In this document: one piece after another, positions 1 to 42,152 of the stretch
How the letters are laid out: each line of letters begins with the position of its first letter
Position numbering within the stretch: position 1 is the stretch's first letter
Source: a virus
Length of the DNA: 42,152 bases
Reading direction: 5' to 3' (one strand)
IMG/VR virus record: IMGVR_UViG_3300030329_001651
Location: 1 to 42,152 of that record
Program-made: the position numbers and the translations under genes
Notes under the pieces: model-generated
What the model was told of the DNA's origin: nothing
The model's database searches: none
The model's input: the letters and a program-made list of their open reading frames with translations, nothing else

Positions 1-1
1 A

Positions 2-1168
2 GTTATTGGATATAATGCTATGTCAGGTAGTTTAGGTACTACTACAGACCATTGTACTGCGAATCAAAATGTATTAATTGGTGTTAAAGCAGGATATGTG
101 AATTTGTCAGGTAATCACAATGTAGGGATTGGAGATGAAGCATTATATAACTTGACCACAGGAGATGATAATATTGCAATAGGCAGTAGCGCATTAAATA
201 CTGAAGATACAGGAAGCAAGTCAATAGCGATTGGCTATGAAGCTTTAAAAGCACAGGATTATGATGGAGATTCAGGTAATATAGGTATTGGTTATCAAGC
301 AGGTCTATCTAATACAAGCGGAATTGGCAATGTATATACGGGTCTTTATGCGGGTAGATATGTAACTACAGGAACAAGAAATATATTTATAGGTAGAGGT
401 GCAGGTCAAGGTGTAGTAGGAAATAAATTAACAGGCAGTTCTAACGTTGCAATCGGAGATTATGCAGGCAGTGCTTTACAAGCAGGTGCGGCTCAAAATC
501 ATTTTATAGGAGATGGTGCAGGTCAAAGTGTTACAACAGGTTGGCAAAACTTTGCTATTGGTCGCCATTCTTTAGATGCTGAAGTCGCAGGAAATAGAAG
601 CGTTGCAATCGGCAATGCAGCATTAACAAATGCTACACAAGGAACTAATACTCAAGTTGAAAATACAGCTATTGGATATGGAGCAGGAGATACTATTACA
701 TCAGGAATTAATTGTACTTTTATTGGTGGAAGTTCAGATGGTATAGCAGATGGAAATAATCAAATTGCAATCGGACAGGGTTCGGCTTGTGCAACTGCAA
801 ATACAGCTATGATTGGAAATAGCAGTATAACTGATGTATATATGGGAGATAATGGAAGTACTTGGAGTACAACAAGTGATGGAAGATTGAAAGAAAATAT
901 TAAGGATTGGAACAAAGGATTAGATGAAATTAATAAATTGAGAATTGTACAATATAATTTTAAAAAAGACAATCCATTTAAATATAATAGTAATAAATTA
1001 AGGCAAGGCGTTATTGCACAAGAAGCATTAGATGCAATACCTGAAATGATAACAGAAAATGATAATGGTTGGTTATCAGCAAATAATGAGCCTATGATAT
1101 GGGCATTAGTAAATGCAGTACAAGAATTATCTAAAGAAGTTGATGAATTAAAAAGGAGATTGAAATGA
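2..1168 (+). CDS. Tail fibre/spike C-terminal part with S74 chaperone domain (5'-truncated)
   Basis: Receptor-binding fibre or spike, cut by the left edge of the window. The frame is open to base 2 and the first in-frame residues (VIGYNAM) already fit the repeat, so the ATG at 20 is probably internal. Residues up to about 280 are roughly a dozen degenerate repeats of the form N-x-A-I-G-x-x-A-L/A-G, the pattern of trimeric beta-roll (YadA-head-like) stalks. The last ~100 residues, starting at SDGRLKENI, are a Peptidase_S74 intramolecular chaperone. In that family the domain drives trimerisation and then cuts itself off before a conserved Ser-Asp, here the SD of that motif. The C-terminus is a heptad-like helix, also typical. 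Stop overlaps the next start by 4 nt. Confidence 0.88.
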   Translation, partial: VIGYNAMSGSLGTTTDHCTANQNVLIGVKAGYVNLSGNHNVGIGDEALYNLTTGDDNIAIGSSALNTEDTGSKSIAIGYEALKAQDYDGDSGNIGIGYQAGLSNTSGIGNVYTGLYAGRYVTTGTRNIFIGRGAGQGVVGNKLTGSSNVAIGDYAGSALQAGAAQNHFIGDGAGQSVTTGWQNFAIGRHSLDAEVAGNRSVAIGNAALTNATQGTNTQVENTAIGYGAGDTITSGINCTFIGGSSDGIADGNNQIAIGQGSACATANTAMIGNSSITDVYMGDNGSTWSTTSDGRLKENIKDWNKGLDEINKLRIVQYNFKKDNPFKYNSNKLRQGVIAQEALDAIPEMITENDNGWLSANNEPMIWALVNAVQELSKEVDELKRRLK

Positions 1169-1428
1169 ATGTAAAAAACTATGTAAGTTTAAAAAGTAAA
1201 TCAGCAGTAAGTTTTAGTAAAGCTGATGATAGTGATGGAGTAACTCGTTACTATCTAACTCAAAAGAGATGGGATAGTGAAACAGGTACTGCTTTAGCTG
1301 ACCAAAAGTCAGAAGTAGAACTCAATCACTATGAAAATGAAAAGAGTCATATAGAAAATGAAATTGCTGAATTAACAAAAAGTAAAGATGCATTAACAGA
1401 GATAATAAAGGATATAAAAGCACTATGA
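1165..1428 (+). CDS. Hypothetical protein, coiled-coil C-terminus, next to fibre gene
   Basis: 87-aa protein of unknown function. The N-terminal half is polar and beta-like (KNYVSLKSKSAVSFSKADD). The C-terminal half (about residues 50-87) is a charged heptad-rich helix (HYENEKSHIENEIAELTKSK) that should form a coiled coil. Its ATG overlaps the fibre stop in an ATGA junction and its own stop overlaps the next start, so it is translated in series with the fibre. Position just after a fibre gene suggests a fibre chaperone, attachment or capping role, but no family was recognised. Confidence 0.75.
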   Translation: MNVKNYVSLKSKSAVSFSKADDSDGVTRYYLTQKRWDSETGTALADQKSEVELNHYENEKSHIENEIAELTKSKDALTEIIKDIKAL

Positions 1429-1643
1429 GTAAAAAACAAGACCCACAAGTACAAGATACTATAAAAAAAGAAGATTTAAAGCCTGAGCTTGAATCTGTAG
1501 TAAGTCAATATAATAAAGCTATTCAAGATAGAGCAACTGCAGATGAGTTAGCTAAACGATGCCTAGGAGCCATAGAAGTTTTACAAGGACTTATTGGTGA
1601 GGAGGAATCTAAAGAGGAGGTAGAAGCAGAAGTAGTTGAGTAA
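1425..1643 (+). CDS. Small acidic coiled-coil protein upstream of terminase
   Basis: 72-aa, Glu-rich, helical protein (PELESVVSQYNKAIQDRATA, then an acidic tail EEESKEEVEAEVVE). Starts inside the stop of the previous gene (ATGA junction) and its 3' end overlaps the terminase start by 8 nt. It occupies the place where a small terminase subunit often sits, but it is shorter than usual TerS proteins and I see no helix-turn-helix DNA-binding domain. It may be a structural or assembly co-factor. Function unknown. Confidence 0.72.
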   Translation: MSKKQDPQVQDTIKKEDLKPELESVVSQYNKAIQDRATADELAKRCLGAIEVLQGLIGEEESKEEVEAEVVE

Positions 1644-3189
1644 TATTAATACACATAACGTAAGTAAAGCTGAAGAAGATTTAAGGTTAGCTAGCAAAGA
1701 CTTAATAGCTTTTGGTAAATTATTTTTGCCTGAAGATTTTATGCGCTCTGAAAGTCCATTCTTTCATTACGAAGTAGCTGATTCTTTGTCTGATTTAAGC
1801 GTTAGACAGTTAGCTGTTATATTGCCAAGAGGACACGGGAAAACAGTATTAACTAAGTGTAATATAATGCAAGACTTTTGCTTTACGCAAGAGCCCTTAT
1901 TCTATGGTTGGGTGGCTGCTAGTTCTAAAATATCAGTCCCCAACCTAGATTATATCAAATATCATTTGGAATATAATGATAAAATAAAATATTATTTTGG
2001 AAATTTAAAAGGCAGGAAATGGACAGAAGATGATATCGAACTTAAGAATAACTGCAAACTTATTAGTAAATCTAATTTATCAGGTATTCGTGGTGGTGCT
2101 AAGCTACATAAAAGATATGATCTTATTATACTTGATGACTTTGAAGATGAAAATAATACAATTACGCCAGAATCGAGGTCTAAAATAAGCAATCTTGTTA
2201 CAGCTGTGGTATTCCCCGCACTGGAACCTAAAACAGGAAGATTGCGTATAAATGGAACTCCTGTGCATTTTGATGCTTTTATACAAAAGATTTTAATAGG
2301 TCATGAAAAAGCTAAAAAGGAAAAAGAGGATTTTGCTTGGAAAGTTATAACATATAAAGCTTTACAAGATGATGGAACCCCTCTTTGGCCTTCTTGGTTT
2401 GGTCATGAAGAAATGGAGAGAAAAAAGAAATTTTATCAAGACTCTGGTCAACCTCAGAAGTTTTATCAAGAATATATGATGGAAGTCCAAAGTGAAGAAG
2501 ATTCTATTTTCACAAGAGATCATATTAAATATTGGGACGGACAATTTATTCAGGAGGATGAAAGTGGGCTTAAATTTATTATACCAGATGGGGATGATGC
2601 AAAACCATGTAATATATTTGTTGGTGTTGATCCAGCAACTGATTCAGCAAGGCGTAATTCGGATTTCAGTGTTATCGTGGTTGTGGCAGTCACTCCAGAC
2701 AATAATTTATATGTCATAGATTATATTAGAAATAGAACATTGCCTGTATTGGGAGTACCAGGCACCGAAAAGAAAGGAATAGTTGATTATATATTTGAAT
2801 ATGCTAAGTTTTATAATCCTACTTTATTTACTATTGAAGATACAACTATGTCTAAGCCTATCTTTCAGGCTATCAGAGCTGAAATGAGGAGGAGAAATGA
2901 ATTTATTATACCGTTTAAAGAAGAAAAGCCTGGAACTCGTATGTCAAAGCGGGACAGGATTCAAGAAATACTTGCTCAAAGGTTTGCAGTGGGGCAAGTT
3001 CATATTAAAAAGTCTCAGTATGATTTACATAGGGAAATTATTACTTTTGGTCCGAGGATGGCGCATGATGATACGATTGACGCTTTGGCCTATGCGTGCA
3101 AGTACGCACATCCTCCTAAAGATTTTAAGGAGTCTAAGGAAGGTTGGTACAAAAGAAAACCAAAAGCGAAAAGCTGGGTAACAGCATGA
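1636..3189 (+). CDS. terL: Terminase large subunit (TerL)
   Basis: 517-aa DNA-packaging motor: an ATPase that drives DNA into the prohead and a nuclease that cuts the concatemer. Walker A is PRGHGKT (residues 64-70), Walker B LIILDDFED with D167/D168 and catalytic E170, and the coupling motif is NGTP near 207. The RNase H-like nuclease follows: first acid D332 in GVDPATD, E401 in TIED, and the C-terminal HDDTIDAL cluster (D478-D482). Length is normal for TerL. The start is a TTG overlapping the previous stop, with AGAGGAGG about 14 nt upstream; the first ATG would be 36 residues later and would remove conserved-looking N-terminal sequence, so TTG is preferred. No recognisable TerS lies beside it. 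Confidence 0.95.
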   Translation: MSNINTHNVSKAEEDLRLASKDLIAFGKLFLPEDFMRSESPFFHYEVADSLSDLSVRQLAVILPRGHGKTVLTKCNIMQDFCFTQEPLFYGWVAASSKISVPNLDYIKYHLEYNDKIKYYFGNLKGRKWTEDDIELKNNCKLISKSNLSGIRGGAKLHKRYDLIILDDFEDENNTITPESRSKISNLVTAVVFPALEPKTGRLRINGTPVHFDAFIQKILIGHEKAKKEKEDFAWKVITYKALQDDGTPLWPSWFGHEEMERKKKFYQDSGQPQKFYQEYMMEVQSEEDSIFTRDHIKYWDGQFIQEDESGLKFIIPDGDDAKPCNIFVGVDPATDSARRNSDFSVIVVVAVTPDNNLYVIDYIRNRTLPVLGVPGTEKKGIVDYIFEYAKFYNPTLFTIEDTTMSKPIFQAIRAEMRRRNEFIIPFKEEKPGTRMSKRDRIQEILAQRFAVGQVHIKKSQYDLHREIITFGPRMAHDDTIDALAYACKYAHPPKDFKESKEGWYKRKPKAKSWVTA

Positions 3190-3341
3190 TAAATGAAAGA
3201 GAATTTGTAATAGAGAGTCCTATAGGCTCTATAAAAAGCGATAGTGGGAACCATGTCGTAGATGTCATATCTGTAGTTGGTGTAATAGTTATATTGTTTA
3301 TAGGTAAAATAATAATAAAAAAGGTTATAGATAGGATATGA
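3186..3341 (+). CDS. Small single-span membrane protein
   Basis: 51-aa protein starting at the ATG that overlaps the terminase stop (ATGA). The N-terminal ~20 residues are polar; residues about 22-42 (VVDVISVVGVIVILFIGKIII) form one strongly hydrophobic segment followed by Lys/Arg, i.e. N-out/C-in by the positive-inside rule. It lies one gene block upstream of the endolysin, so a role in lysis (holin, pinholin or spanin-like) is possible. The short coupled reading frame and clean membrane segment support it as a real gene; the function is inference. Confidence 0.65.
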   Translation: MINEREFVIESPIGSIKSDSGNHVVDVISVVGVIVILFIGKIIIKKVIDRI

Positions 3342-3457
3342 ATGGTAAAGGCGATAAATATAGAGTTAAATGGTCTAAAGAATTTGAAGTAAACTATGAG
3401 AGGATATTCAATGCCAAAAAAAGCAAAGAAACCAAAAAGAAAGAAAACAGCAACTAG
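3338..3457 (+). CDS. 39-aa basic micro-protein
   Basis: Short frame starting at an ATG that overlaps the previous stop (ATATGA). Begins MNGKGDKYRVKWSKEFEVNYE and ends in a Lys/Glu-rich tail. It overlaps the next micro-gene in another frame for 47 nt. No family recognised. The tight coupling on both sides supports translation, but the overlap means only one of the two frames may be important. Confidence 0.5.
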   Translation: MNGKGDKYRVKWSKEFEVNYERIFNAKKSKETKKKENSN

Positions 3458-3488
3458 CAAACAGCAAAGAAAATATGGAGGATATTAA
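3411..3488 (+). CDS. 25-aa Lys/Arg-rich micro-protein
   Basis: Frame starting MPKKAKKPKRKKTATSK, extremely basic, ending KYGGY. An AGAGGAT ribosome-binding site lies 4 nt or so before the ATG, and its stop overlaps the endolysin ATG (TAATG). A second protein of the same style (MPQGPGTYKKPGRPKKKK) is at 13423-13497. Tiny Lys-rich proteins of this type recur in tailed-phage structural regions; nucleic-acid or capsid-interior binding is a reasonable guess only. Confidence 0.55.
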   Translation: MPKKAKKPKRKKTATSKQQRKYGGY

Positions 3489-3880
3489 TGCCTAAATTTG
3501 GAAAGAAGTCAAGAGAAAGATTAGCTACTTGTGATAAAAAATTACAGGAGGTATTTAATGAAGTTATTAAACACGTGGATTGCTCAGTACTCGAAGGGCA
3601 CAGAAGCCAAGAAAGGCAAGACAGGCTCTTCAAAGAAGGAAAAACAAAAGTCAAATATCCACATGGTAGGCACAATGCCATTATATCTAACGCTGTTGAT
3701 GTCACTCCTTATCCTGTTGATTGGGATGATAGAGAGCGTCAGACTTTATTTGCTGGCTTTGTTCTTGGAATAGCAAGAAGTATGGGTATAAATCTTCGCT
3801 GGGGTGGAGATTGGGATCAAGATTTTCAAGTTATGGATAATAAGTTTGATGACTTCCCTCATTTCGAAATACGTGATTAA
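3488..3880 (+). CDS. Endolysin, M15-type D-Ala/L-Ala-D-Glu peptidase
   Basis: 130-aa zinc peptidase that should cleave the peptide stems of host peptidoglycan at lysis. The M15/VanY-like core is visible: EGHRSQERQ (36-43), the first zinc ligands in GRHNAIISNAVDV (H62 and D71), and the last ligand in FPHFEI (H125, with E127 beside it). Length fits single-domain phage M15 endolysins. There is no cell-wall-binding domain and no signal peptide, so it needs a holin; a two-span membrane protein follows directly. ATG overlaps the previous stop. The name is based on motifs, and exact bond specificity cannot be told. Confidence 0.88.
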   Translation: MPKFGKKSRERLATCDKKLQEVFNEVIKHVDCSVLEGHRSQERQDRLFKEGKTKVKYPHGRHNAIISNAVDVTPYPVDWDDRERQTLFAGFVLGIARSMGINLRWGGDWDQDFQVMDNKFDDFPHFEIRD

Positions 3881-3909
3881 ACAGTTTGTAATATTAGGAG
3901 TTATAGCAT

Positions 3910-4146
3910 ATGTTGCAGGATATGTTCAATATAAAGTTAAGGATAAACCTATTAAAGGAATCAATAGACTTGGTGAAGTGGTGTACATTATACATCCTTG
4001 GAGCGGCTCCTACTTTTGCCCTAACTATTGCAGTGCTGATCACGTGCATTATGCACATAATACTGAATATTTATGTGATAGCGATACTATATGTAATCAC
4101 TACATTTATAGCAATTTTAAAAAGGATACGATATGGCAAAAAGTAA
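3910..4146 (+). CDS. Candidate holin, two membrane spans
   Basis: 78-aa protein directly after the endolysin. Two hydrophobic segments, about residues 27-50 (ILGAAPTFALTIAVLITCIM) and 54-70 (IYVIAILYVITTFIAIL), are followed by a basic tail KRIRYGKK, the layout of a class II holin. AGGAG lies 9 nt before the ATG. The 3' end overlaps the portal start by 14 nt. A second frame over the same DNA could start at GTG 3873 and has one N-terminal span (FVILGVIAYVAGYV), but it has no ribosome-binding site and becomes Cys/His-rich noise in its second half. The two may be separate overlapping lysis genes, so confidence is moderate. Confidence 0.6.
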   Translation: MLQDMFNIKLRINLLKESIDLVKWCTLYILGAAPTFALTIAVLITCIMHIILNIYVIAILYVITTFIAILKRIRYGKK

Positions 4147-6433
4147 GCGAGTAGATGAAATAAGAGCATTGTATAATATGGCCAATAATTGGACCAGAAA
4201 GCAATGGGAAAATGTAAACCAAAAAGGTTATGAGTTCGCACATGATGAGCAATTAACTCATGATGAAAAAGCAGCCTTAGAAGATCAAGGTATGCCTACA
4301 TTTACTATTAATAGGATACTTCCTGTTGTAGAAATGTTAAATTTTTATGCAACTGATAATAATCCAAGATGGCAAGCTATAGGAGTTGAAGGTAGCGATA
4401 GTGATGTAGCCTCTGTAATATCTGATTTAACTGATTTCGTATGGAATCAATCTAATGGTGGTACTTTATATAATAATGCTATAAATGATAGTATAACTAA
4501 AGGTGTAGGCTATATGTTAGTATCTGTAGATAAGGATGCTGATAATGGTATGGGTGAGGTTACATTACAGCAACCAGAGCCATTTGATTTATATGTCGAT
4601 CCTAAGTCTAGGGATATGCTATTTAAAGATGCTTCTTTTGTTATGATTAGAAAGGTATTACCTAAATCTCATTTAGTAAAATTATTTCCTAAAGCTAAAA
4701 GAAAGATAATGATGGCTTCTGCAGAGGATAATAATAATACATATACTGATAGGCCATTAGGAGATGATGATCAAAAGCTATTTCTTCATAATGATCATAA
4801 TGAACAATCATCATTTGGGGTAGATGCAAAAGGTGGTATGGAGCAGTTAGTAGAATTTTTTGAAGTATATGAAAAAGTTAAAATATCATATATTAATTTG
4901 TTCTATAGAATCCCTCCTAATCAAGCTCAATTAAAAGAATTGAAAAAGCAGTGTGATGTAATGGTCAAAGAAATGGCATCTGAATTAGAAGTTCAATTAA
5001 TGGAACAAGAAAGACAAATGCAAGCAGCTGTACAATCTGGAGAGATGCTTCCTGAAAGATATAAACTTGAAATGGAAAAGGCTCAAAAAATGATGGCTGA
5101 TCAAATAGCAGCTTATCAACAAGAATGTATGAGCAAATTGCAAGCAGAAGCTTCTAAGATTGAAAATCAAGTAATAACAGAAAAAGAATATAAGATATTG
5201 ATGAAAGATCCTGTTATTGCTAATAATGTTGTAGATGTTATACAATTTTATGATACAAGAATAAAACAAACTTGTACTGCAAGTGATAAGCTTATATATG
5301 AATATACATTACCTGATACTATTAAAGAATATCCTATAGTGCCATTTCATTTTAAATGGACAGGGACACCATTCCCTATAAGTGCTGTAGCTCCTTTAAT
5401 AGGTAAACAACAAGAAATAAATAAAGCACATCAAATAATGGTACATAATGCATCATTAGGATCATCTTTGAGATGGATGTATGAAGAAGGCTCATTAGAT
5501 GCAGAAATATGGGAAAAATACTCATCAGCACCAGGAGCTTTATTACCTATAAGGCCAGGAGTAGAGAAACCTACGCCTGTAATGCCTGCTCCATTGGCTA
5601 ATGCTTTCTTTCAAATAGTACAAGAAGGTAAGCATGATATGGAGTATTTAGCAGGAATATATAGCTCTATGATGGGGGATGCAGGTGGTGCTAGTGAAAC
5701 ATATAGAGGTATGTTAGCTTTAGATGAATATGGTACAAGAAGAATTAAACAATGGATGCATACTTCTATAGAGCCAGCATTAAAGCAATTAGGGACTATG
5801 GTATTAGCTTTCTGTCAAGCTACCTATACAGCTAATAAAAGGTTTAGACTTATTCAGCCAAACGCTATACAAGAAGGAAAAACTAGTGAAATAAATGTTC
5901 CTATTTACAATGATATGGGAGAAGCTATAGGCAAATCAATGGATATATCTGCTGGTAAATATGATATAAGAGTAGTTTCTGGCTCTACAATGCCTGTTAA
6001 TAGATGGGCTTATTTGGAAGAGTTAAAAGAGTTAATGAAGCTAGGAGTAGTAGATGATATAGCTGTATTAGCTGAAACTGATCTTAAGAATAAAGAAAAT
6101 ATCGTTAAAAGGAAATCACTATATGCACAATTACAAGGACAAGTACAACAACTATCCGAAGCTGTTAAAGACAAAGATGGCACTATTGAGACGCTTGAAA
6201 GGCAGTTGGTACAAGCTGGCATTAAAGGTAAAGTTATGCAAGCAGAAGTTGAAATAAACAAGAAAAAAGAAGAAGTTAAGTCTAATATGAATGATAAGTA
6301 TACAGAGACAGAGGCTAAACAGAAGCTTTTACAGAATGTTTTAAGTAATAATGCTGACTTAGTTAAGGCTAGACAAGGTGATTTATTACAAAATTATAAA
6401 AATAGTTTGGATAATAGGAAGCAAGATAAATAA
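4133..6433 (+). CDS. Portal protein, P22-like
   Basis: 766-aa portal: the dodecameric ring at the unique head vertex through which DNA is packaged and ejected. The N-terminal part (residues 1-200) has the usual P22-type portal features: MPTFTINRILPVVEMLNFYA, then QPEPFDLYVDPKSRD. An alpha-helical, Gln/Glu/Met-rich insert spans about 265-350. The SSMMGDAGGASETYRGMLAL segment near 515-535 precedes the wing/stem part, and the last ~110 residues are long charged helices that could form a barrel. Size agrees with P22-family portals (700+ aa). It follows TerL and the lysis genes and precedes scaffold and capsid, the classic head order. AAGGA precedes the ATG. Confidence 0.9.
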   Translation: MAKSKRVDEIRALYNMANNWTRKQWENVNQKGYEFAHDEQLTHDEKAALEDQGMPTFTINRILPVVEMLNFYATDNNPRWQAIGVEGSDSDVASVISDLTDFVWNQSNGGTLYNNAINDSITKGVGYMLVSVDKDADNGMGEVTLQQPEPFDLYVDPKSRDMLFKDASFVMIRKVLPKSHLVKLFPKAKRKIMMASAEDNNNTYTDRPLGDDDQKLFLHNDHNEQSSFGVDAKGGMEQLVEFFEVYEKVKISYINLFYRIPPNQAQLKELKKQCDVMVKEMASELEVQLMEQERQMQAAVQSGEMLPERYKLEMEKAQKMMADQIAAYQQECMSKLQAEASKIENQVITEKEYKILMKDPVIANNVVDVIQFYDTRIKQTCTASDKLIYEYTLPDTIKEYPIVPFHFKWTGTPFPISAVAPLIGKQQEINKAHQIMVHNASLGSSLRWMYEEGSLDAEIWEKYSSAPGALLPIRPGVEKPTPVMPAPLANAFFQIVQEGKHDMEYLAGIYSSMMGDAGGASETYRGMLALDEYGTRRIKQWMHTSIEPALKQLGTMVLAFCQATYTANKRFRLIQPNAIQEGKTSEINVPIYNDMGEAIGKSMDISAGKYDIRVVSGSTMPVNRWAYLEELKELMKLGVVDDIAVLAETDLKNKENIVKRKSLYAQLQGQVQQLSEAVKDKDGTIETLERQLVQAGIKGKVMQAEVEINKKKEEVKSNMNDKYTETEAKQKLLQNVLSNNADLVKARQGDLLQNYKNSLDNRKQDK

Positions 6434-6468
6434 ACTACGAAGGTTGACTTTATCAAAAAGGAGATAAA

Positions 6469-7380
6469 ATGATAGAAAACCCACAAGAAGATCAAGGTAA
6501 CCCTGAGATAGGGATGACAGCAGATTCGTTTGAAGATGCAGAATCATCATCTAGCACAGGCTCCGAAGATTTCTTTAATGAGCTAGAAAATACCGTTAAT
6601 GGCGGTATACAAGACACTGAGGTAACCCAACAAGATAGTGGCCCCGATCAGGTAACCCACGTTAATCAACAAGTTGGCTCCGAGAATGTGAAAAGTGCCC
6701 AACCCGATAATAGCACGGATTGGGAAACACGCTACAAAGATAGTAGCAGAGAAGCTATTAAGTGGAGAGATCAGTACAAAGAAGTTGAACAATTTGTACC
6801 TGTTCTTGAAGCTATGAAGAATGATGGCGGTTTAGTAGAACATGTAAGAGACTATTTGGTTAATGGTGGAGCACCTGCAAAATCAATTCAAGAGCAATTA
6901 AAACTTGATGAAGATTTTATGTTCGATCAACAAGAAGCAATGACTGATCCAGATTCAGATAGTGCAAAGCTTATGAATGCACATGTGGATAAAATGGTTC
7001 AGAATAGAGTTGGACAAATGTTGAAAGGCGAACAGCAAAGAGCTCAGCAACTTCAAATGCAAAAGCAAAGACAAGCAGAAGAGTTAGCATTTAAGAAAAA
7101 GAATAATATGTCTGATGCTGATTTTGAAGCTTTTAAAGCAGATGCAAAGCAGCATACAATGACATTAGATGATATTAATTATCTTTTAAATAGAGATAAA
7201 GCTAATACTAATGTTGCTAATGCTACTAAGAATGAAATGCTTAATCAAATGAAAAATGTCAGAAACATGCCTACATCCGCATCAGGAGCGAACAGCCAAG
7301 GAGAAACTAAATCAGCAGACAGAGAAGTCTTTGATAGTATCCTTGGAACTGATAATAACGCAGATAACCTGTTCGGATAG
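6469..7380 (+). CDS. Scaffolding protein
   Basis: 303-aa acidic, Gln/Asp/Ser-rich and mainly helical protein lying between portal and major capsid genes, the standard place for the scaffold that guides prohead assembly and then leaves. The N-terminal ~90 residues look disordered (ESSSSTGSEDFFNELENT), the middle has charged helices (EQQRAQQLQMQKQRQAEELA), and the C-terminus is again low complexity. AAGGAG is 5 nt before the ATG. Assignment rests on position and composition; scaffold sequences diverge too much for motif proof. Confidence 0.8.
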   Translation: MIENPQEDQGNPEIGMTADSFEDAESSSSTGSEDFFNELENTVNGGIQDTEVTQQDSGPDQVTHVNQQVGSENVKSAQPDNSTDWETRYKDSSREAIKWRDQYKEVEQFVPVLEAMKNDGGLVEHVRDYLVNGGAPAKSIQEQLKLDEDFMFDQQEAMTDPDSDSAKLMNAHVDKMVQNRVGQMLKGEQQRAQQLQMQKQRQAEELAFKKKNNMSDADFEAFKADAKQHTMTLDDINYLLNRDKANTNVANATKNEMLNQMKNVRNMPTSASGANSQGETKSADREVFDSILGTDNNADNLFG

Positions 7381-7402
7381 GCTTATAAAATTTAAGTCTA
7401 TC
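7376..7402 (+). other. Small hairpin between scaffold and capsid genes
   Basis: GATAGGC (7376-7382) can pair with GTCTATC (7396-7402): seven pairs, one of them G-U, around a 13-nt AT-rich loop. The 5' arm contains the scaffold stop codon. No T-run follows, so it is not a standard terminator. It could tune mRNA stability or processing ahead of the highly expressed capsid gene. Weak on its own. Confidence 0.3.
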
Positions 7403-7427
7403 TCGGACTCAATTAAGGAGATAGACA

Positions 7428-8963
7428 ATGTCTGATATTCTAGGAGTAACTGGTAGTAATTATACCAATGTCGACAAGGATGCCAGAACGGGTAGTGATT
7501 CTTCGCTTAATACTGGAGCGTTACGAAGAAAGTATAATTTCGGTAACATGGTTTCAGAATTAAACTTAGCACAAGATCCGTTCTTTCGATTCTTAAGTAA
7601 AGTGGCTAAAAAGCCAACAGATGATCCTGAATTTAAATTCACTGAAAGAAGATCATCTTACACAAAACGTTATGCATATATGGCTGCATTTGATGCAAGT
7701 GGTGGAGTAGCACCCGCTACTCAATCTGATACTGCTCATACTGCAACTGCAAACTCAAGTGTGTTTTCATTTAAAATGTTTACAGATTATAATAGTAATG
7801 GTAATCTACAAAACATTTATGGTCAAACATTAAAATATGCAGCTGGATCAACAGGTACTCAACCTACATTTTTCGTTCCAGGTCAAATAGTAAAAATGGC
7901 TACTGGAACTACAAGTGGTACTCCAACTGGATATGAACTTTGGAAAATAAATAGCGTAGATTTAGCTACTTCTAATTATGCAATAATTAATTGTACTTGT
8001 TTGAAATCTGAAGGTACTAATGCTGAGTTTATGGATCCTAATGTAGATGGAGTTTTAGGTACTGGAGCTATAGGAAATGAAACTAAAGCTAAATCACAAG
8101 AGGACTTAGAGCCATATAAATGCTATGTAGTTGGAACTGCATTTGGAGCTGGTACTGGATATCCTGAAACATGGCAAGATCAACCTTTTAGTACAGGAAC
8201 AGGTCAAACTCAAATCTTCAAAACATCAGCAGTGATGAATAATACTGATAGAGCAACAGTTCTTAAGTATGAAGGTAATGAGTGGGCTCGTATCTGGAAA
8301 GAAAAGTTGATTGAGCATAAATGGGATATTGAGCAAGCTATGTTGTTTAGTAATTTAAATGCAACAGGACGTACTTCTGAAGGCGCTGTTAATTTTATTA
8401 GTCAATATGGTAATGTATTTGATCTTACTTTAGCTACCAAAACACAAGATGATTTCTTGGATGATATGTCAGCTTTATTAGATCCTAGATACAACAATGC
8501 TTCTTCAACTGTATTCTTCTGTTCTACAGCAGTATACAACTGGTTGCATAAAATGTCTGGATACTTTGCTAATAATGTTGGTTCTGTTCAGCCATTTACA
8601 GGTGGTTCAGTATCTACAACTGCAGGTCAAGTATCATCACATAATGCTGGTAGGGTTGATATGGCATTATCAGGTAAGAAAAAAGTATTTGGTGTTGATG
8701 TTACTACTATTTCAACAGTATATGGTGATATGAATGTTGTACGTAATGTTCATCTTGATGGCACAGATGTTAAAATCTTAGCTATTAATATGAAGCATTG
8801 TTCATATAGACCATTAGTTGGTAATGGTATTAATAGAGATACATCAGTCTACGTAGGTGTGCAAACACTTGAGAACTCTGGGGTCGACAGACGAGTAGAT
8901 CAAATCTTAACAGAAGCGGGAATGGAATGGTCTTGTCCAGAAACTCACGCTATCTGGTCATAA
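7428..8963 (+). CDS. Major capsid protein
   Basis: 511-aa protein that should build the icosahedral shell. It follows scaffold, has a strong AAGGAG site 7 nt before the ATG, and is placed and sized like HK97-fold capsid proteins of P22-like and related podoviruses. Visible parts: an N-terminal arm with SELNLAQDPFFRFLSKVAKKP, a Gly/Thr/Asn-rich central region (about 105-265) that looks like a surface insertion, helical EWARIWKEKLIEHKWDIEQA (about 286-305, spine-helix-like), and the C-terminal P-domain-like end with VYVGVQTLENSGVDRRVDQI. I cannot assign the exact capsid family by eye. Confidence 0.85.
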   Translation: MSDILGVTGSNYTNVDKDARTGSDSSLNTGALRRKYNFGNMVSELNLAQDPFFRFLSKVAKKPTDDPEFKFTERRSSYTKRYAYMAAFDASGGVAPATQSDTAHTATANSSVFSFKMFTDYNSNGNLQNIYGQTLKYAAGSTGTQPTFFVPGQIVKMATGTTSGTPTGYELWKINSVDLATSNYAIINCTCLKSEGTNAEFMDPNVDGVLGTGAIGNETKAKSQEDLEPYKCYVVGTAFGAGTGYPETWQDQPFSTGTGQTQIFKTSAVMNNTDRATVLKYEGNEWARIWKEKLIEHKWDIEQAMLFSNLNATGRTSEGAVNFISQYGNVFDLTLATKTQDDFLDDMSALLDPRYNNASSTVFFCSTAVYNWLHKMSGYFANNVGSVQPFTGGSVSTTAGQVSSHNAGRVDMALSGKKKVFGVDVTTISTVYGDMNVVRNVHLDGTDVKILAINMKHCSYRPLVGNGINRDTSVYVGVQTLENSGVDRRVDQILTEAGMEWSCPETHAIWS

Positions 8964-8974
8964 GGAGGTAGATA

Positions 8975-9544
8975 ATGGCAAATCCATTATACGGACAAAA
9001 TAAATCAGATGATGCTCTAGATTTATTAGAAAATATGCAACAAATGGGTTCATGTGTAAAAGTATCACATGCTGAATCATCTTGGACTGCATTAGCTGCG
9101 GCTGCAGATACTGATACAGCTATAGGAGCTATTACTCAACCAGCTGGAACTATTATTAAACATTTAATTTTAGTTGCAGACTCAGCTATTACTACTGGTG
9201 GTGCAAATGGTGATGGTCTTGATATTAAGATCGGTACTGCTGAAGGTGGAGCTCAATTATTAGCAGCTACTGAGCTTTTAGATGACAATGGAGGTGCTGT
9301 TACTTTAGCAGCTTACACTCCATTATATATCTTTGAGAACAGTCATGGACATGCAGCTAATCAGTTTGTAGTAGGCGTTGGACCACATGGTGGACCAACA
9401 ACAACTGAGGCTATTACTCCAGCGGCTAGTTTGTTTAGTGCAGCTGAAAGAGAAATACACGTAACATTTGATCCAATCGATGACGATTTAGATGCGACTG
9501 GAAATGTTAAAATAATATGTGTTTTTCAGCACTTAACTAGCTAA
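8975..9544 (+). CDS. Probable head decoration protein
   Basis: 189-aa, Ala/Thr/Gly-rich, beta-type protein directly after the capsid gene with the strongest Shine-Dalgarno in the window (AAGGAGG, 6 nt before ATG). The strong site and position suggest a high-copy virion protein such as a capsid cement/decoration protein. No catalytic motifs. A hairpin follows directly, so transcript level or stability of the capsid-decoration pair may be set separately from the connector genes. Family not recognised; role is inferred. Confidence 0.65.
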   Translation: MANPLYGQNKSDDALDLLENMQQMGSCVKVSHAESSWTALAAAADTDTAIGAITQPAGTIIKHLILVADSAITTGGANGDGLDIKIGTAEGGAQLLAATELLDDNGGAVTLAAYTPLYIFENSHGHAANQFVVGVGPHGGPTTTEAITPAASLFSAAEREIHVTFDPIDDDLDATGNVKIICVFQHLTS

Positions 9545-9562
9545 ATAAGCTAACAACTAAAA

Positions 9563-9606
9563 GCTCGCTCTCCTGGAATGATATGGGTTCTTCTAGGAGG
9601 GCGGGC
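9563..9606 (+). ncRNA. Strong 16-bp mRNA hairpin after the decoration gene
   Basis: Arms 9563-9578 and 9591-9606 form 16 continuous pairs around a 12-nt loop. Three are G-U pairs that work only in the plus-strand RNA (they would be A-C mismatches in the antisense RNA), so the structure belongs to the sense transcript. It is the most GC-rich spot in this part of the genome. There is no U-run after it; GCCTTAGGGAGATAA and the next start follow. It is therefore more likely a 3'-end stabiliser, RNase processing site or partial attenuator than a full terminator. Confidence 0.65.
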
Positions 9607-9621
9607 GCCTTAGGGAGATAA

Positions 9622-10311
9622 ATGGCAACATTTGAAGAACAAGTAGAAGCATTAACAGGATTAAGTATTACAGACACTACAAATCCAACTCAAGATGAAT
9701 TATCACAATTCTTAAAGGATGGAGTTATAGATGTTACTAATAAAATAATATCTTTAGATCCTAAACAAACCAAGCATTTTATGGCAGAAAGTAGCGACCA
9801 AACTGCAAATGGTTTGAATTTGTATGGAGCTAAAATTATATCTGTAGTTCGTGAAGATGGGGTTACTTCTAATAATTGGAGGCCTTGTAGAGAAATAGAT
9901 CCGTCAAGACAATATTTAGTTACAGATTCAGAAAGCTTAGATTATGCTTCTAAATTTAATCCTGCATACACATGCTTAGAAAATGGAAAAATAAGTGTAT
10001 TTCCAGCACCAGGATCGGACCCAAATCAATTTAAAGTTTATTATGTAAATAATATCCCTTATAATAAAAGTGGATCAGCATTAGTTTATTCTCATGAAGA
10101 TATAGGTATATTTCCTGATGATAAAGTTTATTTAGTAGCTCTATATGCAGCTATAAAGTCTTTAGAGGCTAAACTAGCTGAATACACTATAGATGAAGAA
10201 GATATAGAATTAGTTCAAGCTTTATCAGTTAATTTAGGTAATTTAAAAGAACAATACAATACAGCTTTTGGAGTTATGGCTCCTAAGCAACAAGCTCAGA
10301 GAGGTAGATAA
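9622..10311 (+). CDS. Probable head-tail connector/adaptor protein
   Basis: 229-aa protein placed after capsid and decoration. It has an N-terminal segment of short helices (TQDELSQFLKDGVIDVTNKI), a beta-rich centre, and a C-terminal helical stretch (DKVYLVALYAAIKSLEAKLA and following) of the kind seen in ring-forming head-completion adaptors of podoviruses. GGGAGATAA precedes ATG; stop and next start share bases (TAATG). I assign a connector role from position and the helix-beta-helix layout. Family not named with certainty. Confidence 0.6.
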   Translation: MATFEEQVEALTGLSITDTTNPTQDELSQFLKDGVIDVTNKIISLDPKQTKHFMAESSDQTANGLNLYGAKIISVVREDGVTSNNWRPCREIDPSRQYLVTDSESLDYASKFNPAYTCLENGKISVFPAPGSDPNQFKVYYVNNIPYNKSGSALVYSHEDIGIFPDDKVYLVALYAAIKSLEAKLAEYTIDEEDIELVQALSVNLGNLKEQYNTAFGVMAPKQQAQRGR

Positions 10312-11393
10312 TGAAAGTAAAAGAGATAATGGAAAGAGCTGGTATTAATCAAACTGGTAGAGCTATAGCATATATAAAAGATGGTTTAGAAGAAATAGAA
10401 TTATTTACAAAGCAAAATGTAGTTAGAGGTTCTCTTGCCAGCTTGACTAGTACAGGAATAGCTATGACTGGTGGGCAAGTATTTAGCACTAATGACCAAC
10501 AATGGGTCGGTGCAAATGATAGTACTTTTGGAGCAGGAGTTCCTACTAATTGGTCTTTATATGAAAATGATGCAGGACATACTGATCCTCATTTTGCACA
10601 TGTAACAACAAATGAAGCTGGAGATACTGGAAATTTTTTAAGGATTAAAAATAAATTTGATACTGCTGTTGATGATTATGTTGGGATAACAAGAAATTTT
10701 ACTGTAGATGCTAATTCATTATATAATTTTCAAGCTATATTAACATATGGTACTCATGTAGATTCAGCAGATAGAGTTTATATTAAAATTTTAGATACTA
10801 GCACTGGAACTACTTTGATGTCAGAGTATGCAAAGTCTGGAGGTAGTAGTAGAAACGATATTAATAGTAATTTTGCTACACTAGATGGAACTACTATAAC
10901 TATAAGAATATATTTTGATGATAATGATGCAGGTCTTGCTGAAACTCCAAGTACTAATCTATATTTTGAAGTAGGAAATATAAGCCTATCAAAGGATGTA
11001 AATACTTTAACTGATTCAAATAGTGGACTATCTATATTTAATGTCGGAGATAAACTTTTAATAAATGGTAGTAAAAATAATGACACTGATAAAAGTGCGA
11101 ATACTTCTTTAGGATATTACACTATAGCTACTGTATCTGCTGGAACTATAACTATAGATACATCTGTAGATACTTTTGGAGGAACAGAAACTGCTGGTAA
11201 TAGCATAACATTAAGATCGCAAACTCCTAATTATATGGATATTATTAAAGATAAAAGATTTTATCCTTTGCCTGATGATATGTTAAAGCTGATGGATGTA
11301 AAAATCAAAAATCATAAAAATGGCAATGATAAATATAAGAGTGTAGAAAGAGCTATATATGCTCCTTCAGAACAAGATGGAGATAATATATAA
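10311..11393 (+). CDS. Connector-type virion protein with carbohydrate-binding-like insert
   Basis: 360-aa protein. Residues 1-55 (MKVKEIMERAGINQTGRAIA, DGLEEIELFTKQN) and the C-terminal ~70 residues (DIIKDKRFYPLPDDMLKLMD, VERAIYAPSEQDG) look like the two halves of a connector/adaptor protein. Between them, about 57-228, lies a separate beta-rich unit that starts NDQQWVGANDSTFGAGVPTNW and includes FLRIKNKFDTAVDDYVGITR, aromatic- and Thr-rich strands like those of galactose-binding/CBM-type sandwiches. So an accessory binding domain appears to be inserted in a connector. ATG overlaps the previous stop; downstream gene starts in its stop (TAATG). Confidence 0.6.
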   Translation: MKVKEIMERAGINQTGRAIAYIKDGLEEIELFTKQNVVRGSLASLTSTGIAMTGGQVFSTNDQQWVGANDSTFGAGVPTNWSLYENDAGHTDPHFAHVTTNEAGDTGNFLRIKNKFDTAVDDYVGITRNFTVDANSLYNFQAILTYGTHVDSADRVYIKILDTSTGTTLMSEYAKSGGSSRNDINSNFATLDGTTITIRIYFDDNDAGLAETPSTNLYFEVGNISLSKDVNTLTDSNSGLSIFNVGDKLLINGSKNNDTDKSANTSLGYYTIATVSAGTITIDTSVDTFGGTETAGNSITLRSQTPNYMDIIKDKRFYPLPDDMLKLMDVKIKNHKNGNDKYKSVERAIYAPSEQDGDNI

Positions 11394-11785
11394 TGGCAGA
11401 TAAAAGGCAATATGCATGGTATGTAAGAGGTAAAGATTTAGCTATAGTTGAAATAGATGTAGAATTAAATGCAAGTAACCCTGTAGATGATGCTACATGG
11501 AAAAGTCCTACTAAAACTATTAGTGATGGTATAATGTTAGAATATATAGTTAGACCAAAAGCTAAAGATGGTGGAGAAATAGAGGACGAATCAGATGAAC
11601 CCGATATTGGAGATTTATATTTAAAAGCTTTAGTTTATTATGTGAAAGCTAGAATAGCTGAAGATATGAGTGATTTTGAAACTAAAGAATATTTAATGAG
11701 AGAATTTTACAAACAATTAGATAAAACAGAAGGAAGCAAGGTGCCTACAATTAGAATTATGCAAGCACCTATAGCAATAAGATAA
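11393..11785 (+). CDS. Small virion-region protein
   Basis: 130-aa protein translated in series with its neighbours (TAATG on both ends). N-terminal half beta-like (QYAWYVRGKDLAIVEIDVEL), an acidic linker around 67-77 (EIEDESDEPDIG), then helices (LYLKALVYYVKARIAEDMSD). The helical part resembles the C-termini of head-tail joining proteins, and its place between connector genes fits, but no family is recognised. Confidence 0.6.
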   Translation: MADKRQYAWYVRGKDLAIVEIDVELNASNPVDDATWKSPTKTISDGIMLEYIVRPKAKDGGEIEDESDEPDIGDLYLKALVYYVKARIAEDMSDFETKEYLMREFYKQLDKTEGSKVPTIRIMQAPIAIR

Positions 11786-11931
11786 TGGCAGATACATTAA
11801 GAACAGCAGGCGTTGGAATGGGAGGATTTTGGATATCTTTTATGGAGATGGTACCACCAGTAGTGAGTTTACTAGTTGGGGTTGCAACTTTTATCTATAT
11901 GAGTATAAAGATATTTAAAGAGATAAAATAG
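11785..11931 (+). CDS. 48-aa single-span membrane protein
   Basis: Short frame opening in the stop of the previous gene (TAATG). Residues about 12-38 (GGFWISFMEMVPPVVSLLVG then VATFIYM) are hydrophobic and the end is basic (SIKIFKEIK). It could be a second holin-like protein (some podoviruses place a class II holin among tail genes) or a minor virion membrane protein. Its stop overlaps the GGAGG of the next gene. Confidence 0.6.
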   Translation: MADTLRTAGVGMGGFWISFMEMVPPVVSLLVGVATFIYMSIKIFKEIK

Positions 11932-11939
11932 GAGGCTAT

Positions 11940-12731
11940 ATGCCTAATGTTAAAGATGGTGTAGTCAAAAGAGCTATAGTTACACCAGATAAGCATTTCC
12001 CGTTACACGATAAAAAAGCAATAAATGTAGTATGTAAAGCAATAGAGTTAGTAGAACCCGATATTTATATAGATTTAGGTGATACAGGCGAATGGGAAAC
12101 ATTCAGTCCTCACCATTGGAGACATAAAGAGAAACCTCCTTTAGAAGTTTTAATACCAATGTTAAATAAGGAAGTAAGACAAGTTAACAAAGGTATGGAT
12201 ATTATAGATCGCTCTTTGAATAAAGTAGATTGCAAGGAAAGGCATTTCATACAAGGGAATCATGAAGTATGGTTAGATAACTTTGTTGATAGGCATCCAT
12301 ATTTGCCTGCTTACGAGACTAAAGCAGCTTTAAGGCTAGATGATAGGGGTTATATATATTGGCCCTATGTAAGCACTAAAAAGCTCAAAATAGGCAAATT
12401 AAACTTTACACATGGTGATTATGTTCCTATACATCACGCCAAGAAACATTTATCAGCGTACAAGGAAAATATTATATATGGACATACACATGACTTACAA
12501 AGGTTTACAGAAACAGGCCTTGGAGGCACTCAAAGTGCATGGAGCTTAGGATGTTTAAAAGATATGAAATCAGAAGCCAATACATGGCTAAAAGGCAATC
12601 TACATAATTGGAATCATGCATTCGCTATAGTTGATTGGTTTAAGAATGGTGATTTTAAAGTAGAAGTAGTAGAAATAATAAAAGGTAAAACTAGTGTATG
12701 GGGAGAAATGATCAATGGCTCAACTAAGTAA
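11940..12731 (+). CDS. Metallophosphoesterase (calcineurin-like)
   Basis: 263-aa phosphoesterase with all signature blocks: D-x-H as D17/H19 (TPDKHF), GD at 47-48 (DLGDTGE), GNHE at 106-109, H158 in FTHGD, and GHTH at 181-184. These residues bind two metal ions and hydrolyse phosphomono- or diesters. Substrate is unknown: DNA ends, RNA, cyclic nucleotides and phosphoproteins are all possible. GGAGG sits 4 nt before the ATG and the 3' end overlaps the next gene by 17 nt. An enzyme in the middle of the connector/tail block suggests either a co-packaged virion component or a late host-modifying enzyme. Confidence 0.88.
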   Translation: MPNVKDGVVKRAIVTPDKHFPLHDKKAINVVCKAIELVEPDIYIDLGDTGEWETFSPHHWRHKEKPPLEVLIPMLNKEVRQVNKGMDIIDRSLNKVDCKERHFIQGNHEVWLDNFVDRHPYLPAYETKAALRLDDRGYIYWPYVSTKKLKIGKLNFTHGDYVPIHHAKKHLSAYKENIIYGHTHDLQRFTETGLGGTQSAWSLGCLKDMKSEANTWLKGNLHNWNHAFAIVDWFKNGDFKVEVVEIIKGKTSVWGEMINGSTK

Positions 12732-13176
12732 AGAAGAAATAGATAAAATTAAAAAAGACAGAGCAGTCAAGAAAAGGATGATGGCAGATTCTCTACGATA
12801 TTATGTAGGAATACAATCAGTCCCAGCTATTATGATTATGGTTGGAGTTCTTGTAGGTTCAGCTTATTATCTTAAGTCTGAGGCTTTAGCTGTTGTTACA
12901 GGTCTTGTTTCAACCGTTACTTTAGGTCTTATAAATGTATTACAACAAATGACTGCACCTCCTGAAAAGCCATCAGATGCTGCAAAAGCTAATGAAGCTG
13001 CAAATCATTCTTTAGAAAAATTAATGGACTATGTTTTAACTAAAGCTCCAATGAAAGTTAAATTGAATGATAAAGTTGTAGAGGTTGGTGGAGATGGTGG
13101 AACTACGTGTGAATTACAGACCGATAAAGATCCAGTATGGGGAAGCGATAAGCCATTGAAAAGAGGTAAGAAATAA
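12715..13176 (+). CDS. Two-span membrane protein, possible holin
   Basis: 153-aa protein. A basic helical N-terminus (SKEEIDKIKKDRAVKKRMMA) is followed by two hydrophobic segments, about 35-53 (VPAIMIMVGVLVGSAYYL) and 58-77 (LAVVTGLVSTVTLGLINVLQ). The rest is soluble, with a Gly-rich stretch and a basic tail KPLKRGKK. Topology would put both ends in the cytoplasm. It could be a holin, an antiholin or a virion membrane protein. It starts inside the phosphoesterase gene and its stop overlaps the next ATG. Confidence 0.7.
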   Translation: MAQLSKEEIDKIKKDRAVKKRMMADSLRYYVGIQSVPAIMIMVGVLVGSAYYLKSEALAVVTGLVSTVTLGLINVLQQMTAPPEKPSDAAKANEAANHSLEKLMDYVLTKAPMKVKLNDKVVEVGGDGGTTCELQTDKDPVWGSDKPLKRGKK

Positions 13177-13406
13177 TGGATATTACTACTTATCTTGCAT
13201 ATATTATATCATTTACTCTTATTGGTGAGGGATTGAATTGTATGTATCCAAGAATTGAAGAGCATTATGATAGTGAAGGCTTTGTATGTAGCTGGGAAGA
13301 AGATGATTTTTATTTGATAAATGGTGAATATATTCTAGCTCCAGAGGATTCTACTGATAATTATTTTGAAGCAAAAGCTAGAAAAAGATATTGGGAAAAT
13401 AAATAA
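13176..13406 (+). CDS. 76-aa protein with N-terminal hydrophobic segment
   Basis: Starts in a TAATG overlap with the previous gene. Residues 4-22 (TTYLAYIISFTLIGEGLNC) are hydrophobic and could be a signal anchor. The rest is acidic and aromatic (DSEGFVCSWEEDDFYLINGE), with two Cys. Could be a secreted or inner-membrane-anchored periplasmic protein, perhaps part of the lysis or superinfection system. Unknown family. Confidence 0.6.
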   Translation: MDITTYLAYIISFTLIGEGLNCMYPRIEEHYDSEGFVCSWEEDDFYLINGEYILAPEDSTDNYFEAKARKRYWENK

Positions 13407-13422
13407 AAAAAAGGAGAATAAT

Positions 13423-13497
13423 ATGCCTCAAGGGCCAGGAACATATAAAAAACCAGGAAGACCTAAAAAGAAAAAAACAGGTAAAAAGAAAAAGTAA
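13423..13497 (+). CDS. 24-aa Lys-rich micro-protein (MPQGPGTYKKPGRP type)
   Basis: Perfect AAGGAG site 8 nt before ATG. The product is MPQGPGTYKKPGRPKKKK plus a further Lys run. The GPGTY...GRP pattern is one I associate with tiny basic proteins in tailed-phage structural regions. Stop overlaps the next start by none but is directly adjacent (TAAATG). The strong ribosome-binding site makes this a credible gene despite its size. Role unknown; binding of nucleic acid is a guess from charge. Confidence 0.65.
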   Translation: MPQGPGTYKKPGRPKKKKTGKKKK

Positions 13498-13626
13498 ATG
13501 GATTGGTATAGATTGTTTAATGCAGTATGGCAAGGAGTGTTAATAGCTATACCTATTTGGATAGTGTATATAGCAATTAAGATACAGATAATAGAATGGT
13601 TAAATAAAAGGAGAAGTACTAGATGA
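13498..13626 (+). CDS. 42-aa single-span membrane protein
   Basis: Starts directly after the preceding stop. Residues 12-32 (QGVLIAIPIWIVYIAIKIQI) are one membrane span rich in Ile and Trp; the C-terminus is basic (LNKRRSTR). Stop overlaps the next ATG (ATGA). One of five small membrane proteins in the window; candidate holin accessory, spanin-like or virion membrane protein. Confidence 0.55.
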   Translation: MDWYRLFNAVWQGVLIAIPIWIVYIAIKIQIIEWLNKRRSTR

Positions 13627-13799
13627 TGCAAAAAATGATAGCAGATTATATCTTTAATGATGAAATGAAAGAAAAGATTGTTAAAGAGTTGAATGAAAAT
13701 GTAAATATACCTATCATCAATGAAAAGACTGAAGGAAAGATAATTGAAGCTATCTATGAATCAGTTGAAGCAGTGGTTAAAGGTGTTATACTTAAGTAA
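13623..13799 (+). CDS. 58-aa helical protein
   Basis: Short frame with GGAGA about 9 nt before the ATG and an ATGA overlap with the previous stop. The sequence is helical and balanced in charge (MMQKMIADYIFNDEMKEKIV, then ESVEAVVKGVILK). It resembles small dimeric scaffolding or adaptor proteins but no family is recognised. Confidence 0.55.
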   Translation: MMQKMIADYIFNDEMKEKIVKELNENVNIPIINEKTEGKIIEAIYESVEAVVKGVILK

Positions 13800-13902
13800 G
13801 GACTATTGGGAGGGAGTATGTTATGAGCTTCCTGAGTTTACTACTCCTCTATGTTCGTGTGGGTCGACTATTGAGATAGCGTACATCCCTCCTAAAGATT
13901 AA
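13756..13902 (+). CDS. Possible 48-aa Cys-containing micro-protein
   Basis: A frame overlapping the end of the previous gene, open to the TAA just before the tail gene. The part unique to it reads DYWEGVCYELPEFTTPLCSC then GSTIEIAYIPPKD, which looks protein-like, with Cys-x-Cys. It would fill the only ~100-nt gap here. The start is unclear: ATG 13756 and GTG 13783 both lack a good ribosome-binding site. Offered as a possible gene, otherwise the gap is non-coding leader. Confidence 0.35.
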   Translation: MNQLKQWLKVLYLSKDYWEGVCYELPEFTTPLCSCGSTIEIAYIPPKD

Positions 13903-13904
13903 AT

Positions 13905-16900
13905 ATGCCAAAACAAATAGTTAAAATAGATAGATTTGAAGGTGGAATAAGCGAAGCTTCTGATCCTAGAGATATAGCTCCTAATGAGCTATCCAAAGCT
14001 ATAGGTGTTTCTACTGAAGACTTAGGAAAAATAAAACTTATAGGTAAGAATGATGGTTATGGTATAACTGATAAGACTTCAATGAATATAAAGGCGGGTT
14101 ATGGTTTATTTCAATTCAATCATGACTATGAAGGTGCTGGAGATACCTCGGATGTTACAACAGGAGTTGATACAGTAGATACTTTGGTTGCAAGTACAGT
14201 AGAAGATTTAGGGCCAGGAGAATATTCGAATGTAACATTGTATGAAACTGAAACTAGTGGAACCTTAAGTAATCCTACAGATATAAGAGCACATGTAACT
14301 ATTAATTCAATTACTGGAACTAATCTTGAGGAAGATCTTGATGGTAGTAATGATTATACATGGGTTAATATAGGAGATTTAGATTGGTTAACTCAAAATT
14401 GGAGAGCAACAACCTTAATGGGTGGTACATCTGGTGGTGGTAGTACTGCTAATATAGATGAGCAAAATGCTGATGCTGATTGGATAAGCACCGAAAATCC
14501 AGCTAGGGCAAATCCAAATGGAGATGCAAGTCAAGTTGCTAGACATGGATTGCTTTATAATAGAGAAGCTATAAAACATGAACATTTTCCTCCACAGGGA
14601 TGGAGAGTAGCTACAAATGATGATTGGAAGAATTTAGAAGGAGCTTGGGGTATGAGTGTCCAAAATCAAAATGCTGATGGATGGAGGACTTTTGATGGAT
14701 ATTATCCAGGACAAAACTTTTATTTTGATGCAAGATATCCTCAATCCTTCAATTTTTTAGATTGGACTAATATAATTCACCATTATGATTGGTTAGGATT
14801 TAATATAGTAGGTGCTGGCCGTAGGAATGGATGGACTGGTGCATATGAACATCATAAAGAATATGCAGGATTTTGGGCCAATCAAGAGATATGGGCACCA
14901 ATAAGACGATTTAGATATAATAATGGAGCTGTTGAATCTGAACATAGAGCAGATCAATGTCATGTTAATACAGGATATTCAGTAAGGCTTTGTAGGGATG
15001 CTGCAGGAGAAACAGTTACTCCTACTATTGATGGCTCTAGTATTGTTATTACTAGTTCTGGAAATGGTAGAAAGGCATCTAATTCAGCTAACTTTTGGGC
15101 AGTAGATGATGAGCTTTTTATAAAAGCAACAGATTTGGGAGATGGCGGTGGGGGCACTGATTATTTAAAATGTGATATTGCAACATTAATAAGGCCTTCA
15201 TATTCACAATTATTTGATAATTATATACTTCTACATGACAATCATAGTAGTTCTCCTAAATCATATGTTTATAGTAATAAAAATACATCATGGTCTGTAG
15301 GGTTAGATACTATTACATCAACTACTTCTGAGCCTAATTTTACTTTAATAGATGGAACATTAAGAATATCAGATGGTAATTATCAAAATTCTACTATGTT
15401 CTATTCTTATATAAAAAGAACTAGATTTCTTAATTATGCTAATACAGATCAAACAGGCATTACTGGTACGCCTGATGGAGATACAGGATTATCCATTACT
15501 AATCCAGGACCAGATGTAATTATTAGAGGTGAAAGTTCTTCTGGAGCTGCTGATGGAATGAGGATAACAGGTACAAATATTCCAGCCAATACAAGGATAG
15601 TCACTGTCACCAGTGCTACTGAATTAGTATTGTCTCAGTCAACAAGTTCTGGAAGTGAAGTTAATGATATTAGAATATTCAGTGAAAATAGTCTTAGCTA
15701 TGAAGAAGAAGGATGGAATATGACTTCAGCTATATTAAATCCTATTTCATTACAGGCTTTTAATTTTAAACAAAATCCTAATACAGATAATACTGTAGAT
15801 ACAGATGGTGCGATAATTATATGTCTTGAAGAATATGATGAATCTGGTTATCAAAGTAATTGGGTTGGTAAGAATTGGGAATTTGCTATGAGTACAATTT
15901 ATGATGATATTCAAGAATCTCCATTAGCTTTTGTTGAGACTTATAATATTGAAGGATCGTATAGCAATCAAACACATTTTATAGGATCTAATGCTAGTGA
16001 TGATCATGGCTATAGATTGAAATTTCAAATAAGAGCAAGCAAACAAGGCGATTTGCCTGCTAGAGTTACAGGATTTAAAGTTTATGCTAGAGAATATCTT
16101 GGCGAATCTACAGATTGGTATTTACAGGCTAGGTATGACTTAGAAAAAGGCGGAAGAGGAGTATTAAGCTCTAAAGAAGTCCCTTGGCATGATATGAATA
16201 ACACTACTGTTTATACTAGACCAGAAGTAAAAGATTTTAATGAATTAATAACATATACATTAGAAACTGGATATCCTACAGATAATATAACAGAAAATCA
16301 ATTAACTCCTAAATATAAAACTGGAGTTGTTGCAAATAGAAAGCTTTATGTAGCTGCTCCACAAATAGTTGATAATTTTGGGAATATAGATATAAAAAGC
16401 GATGCAATGATGAAATCCCATGTCAATAGATTTGATACATTTACTACTGATAGAATGGTAGAAGCTTCTGTACAAGATGGTGATAGAATAGTTAAATTAG
16501 AGGAATATGCCGATAGAATATTGCAATTTAAAGAGAATAAATTACATATAATAAATATATCACAAGATATAGAGTTTTTAGAAGATACATTAGAGCATAG
16601 AGGTATATCAAATCCAAATGCAGCTACCAAAACTGATATAGGGATAGCTTTTTTAAATAAATATGGAGCTTTTTTATATAATGGAAAAGAAACTATAGAT
16701 TTACTCCAAAAACAAGGGAGAAGATTAATAAGAGAAGATACATGGGCAGGCTTTATATCTGATGTTCCTAGTGTTTCTTATCTTCCAAAGTCAAAAAAAA
16801 TAATATTTTGTGACTGTGGAGATGGAACAGATGCATATATTTACGATTTAATAACTCAAGCCTGGTCCTATAGCAATGAAGCATTTGAGGCTGCAGATAA

Positions 16901-17354
16901 AACTAATATGGTATTAGATTGGAATGGTGATTTAATATATCAAATAGCTGGTGATATGAGGAAATTTAATGTATCTCCATCTTCTACAAGTTCTGGATCA
17001 TTAGATGTAAGAACTAAAGATATTGATTTTGGAAGTCCAGGGGTAAGAAAAAAGATTTATAAAGTATATATTACATATAAAAGTGGAGGTAGCACTACTA
17101 ATGTTCAAGTTAAATATGATGTAGATGGTGCTCAATCATTTTCAAAATTATTTAAAGATGGAGATAATTTTGCAAGCAATGAATTAGCTCATGTAAATTC
17201 TAATTGGACAATAGCAGAACTAAAGCCAAGTACATCATCACAAGCGAATAATATCAAATCATTTGCTTTAAGATTTTCTTGTGATGGAGCAGTTCCTTCT
17301 GGATTTGAAATAAATGATATATCTATAGTATATAGAGTAAAAGGTATTAAGTAA
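13905..17354 (+). CDS. Large tail hub/nozzle-type protein with inserted FISUMP domain
   Basis: 1149-aa structural protein. The N-terminus (IDRFEGGISEASDPRDIAPN, then ELSKAIGVS) is the opening seen in podovirus tail stabilisation/nozzle proteins, and the C-terminal ~450 residues (from about 700) look like the rest of that protein (LEEYADRILQFKENKLHIIN, ISYLPKSKKIIFCDCGDGTD-like blades). Residues about 148-366 are a FISUMP (Fibrobacter succinogenes major paralogous) domain: WVNIGDLDWLTQNW, GLLYNREA, PPQGWRVATNDDWKNLEGAW, AGFWANQEIWAP and the closing TGYSVRLCRD. A second small beta insert is at about 523-595. The FISUMP part is a likely surface-exposed binding module. Weak ribosome-binding site; next gene overlaps its stop. 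Confidence 0.75.
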   Translation: MPKQIVKIDRFEGGISEASDPRDIAPNELSKAIGVSTEDLGKIKLIGKNDGYGITDKTSMNIKAGYGLFQFNHDYEGAGDTSDVTTGVDTVDTLVASTVEDLGPGEYSNVTLYETETSGTLSNPTDIRAHVTINSITGTNLEEDLDGSNDYTWVNIGDLDWLTQNWRATTLMGGTSGGGSTANIDEQNADADWISTENPARANPNGDASQVARHGLLYNREAIKHEHFPPQGWRVATNDDWKNLEGAWGMSVQNQNADGWRTFDGYYPGQNFYFDARYPQSFNFLDWTNIIHHYDWLGFNIVGAGRRNGWTGAYEHHKEYAGFWANQEIWAPIRRFRYNNGAVESEHRADQCHVNTGYSVRLCRDAAGETVTPTIDGSSIVITSSGNGRKASNSANFWAVDDELFIKATDLGDGGGGTDYLKCDIATLIRPSYSQLFDNYILLHDNHSSSPKSYVYSNKNTSWSVGLDTITSTTSEPNFTLIDGTLRISDGNYQNSTMFYSYIKRTRFLNYANTDQTGITGTPDGDTGLSITNPGPDVIIRGESSSGAADGMRITGTNIPANTRIVTVTSATELVLSQSTSSGSEVNDIRIFSENSLSYEEEGWNMTSAILNPISLQAFNFKQNPNTDNTVDTDGAIIICLEEYDESGYQSNWVGKNWEFAMSTIYDDIQESPLAFVETYNIEGSYSNQTHFIGSNASDDHGYRLKFQIRASKQGDLPARVTGFKVYAREYLGESTDWYLQARYDLEKGGRGVLSSKEVPWHDMNNTTVYTRPEVKDFNELITYTLETGYPTDNITENQLTPKYKTGVVANRKLYVAAPQIVDNFGNIDIKSDAMMKSHVNRFDTFTTDRMVEASVQDGDRIVKLEEYADRILQFKENKLHIINISQDIEFLEDTLEHRGISNPNAATKTDIGIAFLNKYGAFLYNGKETIDLLQKQGRRLIREDTWAGFISDVPSVSYLPKSKKIIFCDCGDGTDAYIYDLITQAWSYSNEAFEAADKTNMVLDWNGDLIYQIAGDMRKFNVSPSSTSSGSLDVRTKDIDFGSPGVRKKIYKVYITYKSGGSTTNVQVKYDVDGAQSFSKLFKDGDNFASNELAHVNSNWTIAELKPSTSSQANNIKSFALRFSCDGAVPSGFEINDISIVYRVKGIK

Positions 17355-17578
17355 TGGGATTAGATAGAACAATAAGAAATTTAGTACATAAAAAGCAGGA
17401 AAGGGTTAATATTGCAAGAGGAAAGCCAAGATTGGCTGATATGAAAGAAGGAGTTCCTGAATTTAGATTTACAAATGACGAGAAATTATGTATGTATATA
17501 AGATATAATAATCAATTATGGAGAGCAAGATTTGATGTAGAAGGTACAAGCTCAGTAGGAATTACAATAGAGGTATAA
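17354..17578 (+). CDS. 74-aa protein between tail and fibre genes
   Basis: Coupled to both neighbours by TAATG overlaps. Basic N-terminus (LDRTIRNLVHKKQERVNIAR) and a beta-like C-terminus (LCMYIRYNNQLWRARFDVEG). Its position right before the fibre suggests a fibre adaptor or attachment piece, but no family is recognised. Confidence 0.6.
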   Translation: MGLDRTIRNLVHKKQERVNIARGKPRLADMKEGVPEFRFTNDEKLCMYIRYNNQLWRARFDVEGTSSVGITIEV

Positions 17579-20061
17579 TGGCTAAAATTAAAAATGTAAC
17601 TAAGATAGATCTAAGTGGACTAGGATTAACAGAAACTGGTAAAGGAAAAGTATCTGTTGGTCTTGGATCTGGTACTGGTACTACATTGGCTACAGCTAGT
17701 GGGGGTACTGGGCAAACTAGTTATACTAATGGTCAAATATTAATCGGCAAAAGTTCTGACAATTCTTTAGCAAAAGCAAGTATAACTGCAGACGCTCCAT
17801 TAGTTGTACAGCCTGGGAATGGTACTATTAATTTGCAATCAGCTCATTATTTTAGTTTAGAAGGAGATTCTGGATCTAATAGGTCTGTATTTCATAGTAA
17901 TACATTAGAAGTTTTAGGTGGTACTAATATAGCTACTACAATAGCTCAAGGGACAGATACTAATGACGACAGGGTAACTATTGACTTTGATGGCACTCTT
18001 CCAGTGGCCTCTGGAGGTACTGGAGCTACTAGCTTAACAGATAAAGCTGTATTGATAAGTCAAGATAGTGGGACTGATACTGTTGGCTCTGTTGCTATGT
18101 CTACTAATGGTAAGTTATTAATAGGAGGAACTGATGGACCAGCTGTGAATGATTTAACTGCTGGTGATGGTATAGCATCTACTACAGGAAATGGCACATT
18201 AGAATTGGCTGTAGATTTAAAAGCTAATGGTGGTTTAGAAATCCAAAGTAATAAAATAGCGGTTGACTTGCAACATTCTAATATAACTGGTACTTTACAA
18301 GTAGCTGATGGTGGAACAGGAGCTACGTCTCTTAATGATTTAATTACACTTGGTGACCATACTACTGGCAATTATGTAGTAGGAGCATCTACTGCAGATG
18401 GTATAGGATATAATTATGGAGTATCAGGCGATGCAAGGACTTTAAATTTAAATTTGCTTGGTGATATAGTAGTAGCTGCAAATAGTGGAAATGCTGCAAG
18501 TATATTGCTAGAGGCAGATGATAGTACTGATGCTGGAGATTCTTGGAAATTTATTGCGAATACAGATCACTCTTTAACTATAGGTAATGATAAGCATACT
18601 GCTGGCACTCATCTTGACCATTTTAAAATAATTCCACATACTGGCCCTTCACTTTCTGAAACTATAGTAGCTGGCGAATTGACATTGGGTGGGAATAAAA
18701 TAAATTGTTCTGATGGCAGTTTAACTATGGAATTAGATAATAGTGATAATGTAGATATTAAAGGAGATTTAACTGTTAGTGGTGGGGATATATCTGGTAC
18801 AGAAGATGGCTCTTTGACATTAAAGTCAGACACAGACTTAATATTCCAAGTAGATGCAGATCAAGCTAGTGGCGCTGGAGATGAAACATTCCAATTTAAA
18901 AATGGTGGTGGAACTGAAATTGCTCAAATAAATGAATCTGGAGATTTGCAAATAGATGGAGATTTGACTGTTAGTGGTGGGGATGCTATTATAAAAGCAG
19001 CAAATGATACTGCAGCTAGCTTATTACTTCAAGCTGATAATAGTGATGATGCAGGTGATGATTGGAAGATTCATGCAAATACTGATCAAACATTTTCAAT
19101 AGGAAATGATATAGATACTGAAGGTACTTTTGTAAAAATGCTAACTATAACACCACATGCCACAGCTACTAGCTCAACAGTAGCAGTTGCTGGTTCTTTA
19201 AGATTAGGATCCAATAAAATAATAGCAGCAGATGATAGTATAGCTGCTACATTTACAGGTAGTTCATGCTCTATAACAGGAGATTTAATTGCTAGTGCTG
19301 GAACTATAACAGCTAAAGGAGCTAATAATCAAGACGGTATACTTTACTTGCAATCAGATAATAATGATGATATGGGAGATTCTTGGAAGATTACATCTGC
19401 TCAAAGCAATCAATATCTTAGTATAAGTAATAATGCAGGTTCAGCTGGAGCATATAATAAATATTTTAGTATAATACCAAATGCTACAACAACGAGCTCT
19501 CTTGTTCATATATCAGGTATTCTTAAAATTGGCGCTAATGTAATACAAGCATCAGATGGTGGAAATACTATTACATTAGATACTGATGATAAAGTATCTA
19601 TAGCAGGATCATTAGAGGTTGGAAGTGCTACTAATAAATGGGGAGATGGGTACCATGGGAATAGTACTAAGATAGCTTTATTGCCTAGTGACTTTAATTT
19701 AAATAATGATTCAGGGACTAGATCTGTTTCCAATATTCAGACTGATGATGATGGTGGCTCTTCTAAGACTAAAGATGCTGCTAAAAATTACTATGCAATG
19801 AAAATCATACCAAAAGGATTTACTGCTACTCATGTTAGGGTTAATTGCAGTTCTAGTTTTGTAAATGCTGTTACTCCACATGATGGAAGTATTGCTAATG
19901 ATACTATTAATAGCCATACTATTGGAGCTACAAATTCAGACATTGCCTTTTCAGGAACAGATCCTGTTGGAGATGGTAATACATACGTAATAGTTGAATT
20001 TGACCCATCAAGTACATCTGATGCAATATATGGTGGCACAATAACTATAGCAAGAACATAA
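17578..20061 (+). CDS. Tail fibre with GGTGATS repeats
   Basis: 827-aa, Gly/Thr/Asp/Ser-rich fibre protein. Three copies of the phage-fibre motif ASGGTG(A/Q)TS are at about residues 39, 141 and 241. From about residue 308 the protein is built of three long repeats opening L-L/Y-x-A/S-D-x-S/N-D-D-x-G-D-x-W-K (near 308, 481 and 591), each followed by SIGND/SISNN-like, PHxTxTSS-like and LxLGxNKI-like strands. The C-terminus (about 715-827) is non-repetitive and may be the tip. Unlike the fibre at the left edge there is no S74 domain, so folding must be helped otherwise. Start and stop are both in TAATG overlaps. Confidence 0.85.
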   Translation: MAKIKNVTKIDLSGLGLTETGKGKVSVGLGSGTGTTLATASGGTGQTSYTNGQILIGKSSDNSLAKASITADAPLVVQPGNGTINLQSAHYFSLEGDSGSNRSVFHSNTLEVLGGTNIATTIAQGTDTNDDRVTIDFDGTLPVASGGTGATSLTDKAVLISQDSGTDTVGSVAMSTNGKLLIGGTDGPAVNDLTAGDGIASTTGNGTLELAVDLKANGGLEIQSNKIAVDLQHSNITGTLQVADGGTGATSLNDLITLGDHTTGNYVVGASTADGIGYNYGVSGDARTLNLNLLGDIVVAANSGNAASILLEADDSTDAGDSWKFIANTDHSLTIGNDKHTAGTHLDHFKIIPHTGPSLSETIVAGELTLGGNKINCSDGSLTMELDNSDNVDIKGDLTVSGGDISGTEDGSLTLKSDTDLIFQVDADQASGAGDETFQFKNGGGTEIAQINESGDLQIDGDLTVSGGDAIIKAANDTAASLLLQADNSDDAGDDWKIHANTDQTFSIGNDIDTEGTFVKMLTITPHATATSSTVAVAGSLRLGSNKIIAADDSIAATFTGSSCSITGDLIASAGTITAKGANNQDGILYLQSDNNDDMGDSWKITSAQSNQYLSISNNAGSAGAYNKYFSIIPNATTTSSLVHISGILKIGANVIQASDGGNTITLDTDDKVSIAGSLEVGSATNKWGDGYHGNSTKIALLPSDFNLNNDSGTRSVSNIQTDDDGGSSKTKDAAKNYYAMKIIPKGFTATHVRVNCSSSFVNAVTPHDGSIANDTINSHTIGATNSDIAFSGTDPVGDGNTYVIVEFDPSSTSDAIYGGTITIART
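18499..19640 (+). repeat. Three protein-coding tandem repeats inside the tail fibre
   Basis: Degenerate units begin near 18499, 19015 and 19336. The shared DNA/protein core is the D-x-D-S/N-x-D-D-x-G-D-x-W-K block, then a beta-strand series ending in an Asn-Lys/Asn-Val-Ile strand. The first unit is longer because an extra module (with SGTEDGS and GGGTEIAQI) sits between 18780 and 18990, flanked by near-identical 24-nt segments (18765-18789 and 18957-18981) encoding GDLTVSGGD. Such blocks are suited to fibre-length change by recombination. Confidence 0.7.
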
Positions 20062-20672
20062 TGTTAAAGCAATATAATATAGATAAATATAATAAAGAAA
20101 TATTATTGCAAGATAATAAATATCAAGTAATGATGGAATGGGAAAAGCCTTATATGGAGGCTTGTATAGATAAATTAAAACCTAGTGGGAATGTATTAGA
20201 AGTAGGATTTGGTATGGGATATTCAGCCACTCAAATACAAAAATATAAACCCAAATCTCATACAATAATTGAGATGGATAAAGAAGTATTAAAAAGATTA
20301 AAAAAATGGGCAAAAGATTATGATAATATCAATATAATAGAAGGTACTTGGCAAAAGACATTAAATACCTTAGGGAAGTTTGATGAAATATTTTTTGATG
20401 ATTATCCATTAAAATTCCCAGAAAGTGAAATTGAAAGAAAGTTAATAACAGAGAGATTTTATATGTTTTTAGATATATGCGCTTATAGTCATAGCAATAA
20501 AGATACTAAGATATCAGGATATATACATGATCCTGATGGATTCTTCAAAGAACGAATGGATAATAATATACATTACTTATATAAAGAATATACAATGAAT
20601 ACTAATATTCCAGATAATTGCAATTATTATAGAGACAGTAAATGTATAATACCTTTAATTATTAAAAATTAA
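20061..20672 (+). CDS. GAMT/RMT2-like S-adenosylmethionine methyltransferase
   Basis: 203-aa class I methyltransferase that resembles guanidinoacetate N-methyltransferase. The front part matches the family order: MEWEKPYM (25-32; GAMT has MERWETPYM-like), SAM loop VLEVGFGMG (45-53), acidic IIEMD (69-73), EGTW (94-97) and FFDDYP (111-116), where D113 lines up with the GAMT catalytic Asp in YDTYP. The C-terminal half is more divergent (DNCNYYRD, IPLIIKN). Known relatives methylate guanidino groups (guanidinoacetate, or protein arginine in RMT2). Gene overlaps the fibre stop and precedes the ejection genes. Target unknown: a virion protein or a host metabolite. Confidence 0.8.
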   Translation: MLKQYNIDKYNKEILLQDNKYQVMMEWEKPYMEACIDKLKPSGNVLEVGFGMGYSATQIQKYKPKSHTIIEMDKEVLKRLKKWAKDYDNINIIEGTWQKTLNTLGKFDEIFFDDYPLKFPESEIERKLITERFYMFLDICAYSHSNKDTKISGYIHDPDGFFKERMDNNIHYLYKEYTMNTNIPDNCNYYRDSKCIIPLIIKN

Positions 20673-20705
20673 TTTGTAAGTTACGATAAAGGAAAAGAGG
20701 AAAAT

Positions 20706-21350
20706 ATGCCACCTAAATATAGAAATATGAGCGCTTTTGATCCATATGAAAGTAGATACGAGCTTTCAGTAATAGGTGATAAATTGCAAAAGATTGAAGA
20801 AGAGCAATCTCAAAAAATAGAAGCTACTACAAATATAGCTGGGGATCTTTATAATATGTGGGGTGAGCAACAAACACTTGATACTAAGAAATTACTTAAT
20901 ATAAAAGATGCAGGAGATAATCCTATATATGAAAAGTCTACAAATCTTTTTCAAGATTTATATACCCCTGCTGGTGGAAGAGTAAGTCTTACAGATACAG
21001 GAAAAATAGCAACAAGTCCAAGTATTAATCCAAGTATTCTTGAGAATCAATCTTATATGCCTAGCAAAAGCATTATTAACAAGCCTGGAGCCCTTTTAAA
21101 ACCTGAGATACAGGATGTTAGAGGTGCTACAAATATATTAGATCAAGCAAAAGAAGGTACCAAGAGTGTTGTTGGAAGTAAAGCAGGCAACTTGGTAGGT
21201 AAGGCTTTATCTTTTGGTTCAATAGGATATGGCCTAGCTAATAAAGATGCATTCGCTGTTTTAGGTGGAATGGGAAGCCTTATCAATCCTTGGCTTGGTT
21301 TAGCTAGTTTCCTTGGTAATAAAAATAAAAAAAAGAATAGCTGGTTTTAG
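20706..21350 (+). CDS. Probable internal virion/ejection protein A
   Basis: 214-aa protein opening the ejection block. N-terminal ~60 residues are helical and charged (DKLQKIEEEQSQKIEATTNI), the centre is Ser/Pro/Thr-rich, and the C-terminus is Gly/Leu-rich and amphipathic (NLVGKALSFGSIGYGLANKD, AVLGGMGSLINPWLGLASFL) ending in KNKKKNSWF. That hydrophobic, glycine-rich end is the style of ejected proteins that insert in the host membrane. GAGG precedes the ATG. Family not recognised. Confidence 0.6.
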   Translation: MPPKYRNMSAFDPYESRYELSVIGDKLQKIEEEQSQKIEATTNIAGDLYNMWGEQQTLDTKKLLNIKDAGDNPIYEKSTNLFQDLYTPAGGRVSLTDTGKIATSPSINPSILENQSYMPSKSIINKPGALLKPEIQDVRGATNILDQAKEGTKSVVGSKAGNLVGKALSFGSIGYGLANKDAFAVLGGMGSLINPWLGLASFLGNKNKKKNSWF

Positions 21351-21359
21351 GAGATAATT

Positions 21360-22151
21360 ATGGATATAGATAAAATGTATAACAATGTAGCTTCAAAAGG
21401 TAGATTTGGAGATTCAGAACTTAGGGAAGTAGATGGTGAAATATCTCATGTAAATCCAATAGAAGCTAACTTAATAGATTCTTTAGGTAAGAATGGTGAA
21501 GAAATTGTAAAAGAAATAGGAGCAGGTACTATTAATCCTGAGACTGGTTTGAGAGAATATCCAATTCCATGGCTAGCATTAGGAGCAGGAGCAGTAGTAG
21601 GGGGATTGGGATTGGCTATTGGAAAATCAAGAGGTGGGAAAGGATGGAAAGGAGCATGGGATCATTCGTTTGGTAAATATGGAATTGGAGGATGGCTTTC
21701 TGGTGGTGCAGCTGAAAAAGCAGATGCTTTAAGAGCTCAAGCAGGAGAAGTTGTTTCTGGAGGATTAGCAGATTTAGAAACTTATGGTGAAGATTACTTA
21801 AGAACTGGTGGTATACTAGAACAAGAAAAGGCTTCTAAGATTAGTGCATTGGGTGGAACTAGTAGAGATCAATTAAGCCAGATAGATAATTATGCGAATC
21901 AAGTTGCTATGAAAGGGAATATGGCTAAGGGAGTTGATTTGACTACAAGATTAGAACAAAATTTGACAGATAATTATAGTAGAAATTTAGGAGATATTAA
22001 TTTAGAATCTCAAAAAACACAAATGGATTTTATAGCAGATTTAAAGAAACAGAAAACACAACTATTAATAGATTATAATACAGCTACTGGAAGCGCCTAT
22101 GGAGGCTCAGCAAGCGGTGATTTTGACGATTTTATTAATCAATACGGTTAA
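21360..22151 (+). CDS. Probable internal virion/ejection protein B
   Basis: 263-aa protein. The motif GTINPETGLREYPIPW (about residues 55-70) is followed by a glycine-rich hydrophobic hairpin (LALGAGAVVGGLGLAIGKSR) and by a long helical part (Gln/Asp/Asn-rich, about 140-245). The INPxTGL-x-EY motif plus Gly-rich helix is one I know from ejection-type internal proteins of tailed phages. GGAGA precedes the ATG by 6 nt. Confidence 0.65.
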   Translation: MDIDKMYNNVASKGRFGDSELREVDGEISHVNPIEANLIDSLGKNGEEIVKEIGAGTINPETGLREYPIPWLALGAGAVVGGLGLAIGKSRGGKGWKGAWDHSFGKYGIGGWLSGGAAEKADALRAQAGEVVSGGLADLETYGEDYLRTGGILEQEKASKISALGGTSRDQLSQIDNYANQVAMKGNMAKGVDLTTRLEQNLTDNYSRNLGDINLESQKTQMDFIADLKKQKTQLLIDYNTATGSAYGGSASGDFDDFINQYG

Positions 22152-22160
22152 AGGATAGAT

Positions 22161-23987
22161 ATGGGAAATTCAGACGCATTACAAGCATTATCAATACTTA
22201 CAAACGCATTAAGCAAAGCTCATAGTGTAAATATAGCATCCGAAGAAAGACGATTGGATAGAGAATATCAATCTGATAAATTAGATGAATCTAGGGAATA
22301 TAGATCTAAGGAATTAGCTGAATCTAGAGAGTATGAATTGAAAAAATTAAATGAACTTAGAGCTTATAATGAATCTTTAACAGAAAAGCAGAATGAATAT
22401 GATATAAAGAAATTATTGCTGAATGAAGCATTTTCACAATCATTAGACTGGTCTGGGAAATTAGAAGGTGTAAATACTAGATATATGGAGTCTGTAGGTA
22501 CTGCTCCAAACATTATAACTGAAGATGCAAAAAAAGTAATAACTGCATCATATCAAGGTCCTTATAATAATATAAAGAATATTTCAGATTTTTATGTAAA
22601 CAAAGTAAATGCTACTCGGTCAGCAGTTAGAGCTACTGAAAAAGAACTAAGCGAGCTTGTAAATTCTGCTGCTCAATTTTATAATGCTGAGACTGTTAAA
22701 CATATGAATTTAAATATAGCAGATGATATATTAGATGAATTTGAATTTGGAGCTATTGAAGATAAATTTATTTTAGGAAATAGATTAAAAGGAATAGATG
22801 ATAAAGCTTCTAGTGCTATAATGAAAAAGTTATATTATGCTACTGATTCTTCTGAAAGAGTTAGATTGGCTAAAGAGGCTGCGGATCAAGAGGCAAATGA
22901 GTTAAAAGCTGCTGCATCTGATCCTTTATTTGTATTGTCTAAAGGATTTGATGAGGGAGAAGAATTAGTTAAAGCATTGAAAAAAGGAAGAGTTAAAGAT
23001 AGTGATATTAAAAATATAAGGCAGATATTTGCATTAGGTAGTGCTTCTAGTACATACGAAGCTTTATTAGGCAATCCCATGGGAGGATATGATAGCGCCA
23101 TGGATTATATGACATCATTGATGGAAAATAAAACTATTCCTCTTGCATATGCAAATAGGTTTATGGAATTTGTAAAGAAAATGGATAGAGCAAATGCATT
23201 AGAAAATCCAGCCTTAGGATTATTAGAGCAACTAAATGAAGATATAAAATATATGAAAGATAAGGATCCAAAAGAGGCAATAACTAGATTAGAAGGATTG
23301 ACTGCTAATTTAGATGCTGAAGCTCAGGCAGATTATCAATCTATATTAGCAAATATGCTAAATACTGAATGGGGGACTACAGAAGCAGAATATTTTAAAG
23401 CATTAGAAGAGTTAATGAATCCAGATCCAGTTAAATTACAAGAAGATATTAAGGAGATAGAATCGAACTCTAAAAAAGAATCAATAAAAGTGCTTGACGA
23501 AATGATGAGCAATAATTTTGGATTAAATACAAGCGATGATATAGATACTTCAATTCCAAAAATGAAAGAATTGGTTAATAGTAATTCTAATAAAGCTAAA
23601 AAGATCCTTAAAAGGATTATAGATGAAGGCATTCATGAGGTATATGTATCTCCTGATAGATCTGATTATAGTTATAAATATGTAAAAGATTGGAAGCGCT
23701 TTGATATGAAAACCGAAGAAATCAAAAGAATGGATAACTTAATTTCATTAGCTAAAACATCTGAATTAAATAAAGTAGATAGAGAAGATAAGAAAAGGTT
23801 AGATTTTATCTTCAATAAGATTTCAGAATCAATACCTGAAGCTAATATAAGTATGAAATTAGGCAGAAGAGTTGATTGGAGTGAAAAAGAAATAGATGAA
23901 TGGCAAAATATGTCTTTGGAAGAAAAGAAAGCATATGGTAATTTTACATCATGGTTAAACGATAAATATAAAGATTATTTAGGATAA
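22161..23987 (+). CDS. Coiled-coil internal virion protein C
   Basis: 608-aa, almost fully helical and highly charged protein. Residues about 20-90 are a strong coiled coil with repeating (S/D)REY-x-(S/L)-K-x-L units (EERRLDREYQSDKLDESREY). No membrane segment. It stands between the glycine-rich ejection proteins and the giant protein, so it may be a core or channel component like the internal virion proteins of T7-type phages. AAGGATAG precedes ATG. Confidence 0.65.
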   Translation: MGNSDALQALSILTNALSKAHSVNIASEERRLDREYQSDKLDESREYRSKELAESREYELKKLNELRAYNESLTEKQNEYDIKKLLLNEAFSQSLDWSGKLEGVNTRYMESVGTAPNIITEDAKKVITASYQGPYNNIKNISDFYVNKVNATRSAVRATEKELSELVNSAAQFYNAETVKHMNLNIADDILDEFEFGAIEDKFILGNRLKGIDDKASSAIMKKLYYATDSSERVRLAKEAADQEANELKAAASDPLFVLSKGFDEGEELVKALKKGRVKDSDIKNIRQIFALGSASSTYEALLGNPMGGYDSAMDYMTSLMENKTIPLAYANRFMEFVKKMDRANALENPALGLLEQLNEDIKYMKDKDPKEAITRLEGLTANLDAEAQADYQSILANMLNTEWGTTEAEYFKALEELMNPDPVKLQEDIKEIESNSKKESIKVLDEMMSNNFGLNTSDDIDTSIPKMKELVNSNSNKAKKILKRIIDEGIHEVYVSPDRSDYSYKYVKDWKRFDMKTEEIKRMDNLISLAKTSELNKVDREDKKRLDFIFNKISESIPEANISMKLGRRVDWSEKEIDEWQNMSLEEKKAYGNFTSWLNDKYKDYLG

Positions 23988-23990
23988 AGA

Positions 23991-26900
23991 ATGAGTGAAG
24001 ACATAAAAAGACAGTACCTAGAACTTTTAAGTAAAAATTCAAGAAAAGAACCTGTAGCTATTGATAGCACCTTTGATAGGTTTTCAGATATAGATTTGTA
24101 TGGTTCTTTGGAAGAAGAGGCTTCTAGTTTATGGGATAATTTAGGAGGAATCGGAGAATACTTTGGAAAAGGAATTGCTTCTGGAGTTACCTTAGGTGCT
24201 TCTGAATTTGTGCCAGGAATGGATATAACTTGGGATGAAATGGATTCTGGTGAAAAAGCAGGGTATATAGCTGGAGAAGGTTTGTCTATGCTTATTCCAT
24301 TTATGGCAGCAGGAAGGGGTCTTAGAGCTTTATCTACGCTTGCCAAGGGTGGGAAGGTACGTGCAGTTAAAGATACTGTTAAAATGGTTGATTCTGCATT
24401 TTTAAAAGGTAATTCTGAGCAAATAGCAAGAACAGTAAATAGAGCTGCTAAAAAACAAGGGATAAAACCTGGAGAAGTAATGTCAGGATTATCCTCTAAG
24501 GTTCAACAAAAATTAAAGAAAGATTTATTAGAAAAGCCATATTCTCAAGCTTTATTTGATCAAGCTGCTAAAGGCGTTGCAAAAGAGAATGGAAGAAAAG
24601 TATTGCAAGAAAGAACAGCAGCTAGCGTAAAACAAGCTGTAAATGACATGGGAATGCGTATAGGAAAGTCTGAAGCAGATAAAATGGCTAAAATATTTAC
24701 AGAAAATCTAAGTAAAGGGATAACTCACAACGATTCTGCTGATATGATAGCTAAGATAATAGGTGGTGCAGATCCAGGAGTATTTAAATCTATTTTTAGT
24801 AAATATGCTGGAAATGCTGCTAATACCTCTGCAATAATGATAGGTCATAATTTAATAAGAGATGCTATAGTGGCTAGGGCTAGAGGAACTGAATATTCTC
24901 CTGGGGCTTCTGTTGTAGGTGGTGCGCAAATGGGATTAATATTCCCTGCATTACAAGCTATACCTAATATTGCTTTTGGGGCAAAAGGTACTGGAACTTT
25001 ATTCAAGCAATCTACAGACCAGCAGTTTTGGTTACAAGGTGTCCCTTTAATGTTGAGGAATTTAAACAAAACAAATTATGAGAATATATATAAAACGCAT
25101 GGTATAAAGCCTTTAAGAGGTTTATTAAAAATGATGACTGAAGGTGGAAAGTTTAATGTTCATAATACTAGTAGACTTGGATCCTCTGCATATAAATTAA
25201 AAAGTGGTAAAATTGTAAATTCTCCATATCAAATAAAACTTGCTGCTGATACTATGAGCAAAGACGATGTTATAGGATTACTAAATACATATAGAAGAGA
25301 AATTAGTGCAAGCGCTAAAAAGCAATGGTTTAAAGATTATGCTTATGATTTCTTAGGTAGTATGCCTAGAATGGCTGTAGGAATTGCTACAATGGGCTCT
25401 GAATTAGTATCTGGCTGGACAGAAGGTAATTTAAGTGGAGAAGAACTAGCGGCTCATTTAATGTCATCTGCATTTATGACTAAAAGTCAAGGAGCTTGGG
25501 CTTCAAAGGGTAGATATAATTATTTAATGGATTTTAGCCCTCATCAAAAAGCTATGGACAGGATGGACTTAAATGGCGATGCCTTACATGAAATATTTAA
25601 CTTTAGAAGAGAAGGAGTTGAAGATTTAATAGCTGATTCATTTTATGATGGCGAAGTTGTTAAGCAAATAGAAGATGTGTTTGATTCTTATGATGTTAAA
25701 GGGGCTACTAAAGATCCAGATATCAATGCTTATGATGTTACTCAGCACTCTATTATAGATAAATTTCAAAAAATATATAATGAAATACAAGGGCATAAAA
25801 AAGGTATAAATTACTTAAGTGATAATATAGTAGACATAAAAAATAAGAACTTTAATAAAGCCGATTTAGATGGAATGACTGTAGCTTTAAAAAATATTAA
25901 ATTTGAAGATGGACTATCAGTAGCTGATATGACGTTAGATAGATTTAGAGCTAGAATATTTAAAAACTCCTCAGACTCTATTAAGAAGGCATATACTGAT
26001 GACTTGTTTATGGCATTAAAAAATATAGGGTTAGATATAACTCCAGTAGGAGATAGGGGTGGAGTTAAATTTCAAGTAGCTCCTGTAATTGGAAAGGATA
26101 TGGGCGTTCTTTCAGACTATATGAATTTAATAAATAGATTTTCTACAGAAAAAGGACAACTTGGATTAGTTGAAATTCTAAATAATAGAAGGCAAAATTA
26201 TAACGACTTTAGCGAAACTCAAAAATCTCAAATAAAAGATTTATTTGACACTCATATATCAGAGCTAAACAAAGTATTTAATTTAAATGGTGTTAATTAT
26301 GATATACATGATAATCCATATATAACATTAATGAAACAAGGCAATGAAGCTGAGTCAGTAGAGAGGCTTTATTCGGTATTAGATGGAACATCAAAAGAAA
26401 CAAGCGATCAAAATCTTACAGCTAATATCGTACAGTTATTCGGCAGAGGCAAAGGAGCAGGAGGTGGATTTCTACAAAATATAGATAGCTATAAATTTGA
26501 CTATAAGAATGTTGATAAGAAATCAGAGCAGGAAGCTAAAGAAGCTTTTCCAGAAGCCGAATTAAAAGAAAAATTAAGACCTATATTAGAACTTGCAAGA
26601 CTTGAACATACAGATCCTGTAGATCCAGATAGAGCTATGATACCTATAGATGTTGGATTAGCAAATACAGTTATAAATAATTTTGAAAATATCAAATCAT
26701 TTCTACCAAGTAGATATAGAGAAGATTTTAATACACTTGGTGTTAGTCGTATTAGGGCTGATTATTGGGCTAATGAGGGAATAGATGCAAGAGTAGTATC
26801 TAGTATGAAAGCTTTACAAGATTCAGGCCTTGGCGATTATAAGAATGGTAAGATGGAAGTGCCTAATAGAGAAGCTATAATGTATATGGGAAAAGAAATG

Positions 26901-29900
26901 GTAGATAGTAAAGTAATTTCCCAAAATGAGCTAGTTAGAATAGCAAATAGAGCTGATGAAGTGTATAAGAAAATTGGGAGCGAAAGACTCTATCAATATA
27001 AAGTTGCATTACTCCCTGGAGAAGAAGCTAGGGGCTTCAAATCTCCTGATATAAGGGATTTTAATACAATATGGTCTTTATTCAAACAGGATGATTTAAA
27101 TAAATTCATAGAAAATTCCGATACAATAATAAGTCAATTACAAAATATAGACAGTGTTAATCAAGACAATGTGAATTTCATATTAGATAGATTAATGGGA
27201 ATAGCCTCAGGCAATATAAATAATACTGATGTAATAGATGCCTTAACAGTTGTAAGGGATAGAGTGAGTAAAGCTATTAAAAGTGAGCAATACACAAAAG
27301 ATTATAAAAAACTATTAACTGAAATAGACTCAATAAGGAAAAAGCTTGCTACTTTAAATGTTCCAGAGATAGATGGATATATTAATGAAAAAAGTGGTGA
27401 TTTAAAGTCAATGTCTGACCTGATTAATGATATTTTCGGTCGTGAACAAAAGATAAAAAATGATGCTGCAAAAGAGATATTTAATTTAGTAGCTCTAAGA
27501 AAAAGTAATGATTTGAGCGCTGAAGAAGTTCTGATGATCAAAGATAGAGCAGAACAAAATATAAGAGCTATATTAAAAATGCAAGTAGATGAATCTATAC
27601 CTTTAGAAGAATTAATATCTGAAATAAATTCTACTAGAGATTGGGCATCATTTAAAGATGTTATAAAAAATATCCATGAAAGTATAGAAGTTAATTTAGC
27701 TGCTAAAGATAGAGCTGAATTTTTGAGAACCGATTCTGATGCCTTTAGTAACTTAGCTCATAATAAAGATATACACTTTTCTTCAGATACATTCCAGAGT
27801 ATAGCAGGTAGATATAATTTACTTGATGTTGATGGTAGGAATATAGATCCTGAAATAGTTAAATATATAGCTAAAAATAAGAATAGAAAAACAATCTTAT
27901 CAGGTTTAAAAACTCAAGTTAGAAATAAGCTTAAAGAGCTAAAATTAAGTAGAACTGAAATGATAGATAAGATGGCTGATTGGGAAAGGTCAGCTCCATT
28001 ATTCTTAAATACTATGCTAAGAAAGAAGCCTAAGCATACATTAAGGCTTATAGCTCATGGTAAGAAATTAATTGTTGAGTCAGATTCTCATAAAATATCT
28101 TCTGATGATATAGTTAGTCAATGGTTCGATGACAAAGGATTTGATGTAAGCTATGTTCAAAATACTATGCTAAAAGTAAATGCTAAGAATAAGGTAGTTA
28201 CTGATAGTGTTGAAAATTTTTCAGGAGAAGATGGTGCAGATGCTATAAATCAATTAATTAACAAAGATATAGCCTTTGTTCCTAAAACAGGTATAGAGTT
28301 ATTTAGCAAATATGCAGATGGAAGTATAGCTGACAAAGATTTAAAAGTTTTAATTGATAAGTATAAAAGTGAGATCATTCCTAATGGAGAAGATGCTAAT
28401 TATATAAGACTAACTCCTGGAAATGCTGTATTGTTTCATGGTACACCAGAAAATAAAGCTAAATTATTTAAGAGTTTTAAGAAATTCTATAATGACAACT
28501 CTAAAAAAGGCTTTGATGATATAACAATAAAAGATAAGGATGGTCACAAGAGAGATATATCTGGAGAATTATTAAAGAAGCAATTTGAAACTACATTTGA
28601 GGATATATATGATAAGGATATAACTAGTAAAAAAGAAGATGAGTTAAAGATTATTACATTGTTTGCATCTGAAAAGCCAAGAGAATTTGCTAAATGGCTT
28701 GCAGCTAAGCATATTGGGGACTCAGATGTTATGAGATTAACAGAAGCTAATATGGTTAAAAGAGACTGGCTTGTTGATGGTGGTACCACAATAAGGCCTC
28801 ATAAAACAATTATAAAAGCTTTCGGCAAGAATTATCACGACCCAGATGTACAAGCATTTGCTAATGAACTTGTAAATAATAATTTTGAAATGGATGTAAC
28901 TGTATTTGCAGATGAAGCAGATGGTGCTGGTACTAATATTGTAGAAAGGTTTCAAGAGCAAATTAATGATAGAAAACATGTTACTGGAGATGCAAAGGCA
29001 AACAAATTATCTAAATTTGTAGCGAAACAACAACTAGACGATACTAGTCCTCAAAATATAAAAAGAGAATTACCATCATTGAGGAATGCCTCTACCGATG
29101 GAATAAAATATGCGAGTCATGCTTTAGCTAAATTTAATATGGCTTTAAAGGGTGGAGATTTGGACAAAATTGGTGGGTTTAAGACTGTTTTAGCTCAATT
29201 AGGTGAGAATAGCTTGCTTGGTAAAGGCTATCTTGTTTATGATCCTTTAATAGCTAATAAAATGGCTCCTGGAGTTCATATAGCATTGGGAGAAAGTGCT
29301 GCTAAAACATTTGGCTTTAATGTTAATGCATTAAATGTCCCAGGTAAAAATTGGTTTGATGCTCTTCCAAATGCCACATCTGATAATAATGTTAAATTTA
29401 GTATAGAAAATATGGGAATTGGATTTTATGCTAAGCCAACCAAAGGAGTAAGTCTTTCTAATTCTATGACACATCTTGAGAGCCATAAATATACTCAAGA
29501 TTTTATAAAGATAGCAGGTATAGATAAAGCTATAAGTATTGTAGATGCTACTAATAGAACAAGAGTTGATTCTGAGAATGAATTATTGTCATATTTAAAT
29601 CAAAAAAATAAGGATGAGGGATTTACTCAGAAATTAGGCTTAACAAGTGAATTGATAGAAGATGGGATGAATATTAATAATATAGCTATAAAATCTGATA
29701 TAGATAGAGCCTTGAGAAATGAATATTTTACTGCACTCTCAGGATTATCTACAAGACATGGCAGAGATTATACGATAGTTCCTGATGCTGGTAGCGATTT
29801 AATTATGCCTGAAATAGTAAATTTAAAATCTAAAGTTCTAGGCAAGGAAGAAACTGTCTGGAGAGCTAGTAAAACATATGGGGAGATAGCTCCTGATGCA

Positions 29901-32897
29901 AATGGCATGTCGGAAACTTTAGACAATATAAACAATACAGCTTTTATTATTAGATATAAAGGTTTGGACTTTACATCTTATATTAATGATATATTCCAGC
30001 CTCTTGTTGAAAAAACTTCTAAGAACAAAGATTGGGACTTAGGAGAAGCTGGCAAGGATATAGATATAAGTTGGACTAGGGATAAGAAAGCTTTATACAA
30101 TCACGTACAAAATATCATGAAGCCTATTTATGCTGAATTTAAAAAGATGGATACTAATGGCAACAAGCTTTCAATGCATGATATGTATAGAATGTTAGAA
30201 GGCCAAGAAGTTAGAATGAATGGTAAGAGATTAAAACTTACAAGATCATCTTTAAAAGCTGTAAAAGATCATAACATAGCTCTAGGTGCTTCAGGACTTG
30301 CTATTCCTCTAAAAATACATGATAAAGCTGTACATAGAATTGCTAAAGTTCATAACAATACAGGCCTTGTAAGAATAAATCATTATGATGAAAGAGTTGT
30401 ACATCAAAGAGATAATGATGGAGACCATTTTTATACTCATTTTCAATTAACTCCTAATATGTTAAAAGCTCATTCTAATGAGATGACTATAAATAAAGAT
30501 TTTAGAATGTACGAAAAAGAGCTTCCTGATATAAATTTATTTGGAATTGATTATGACAATATATCTTCATCAAAAGTAAATGCAGACCCTGGAGCAGTTG
30601 GAGTTTCTAAATATTTAGGACATTTAGATAACCAAAAAAGAACTATAGGTATAACTATAGGGGATAGACAGGCTTATGATATACTTAATAAGCTGAATCT
30701 TACATTTAAAAAAGGCATTATAGACAAAGATGATGGTCTTTTTATTAAAAACATTATGTCAGACAATATTAACAATATGACAGATGACAAAGGTAAAATT
30801 GTAGTTAGGGAAGGAGAAATGGGTCAGAATGGTGTAGATATACATGGAGGCACTTCTCAGCAATATAAATCTCCTGATATAAAAACCATAAAAAGATTTG
30901 ATATAAGACCAGAAGGATCTGATTTTAAATATTCAAATGGCGATAAAGTAGAAAAATTAGATAAGCCATTGTTTAATATAGATCCTAATAGCATGATAGA
31001 AAGAGATATGGCTGATCATCTTATTATGTCTCTAAAGAAGATAAATGTTATAAATAGCGATGTATACGATCAGGGTACAAAAAGAGCTCCCGAACCTAAT
31101 GAAATACAAGATGCTTATTTTAATTTAAGAAGATTATTTGAAGATCCAACTCAGTTTATTATAGATGGGCTTATAAATAGATACTCTCAGCTAGATGGCA
31201 AGAATAAGAAAGCTGCTTTTAATGAGTTGATAAGATATTTTTATAAGGACGAGAATTGGAGTATTAACGAGCAGTTAAGTCTTGGAAAATTTAAGAAAGA
31301 ACTACTCAAGGGATCTGAAGCATTTCAGGTCTTGCCTTATAAAAAATTAAGATTTGAAGGATTCTCTATTGATGCAAAATTAGATTATGCATCTAAAGAA
31401 AAGAAAATAAAAGATATGTTTTATAGAATGCCTCAAGGTAAGATACTATATGACGTAGTAAGAAAGAATGTCTTCAAAGAAAAGGATAGTAATTTTGCAG
31501 AAGCTGACTATAAATATCATAATAAAGTAGGTAGCGTGGCAAGACAAGCTTTAAATAATATTAATTATCTAAAAGCTATAGGAACTAGTGTTGATGAGAT
31601 AGTAAGAGATTATAAGTTTCTTGATCTTAAAGGCAATACAATAAGCTATGAAAATGTTGATCCAGTAAAGATTAAAGAAGGAGTTACTATGGGTGCTATA
31701 AGAAGCTCTTATCATAGGTTATACTCTAGATTGTCTAGAAATTTAGAGTATTATAGTGATTCCAACTTCCATACTTCTATGGACAAAGTCAATATGAGAG
31801 ACATACAGCATCAAATGAAAAATATAGAATCAGCCTTGGATATTATGGATAAACAATGGGCTAATAAAGTAATAGCTGAAGGTGCACAAAGTGCCAATGT
31901 AGTTGATAAGTTCAAAACTGGGTGGCACAAACCTAAAGATAAAGTATTTGTATTGTCCTTTAAGGGTAGTAAGGATAAAATAAATAAGTTTCAAGAGAAA
32001 AAAGAAGGAGATGTATCTTTATCTGATTTCCATCAAGTAGGATGGGTAGATCCTAAAGGCAAAAGAAATGGATATAAAAGATTAAAAGGCTTTACATATA
32101 TAGAAGTAAAGAATCCTATGATGCATGAGTCTGTTTCTGCTACTGATGGTATGTATGCTAAACACTTATCTGATATGAGTGCAAGGCTAGAAGTAGAAAG
32201 GGTAGGATCTGATGCAGATCAGCTTGATTTTCTGTCTAGCGTAAGATTTACTAGGAATATCGTTAGAGATGGCTTTAGTAGGGCTATAAGGGATACAAGG
32301 GGAGAACTCTCCTTAAAAGACCAAATATGGGCCTTAACAGACGCTAGGGAAAGATTTTACATAGGAGATTACTTTAAAAAGAATTTAATGGATGATGATG
32401 GTAATTTATTATTAGATGTAAAATCAGAAAGAGATGGTTATAAGTTTTTAGCTCAATATCTAATTAAACCTGATGCATTAATGAGTAAATACGTATCTAC
32501 TACAGTAGACAATAAAAATGTACAGCTACCTGCCTATAAAATAAATAAGAGATTAGTTAAATCTACATTTAAATGGTTGAATGAGAACGGTATGAGAGAT
32601 ATTACTAAGGAGATTGTACAAGAATGGGAAGGAAGAGTAAATGGTACTATATCAGAATCTTATGATTTTACTAGTAGGTATTTTGATAATAGAAGTCCTG
32701 GATTCAATTATGATAGCTTTGGTAAAGGAGCTAATTTAATAAAAAGTATTTCAGGTAGTGGCTTTGCTAGTCCGTTTTATAAATTTCACATACAAAATAG
32801 ACCTTATAATATTAATAAAAAAGAGGTTGGAAAGACTTTTGATGGATCAAAGCAATATAGAGCTACTTTTAAAAGAAGAGAAAGAGAAGACTGTTAA
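23991..32897 (+). CDS. Giant ejection protein with candidate RNA polymerase active site (virion RNAP candidate)
   Basis: 2968 aa, over a fifth of the window. The N-terminus (about 60-120, GKGIASGVTLGASEFVPGMD and SMLIPFMAAGRGLRALSTLA) is glycine-rich and membrane-active looking, as in internal head proteins. At 2141-2145 is DNDGD, followed by HFYTHFQLT; the pattern DxDGD-x-F/M-x-x-H-x-x-LT lines up with the beta-prime catalytic loop (DFDGDQMAVHVPLT in bacterial RNAP). Just before it, HRIAKVHNNTGLVRINHYD fits the lead-in strand. At 1745-1772 KGYLVYDPLIANK...GESAAK could be the partner barrel with two lysines. After the motif comes AVGVSKYLGHLDNQKRTIG. Remainder is helical and unassigned. The role is inferred; an EF-hand-type loop is the main alternative. 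No other polymerase is in the window. Confidence 0.75.
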   Translation: MSEDIKRQYLELLSKNSRKEPVAIDSTFDRFSDIDLYGSLEEEASSLWDNLGGIGEYFGKGIASGVTLGASEFVPGMDITWDEMDSGEKAGYIAGEGLSMLIPFMAAGRGLRALSTLAKGGKVRAVKDTVKMVDSAFLKGNSEQIARTVNRAAKKQGIKPGEVMSGLSSKVQQKLKKDLLEKPYSQALFDQAAKGVAKENGRKVLQERTAASVKQAVNDMGMRIGKSEADKMAKIFTENLSKGITHNDSADMIAKIIGGADPGVFKSIFSKYAGNAANTSAIMIGHNLIRDAIVARARGTEYSPGASVVGGAQMGLIFPALQAIPNIAFGAKGTGTLFKQSTDQQFWLQGVPLMLRNLNKTNYENIYKTHGIKPLRGLLKMMTEGGKFNVHNTSRLGSSAYKLKSGKIVNSPYQIKLAADTMSKDDVIGLLNTYRREISASAKKQWFKDYAYDFLGSMPRMAVGIATMGSELVSGWTEGNLSGEELAAHLMSSAFMTKSQGAWASKGRYNYLMDFSPHQKAMDRMDLNGDALHEIFNFRREGVEDLIADSFYDGEVVKQIEDVFDSYDVKGATKDPDINAYDVTQHSIIDKFQKIYNEIQGHKKGINYLSDNIVDIKNKNFNKADLDGMTVALKNIKFEDGLSVADMTLDRFRARIFKNSSDSIKKAYTDDLFMALKNIGLDITPVGDRGGVKFQVAPVIGKDMGVLSDYMNLINRFSTEKGQLGLVEILNNRRQNYNDFSETQKSQIKDLFDTHISELNKVFNLNGVNYDIHDNPYITLMKQGNEAESVERLYSVLDGTSKETSDQNLTANIVQLFGRGKGAGGGFLQNIDSYKFDYKNVDKKSEQEAKEAFPEAELKEKLRPILELARLEHTDPVDPDRAMIPIDVGLANTVINNFENIKSFLPSRYREDFNTLGVSRIRADYWANEGIDARVVSSMKALQDSGLGDYKNGKMEVPNREAIMYMGKEMVDSKVISQNELVRIANRADEVYKKIGSERLYQYKVALLPGEEARGFKSPDIRDFNTIWSLFKQDDLNKFIENSDTIISQLQNIDSVNQDNVNFILDRLMGIASGNINNTDVIDALTVVRDRVSKAIKSEQYTKDYKKLLTEIDSIRKKLATLNVPEIDGYINEKSGDLKSMSDLINDIFGREQKIKNDAAKEIFNLVALRKSNDLSAEEVLMIKDRAEQNIRAILKMQVDESIPLEELISEINSTRDWASFKDVIKNIHESIEVNLAAKDRAEFLRTDSDAFSNLAHNKDIHFSSDTFQSIAGRYNLLDVDGRNIDPEIVKYIAKNKNRKTILSGLKTQVRNKLKELKLSRTEMIDKMADWERSAPLFLNTMLRKKPKHTLRLIAHGKKLIVESDSHKISSDDIVSQWFDDKGFDVSYVQNTMLKVNAKNKVVTDSVENFSGEDGADAINQLINKDIAFVPKTGIELFSKYADGSIADKDLKVLIDKYKSEIIPNGEDANYIRLTPGNAVLFHGTPENKAKLFKSFKKFYNDNSKKGFDDITIKDKDGHKRDISGELLKKQFETTFEDIYDKDITSKKEDELKIITLFASEKPREFAKWLAAKHIGDSDVMRLTEANMVKRDWLVDGGTTIRPHKTIIKAFGKNYHDPDVQAFANELVNNNFEMDVTVFADEADGAGTNIVERFQEQINDRKHVTGDAKANKLSKFVAKQQLDDTSPQNIKRELPSLRNASTDGIKYASHALAKFNMALKGGDLDKIGGFKTVLAQLGENSLLGKGYLVYDPLIANKMAPGVHIALGESAAKTFGFNVNALNVPGKNWFDALPNATSDNNVKFSIENMGIGFYAKPTKGVSLSNSMTHLESHKYTQDFIKIAGIDKAISIVDATNRTRVDSENELLSYLNQKNKDEGFTQKLGLTSELIEDGMNINNIAIKSDIDRALRNEYFTALSGLSTRHGRDYTIVPDAGSDLIMPEIVNLKSKVLGKEETVWRASKTYGEIAPDANGMSETLDNINNTAFIIRYKGLDFTSYINDIFQPLVEKTSKNKDWDLGEAGKDIDISWTRDKKALYNHVQNIMKPIYAEFKKMDTNGNKLSMHDMYRMLEGQEVRMNGKRLKLTRSSLKAVKDHNIALGASGLAIPLKIHDKAVHRIAKVHNNTGLVRINHYDERVVHQRDNDGDHFYTHFQLTPNMLKAHSNEMTINKDFRMYEKELPDINLFGIDYDNISSSKVNADPGAVGVSKYLGHLDNQKRTIGITIGDRQAYDILNKLNLTFKKGIIDKDDGLFIKNIMSDNINNMTDDKGKIVVREGEMGQNGVDIHGGTSQQYKSPDIKTIKRFDIRPEGSDFKYSNGDKVEKLDKPLFNIDPNSMIERDMADHLIMSLKKINVINSDVYDQGTKRAPEPNEIQDAYFNLRRLFEDPTQFIIDGLINRYSQLDGKNKKAAFNELIRYFYKDENWSINEQLSLGKFKKELLKGSEAFQVLPYKKLRFEGFSIDAKLDYASKEKKIKDMFYRMPQGKILYDVVRKNVFKEKDSNFAEADYKYHNKVGSVARQALNNINYLKAIGTSVDEIVRDYKFLDLKGNTISYENVDPVKIKEGVTMGAIRSSYHRLYSRLSRNLEYYSDSNFHTSMDKVNMRDIQHQMKNIESALDIMDKQWANKVIAEGAQSANVVDKFKTGWHKPKDKVFVLSFKGSKDKINKFQEKKEGDVSLSDFHQVGWVDPKGKRNGYKRLKGFTYIEVKNPMMHESVSATDGMYAKHLSDMSARLEVERVGSDADQLDFLSSVRFTRNIVRDGFSRAIRDTRGELSLKDQIWALTDARERFYIGDYFKKNLMDDDGNLLLDVKSERDGYKFLAQYLIKPDALMSKYVSTTVDNKNVQLPAYKINKRLVKSTFKWLNENGMRDITKEIVQEWEGRVNGTISESYDFTSRYFDNRSPGFNYDSFGKGANLIKSISGSGFASPFYKFHIQNRPYNINKKEVGKTFDGSKQYRATFKRREREDC

Positions 32898-35590
32898 TGA
32901 ATAATACTATATGTCAACCCAGTTCTCCTGAAGTAGAAGAACAAAAAAGAAAGATGGAAAATCTTGCTCATAAATGGGCTAATAATTATGAACATATATC
33001 AAATAGATATGAAGGTCAATATAATTCTATAGATAGAGCTATTAAAATTATGGCTGAAGAATGGCTTCAAATTCCATATGAAGAAAATTATCCTTTAAGT
33101 GATTTTCAATGGAGGAAATTGGACGCTATATCAGAGGACTATAATACAAGGCTTAGAAATAATTGGTCTGCATCTATAGTTCCAGAGGGTACGTCTATGA
33201 AAGACCCTGTTGGTAGGAAATTTCATCTTACTATGACAGACGCTCATATCTTTGAAAGAGATCAAATTGGAACAAATCATCAATTTACAGTAGAAACATC
33301 TACTTATTTAAGACAGGCATATATTGATGAAGGGTTTAAAACTGGATTATTTGGTATAAAAACTGTTAATGATATTAGAAGATGGCAAAATGAAATATTA
33401 AAAACTGATGATGAAGGTATAAAAAATGAATATCAAGATAAAATAGCTGATATTATTAATAGTGAAGATGGCAAAATATTAAGAGACTTTAGGCATTTAA
33501 ATTCATTATCTGACAAAGACTTCAATCAAGTCAGAAGATATCAAAATTACTTAGATCCAACATCAGATAGAGAAATAAGGGTGGATGTAAATAAAAATAC
33601 TATATTAGCAGCTGAAAATGCAAGAAAACATTTAAAGCATATGGGTAACGAGGTTGCTACTAGTGGTTTAGATAGAATGCTTCAACTAATTAATACTAAG
33701 TATGATTTTATCGGTGGAGATAAAGAATCTTCTTCATATAAGAATCTTGTTAAAAGTTTAAATGAGGCTAAGGATAGGATAAAAAATAATGATGGTGGAT
33801 ATATGCCAACAATGTTTATGGAATCATTGGTTGACTTAAAAGTTAATTTTGAAGATTTTAGAGCTAATACAGACAAGCATGCTGTAAATGAACATTTAGA
33901 TGTAATGACCGATGTTCTTACATCTATAAATAAAGAAAGACTACCTAATCAATTAAGAGCAAGGAATGAGCATTTAAATAATGCATATAATGAAGACCCG
34001 ATATATGTAATAGATCAATATGGTAAAGAAGTAATTGCTTTCAACAAATTGGCAGTATTAGAAAATGGATTATTAGTTGCTATGAAAGACTTGCCTTCTA
34101 AAAAGACTGAATTTACAAAAGGATTAGCTAGATGGATACAAGAGCAACACTATGTAGCGACAAAGGGACTGTCAGATAGACCAGATTCTTTTAATGAGAT
34201 AAATAAATACTTAAGTGCAGCTCAAACTATAAGCACTATGGCATTGAATCCTACTGGAGCTATAAAAAATACTACTAGTTTAGTTTATTATTTAGCTGAA
34301 AAAGGGAGATCTGACTTATCTAGAGCTAGAAAATTGTTAAAATATGATGACGATGTTAGAAAAGCTTTAGATATTATAGAAAAAGAACAAGGATTTTTAT
34401 TCCCAGATGCATCTGTTGAAATGTTTGCAGAGGGATTAATTACTACTGATGAGGGGATATCTAAATCAGATATTGTCTATGATCCAGAAACAGGGAAGAT
34501 AACAGTAAAAGGCCAGGGATTGTTTGATTATGGTAATACAATGAATTGGACTATAGACAAATTATTAATAGCTCATAAAATAACAGAAAACAAAGTAAGG
34601 GAATATCTATTTAAAACTTCTTTTGCTTTAAAATACAAGCAATTAAAAGACAATCCTCACTATATGAGAGAAAATGATGGAGATTTTGTATTTGAAGAGG
34701 CGAAGGCTAGGAAGTTTGCTAAGAATCATGCAAATAAAACTATAAATTTACATGCATATGACTATGCTATATATGCTAAAGCTCCTGCTTTGAGAGGCAT
34801 GATGCATAAAGTAGATGAAATGGGTAATAAAAGTATATATGCAGACAATAAATTTATTGCAGGATTGAAGGGAGTAGCTCAGCAACAAGGGATGAGCTTG
34901 ATGCATTATCCAATGTCTTTAGTTCAAACTCATATAAGAAAACTTCAAGGCCTTAGTGTTGAGGCTAGGGCTGCAAAAATGAAGGATCTAACAAGAGGAT
35001 TTAAAGATTTAAATGAAATGCATTTTTTCTTAAGATATGCTGCTGCATTTGGATTAGTTCAATTTGCATCTGTAGCTTTAAATTTAAATTTTAATAATAT
35101 AATAGATTTTGATATGGTTAATAGGATAGGAGATATAAATAATAATCTAACATCGGATGACGATGATGAAGAACTCTTATTTGGTCTTATAAGCTCTTTT
35201 ACAGGTGCAGGTGCTAGTAAAGCTAATTTCGCATTGCAAATGGCAGGTGTTATCGATGTAGGTGATAGTGAAATGCAAAGAATATTATTTGGAAATGTTG
35301 ATTATCAAGATCCTGATATGGAAAGATTAAAATATTATCAATATTCTACATTTGCAGGTAATGTTGCAAATAAATATTGGCCATCATTTCAAAATGGCGA
35401 TGGATTTGGTCAGTTTAGGCATCTATTTAAATCTTATCCTGAAGATTGGACTAAGAAATATAATAAAAAGATGCTTAATAAGCTTGGTGTTAAGAAAGCC
35501 AAGAAAGCCCCTAGATATGCTAGTCTGACTCCAGAGCAAAGATTAAGGAAACAGGCTTTAAAGTCCCTAGAATCATTGTATAGATCTTAA
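32897..35590 (+). CDS. Large ejection-cassette protein, partner of the giant protein
   Basis: 897 aa, starting in the stop of the giant gene (TAATG), so translation is coupled and similar amounts of both are expected. Mostly helical. A segment near 445-465 (TMALNPTGAIKNTTSLVYYL) and another near 690-715 with many Met/His (GMSLMHYPMSLVQTHIRKLQ) resemble membrane-associated parts; hydrophobic RYAAAFGLVQFASVALNLNF is near 715-735. The C-terminus is strongly basic (KKMLNKLGVKKAKKAPR). In other phages comparable sequence is the C-terminal end of a single giant protein, so this may be a split-off domain of the same machine. Last gene of the plus operon. Confidence 0.65.
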   Translation: MNNTICQPSSPEVEEQKRKMENLAHKWANNYEHISNRYEGQYNSIDRAIKIMAEEWLQIPYEENYPLSDFQWRKLDAISEDYNTRLRNNWSASIVPEGTSMKDPVGRKFHLTMTDAHIFERDQIGTNHQFTVETSTYLRQAYIDEGFKTGLFGIKTVNDIRRWQNEILKTDDEGIKNEYQDKIADIINSEDGKILRDFRHLNSLSDKDFNQVRRYQNYLDPTSDREIRVDVNKNTILAAENARKHLKHMGNEVATSGLDRMLQLINTKYDFIGGDKESSSYKNLVKSLNEAKDRIKNNDGGYMPTMFMESLVDLKVNFEDFRANTDKHAVNEHLDVMTDVLTSINKERLPNQLRARNEHLNNAYNEDPIYVIDQYGKEVIAFNKLAVLENGLLVAMKDLPSKKTEFTKGLARWIQEQHYVATKGLSDRPDSFNEINKYLSAAQTISTMALNPTGAIKNTTSLVYYLAEKGRSDLSRARKLLKYDDDVRKALDIIEKEQGFLFPDASVEMFAEGLITTDEGISKSDIVYDPETGKITVKGQGLFDYGNTMNWTIDKLLIAHKITENKVREYLFKTSFALKYKQLKDNPHYMRENDGDFVFEEAKARKFAKNHANKTINLHAYDYAIYAKAPALRGMMHKVDEMGNKSIYADNKFIAGLKGVAQQQGMSLMHYPMSLVQTHIRKLQGLSVEARAAKMKDLTRGFKDLNEMHFFLRYAAAFGLVQFASVALNLNFNNIIDFDMVNRIGDINNNLTSDDDDEELLFGLISSFTGAGASKANFALQMAGVIDVGDSEMQRILFGNVDYQDPDMERLKYYQYSTFAGNVANKYWPSFQNGDGFGQFRHLFKSYPEDWTKKYNKKMLNKLGVKKAKKAPRYASLTPEQRLRKQALKSLESLYRS

Positions 35591-35593
35591 TAT

Positions 35594-35620
35594 AAGGGGA
35601 GAATAAACTCCCCCTTTATT
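35594..35620. terminator. Hairpin between convergent operons
   Basis: GGGGAG (35596-35601), loop AATAAA, CTCCCC (35608-35613), one extra C, then TTTATT. On the plus strand this is a six-pair GC-rich stem, extendable by A-T pairs across a bulge, followed by a short U tract: an intrinsic terminator for the virion operon. Read from the other side the stem is followed by TTAT, so it may also stop the minus operon. It fills nearly all of the 28 nt between the two converging gene sets. Confidence 0.75.
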
Positions 35621-35777
35621 AAAATGCAGTATTATCATCAATATTTAAGGTTATAGTAATACTAAAAGATACTATAGTAAATGTTATTAATAGTATTGAA
35701 TCATACCACAATGCAGAAAACTTAAACGGAAATAAGCAAACCGAAAGGCTTTCTTCGTCTAAATGATATCCTATCAC
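35619..35777 (-). CDS. 52-aa protein with a membrane span (GTG start)
   Basis: GTG start 6 nt after a perfect GGAGG, overlapping the stop of the nuclease gene (TAGTG). Product MIGYHLDEESLSVCLFPFKF, then a hydrophobic stretch about 27-46 (SILLITFTIVSFSITITLNI) and an acidic end. The excellent ribosome-binding site and overlap argue that it is real. Without it the minus operon would leave ~160 nt empty before the terminator. Function unknown. Confidence 0.55.
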   Translation of the reverse strand: MIGYHLDEESLSVCLFPFKFSALWYDSILLITFTIVSFSITITLNIDDNTAF

Positions 35778-36103
35778 TATCTATCCTCCGTCATGCAATT
35801 AACCCAGAACATATTAAGCCAATCATTTAATCTCATTATCATCAAAGGCTCTCCTCTATCTTCTTTACAAACAACTGCATCTACATGTTCACTAGGGATA
35901 AGATAAGAAGCTATACTTTTTCTACACTTAGCCTGTATTTTAAGCTCAGGATTTTTACCTAGAGTTAAATCTACTTCCTCATGCATTCCCAATGCTTGAC
36001 CATTAGACCCCCATGCTCTTCTAGATTCAAATCCATGATCTTTAGCTATTTTAACTATTTCTCTTTCGAATCTATTCCCCTTTGCTTTGCTCTTGCTGGG
36101 CAT
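35777..36103 (-). CDS. Hjc-like Holliday junction resolvase / PD-(D/E)XK nuclease
   Basis: 108-aa nuclease. KGNRFEREIVKIAKDHGFES (8-27) carries the first conserved Glu, RRAWGSNGQA follows, then EVDLTL with the metal-binding Asp (about 45) and IQAKCRKSIASYL (about 56), where the usual E-x-K is Q-x-K. The layout is that of archaeal/phage Hjc-type resolvases that cut four-way junctions or branched DNA before packaging. The Gln in place of Glu is also seen in some phage members as I recall, so activity is still likely. GGAGG is 6 nt before ATG. Fits the ERF recombination system upstream. Confidence 0.75.
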   Translation of the reverse strand: MPSKSKAKGNRFEREIVKIAKDHGFESRRAWGSNGQALGMHEEVDLTLGKNPELKIQAKCRKSIASYLIPSEHVDAVVCKEDRGEPLMIMRLNDWLNMFWVNCMTEDR

Positions 36104-36290
36104 CTTTGGCCTCCTTTATTTTATCTTTAATGAATTTATTCAACTTATCTCCATCGCCTTTCATTTCTATGTAGGCTGCGAATGATGTGTCTAATCCTTT
36201 AAGAAATTCAGACATTTGAGACATCTCTATTAACATATTGTTTAATACAGTTTTTATCTCATTACGTGTAGGTTTTGTTCTTTGCTTCAT
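36072..36290 (-). CDS. 72-aa helical protein
   Basis: Small charged protein (NEIKTVLNNMLIEMSQMSEF, FIKDKIKEAKDAQQEQSKGE). Start overlaps the stop of the previous gene (ATGA) and its end overlaps the nuclease start by 32 nt. Both ends embedded in the operon support it. No family recognised; helical dimer likely. Confidence 0.65.
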   Translation of the reverse strand: MKQRTKPTRNEIKTVLNNMLIEMSQMSEFLKGLDTSFAAYIEMKGDGDKLNKFIKDKIKEAKDAQQEQSKGE

Positions 36291-36508
36291 ACTCCCATTC
36301 TTCCTCTCATAGTAGCTATTAAAGCTTTATGTTGATTCAATTCAGACTCCAATTCATCAATTCTTTTATTTATATCATTTATATAGCCTATATGATCTGC
36401 AAGCATTTCACCATGAGATTCAAACATAGTAAAAAGTTGATCAACTCTATTTTTATGGTGTTTTTCAGCTTTTTCTTGAATTTCTTTTATTGCTTTTTTT
36501 GTAGCCAT
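36287..36508 (-). CDS. 73-aa coiled-coil protein
   Basis: Begins MATKKAIKEIQEKAEKHHKN and continues with heptads (DINKRIDELESELNQHKALI). AAGGA lies 7 nt before ATG. It overlaps the zinc-ribbon gene upstream by 22 nt. A homo-oligomeric coiled coil of unknown role; no other motif. Confidence 0.65.
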   Translation of the reverse strand: MATKKAIKEIQEKAEKHHKNRVDQLFTMFESHGEMLADHIGYINDINKRIDELESELNQHKALIATMRGRMGV

Positions 36509-36711
36509 GTTTTTGTCCTTTCTTCTATGACATCTTGTAATTTAATTCTATTCTTACTACCATGCTCTCTTTTAGCACAGGAACTACATATAGTATACTC
36601 CTTGTCAGTATCTACTATATGAGGTACAACGATATATCTTTCTGCATATCCTGTAAATGAGCACATATAACAATTATAGCGTTCTTTTGATAGTTTTGCA
36701 ACTATCTTCAT
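36487..36711 (-). CDS. 74-aa CxxC zinc-ribbon-like protein
   Basis: Two Cys pairs, CYMC (about residue 14-17) and CSSC (about 44-47), are spaced like a zinc ribbon; a basic C-terminus follows (KREHGSKNRIKLQDV). Start is taken at the ATG in a TAATG overlap with the upstream gene, giving MKIVAKLSKE; an upstream GTG would add four residues with no better ribosome-binding site. Likely binds nucleic acid or a protein partner; could be a host transcription or nuclease modulator. Confidence 0.65.
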   Translation of the reverse strand: MKIVAKLSKERYNCYMCSFTGYAERYIVVPHIVDTDKEYTICSSCAKREHGSKNRIKLQDVIEERTKTWLQKKQ

Positions 36712-37079
36712 TATTTCCCCCACTCTTTATTTATAACTAATTGAGCCATTACAGAATAATTAGCTATATCTATAAGAGTATCTTCTACTGATTCGTTTTG
36801 TGGGTCTTTATGGTCTAAAATTAAATTCATTAATCTTTGAATTTTATCATTCATCCTAACTGTTAATCCTATCATGGATTTTTCTACATCTTCATCTGTA
36901 TTTATAGTGCGATTACCCATTCCTATATTTGTCGGACCATAATCAGCTTGCTTTTTTTTAAATAAATCAAACATCTCCTCTGTTATTATTTTAAATGACT
37001 TGCACATCATAGGATAATCCTTTTCTACATTTGTTTTTTTCTTTTTTACGACTATCTTGTCGCCTATCCATTCACTCAT
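36711..37079 (-). CDS. DUF1599 / Nmad1-type protein (nucleotide-modification associated)
   Basis: 122-aa protein with the family core: FDLFKKKQADYGPTN (about 38-52), GLTVRMNDKIQRLMNL (about 71-86) and EDTLIDIANYSVMAQLV (about 98-114), with acidic residues placed like an all-alpha NTP-pyrophosphatase (MazG/HisE-like) fold. In phages this family accompanies base-modification or nucleotide-pool genes. Start is MSEWIGDK because AGGAG stands 7 nt before that ATG; a longer in-frame version lacks such a site. No thymidylate-type hypermodification enzyme is in the window. Confidence 0.75.
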   Translation of the reverse strand: MSEWIGDKIVVKKKKTNVEKDYPMMCKSFKIITEEMFDLFKKKQADYGPTNIGMGNRTINTDEDVEKSMIGLTVRMNDKIQRLMNLILDHKDPQNESVEDTLIDIANYSVMAQLVINKEWGK

Positions 37080-37092
37080 TATTAATCTCCTG

Positions 37093-37314
37093 TTATCTTC
37101 TATTTTTGCCATATCCACTATGACTACTATAATTATCAAAAGTTGTATTAGCCTTTAAATATTGATGTATCCACCAGCACCTACCATTGTCTGAAGCTAT
37201 ATTATACATTTTATTATTTCTATCGCCTTGTGTTTTACAGTCATGATATTCTTTAATATAAATATCTTCTTTTTTAAGTTGTTTTCTTTGCTTATTAGTA
37301 ATATTACTTTTCAT
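37093..37314 (-). CDS. 73-aa basic protein
   Basis: Lys/Asn/Tyr-rich protein (KSNITNKQRKQLKKEDIYIK, then ASDNGRCWWIHQYLKANTTF). Start chosen at the second of two adjacent ATGs, 6 nt after GGAG; the first ATG would be only 3 nt away. It overlaps the previous stop by 11 nt. A short gap to the next gene. No family recognised. Confidence 0.55.
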   Translation of the reverse strand: MKSNITNKQRKQLKKEDIYIKEYHDCKTQGDRNNKMYNIASDNGRCWWIHQYLKANTTFDNYSSHSGYGKNRR

Positions 37315-37534
37315 CATTAACTCCATACATTTCATCATACTTATTTTTAAGTCCTTCTAAATAAGCTGGATTAGATTCATAGTGAATAAGTTTTAATATG
37401 CTTTCTGCTTGTGACAATCTTTCTTCAAGAATTTTAATTTTACTTTTAAGATTTTCCATAAAAGCATAAATATTATCCATCTTGTCTTCATGATCTCCTA
37501 TTTTATCTTTTGTTTCTCTAAATCGTACTCCCAT
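37304..37534 (-). CDS. 76-aa coiled-coil protein
   Basis: Perfect AAGGAGG with 4 nt before ATG. Heptad-rich helix (DNIYAFMENLKSKIKILEER) up to about 55, then an aromatic end. It overlaps the gene upstream by 37 nt in another frame, and its stop overlaps the next start. Unknown function; similar in style to the 36287-36508 protein. Confidence 0.7.
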   Translation of the reverse strand: MGVRFRETKDKIGDHEDKMDNIYAFMENLKSKIKILEERLSQAESILKLIHYESNPAYLEGLKNKYDEMYGVNDEK

Positions 37535-37674
37535 GATCCTCCTTTTATTCTCTTGTTTAATTCTTTAAGTATTAATTTCTTTCTATTCGATGGTTTATCT
37601 TCAATATATGTAAAAGACATAAGATAATAATCCATCAATAAATAATGCTTACTAACATTACTTAATTTACTCAT
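37498..37674 (-). CDS. 58-aa helical protein
   Basis: Short frame with AAGGAG 8 nt before the ATG. Product starts MSKLSNVSKHYLLMDYYLMS and ends in a Lys-rich tail. The 3' end runs 37 nt into the next gene, whose ribosome-binding site lies inside this one. Small and without a recognised family, but start signals are good. Confidence 0.6.
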   Translation of the reverse strand: MSKLSNVSKHYLLMDYYLMSFTYIEDKPSNRKKLILKELNKRIKGGSWEYDLEKQKIK

Positions 37675-37778
37675 TAATACACTCCTTAAGTTGTTGAGCA
37701 GGCAGCTGATTGAAGTTGCTATACTTATTGTGCGTTCATCAAGGCTGATAAAAGGAGCGTACCTGCTCGTGTGAAAGT
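37675..37778 (-). promoter_or_regulatory. Structured non-coding spacer in the minus operon
   Basis: A 104-nt gap with no credible reading frame, in an operon whose genes otherwise overlap. GAGCAGG (37696-37702) and CCTGCTC (37762-37768) form a 7-bp perfect inverted repeat around 59 nt. In the minus-strand RNA the same 5' arm could instead form a small hairpin GAGC...GCUC with the bases right after it, so two mutually exclusive folds exist, as in an attenuator. It separates the DUF932 and replication genes from the small-protein block. Function inferred. Confidence 0.4.
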
Positions 37779-38561
37779 TTATGCCACAGCTTTACATAAT
37801 CCATCTACTATAGATGCATTCTGATTATAGCTAGCTATTGTAGGTTTATCTTTGTGCCACAATATATCTGTTGCAGCATTTAATAATCCCCAACCACTGG
37901 TTTCTGAATGATATTGTCCATGAGGATCAGAGAATTTATCTACAATATTTCCCCATATACCAGAAGGTATATCTGAAAGATAATCATGTCTTATTGTTCC
38001 TAATCCTTTCATAGTAATTCTTAAGTCATCTAATTTTCTTAGATTTCCTATCATATTATTTAAACTACCTTCAGAAGTAGAATTTACAATATTAATAACT
38101 TTATCTAGATTTTCTTCCCAACCTTCACTATTAGGTTCGTGTTTAAATCTAAAAGTATTAAAGAATTTCTTACTCATCATTCCATTTGTACATATTAATC
38201 TATATAATAACATTGAAAATCCAAATGATTTACTACCATCATAACTATTCCAAAACTGAATACCTAATGCTAGATCATCACCTTGTTTTATATTTCCAAT
38301 TACATTATTTGATTTTAAAGAATATATATATCTTCTACCATCAAAGAATGTTTTATCTTGCTCAAATTGTATATTTGAAGCATTAGCTACTTGATCTGCA
38401 GCTTCTTTTACTTTGCTATTAGATAACAACATATATTTACTACCTACAACTCCTGCTTCCTTCCAGTCATTTTCTTCTCTACGCTGGACAGAATAAGCAG
38501 AAGATTCTATACCTTGATAATTTAAAGGTACTTTGCGTATTTCTGCGTATGGGTTCTTCAT
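37779..38561 (-). CDS. DUF932 domain protein
   Basis: 260-aa protein of the phage/plasmid DUF932 family. The typical core is visible: GDDLALGIQFWNSYDGSKSF (about 94-113), followed by MLLYRLICTNGMM (about 117-129), which is the SxDGS...R-x-x-C-x-NGM pattern. Some relatives lie beside ssDNA recombination and replication genes, as here. Exact function is not established. Start is in an ATGA overlap with the micro-gene upstream, with AAAGG before it; it is followed by the structured spacer. Confidence 0.8.
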   Translation of the reverse strand: MKNPYAEIRKVPLNYQGIESSAYSVQRREENDWKEAGVVGSKYMLLSNSKVKEAADQVANASNIQFEQDKTFFDGRRYIYSLKSNNVIGNIKQGDDLALGIQFWNSYDGSKSFGFSMLLYRLICTNGMMSKKFFNTFRFKHEPNSEGWEENLDKVINIVNSTSEGSLNNMIGNLRKLDDLRITMKGLGTIRHDYLSDIPSGIWGNIVDKFSDPHGQYHSETSGWGLLNAATDILWHKDKPTIASYNQNASIVDGLCKAVA

Positions 38562-38737
38562 TTTAACCTTTCTCTGAATAGAGCTATATGCCCTTTATCA
38601 GTTCTAATTTCACACTTTTTTTGTGTAAGTTTTTCTAATCTAACTTTTTCCTTAGTTAGCCAATCAAAGGCAGGTATAAGACTTCCCTTATACCATATCC
38701 TTTCATCGACATTTATCCATTTTGTTATCTGTATCAT
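38558..38737 (-). CDS. 59-aa basic protein
   Basis: Short frame fully coupled to both neighbours by ATGA overlaps, with AAGGAG 10 nt before the ATG. Product MIQITKWINVDERIWYKGSL with a Lys-rich C-terminal half. No motif recognised. Composition and coupling support translation. Confidence 0.65.
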   Translation of the reverse strand: MIQITKWINVDERIWYKGSLIPAFDWLTKEKVRLEKLTQKKCEIRTDKGHIALFRERLK

Positions 38738-40482
38738 CCTATTTTAGCTCCTTGTACAGGTAAATTAACATCAAGATGCTCTTTTTCCCTATTAGCTGTA
38801 CTTTCTACTCTTAAAGACCTAATTAAATTAGTTTCTTTCTCCTTAAATGGAGTGATAGATAGCACTTTATTAGCATTATAAGCCACTCTAAACGAGCCTT
38901 TAGCTGAAGCTATATTCATACCCTCTGCAAAAGCTGATTTAGTTATTTCAGATACAGCAAATACGATAATATTATTCTTTACAGCAAGTTCCATCAATGC
39001 TTGTGAAGCTTCCTCTACTTTCATATTATTATCTGACTTTTGACTTCTTAATAATCCCATATGATCTATAACTACTATTTCAGGCTTTCTTGGTAGTAAC
39101 ATTATACGTTTTTGTAATTCATGTGGGAAACAACTGTTATAATCTACAGTTAACCAGTCAAATTGCTGACTTATACCATTGGCATATTGACTATAATGGT
39201 CTTTTAACTGTTTTTCATCCCAATTATTCTCCATCATAACAAATCTCATCCACATTTGACGTGGACTCATCTCCATTTCTACAAAATAAGTACTTCTTTT
39301 AAATGTATTTACTATATTCTGTAAGAACATTGTTTTCATAGACTTAGGAGGTGCTTGTATAATAACTACTTCACCTGGATATACAGGAAAATCCTGTCCA
39401 TAAGGCTTACCTATATTTATAGGATCATGATTTGTAGTTAGAAAATCAACTAATTCTTTCTCCATGGCTTTAGCATCCATAGTATTTTGTGATTTCTTAG
39501 ACTTATAAAGCCTGCAATTCGTACTACAATGTTTATCCATCCAAATATCGGAACAACCATAGTTATATCCATTACCATTATGACCTTCATAACAATCAGT
39601 AACTATTTTATCCATTTCAGCTTTAGTAAAAGGATGAGATTTAAGATCAACTCTTTCTCTCCAGTCTTCCATTACTAATCTTACCATATGCTCTGGATAT
39701 CTCCAACGCAAATGTGCTGCTATGCGTAAAGCTATTTGATGTCTTGATCCTTGAGCTGTACCTGTCATCATTTTTTGAACACAAGTATACCATATAGGAT
39801 CTGGGTTTCTACCAAGAGTTACTGTTTCAAATGTTTTATCACTAGCTACAGTTTTTCTTTTCAATACATCAAATATTGGTTCACAATCATTATCCCTAAC
39901 TGCTGTATTCCATTCAAACATAGAACGTTTTGTTTTAGCAAGCTTTAATATAGCATCTATTGAGCCGTGTAATTCACTTGGTTTTAATGGTATTTTCCAT
40001 AATTTAGACTTGCTATTTAAAGTATTAACAATCCGAATAAGCCTTGTTTTGTCTGATACTGATGCATCAGCATATTCATATATTCCTTGTGCTTTCATTT
40101 CATCTTTTACTTTTAAATGCAAATCAGGTGATGGTTTCCACCTAAATGCAGCTTCAGGTATTCCTATATGAAATCCTGTTCCTGAGAAATACAACTGATA
40201 TGGTATGCACATATCATCTAATAGTATAGTCAAACCAATAGCTGCCTGTCTTGCTTCTTCTGAGTTTGAGCCATCTACATCTAATATATATTCATTTGGC
40301 ATATATAGCATTCCATCATAAGATGATAATGTATGATTTTTCTTTACATAGTCTACCACATGAGCATCGTAATCATACAGTGACATAAATGTATCTTGAG
40401 CCATACCAGCATATTTCTCCATATCTGCTGAATCACTAAAGTGATGTCTATTTGATAATCCAAATGCAAACTCTTTAATCAT
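38734..40482 (-). CDS. Bifunctional primase-helicase
   Basis: 582-aa replication protein. The N-terminal part is an archaeo-eukaryotic primase (AEP): metal acids in ILDVDG (D68, D70), SGTGFHI (100-106) and KTRLIRIVNTLN (145-156). A helical PriCT-like linker (about 245-275) and a four-Cys cluster (C297, C310, C319, C323) follow, possibly a zinc or iron-sulphur site. The C-terminal part (about 355-582) is a RecA-like helicase: P-loop region IIQAPPKSMKT (374-384), Walker B EIVVIDHMG (468-476). The P-loop lacks the usual first Gly and reads A-P-P-K-S-M-K-T. Start is ATG 40482, 6 nt after GGGAG; a TTG just before it is less likely. Confidence 0.88.
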   Translation of the reverse strand: MIKEFAFGLSNRHHFSDSADMEKYAGMAQDTFMSLYDYDAHVVDYVKKNHTLSSYDGMLYMPNEYILDVDGSNSEEARQAAIGLTILLDDMCIPYQLYFSGTGFHIGIPEAAFRWKPSPDLHLKVKDEMKAQGIYEYADASVSDKTRLIRIVNTLNSKSKLWKIPLKPSELHGSIDAILKLAKTKRSMFEWNTAVRDNDCEPIFDVLKRKTVASDKTFETVTLGRNPDPIWYTCVQKMMTGTAQGSRHQIALRIAAHLRWRYPEHMVRLVMEDWRERVDLKSHPFTKAEMDKIVTDCYEGHNGNGYNYGCSDIWMDKHCSTNCRLYKSKKSQNTMDAKAMEKELVDFLTTNHDPINIGKPYGQDFPVYPGEVVIIQAPPKSMKTMFLQNIVNTFKRSTYFVEMEMSPRQMWMRFVMMENNWDEKQLKDHYSQYANGISQQFDWLTVDYNSCFPHELQKRIMLLPRKPEIVVIDHMGLLRSQKSDNNMKVEEASQALMELAVKNNIIVFAVSEITKSAFAEGMNIASAKGSFRVAYNANKVLSITPFKEKETNLIRSLRVESTANREKEHLDVNLPVQGAKIG

Positions 40483-40657
40483 CAAATTCTCCCTTCTCTA
40501 AACCAATCTTTAGTCTATAAAAGGAGAAATAGATATGATCACTTGGTCCTATATCTATATTATGTTCTATAGCCATTTCAGAAGACTCTTCAAAATGTCT
40601 TTTTTCTTCTGGCATATACATAACTAGTATATTTTCTATTGCTTTTTTTAGTTTCAT
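40475..40657 (-). CDS. 60-aa helical protein before primase-helicase
   Basis: AAGGAG 4 nt before the ATG; the 3' end overlaps the primase-helicase start by 8 nt. Product MKLKKAIENILVMYMPEEKR and a further polar part ending in EKGEFDD. Likely a small replication accessory because of its coupling, but no family recognised. Confidence 0.65.
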   Translation of the reverse strand: MKLKKAIENILVMYMPEEKRHFEESSEMAIEHNIDIGPSDHIYFSFYRLKIGLEKGEFDD

Positions 40658-40677
40658 AATTCTCCTTAATGTAAGAA

Positions 40678-40712
40678 GGGGATATTGGGTCGGCTAAAAC
40701 TTATATATCCCC
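40678..40712 (-). promoter_or_regulatory. Hairpin in the 88-nt gap before the primase genes
   Basis: GGGGATAT (40678-40685) pairs with ATATCCCC (40705-40712), 8 perfect pairs around a 19-nt loop. Directly to the right, CTTGAT/ATCAAG (40719-40743) and TGATC/GATCA (40721-40735) are further short inverted repeats that exclude each other. After the stem (minus direction) comes TTCTTAC, not a U-run, then the AAGGAG of the next gene. It could be a weak terminator for the ERF-SSB pair or a regulatory leader for the primase genes. The arms resemble those of the hairpin at 42023-42069. Confidence 0.5.
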
Positions 40713-40745
40713 TAATTACTTGATCGCAATGATCATATATCAAGT

Positions 40746-41294
40746 TTAGAAAGGGACTTCAGCTGATTGTGTATTAGTTTCTGTAACTGGCACTGTAACA
40801 TTATTAGCTTGTTTAGCTAAATATGCTTCCAATCTTTTAGTTGCACCAACTTGTATACTATTACAAATATCTTCACTGAAAGACATATGTTCATATTTCC
40901 CTGGAATAGGAGCGCATTCACTAGATATTCTATTGTATTGAGGCTTTTTAGGATCAGGATATAGATATATAGATATATTTTTACCAACTAAGCCTTTAGC
41001 TTCATCATCAAATTGAATAATCGGTCTTTTTCCAGTAGGATCATCAAGAACAGCGATAATACCTGCTTGAGCATATTTAAATACCCTAGCTATAGCAAAT
41101 TCTTCGTTATCTTTTGAGCTTATCATTTCCCAAACTTTCATAGTTTGATACTCACCATATCCTTCGAACCATAATTCTAAGAATTTCTTATCGTTCCACT
41201 CACCATATTCAGCTTTAGATATGGTAGCTTCATGCCATCCTTCAGAATATTTACTTCCACCTCCAGTTGAGGCAGACATTGTTTTAATAGCCAT
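40746..41294 (-). CDS. Probable single-stranded DNA-binding protein
   Basis: 182-aa protein. The N-terminal ~120 residues are beta-rich with Lys and aromatic residues suited to an OB-fold (WHEATISKAEYGEWNDKKFL, LELWFEGYGEY). The C-terminal part is disordered and Thr/Asn/Gln-rich and ends in AEVPF, like the acidic-hydrophobic tip (D-D-x-PF) of bacterial SSBs that recruits partner proteins. It lies between the ERF annealing protein and the primase genes. AGGAG precedes ATG. No metal or catalytic motif. The SSB call is inferred from tail, fold impression and context. Confidence 0.65.
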   Translation of the reverse strand: MAIKTMSASTGGGSKYSEGWHEATISKAEYGEWNDKKFLELWFEGYGEYQTMKVWEMISSKDNEEFAIARVFKYAQAGIIAVLDDPTGKRPIIQFDDEAKGLVGKNISIYLYPDPKKPQYNRISSECAPIPGKYEHMSFSEDICNSIQVGATKRLEAYLAKQANNVTVPVTETNTQSAEVPF

Positions 41295-41304
41295 TTAGCT
41301 CTCC

Positions 41305-41769
41305 TTATTTTTGTGAAATACTATTCCCATCATCATCAAATTGACCTACTCCAGCCATAGATGATAATAGATATCTTCTACCATAAGTTATAGCACTACC
41401 TAAAGATTGTATATCTTTTTTAGGTCCTAAAATAACTTTACAACTACTTTTTATCCATTGTCCAGATGAATGCATTAACATTGTTGTTACAAACCAACCA
41501 TTTAATCTATGAAAATCAGTTCCTTGAACTACAGATATACCATTCTTGCTTAATTGTGGCATGCAAGATTCTATTACTGTATGCAAATCAGCATAATTAC
41601 TATTAAAGAATGGATTTTTACTTTTCTTAGCTGCACCTCTTATTTCAGATTGTGCTTTAGCTAAAGCCCCTGCTAACTTGTCGATTTTATCAGATTTCCA
41701 TTCAGATTTCGTTCTTTCTGGCGGGACCTCTGAGACAGCAGGAATTACTTCTTGAGATTGTTCTTCCAT
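41305..41769 (-). CDS. erf: ERF-family single-strand annealing protein
   Basis: 154-aa recombinase that anneals complementary ssDNA during recombination and concatemer formation. Conserved stretch: DKLAGALAKAQSEIRGAAK (about 30-48), NPFFNSNYADLHTVIESCMP (about 52-71), LSKNGISVVQ, and the C-terminal SLGSAITYGRRYLLSSMAGV block (about 121-141) ending QFDDDGN. These are the marks of the ERF family (P22 Erf). It is somewhat shorter than P22 Erf because it has no extra C-terminal domain. AGGAG is 7 nt before ATG. Partner genes: SSB-like and Hjc-like nuclease. Confidence 0.9.
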   Translation of the reverse strand: MEEQSQEVIPAVSEVPPERTKSEWKSDKIDKLAGALAKAQSEIRGAAKKSKNPFFNSNYADLHTVIESCMPQLSKNGISVVQGTDFHRLNGWFVTTMLMHSSGQWIKSSCKVILGPKKDIQSLGSAITYGRRYLLSSMAGVGQFDDDGNSISQK

Positions 41770-41801
41770 TGGGTTCTCCTATTGTGAAACTAAATAATAT
41801 A

Positions 41802-41814
41802 CCAGTTTAACTGG
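41802..41814. promoter_or_regulatory. Perfect palindrome upstream of erf
   Basis: CCAGTT-T-AACTGG, 6-bp arms with one central base, in the short gap between the 53-aa gene and erf (the erf ATG is about 33 nt away). As an operator it could bind a dimeric regulator. As single strand it can form a 5-bp stem with a 3-nt loop, the geometry of phage N4 virion-RNAP promoters; that likeness is only in shape. A TATATT sequence follows it on the minus strand. Confidence 0.4.
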
Positions 41815-41816
41815 AT

Positions 41817-41978
41817 TTAATTATTATTTATTCTTTTTCTTTTGACTAAAAACATCATTCTTTTTTGAATAATGTCTATGATTTTAGGGTCTTTTTTCAG
41901 TTCCATAGCATTTAAATAGACTTTTAAATAGACCTTAATTACTTCATCGTCAATATTATATTCTTGATTGTTTTCCAT
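41817..41978 (-). CDS. 53-aa charged protein upstream of erf
   Basis: Frame encoding MENNQEYNIDDEVIKVYLKV, a helical middle and a basic end (FLVKRKRINNN). The Shine-Dalgarno is poor for this ATG and also for an alternative two codons upstream (ATG 41984). It is the only frame of note in the 250 nt between erf and the hairpin at 42023. Real gene likely but the start is uncertain. Confidence 0.5.
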   Translation of the reverse strand: MENNQEYNIDDEVIKVYLKVYLNAMELKKDPKIIDIIQKRMMFLVKRKRINNN

Positions 41979-42022
41979 CTTCATAATATAATACTTTCAT
42001 AACATATATCAAAGAGAAAAGG

Positions 42023-42069
42023 GGGAGATATAAGCACTCGAATGCATTGCTCTCTCACTCATATCTCCC
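42023..42069 (-). terminator. 9-bp stem hairpin after the right-edge gene
   Basis: GGGAGATAT (42023-42031) and ATATCTCCC (42061-42069) form nine perfect pairs around a 29-nt loop, within which AGCA/TGCT can pair. In the minus direction the stem is followed by CCTTTTCTCTTTG, a U-rich run, so it can act as an intrinsic terminator for the gene that runs in from the right edge. It lies upstream of the 53-aa gene, so it would split early transcription into units. No gene fits within 41985-42093. Confidence 0.6.
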
Positions 42070-42093
42070 ATGTAGCTTCAATTCAAATTACCT

Positions 42094-42152
42094 CTAAATG
42101 TTTCTAAGTTTATCTGCTAAGGCAAATATATCTTCAAAAGTATACTCTAGGT
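42094..42152 (-). CDS. 3' end of a gene running off the right edge
   Basis: Open frame from the right edge to a TAG at 42094-42096, encoding LEYTFEDIFALADKLRNI at the C-terminus. Helical and charge-balanced. Too short to identify. Its presence shows that the minus operon continues beyond the window; DNA polymerase and other replication genes may lie there. Confidence 0.5.
   Translation of the reverse strand, partial: LEYTFEDIFALADKLRNI

Follow-up and report, generated by a model that had tools for sequence, protein, structure and literature searches.

Guanidinoacetate methyltransferase (GAMT, EC 2.1.1.2) is regarded as having a protein-methylating relative in RMT2, a fungal protein arginine delta-N-methyltransferase that bears N-terminal ankyrin-type repeats and targets ribosomal protein L12. 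In GAMT itself, Asp134 serves as the proton acceptor of the reaction (PMC12471008; PMC12842229). An ocean-virome study (PMC11360552) interpreted a viral GAMT (K00542), found in nine Arctic virus populations, as an auxiliary metabolic gene of creatine biosynthesis; with viral copies exceeding microbial ones 85.4-fold, it presented this as the step of oceanic creatine synthesis most enriched in viruses. A 2026 report (PMC13288928) on phages lacking a methyltransferase of their own described methylated lysine and arginine in structural proteins, tail-fibre arginine of free virions included. The literature searched, which left most subscription journals outside its scope, describes no experimentally tested phage enzyme of the GAMT-like family; an earlier note on the DNA considered here had likewise known of none, and had missed the computational report on ocean viruses.

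A GAMT-like gene is found in a 42,152-nucleotide stretch of viral DNA (IMG/VR record IMGVR_UViG_3300030329_001651), the whole of which is referred to as the window. Its open reading frame, with an ATG start, lies exactly where the earlier note had given it (Table 1), and the resemblance to GAMT motif order that the note had claimed is far above chance by sequence, profile and fold. In a phmmer search of the PDB, four GAMT entries came out on top (E values from 2e-16 to 2e-15, best 2.4e-16), followed by the next family at an E value of 0.0014. A profile of 48 relatives matched rat GAMT over its full length (E = 1.8e-27), including the C-terminal PxxCxYY...PLV strand. An AlphaFold2 model built on the 48-sequence alignment (mean pLDDT 94.5, pTM 0.91) was compared with known structures by Foldseek, as the earlier note had suggested, and by VIA-align. 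Human GAMT (Z 23.9) and rat GAMT (Z 23.7) ranked first, with about 191 residues aligned at an rmsd of 2.2 and 2.1 Å, respectively, and with model residues 1-203 corresponding to GAMT 22-236. The next fold family, COMT, reached a Z of 16.8; with GAMT 7 Z units ahead, the best structural match is thus not another methyltransferase family, an outcome that the earlier note had named among those refuting its reading. COMT and spermidine synthase were rejected as the nearest fold, at 7-8 Z units under GAMT. General domain libraries detected just the SAM-binding methyltransferase stretch of the protein, and RrnaAD, PCMT, KsgA, Erm and spermidine-synthase identities, which cover that stretch only and are much weaker than GAMT, were set aside. 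Domain scans of single sequences added nothing further. Homology and modelling together place the whole product in the GAMT-like fold family with near certainty.

The phage protein shares with GAMT (rat 1xcj, human 3orh) the full-length fold, the Glu of the WE motif, the catalytic Asp, the Glu of the SAM site and the C-terminal CxYY...P strand. It differs in its overall identity (27% in the structural alignment), in reading DDYP where GAMT has DTYP, and in the substrate region that follows the strand. The lid segment above the active site (GAMT residues ~1-42) is present in part, while nothing in the phage protein corresponds to the very first residues of GAMT. RMT2, likened here by description, presumably has a similar motif order. 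It differs from the phage protein in its ankyrin-type repeats: the model comprises the methyltransferase domain only, and a length of 203 residues leaves no room for N-terminal repeats of the RMT2 type.

Alignment to rat GAMT pairs W27-E28 with W44-E45, and D113 with D134. The Asp of the DxYP motif is therefore kept, as the earlier note had stated; its numbering of the WE-motif Glu as E26 was wrong, the residue aligned with GAMT E45 being E28 (M24 M25 E26 W27 E28 K29). Over 48 phage and chlamydial sequences E28, E71, W97, D113, D114 and Y189 are invariant; the equivalents of GAMT E45, E89 and D134 show no change. Residues M24, W27, M32, E47, G49, G51 and D108 are also unchanged across phage and chlamydial members. 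D114 constitutes an extra invariant acid next to D113, at a position occupied by Thr in GAMT. By their alignment, E28 and D113 would line the substrate pocket.

Table 1. Features of the methyltransferase gene and its upstream neighbour, in window coordinates.
Feature	Position	Strand	Basis
Tail-fibre-like protein, 827 aa, directly upstream of the methyltransferase	17578-20061	+	Residues 30-87 match PHROG_31660 (tail fiber protein), E 3.4e-11
C-terminal beta-sandwich (CBM-like) domain of the fibre-like protein, ending ...GGTITIART; candidate substrate	19612-20058	+	Domain HMM, genome search, AF2 pLDDT 78.7, Foldseek/VIA
TAATG stop/start overlap of fibre-like gene and methyltransferase	20059-20063	+	Sequence
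203-aa class I SAM methyltransferase, GAMT-like	20061-20672	+	ORF; GAMT best by sequence, profile and fold; AF2 pLDDT 94.5
Codon of E28, equivalent of GAMT E45 (WE motif)	20142-20144	+	Alignment to GAMT; invariant in 48 sequences
Codon of D113, equivalent of GAMT catalytic base D134	20397-20399	+	Alignment to GAMT; invariant in 48 sequences

Relatives of this enzyme are carried by at least 127 viral contigs in a degenerate scan of IMG/VR; the best 80 of these were listed, and 66 were analysed and reduced to 49 nonredundant sequences. Among 50,697 phage records a single relative was found, in a 634,780-bp metagenomic megaphage, and the plasmids searched contained none. A scan of GTDB, with one genome per species, yielded 23 close cellular relatives, nearly all from Chlamydiota or from genomes labelled Verrucomicrobia; the 24th match (L111) is an unrelated methyltransferase and was left out. 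A midpoint-rooted tree parts the sampled set into two groups. Group one (support 100/99) unites all 23 cellular genes with ten distinct phages, the window among them. The phylogeny of phage and cellular members proposed in the earlier note thus places the window and the domain-linked phages, within the sampled loci, in one clade with chlamydial genes. The note had described GAMT as mainly a eukaryotic enzyme, and it had missed the close cellular homologues in Chlamydiota. On the tree, two cellular relatives labelled Acidobacteria and Aerophobetes and several labelled Verrucomicrobia fall inside the chlamydial sequences, and these genomes may be misnamed bins.

In ten of ten distinct phages of the window clade, a gene bearing one particular domain, which in the window forms the C-terminus of the fibre-like protein, is located directly upstream of the methyltransferase gene, at a gap of at most 23 bp or with an overlap. 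Counting phages, the pairing requires one change on the tree, and the domain HMM gave no match in the remaining phage loci. When the domain itself was used as the query, the reverse search recovered a new case (L112) and then its near-copy (L131), both with the methyltransferase directly downstream. The settings of the pair are diverse. In the window its neighbourhood comprises the fibre gene and, downstream, large genes of virion type. In L011 and L013 the pair separates the major head protein gene from the head maturation protease gene, and in L008 it separates the major head protein gene from that of a connector protein, so that homologous head genes stand on different sides of the pair in L008 and L011. 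In L009 and L010 the pair adjoins an SbcC-like gene, and in L015 it precedes genes for DNA polymerase and ribonucleotide reductase. Since the surroundings differ while the pair persists, the domain and enzyme genes travel as one unit. One domain copy was found without the methyltransferase (L134, positions 1-3387), where a 75-aa open reading frame follows instead. The pairing of domain and enzyme is strong, and the literature searched contains no earlier mention of it.

The AlphaFold2 model of the partner domain is a beta-sandwich of moderate confidence (pLDDT 78.7). Its best Foldseek match is to CBM6 modules (E = 4.4e-4), with CBM6/35-type modules among the matches; VIA Z scores of 8-9.1 are near background, many folds being tied within one Z unit, including other CBMs and phage tail proteins. 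The model suggests that the domain forms an exposed, perhaps glycan-binding, tip. Arginine occurs within the last five residues of 11 of the 12 domain copies, a count equalled in none of 20,000 within-sequence shuffles, a test that overstates significance because the domain sequences are related. No arginine is strictly conserved within the domain. The copy in L014 is paired with the enzyme yet lacks a C-terminal arginine, so this site cannot be universal, and it was rejected as a general target; the enzyme-free copy in L134 ends in ...GGKIAIQAV, also without arginine. The pattern at the C-termini is a hint, from sequence, that the arginine may be the acceptor in the copies that carry it.

The explanation preferred here, held at slightly less than an even chance, is that the enzyme is a SAM-dependent N-methyltransferase acting on the C-terminal domain of the upstream fibre-like protein. 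The enzyme would be co-produced with this protein via the overlapping stop and start codons, an arrangement in which translational coupling is possible. By analogy with GAMT, E28 and D113 would grip a guanidinium or similar nitrogen group, D113 would accept the proton, and SAM would donate its methyl group. We infer that the substrate is the beta-sandwich domain, as a probably exposed, perhaps glycan-binding, tip; that the likeliest acceptor is an arginine near its C-terminus; and that methylation would affect receptor binding or tip stability. The earlier note had proposed either arginine of a virion protein or a guanidino compound of the host. A virion substrate is favoured by gene context in all ten phages, and also by that of the sister clade, with its oxygenase genes and its frequent adhesin-like gene upstream. 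Arginine is hinted at by 11 of 12 copies, and the host compound is weakened because a search of 11 fragmentary phage records turned up no partner enzyme of the creatine pathway. Against the preferred explanation, the domain can exist without the enzyme, as in L134, the enzyme occurs without the domain in the sister clade and in the four chlamydial genomes searched, and the linkage may stem from joint transfer alone. A bolder version of it, possible and still doubtful, would make this the phage's own dedicated protein-arginine methyltransferase for a receptor-binding tip domain, the first phage enzyme of its kind, with the sister clade extending tip modification more widely and the creatine reading being wrong.

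Alternatively, the enzyme may methylate protein elsewhere: on a different virion protein, at a position that is not arginine, such as lysine, asparagine, glutamine or a terminus, or on a protein of the host, for example a ribosomal one as with RMT2. GAMT-like folds are known to include protein methyltransferases such as RMT2, the partner domain offers no strictly conserved arginine, and D114, as an acid added where GAMT has Thr, may mean a changed acceptor. Further support comes from the homologues of environmental Chlamydiota (loci L088-L110), which work in cells without the partner domain. They are conserved chromosomal genes encoding ~285-320 aa, and a family member at E ≤1e-10 is present in 46 of 234 genomes of the phylum. 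Like the window protein, to which they are 57-65% identical over approximately residues 4-118, they belong to group one, and their C-terminal half resembles that of the group-one phage enzymes. They differ from it in being longer, through an insert after DDYPL, and in being solitary genes. The domain was absent from the four chlamydial genomes searched, so either the chlamydial enzymes must have other substrates or the phage enzyme has changed its target. Constant pairing with one domain across settings would, however, be unexpected for an enzyme with an unrelated target, and this alternative is considered fairly unlikely.

A small molecule is the third candidate substrate, either a metabolite of host or phage (guanidino or other) or a glycan or nucleotide-sugar precursor, with 2OG oxygenases as further tailoring enzymes. 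GAMT's own substrate is a free metabolite, and the sister clade (group two) lies among oxygenase genes. This group consists mostly of loci with runs of ~200-aa genes, in which 2OG families are the commonest Pfam neighbours and a 2OG-oxygenase-like gene directly adjoins the methyltransferase in 27 of 40 loci. Some of the loci also have carbamoyltransferase, sulfotransferase and glycosyltransferase genes nearby. In L061 (positions 94-1461) the GAMT-like methyltransferase is naturally fused to a DUF6445 domain, kin to cyanophage proteins annotated as 2OG oxygenases. The stretches of the window clade that were examined are different in this respect: they contain no oxygenase gene, and the virion-type domain is always present. 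The phage records searched also yielded no further gene of a guanidino pathway. A small-molecule substrate is therefore judged unlikely for the window enzyme. For group two itself, the lack of the partner domain and a C-terminal half that differs from that of group one mean that its substrate must differ. Glycine-rich adhesin-like genes precede the methyltransferase in 22 loci and follow it in 2 (p = 3.6e-5, sign test, kinship ignored). The C-terminal arginine reading was rejected for this clade, as no common arginine is evident at the C-termini examined of the glycine-rich proteins. One subgroup (L039, L048, L052, L053, L067 and L069) fits neither pattern, its neighbours including no oxygenase and no adhesin gene.

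Creatine synthesis is, to our knowledge, not a usual bacterial pathway. The window enzyme could nevertheless be a true GAMT, encoded by an auxiliary metabolic gene and making creatine during infection, as published for K00542 of ocean viruses. The similarity to GAMT in sequence and fold speaks for this, as does the published annotation with its marked viral excess (PMC11360552). That report is computational, deals with ocean viruses and, matched by description, probably covers the same viral gene family; it differs in its creatine reading, and as far as its part on this gene extends, gene context, domain partner and oxygenase link do not enter into it. Neither amidinotransferase (PF02274) nor guanidino kinase (PF00217) was detected in 11 phage records, a weak argument given that the records are fragments, that the host could supply these enzymes, and that the PF00217 control matched no control genome. 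PF00217 did match in four chlamydial genomes, where the matches are probably McsB. The phage gene differs from GAMT in its context as well, which is a virion domain or an oxygenase cluster and not metabolism. Creatine synthesis by the viral enzyme is thus unlikely, and the full reading as an auxiliary metabolic gene is very improbable.

Least credible is the absence of any functional link, an ordinary methyltransferase having been carried along with a neighbouring adhesin gene on exchangeable cassettes. Recombination is concentrated in the adhesin regions of phages and the domain was once found without the enzyme, yet the pair holds while all around it changes, in non-adhesin settings too, down to overlapping genes.

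The gene context therefore suggests virion modification rather than the creatine role published for viral GAMT. If the enzyme does methylate the partner domain, research on phage-protein methylation would gain a concrete enzyme-substrate pair, with the enzyme encoded by the phage and linked to a single virion domain. The case also advises caution, in that auxiliary metabolic genes should not be named by their nearest annotated orthologue alone.

Several further features accompany these loci. L013 (record G008) carries three tandem stand-alone copies of the domain at 16272-17869, between the head protease and head genes, and these may possibly be head decoration proteins. Loci such as L044, L047, L060 and L075 contain several different 2OG-Fe(II) oxygenase-like genes in a row behind glycine-rich (31-37% Gly) adhesin-like genes, whose products share a C-terminal GxWxLxxQ...W motif. 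The portal of the window phage has remote matches only, to P22-like portals of Vibrio and Aeromonas phages; the analysis therefore puts forward no host and reads no host prediction into the chlamydial kinship of the enzyme. The earlier note had placed the methyltransferase gene between fibre and internal virion genes. The layout of the window fits this, and the large downstream genes are probably internal virion genes, although Pfam and PHROGs give no family name to any of them. Downstream of the methyltransferase, at 23991-32897, lies a single 2968-aa open reading frame with no family assigned, an exceptional size for a phage contig of 42 kb. One gene ahead of the fibre-like gene, at 13905-17354, a 1149-aa protein contains a Fibrobacter succinogenes major domain (PF09603, E = 2.1e-19), and its homologue occupies the same relative place in L049.

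Follow-up and report, generated by a model that had tools for sequence, protein, structure and literature searches.

Few of the two-barrel RNA polymerases of phages have known structures, namely phi14:2 gp66, P23-45 gp96 and gp64 with their relatives, and the multisubunit enzymes of jumbo phages, and these proteins bear on the origin of both the cellular RNA polymerases and the RNA-silencing polymerases. The phi14:2 enzyme, which we take to be the 2180-aa product of gp077 in GenBank KC821624, is encoded among genes whose large products are annotated, from mass spectrometry, as structural. The RNA polymerases of the crAss group are, according to PMC7886860, extremely divergent. Likewise, many two-barrel families lack significant similarity to one another beyond the region of the DxDxD motif, according to PMC10770324, which also reports that gp96 was discovered through a DxDxD search among virion proteins and that fusions of virion RNA polymerases to large proteins were found in crAss-like and N4-related phages.

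We analysed a virus record of 42152 bases (the whole stretch is referred to as the window) that encodes a giant protein of 2968 aa within its late operon. A preliminary description had proposed an RNA polymerase active site in this protein, and the translation confirms the open reading frame, the DNDGD motif at residues 2141-2145 and the HFYTHFQLT that directly follows it; the segment singled out at 29223-30470 corresponds to residues 1745-2160. In our judgement the protein is very probably a DNA-dependent RNA polymerase with both barrels on a single chain, packaged in the virion of an uncultured phage whose tail is probably short. We infer its catalytic activity, its template and its role in early transcription, as well as the tail type of the phage and the injection and packaging of the protein, the last from the position of the gene and the fusion architecture of its product. 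The features concerned are as follows.

22161..23987, plus strand: upstream gene, 608 aa, fast-diverging, possibly part of an ejection block
23991..32897, plus strand: giant late-operon protein, 2968 aa, with a predicted two-barrel RNA polymerase core (open reading frame and translation)
23991..27290, plus strand: N-terminal region, residues 1-1100, helical in a low-confidence AlphaFold2 model, proposed ejection or packaging part
28278..31430, plus strand: RNA polymerase core as modelled, residues 1430-2480 (AlphaFold2 and fold matches)
29088..29405, plus strand: DPBB-B-like (beta-subunit-like) barrel, residues 1700-1805 approximately, with K1731, K1745 and K1772 (limits estimated from model strands)
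29745..30455, plus strand: DPBB-A-like (beta-prime-like) barrel with an insertion, residues 1919-2155 approximately (limits estimated from fold alignments)
30411..30425, plus strand: DNDGD motif, D2141, D2143 and D2145, proposed metal-binding site (present in 29 of 29 readable loci recruited without the motif)
30606..30695, plus strand: 30-residue helix, residues 2206-2235, in the putative bridge-helix position (DSSP)
32897..35590, plus strand: downstream gene, 897 aa, probable second ejection protein (homologues in relatives)

As judged from sequence, a DxDGD motif is weak evidence when taken alone, and it is the conservation of the motif that is significant. Of 5000 shuffled sequences with the composition of the giant protein, 577 contain D.DGD. 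A scan for a second RNA polymerase gene, made with DxDxD on ORFs predicted in the window and in six relatives, returned many scattered motifs, and a further RNA polymerase may be encoded. A tail-fibre or tail-spike-like ORF of the window (2-1168) also carries DYDGD, which looks like a chance occurrence.

Relatives of the giant protein were collected in several steps. A 60-aa query around the motif gave four IMG/VR relatives, profiles made from these extended the set to 34 contigs, and a profile that included divergent members added 11 contigs. A further profile that lacked the motif, covering only residues 1690-1785, recovered 31 loci in the viral collection, of which 27 were contigs already found with motif-bearing patterns and four were on new contigs. 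Counted over all scan listings, the family is represented on 49 IMG/VR contigs besides the window, some of them near-identical, and it is missed by the sequence libraries that we tried. Where the giant ORF is not cut by the end of the locus or contig it measures approximately 2970-3180 aa, and the family members share 20-29% identity overall with the protein of the window. No relative was confirmed by tblastn of the phages collection, by a whole-protein search or by one profile scan of the species-level genome collection. One divergent subgroup (L208-L217), mostly with DFDGD as in P23-45 gp96, includes a contig of 104 kb and might extend the family into further groups of phages.

Since several of the recruiting patterns contained the motif, the motif-free scan provides the fair test of its conservation. 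RDxDGD is located 400-480 aa downstream of the matched segment in 29 of 29 readable loci, the other two (L075 and L098) ending before the motif position, and the variable residue is N in every case except L103 (F) and L104 (M). Two of the four new contigs are readable, with DFDGD and DMDGD, and two are cut. In an alignment of 40 family sequences K1731, K1745 and K1772 are invariant, as are D1703, G1704, D1926, P2106, D2111, N2130, D2133, R2135, D2170, G2185, Q2279 and D2283; this alignment was extracted with a QRDxDGD filter, so that only positions outside the filter count as independent evidence. Between the first and the second aspartate these sequences have N in 28 cases and F in eight, with Y, M, W and G once each. 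In homologues recruited by the motif-free profile the three aspartates are conserved, as the preliminary description would have it.

The frequency of the pattern in shuffled sequence and its presence in the tail-fibre-like ORF could suggest that DNDGD is a chance motif or, alternatively, a calcium-binding loop, but we regard either as extremely improbable in view of the conservation recovered by the motif-free scan and of the RNA polymerase fold described below. The consensus order of the EF-hand is D-x-[DNS]-x-[DNS]-G. DNDGDH has glycine at the fourth rather than the sixth position of such a loop, and histidine at the sixth, and on these grounds, together with conservation and fold, the EF-hand reading was rejected.

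An AlphaFold2 model of residues 1430-2480, computed from 29 sequences, was obtained with a pLDDT of 81.9 and a pTM of 0.80. Only three matches were returned by Foldseek against the PDB at E <= 0.001, namely the phi14:2 virion RNA polymerase (6vr4, 4.0e-8, rank 1) and two entries of maize RDR2. VIA-align scored QDE-1 highest (Z 17.0, 468 residues, rmsd 5.5 A), followed by RDR2 (Z 16.9, 443 residues, rmsd 5.4 A), with 11-13% identity over the aligned residues, and the phage enzymes P74 gp62 (Z 12.2), gp64 (12.1), phi14:2 gp66 (11.7, over 659 residues) and P23-45 gp96 (10.8). Among the 50 VIA-align matches listed, the 18 with Z between 10.8 and 17.0 are all single-chain two-barrel RNA polymerases (QDE-1, RDR2, gp62, gp64, gp66 and gp96), and the other 32 are chains of multisubunit RNA polymerases with Z of 7.6 or less. 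A Foldseek search of BFVD gave 23 matches at E <= 0.001, eight of them from records named "uncultured phage cr...", which are crAss-like by name. The top two are unnamed proteins (E 4.6e-24 and 1.8e-21), so by predicted fold unnamed similar proteins appear to be present in public databases already. These comparisons uphold the RNA polymerase reading of the preliminary description, which had named crAss phi14:2 gp66 and the RNAi polymerases as the structures to search: the former ranks first in Foldseek and the latter head the VIA-align matches, and residues 1430-2480 are predicted to fold like the single-chain two-barrel enzymes.

Within the model, DNDGD occupies a loop (model positions 712-716) between a helix (702-708) and a strand (717-721), in agreement with the earlier placement of the motif in a barrel-type loop rather than an EF-hand. 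The core as modelled combines the single-chain two-barrel fold with a DxDxD motif in a loop of the second barrel. A first barrel had been proposed upstream, around K1745 to K1772, and the model does contain a strand-rich region at approximately residues 1700-1805 (strands 1705-1708, 1729-1736, 1742-1749, 1762-1767, 1771-1774 and 1800-1804) that includes the invariant lysines. In known two-barrel RNA polymerases the catalytic lysines are situated in the first barrel. K1731, K1745 and K1772 fall in the region expected for these residues, and their putative role in contacting the NTP or the RNA 3' end is suggested by that position. Many VIA-align rows for largest subunits begin at model positions 487-490, paired with residues 343-357 or thereabouts of the Pol II chain, near the start of the Pol II active-site region; DPBB-A thus probably extends from about residue 1919 through the DNDGD loop. 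It appears in the model to carry a long insertion ahead of the DNDGD strands and hence not to be compact, so that the "compact" double-psi beta-barrel of the preliminary description does not stand. DPBB-A is followed by a helix of 30 residues assigned by DSSP (model positions 777-806), and from this location residues 2206-2235 may represent the bridge helix.

It is conceivable that the core is that of a PolD-like DNA polymerase, within the two-barrel superfamily, or of an enzyme that copies RNA. RDR2 and QDE-1, which provide the best VIA-align fold matches, use RNA templates, and no family-A DNA polymerase, the only DNA polymerase family searched for, was found in any of nine records (G000-G008), whereas controls were matched in 10 of 14 genomes. 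On the other hand, DNA-dependent phage RNA polymerases (gp66, gp64 and gp96) are also among the fold matches, and the gene shares its strand with the virion genes among which it is located, the replication genes being on the other strand; we therefore consider such an activity improbable. PolD does not occur among the 50 VIA-align matches listed, an absence that carries no weight.

Sequence comparison connected the giant protein to no known RNA polymerase. Neither whole nor in pieces did it score above the cut-off of any Pfam, PHROG or NCBIfam model, the matches below the curated cut-off or with E > 0.001 being DUF1825, which was the strongest, and then THB, DUF740, phrog_29805, phrog_13681, phrog_38361 and an NCBIfam reductase model. 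DUF1825 matched residues 2030-2103 (30078-30299) with E 0.0007 on a 200-aa piece, at 19.9 bits against a cut-off of 25. Among PDB sequences the best phmmer E value was 0.72, and hmmsearch returned a single match, Pol III RPC1 (E 1), which does not cover the motif. With hhalign the probability was 0.10 against phi14:2 gp66 alone, 0.12 against the single P23-45 gp96 sequence and, against 75 gp66-type sequences, 0.16 for the full core and 0.03 for DPBB-A, as compared with 0.12 for an unrelated N-terminal control. A forced alignment with the gp66-type sequences brings IGYRIP...DFDIDKMY into register with SGLAIP...DNDGDHFY in a comparison that is not significant; the predicted fold leaves room for distant homology to the gp66 family. 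The T7-like RNA polymerase model PF00940 matched none of nine records, and none of the control genomes either. In literature searches none of the titles and opening lines of abstracts described the family; it may be listed in the supplementary survey of PMC10770324.

The N-terminal part of the giant protein is less well defined. Residues 1-1100 gave a mostly helical AlphaFold2 model with a pLDDT of 62.9 and a pTM of 0.50, and one hydrophobic segment is found in this region (residues 306-324). The model matched nothing in the PDB at E <= 0.001 and nothing in VIA-align at Z >= 8, and no known ejection protein was recovered in either fold search.

The giant gene is located after a tail-fibre gene on the late strand, which also encodes the terminase (phrog_38), the portal (phrog_156), further tail-fibre-like proteins and an SU10-like major capsid protein (7428-8963, PF17236, E 1.5e-18), whereas a DnaB/primase-like protein and an Erf-like annealing protein are encoded on the opposite strand. 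Similarity of the window portal to those of other phages is weak (22-26% identity to 17 records, with partial coverage), and some of these are annotated as P22-like; the phage probably has a short tail. A gene of approximately 870-1010 aa follows the giant gene wherever the contig of a relative continues, and its homology to the 897-aa gene of the window was checked in five relatives and found in all five (29-33% identity; in L121, 30% over 875 aa). The 608-aa product of the upstream gene belongs to no PHROG or Pfam family and is similar to the product of the upstream gene in L002 (E 1e-12) but not in L122 (E 0.10). In three relatives (G003, G005 and G007) repeats at the ends fit the view that the maps, of approximately 58, 56 and 52 kb, are complete. 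On the minus strand of the window, adjoining the primase-helicase gene, 37779-38561 encodes a homologue (63% identity) of a G007 gene product that contains a DUF932 domain (PF06067, E 1.6e-16).

We also examined these genomes for possible promoter motifs. Counting 12-mers in the window and in three relatives revealed one with five copies, in G007. With an EM motif search of the regions ahead of genes in four relatives the scores were 44.5, 47.7, 55.5 and 40.5, against 37.3-40.5, 39.8-41.2, 40.0-48.4 and 35.3-36.5 respectively in three shuffles, and gave a different motif in each relative, one of them resembling a ribosome site. An exact 16-base repeat at positions 4490 and 5259 of L120 (G005), 44-46 bases ahead of two rightward genes, is a possible promoter, although alone it is not significant.

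The giant protein diverges far faster than the head proteins. Between the window and G007 (L121-L123) identity is 84% for the terminase, 74% for the portal, 72% for the primase-helicase and 67% for the capsid, as against 25% for the giant protein and 30% for its downstream partner. In four other relatives the terminase, portal and capsid show 48-79% identity and the giant protein 23-25%. By this comparison the RNA polymerase and ejection block changes much more rapidly than the head genes do, with its putative active site fixed. Such loss of identity, in a relative with so similar a terminase, is what might be expected if the barrels had lost catalysis and survived as a structural relic within an ejection protein, but the retention of three lysines in 40 of 40 sequences and of three aspartates in every readable locus of the motif-free scan, at low overall identity, makes this highly unlikely.

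It could also be argued that the polymerase is made during infection to transcribe middle or late genes and is not injected, as in the case of gp64 of the Thermus phage P23-45, a non-virion RNA polymerase (PMC10770324). Fold similarity to gp64 and gp62 (Z around 12) is indeed as high as that to the virion enzymes gp66 and gp96. The chains of gp64 and gp62 in the PDB are, however, shorter than 600 residues, whereas the core studied here is embedded in a protein of about 3000 aa, with some 1400 helical residues ahead of it, and is encoded on the late strand beside a large conserved neighbour. We consider a non-injected enzyme unlikely, and the best reading is a new, fast-diverging family of fusion proteins that join a two-barrel RNA polymerase to a helical N-terminal region; the gene belongs to a late operon and its product is probably carried in the virion.

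If the protein is a packaged polymerase, it might act as follows. The catalytic core would comprise residues 1460-2480 or so, in which K1731, K1745 and K1772 of the first barrel would make contact with the NTP or with the 3' end of the RNA, and D2141, D2143 and D2145 of the second barrel would hold the catalytic magnesium, with the bridge-helix-like helix after them. The helical N-terminal 1400 residues, approximately, would be packed in the head with the 608-aa and 897-aa proteins and would form with them an entry path into the cell for the DNA and the polymerase. Once injected, the polymerase would transcribe the first genes without the RNA polymerase of the host.

Such an activity would account for a gene of about 9 kb, among the largest on the 52-58 kb maps of these phages, and predicts early transcription that is independent of the host; it would also mean that an RNA polymerase core of the cellular or RNAi type has become part of a DNA-delivery protein. 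As the core is scored closest to QDE-1 and RDR2 by VIA-align, with crAss gp66 first in Foldseek, the family may inform the origin of the eukaryotic RNA-silencing polymerases. On balance we favour the view that these proteins form a two-barrel RNA polymerase family not described before, which is part of the ejection machinery in uncultured phages with a P22-like portal, an SU10-like capsid and maps of 52-58 kb, that they represent a further lineage besides the crAss-like and P23-45-like phages, and that they couple genome entry to first transcription.

What appears to be new here is the family itself, the two-barrel virion RNA polymerase being already known as a kind. Of the described enzymes phi14:2 gp66 (6VR4) is similar in being a giant single chain with a DxDxD motif, encoded among genes for large virion proteins, and in its fold scores (rank 1 in Foldseek, Z 11.7 in VIA-align), but its motif is DFDID as opposed to DxDGD in the window family. 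The terminase of phi14:2 belongs to phrog_6681 (and weakly to phrog_2), its portal to phrog_6547 and its capsid to phrog_11589, whereas the window terminase matches phrog_38 and others but none of those matched by phi14:2, its portal phrog_156 and its capsid PF17236; the phi14:2 genome is 100 kb, compared with 52-58 kb for the three relatives of the window with end repeats. By its head genes the window phage does not appear to be crassviral, and with no significant profile similarity either, the view that it represents a lineage different from the crAss phages holds. QDE-1 and RDR2 show the highest VIA-align similarity to the core but are cellular enzymes of eukaryotic RNA silencing rather than phage proteins, and no sequence match to them was found. 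N4 vRNAP is of the T7-like type and differs in this respect from the window core, which matches two-barrel enzymes. In its biology N4 (Schitoviridae) is comparable, as its vRNAP, of approximately 3,500 residues, is ejected into the host along with two other ejection proteins (PMC12633501). P23-45 gp96 (Z 10.8) is likewise a two-barrel RNA polymerase fused to a giant virion protein, with a DFDGD motif of the form also seen in divergent members of the window family; in that case, according to PMC10770324, the polymerase forms the N-terminus of a tape measure protein with 5,002 residues, from a phage whose tail is very long, whereas in the window family the core is found in the C-terminal half of a protein of about 3000 aa.
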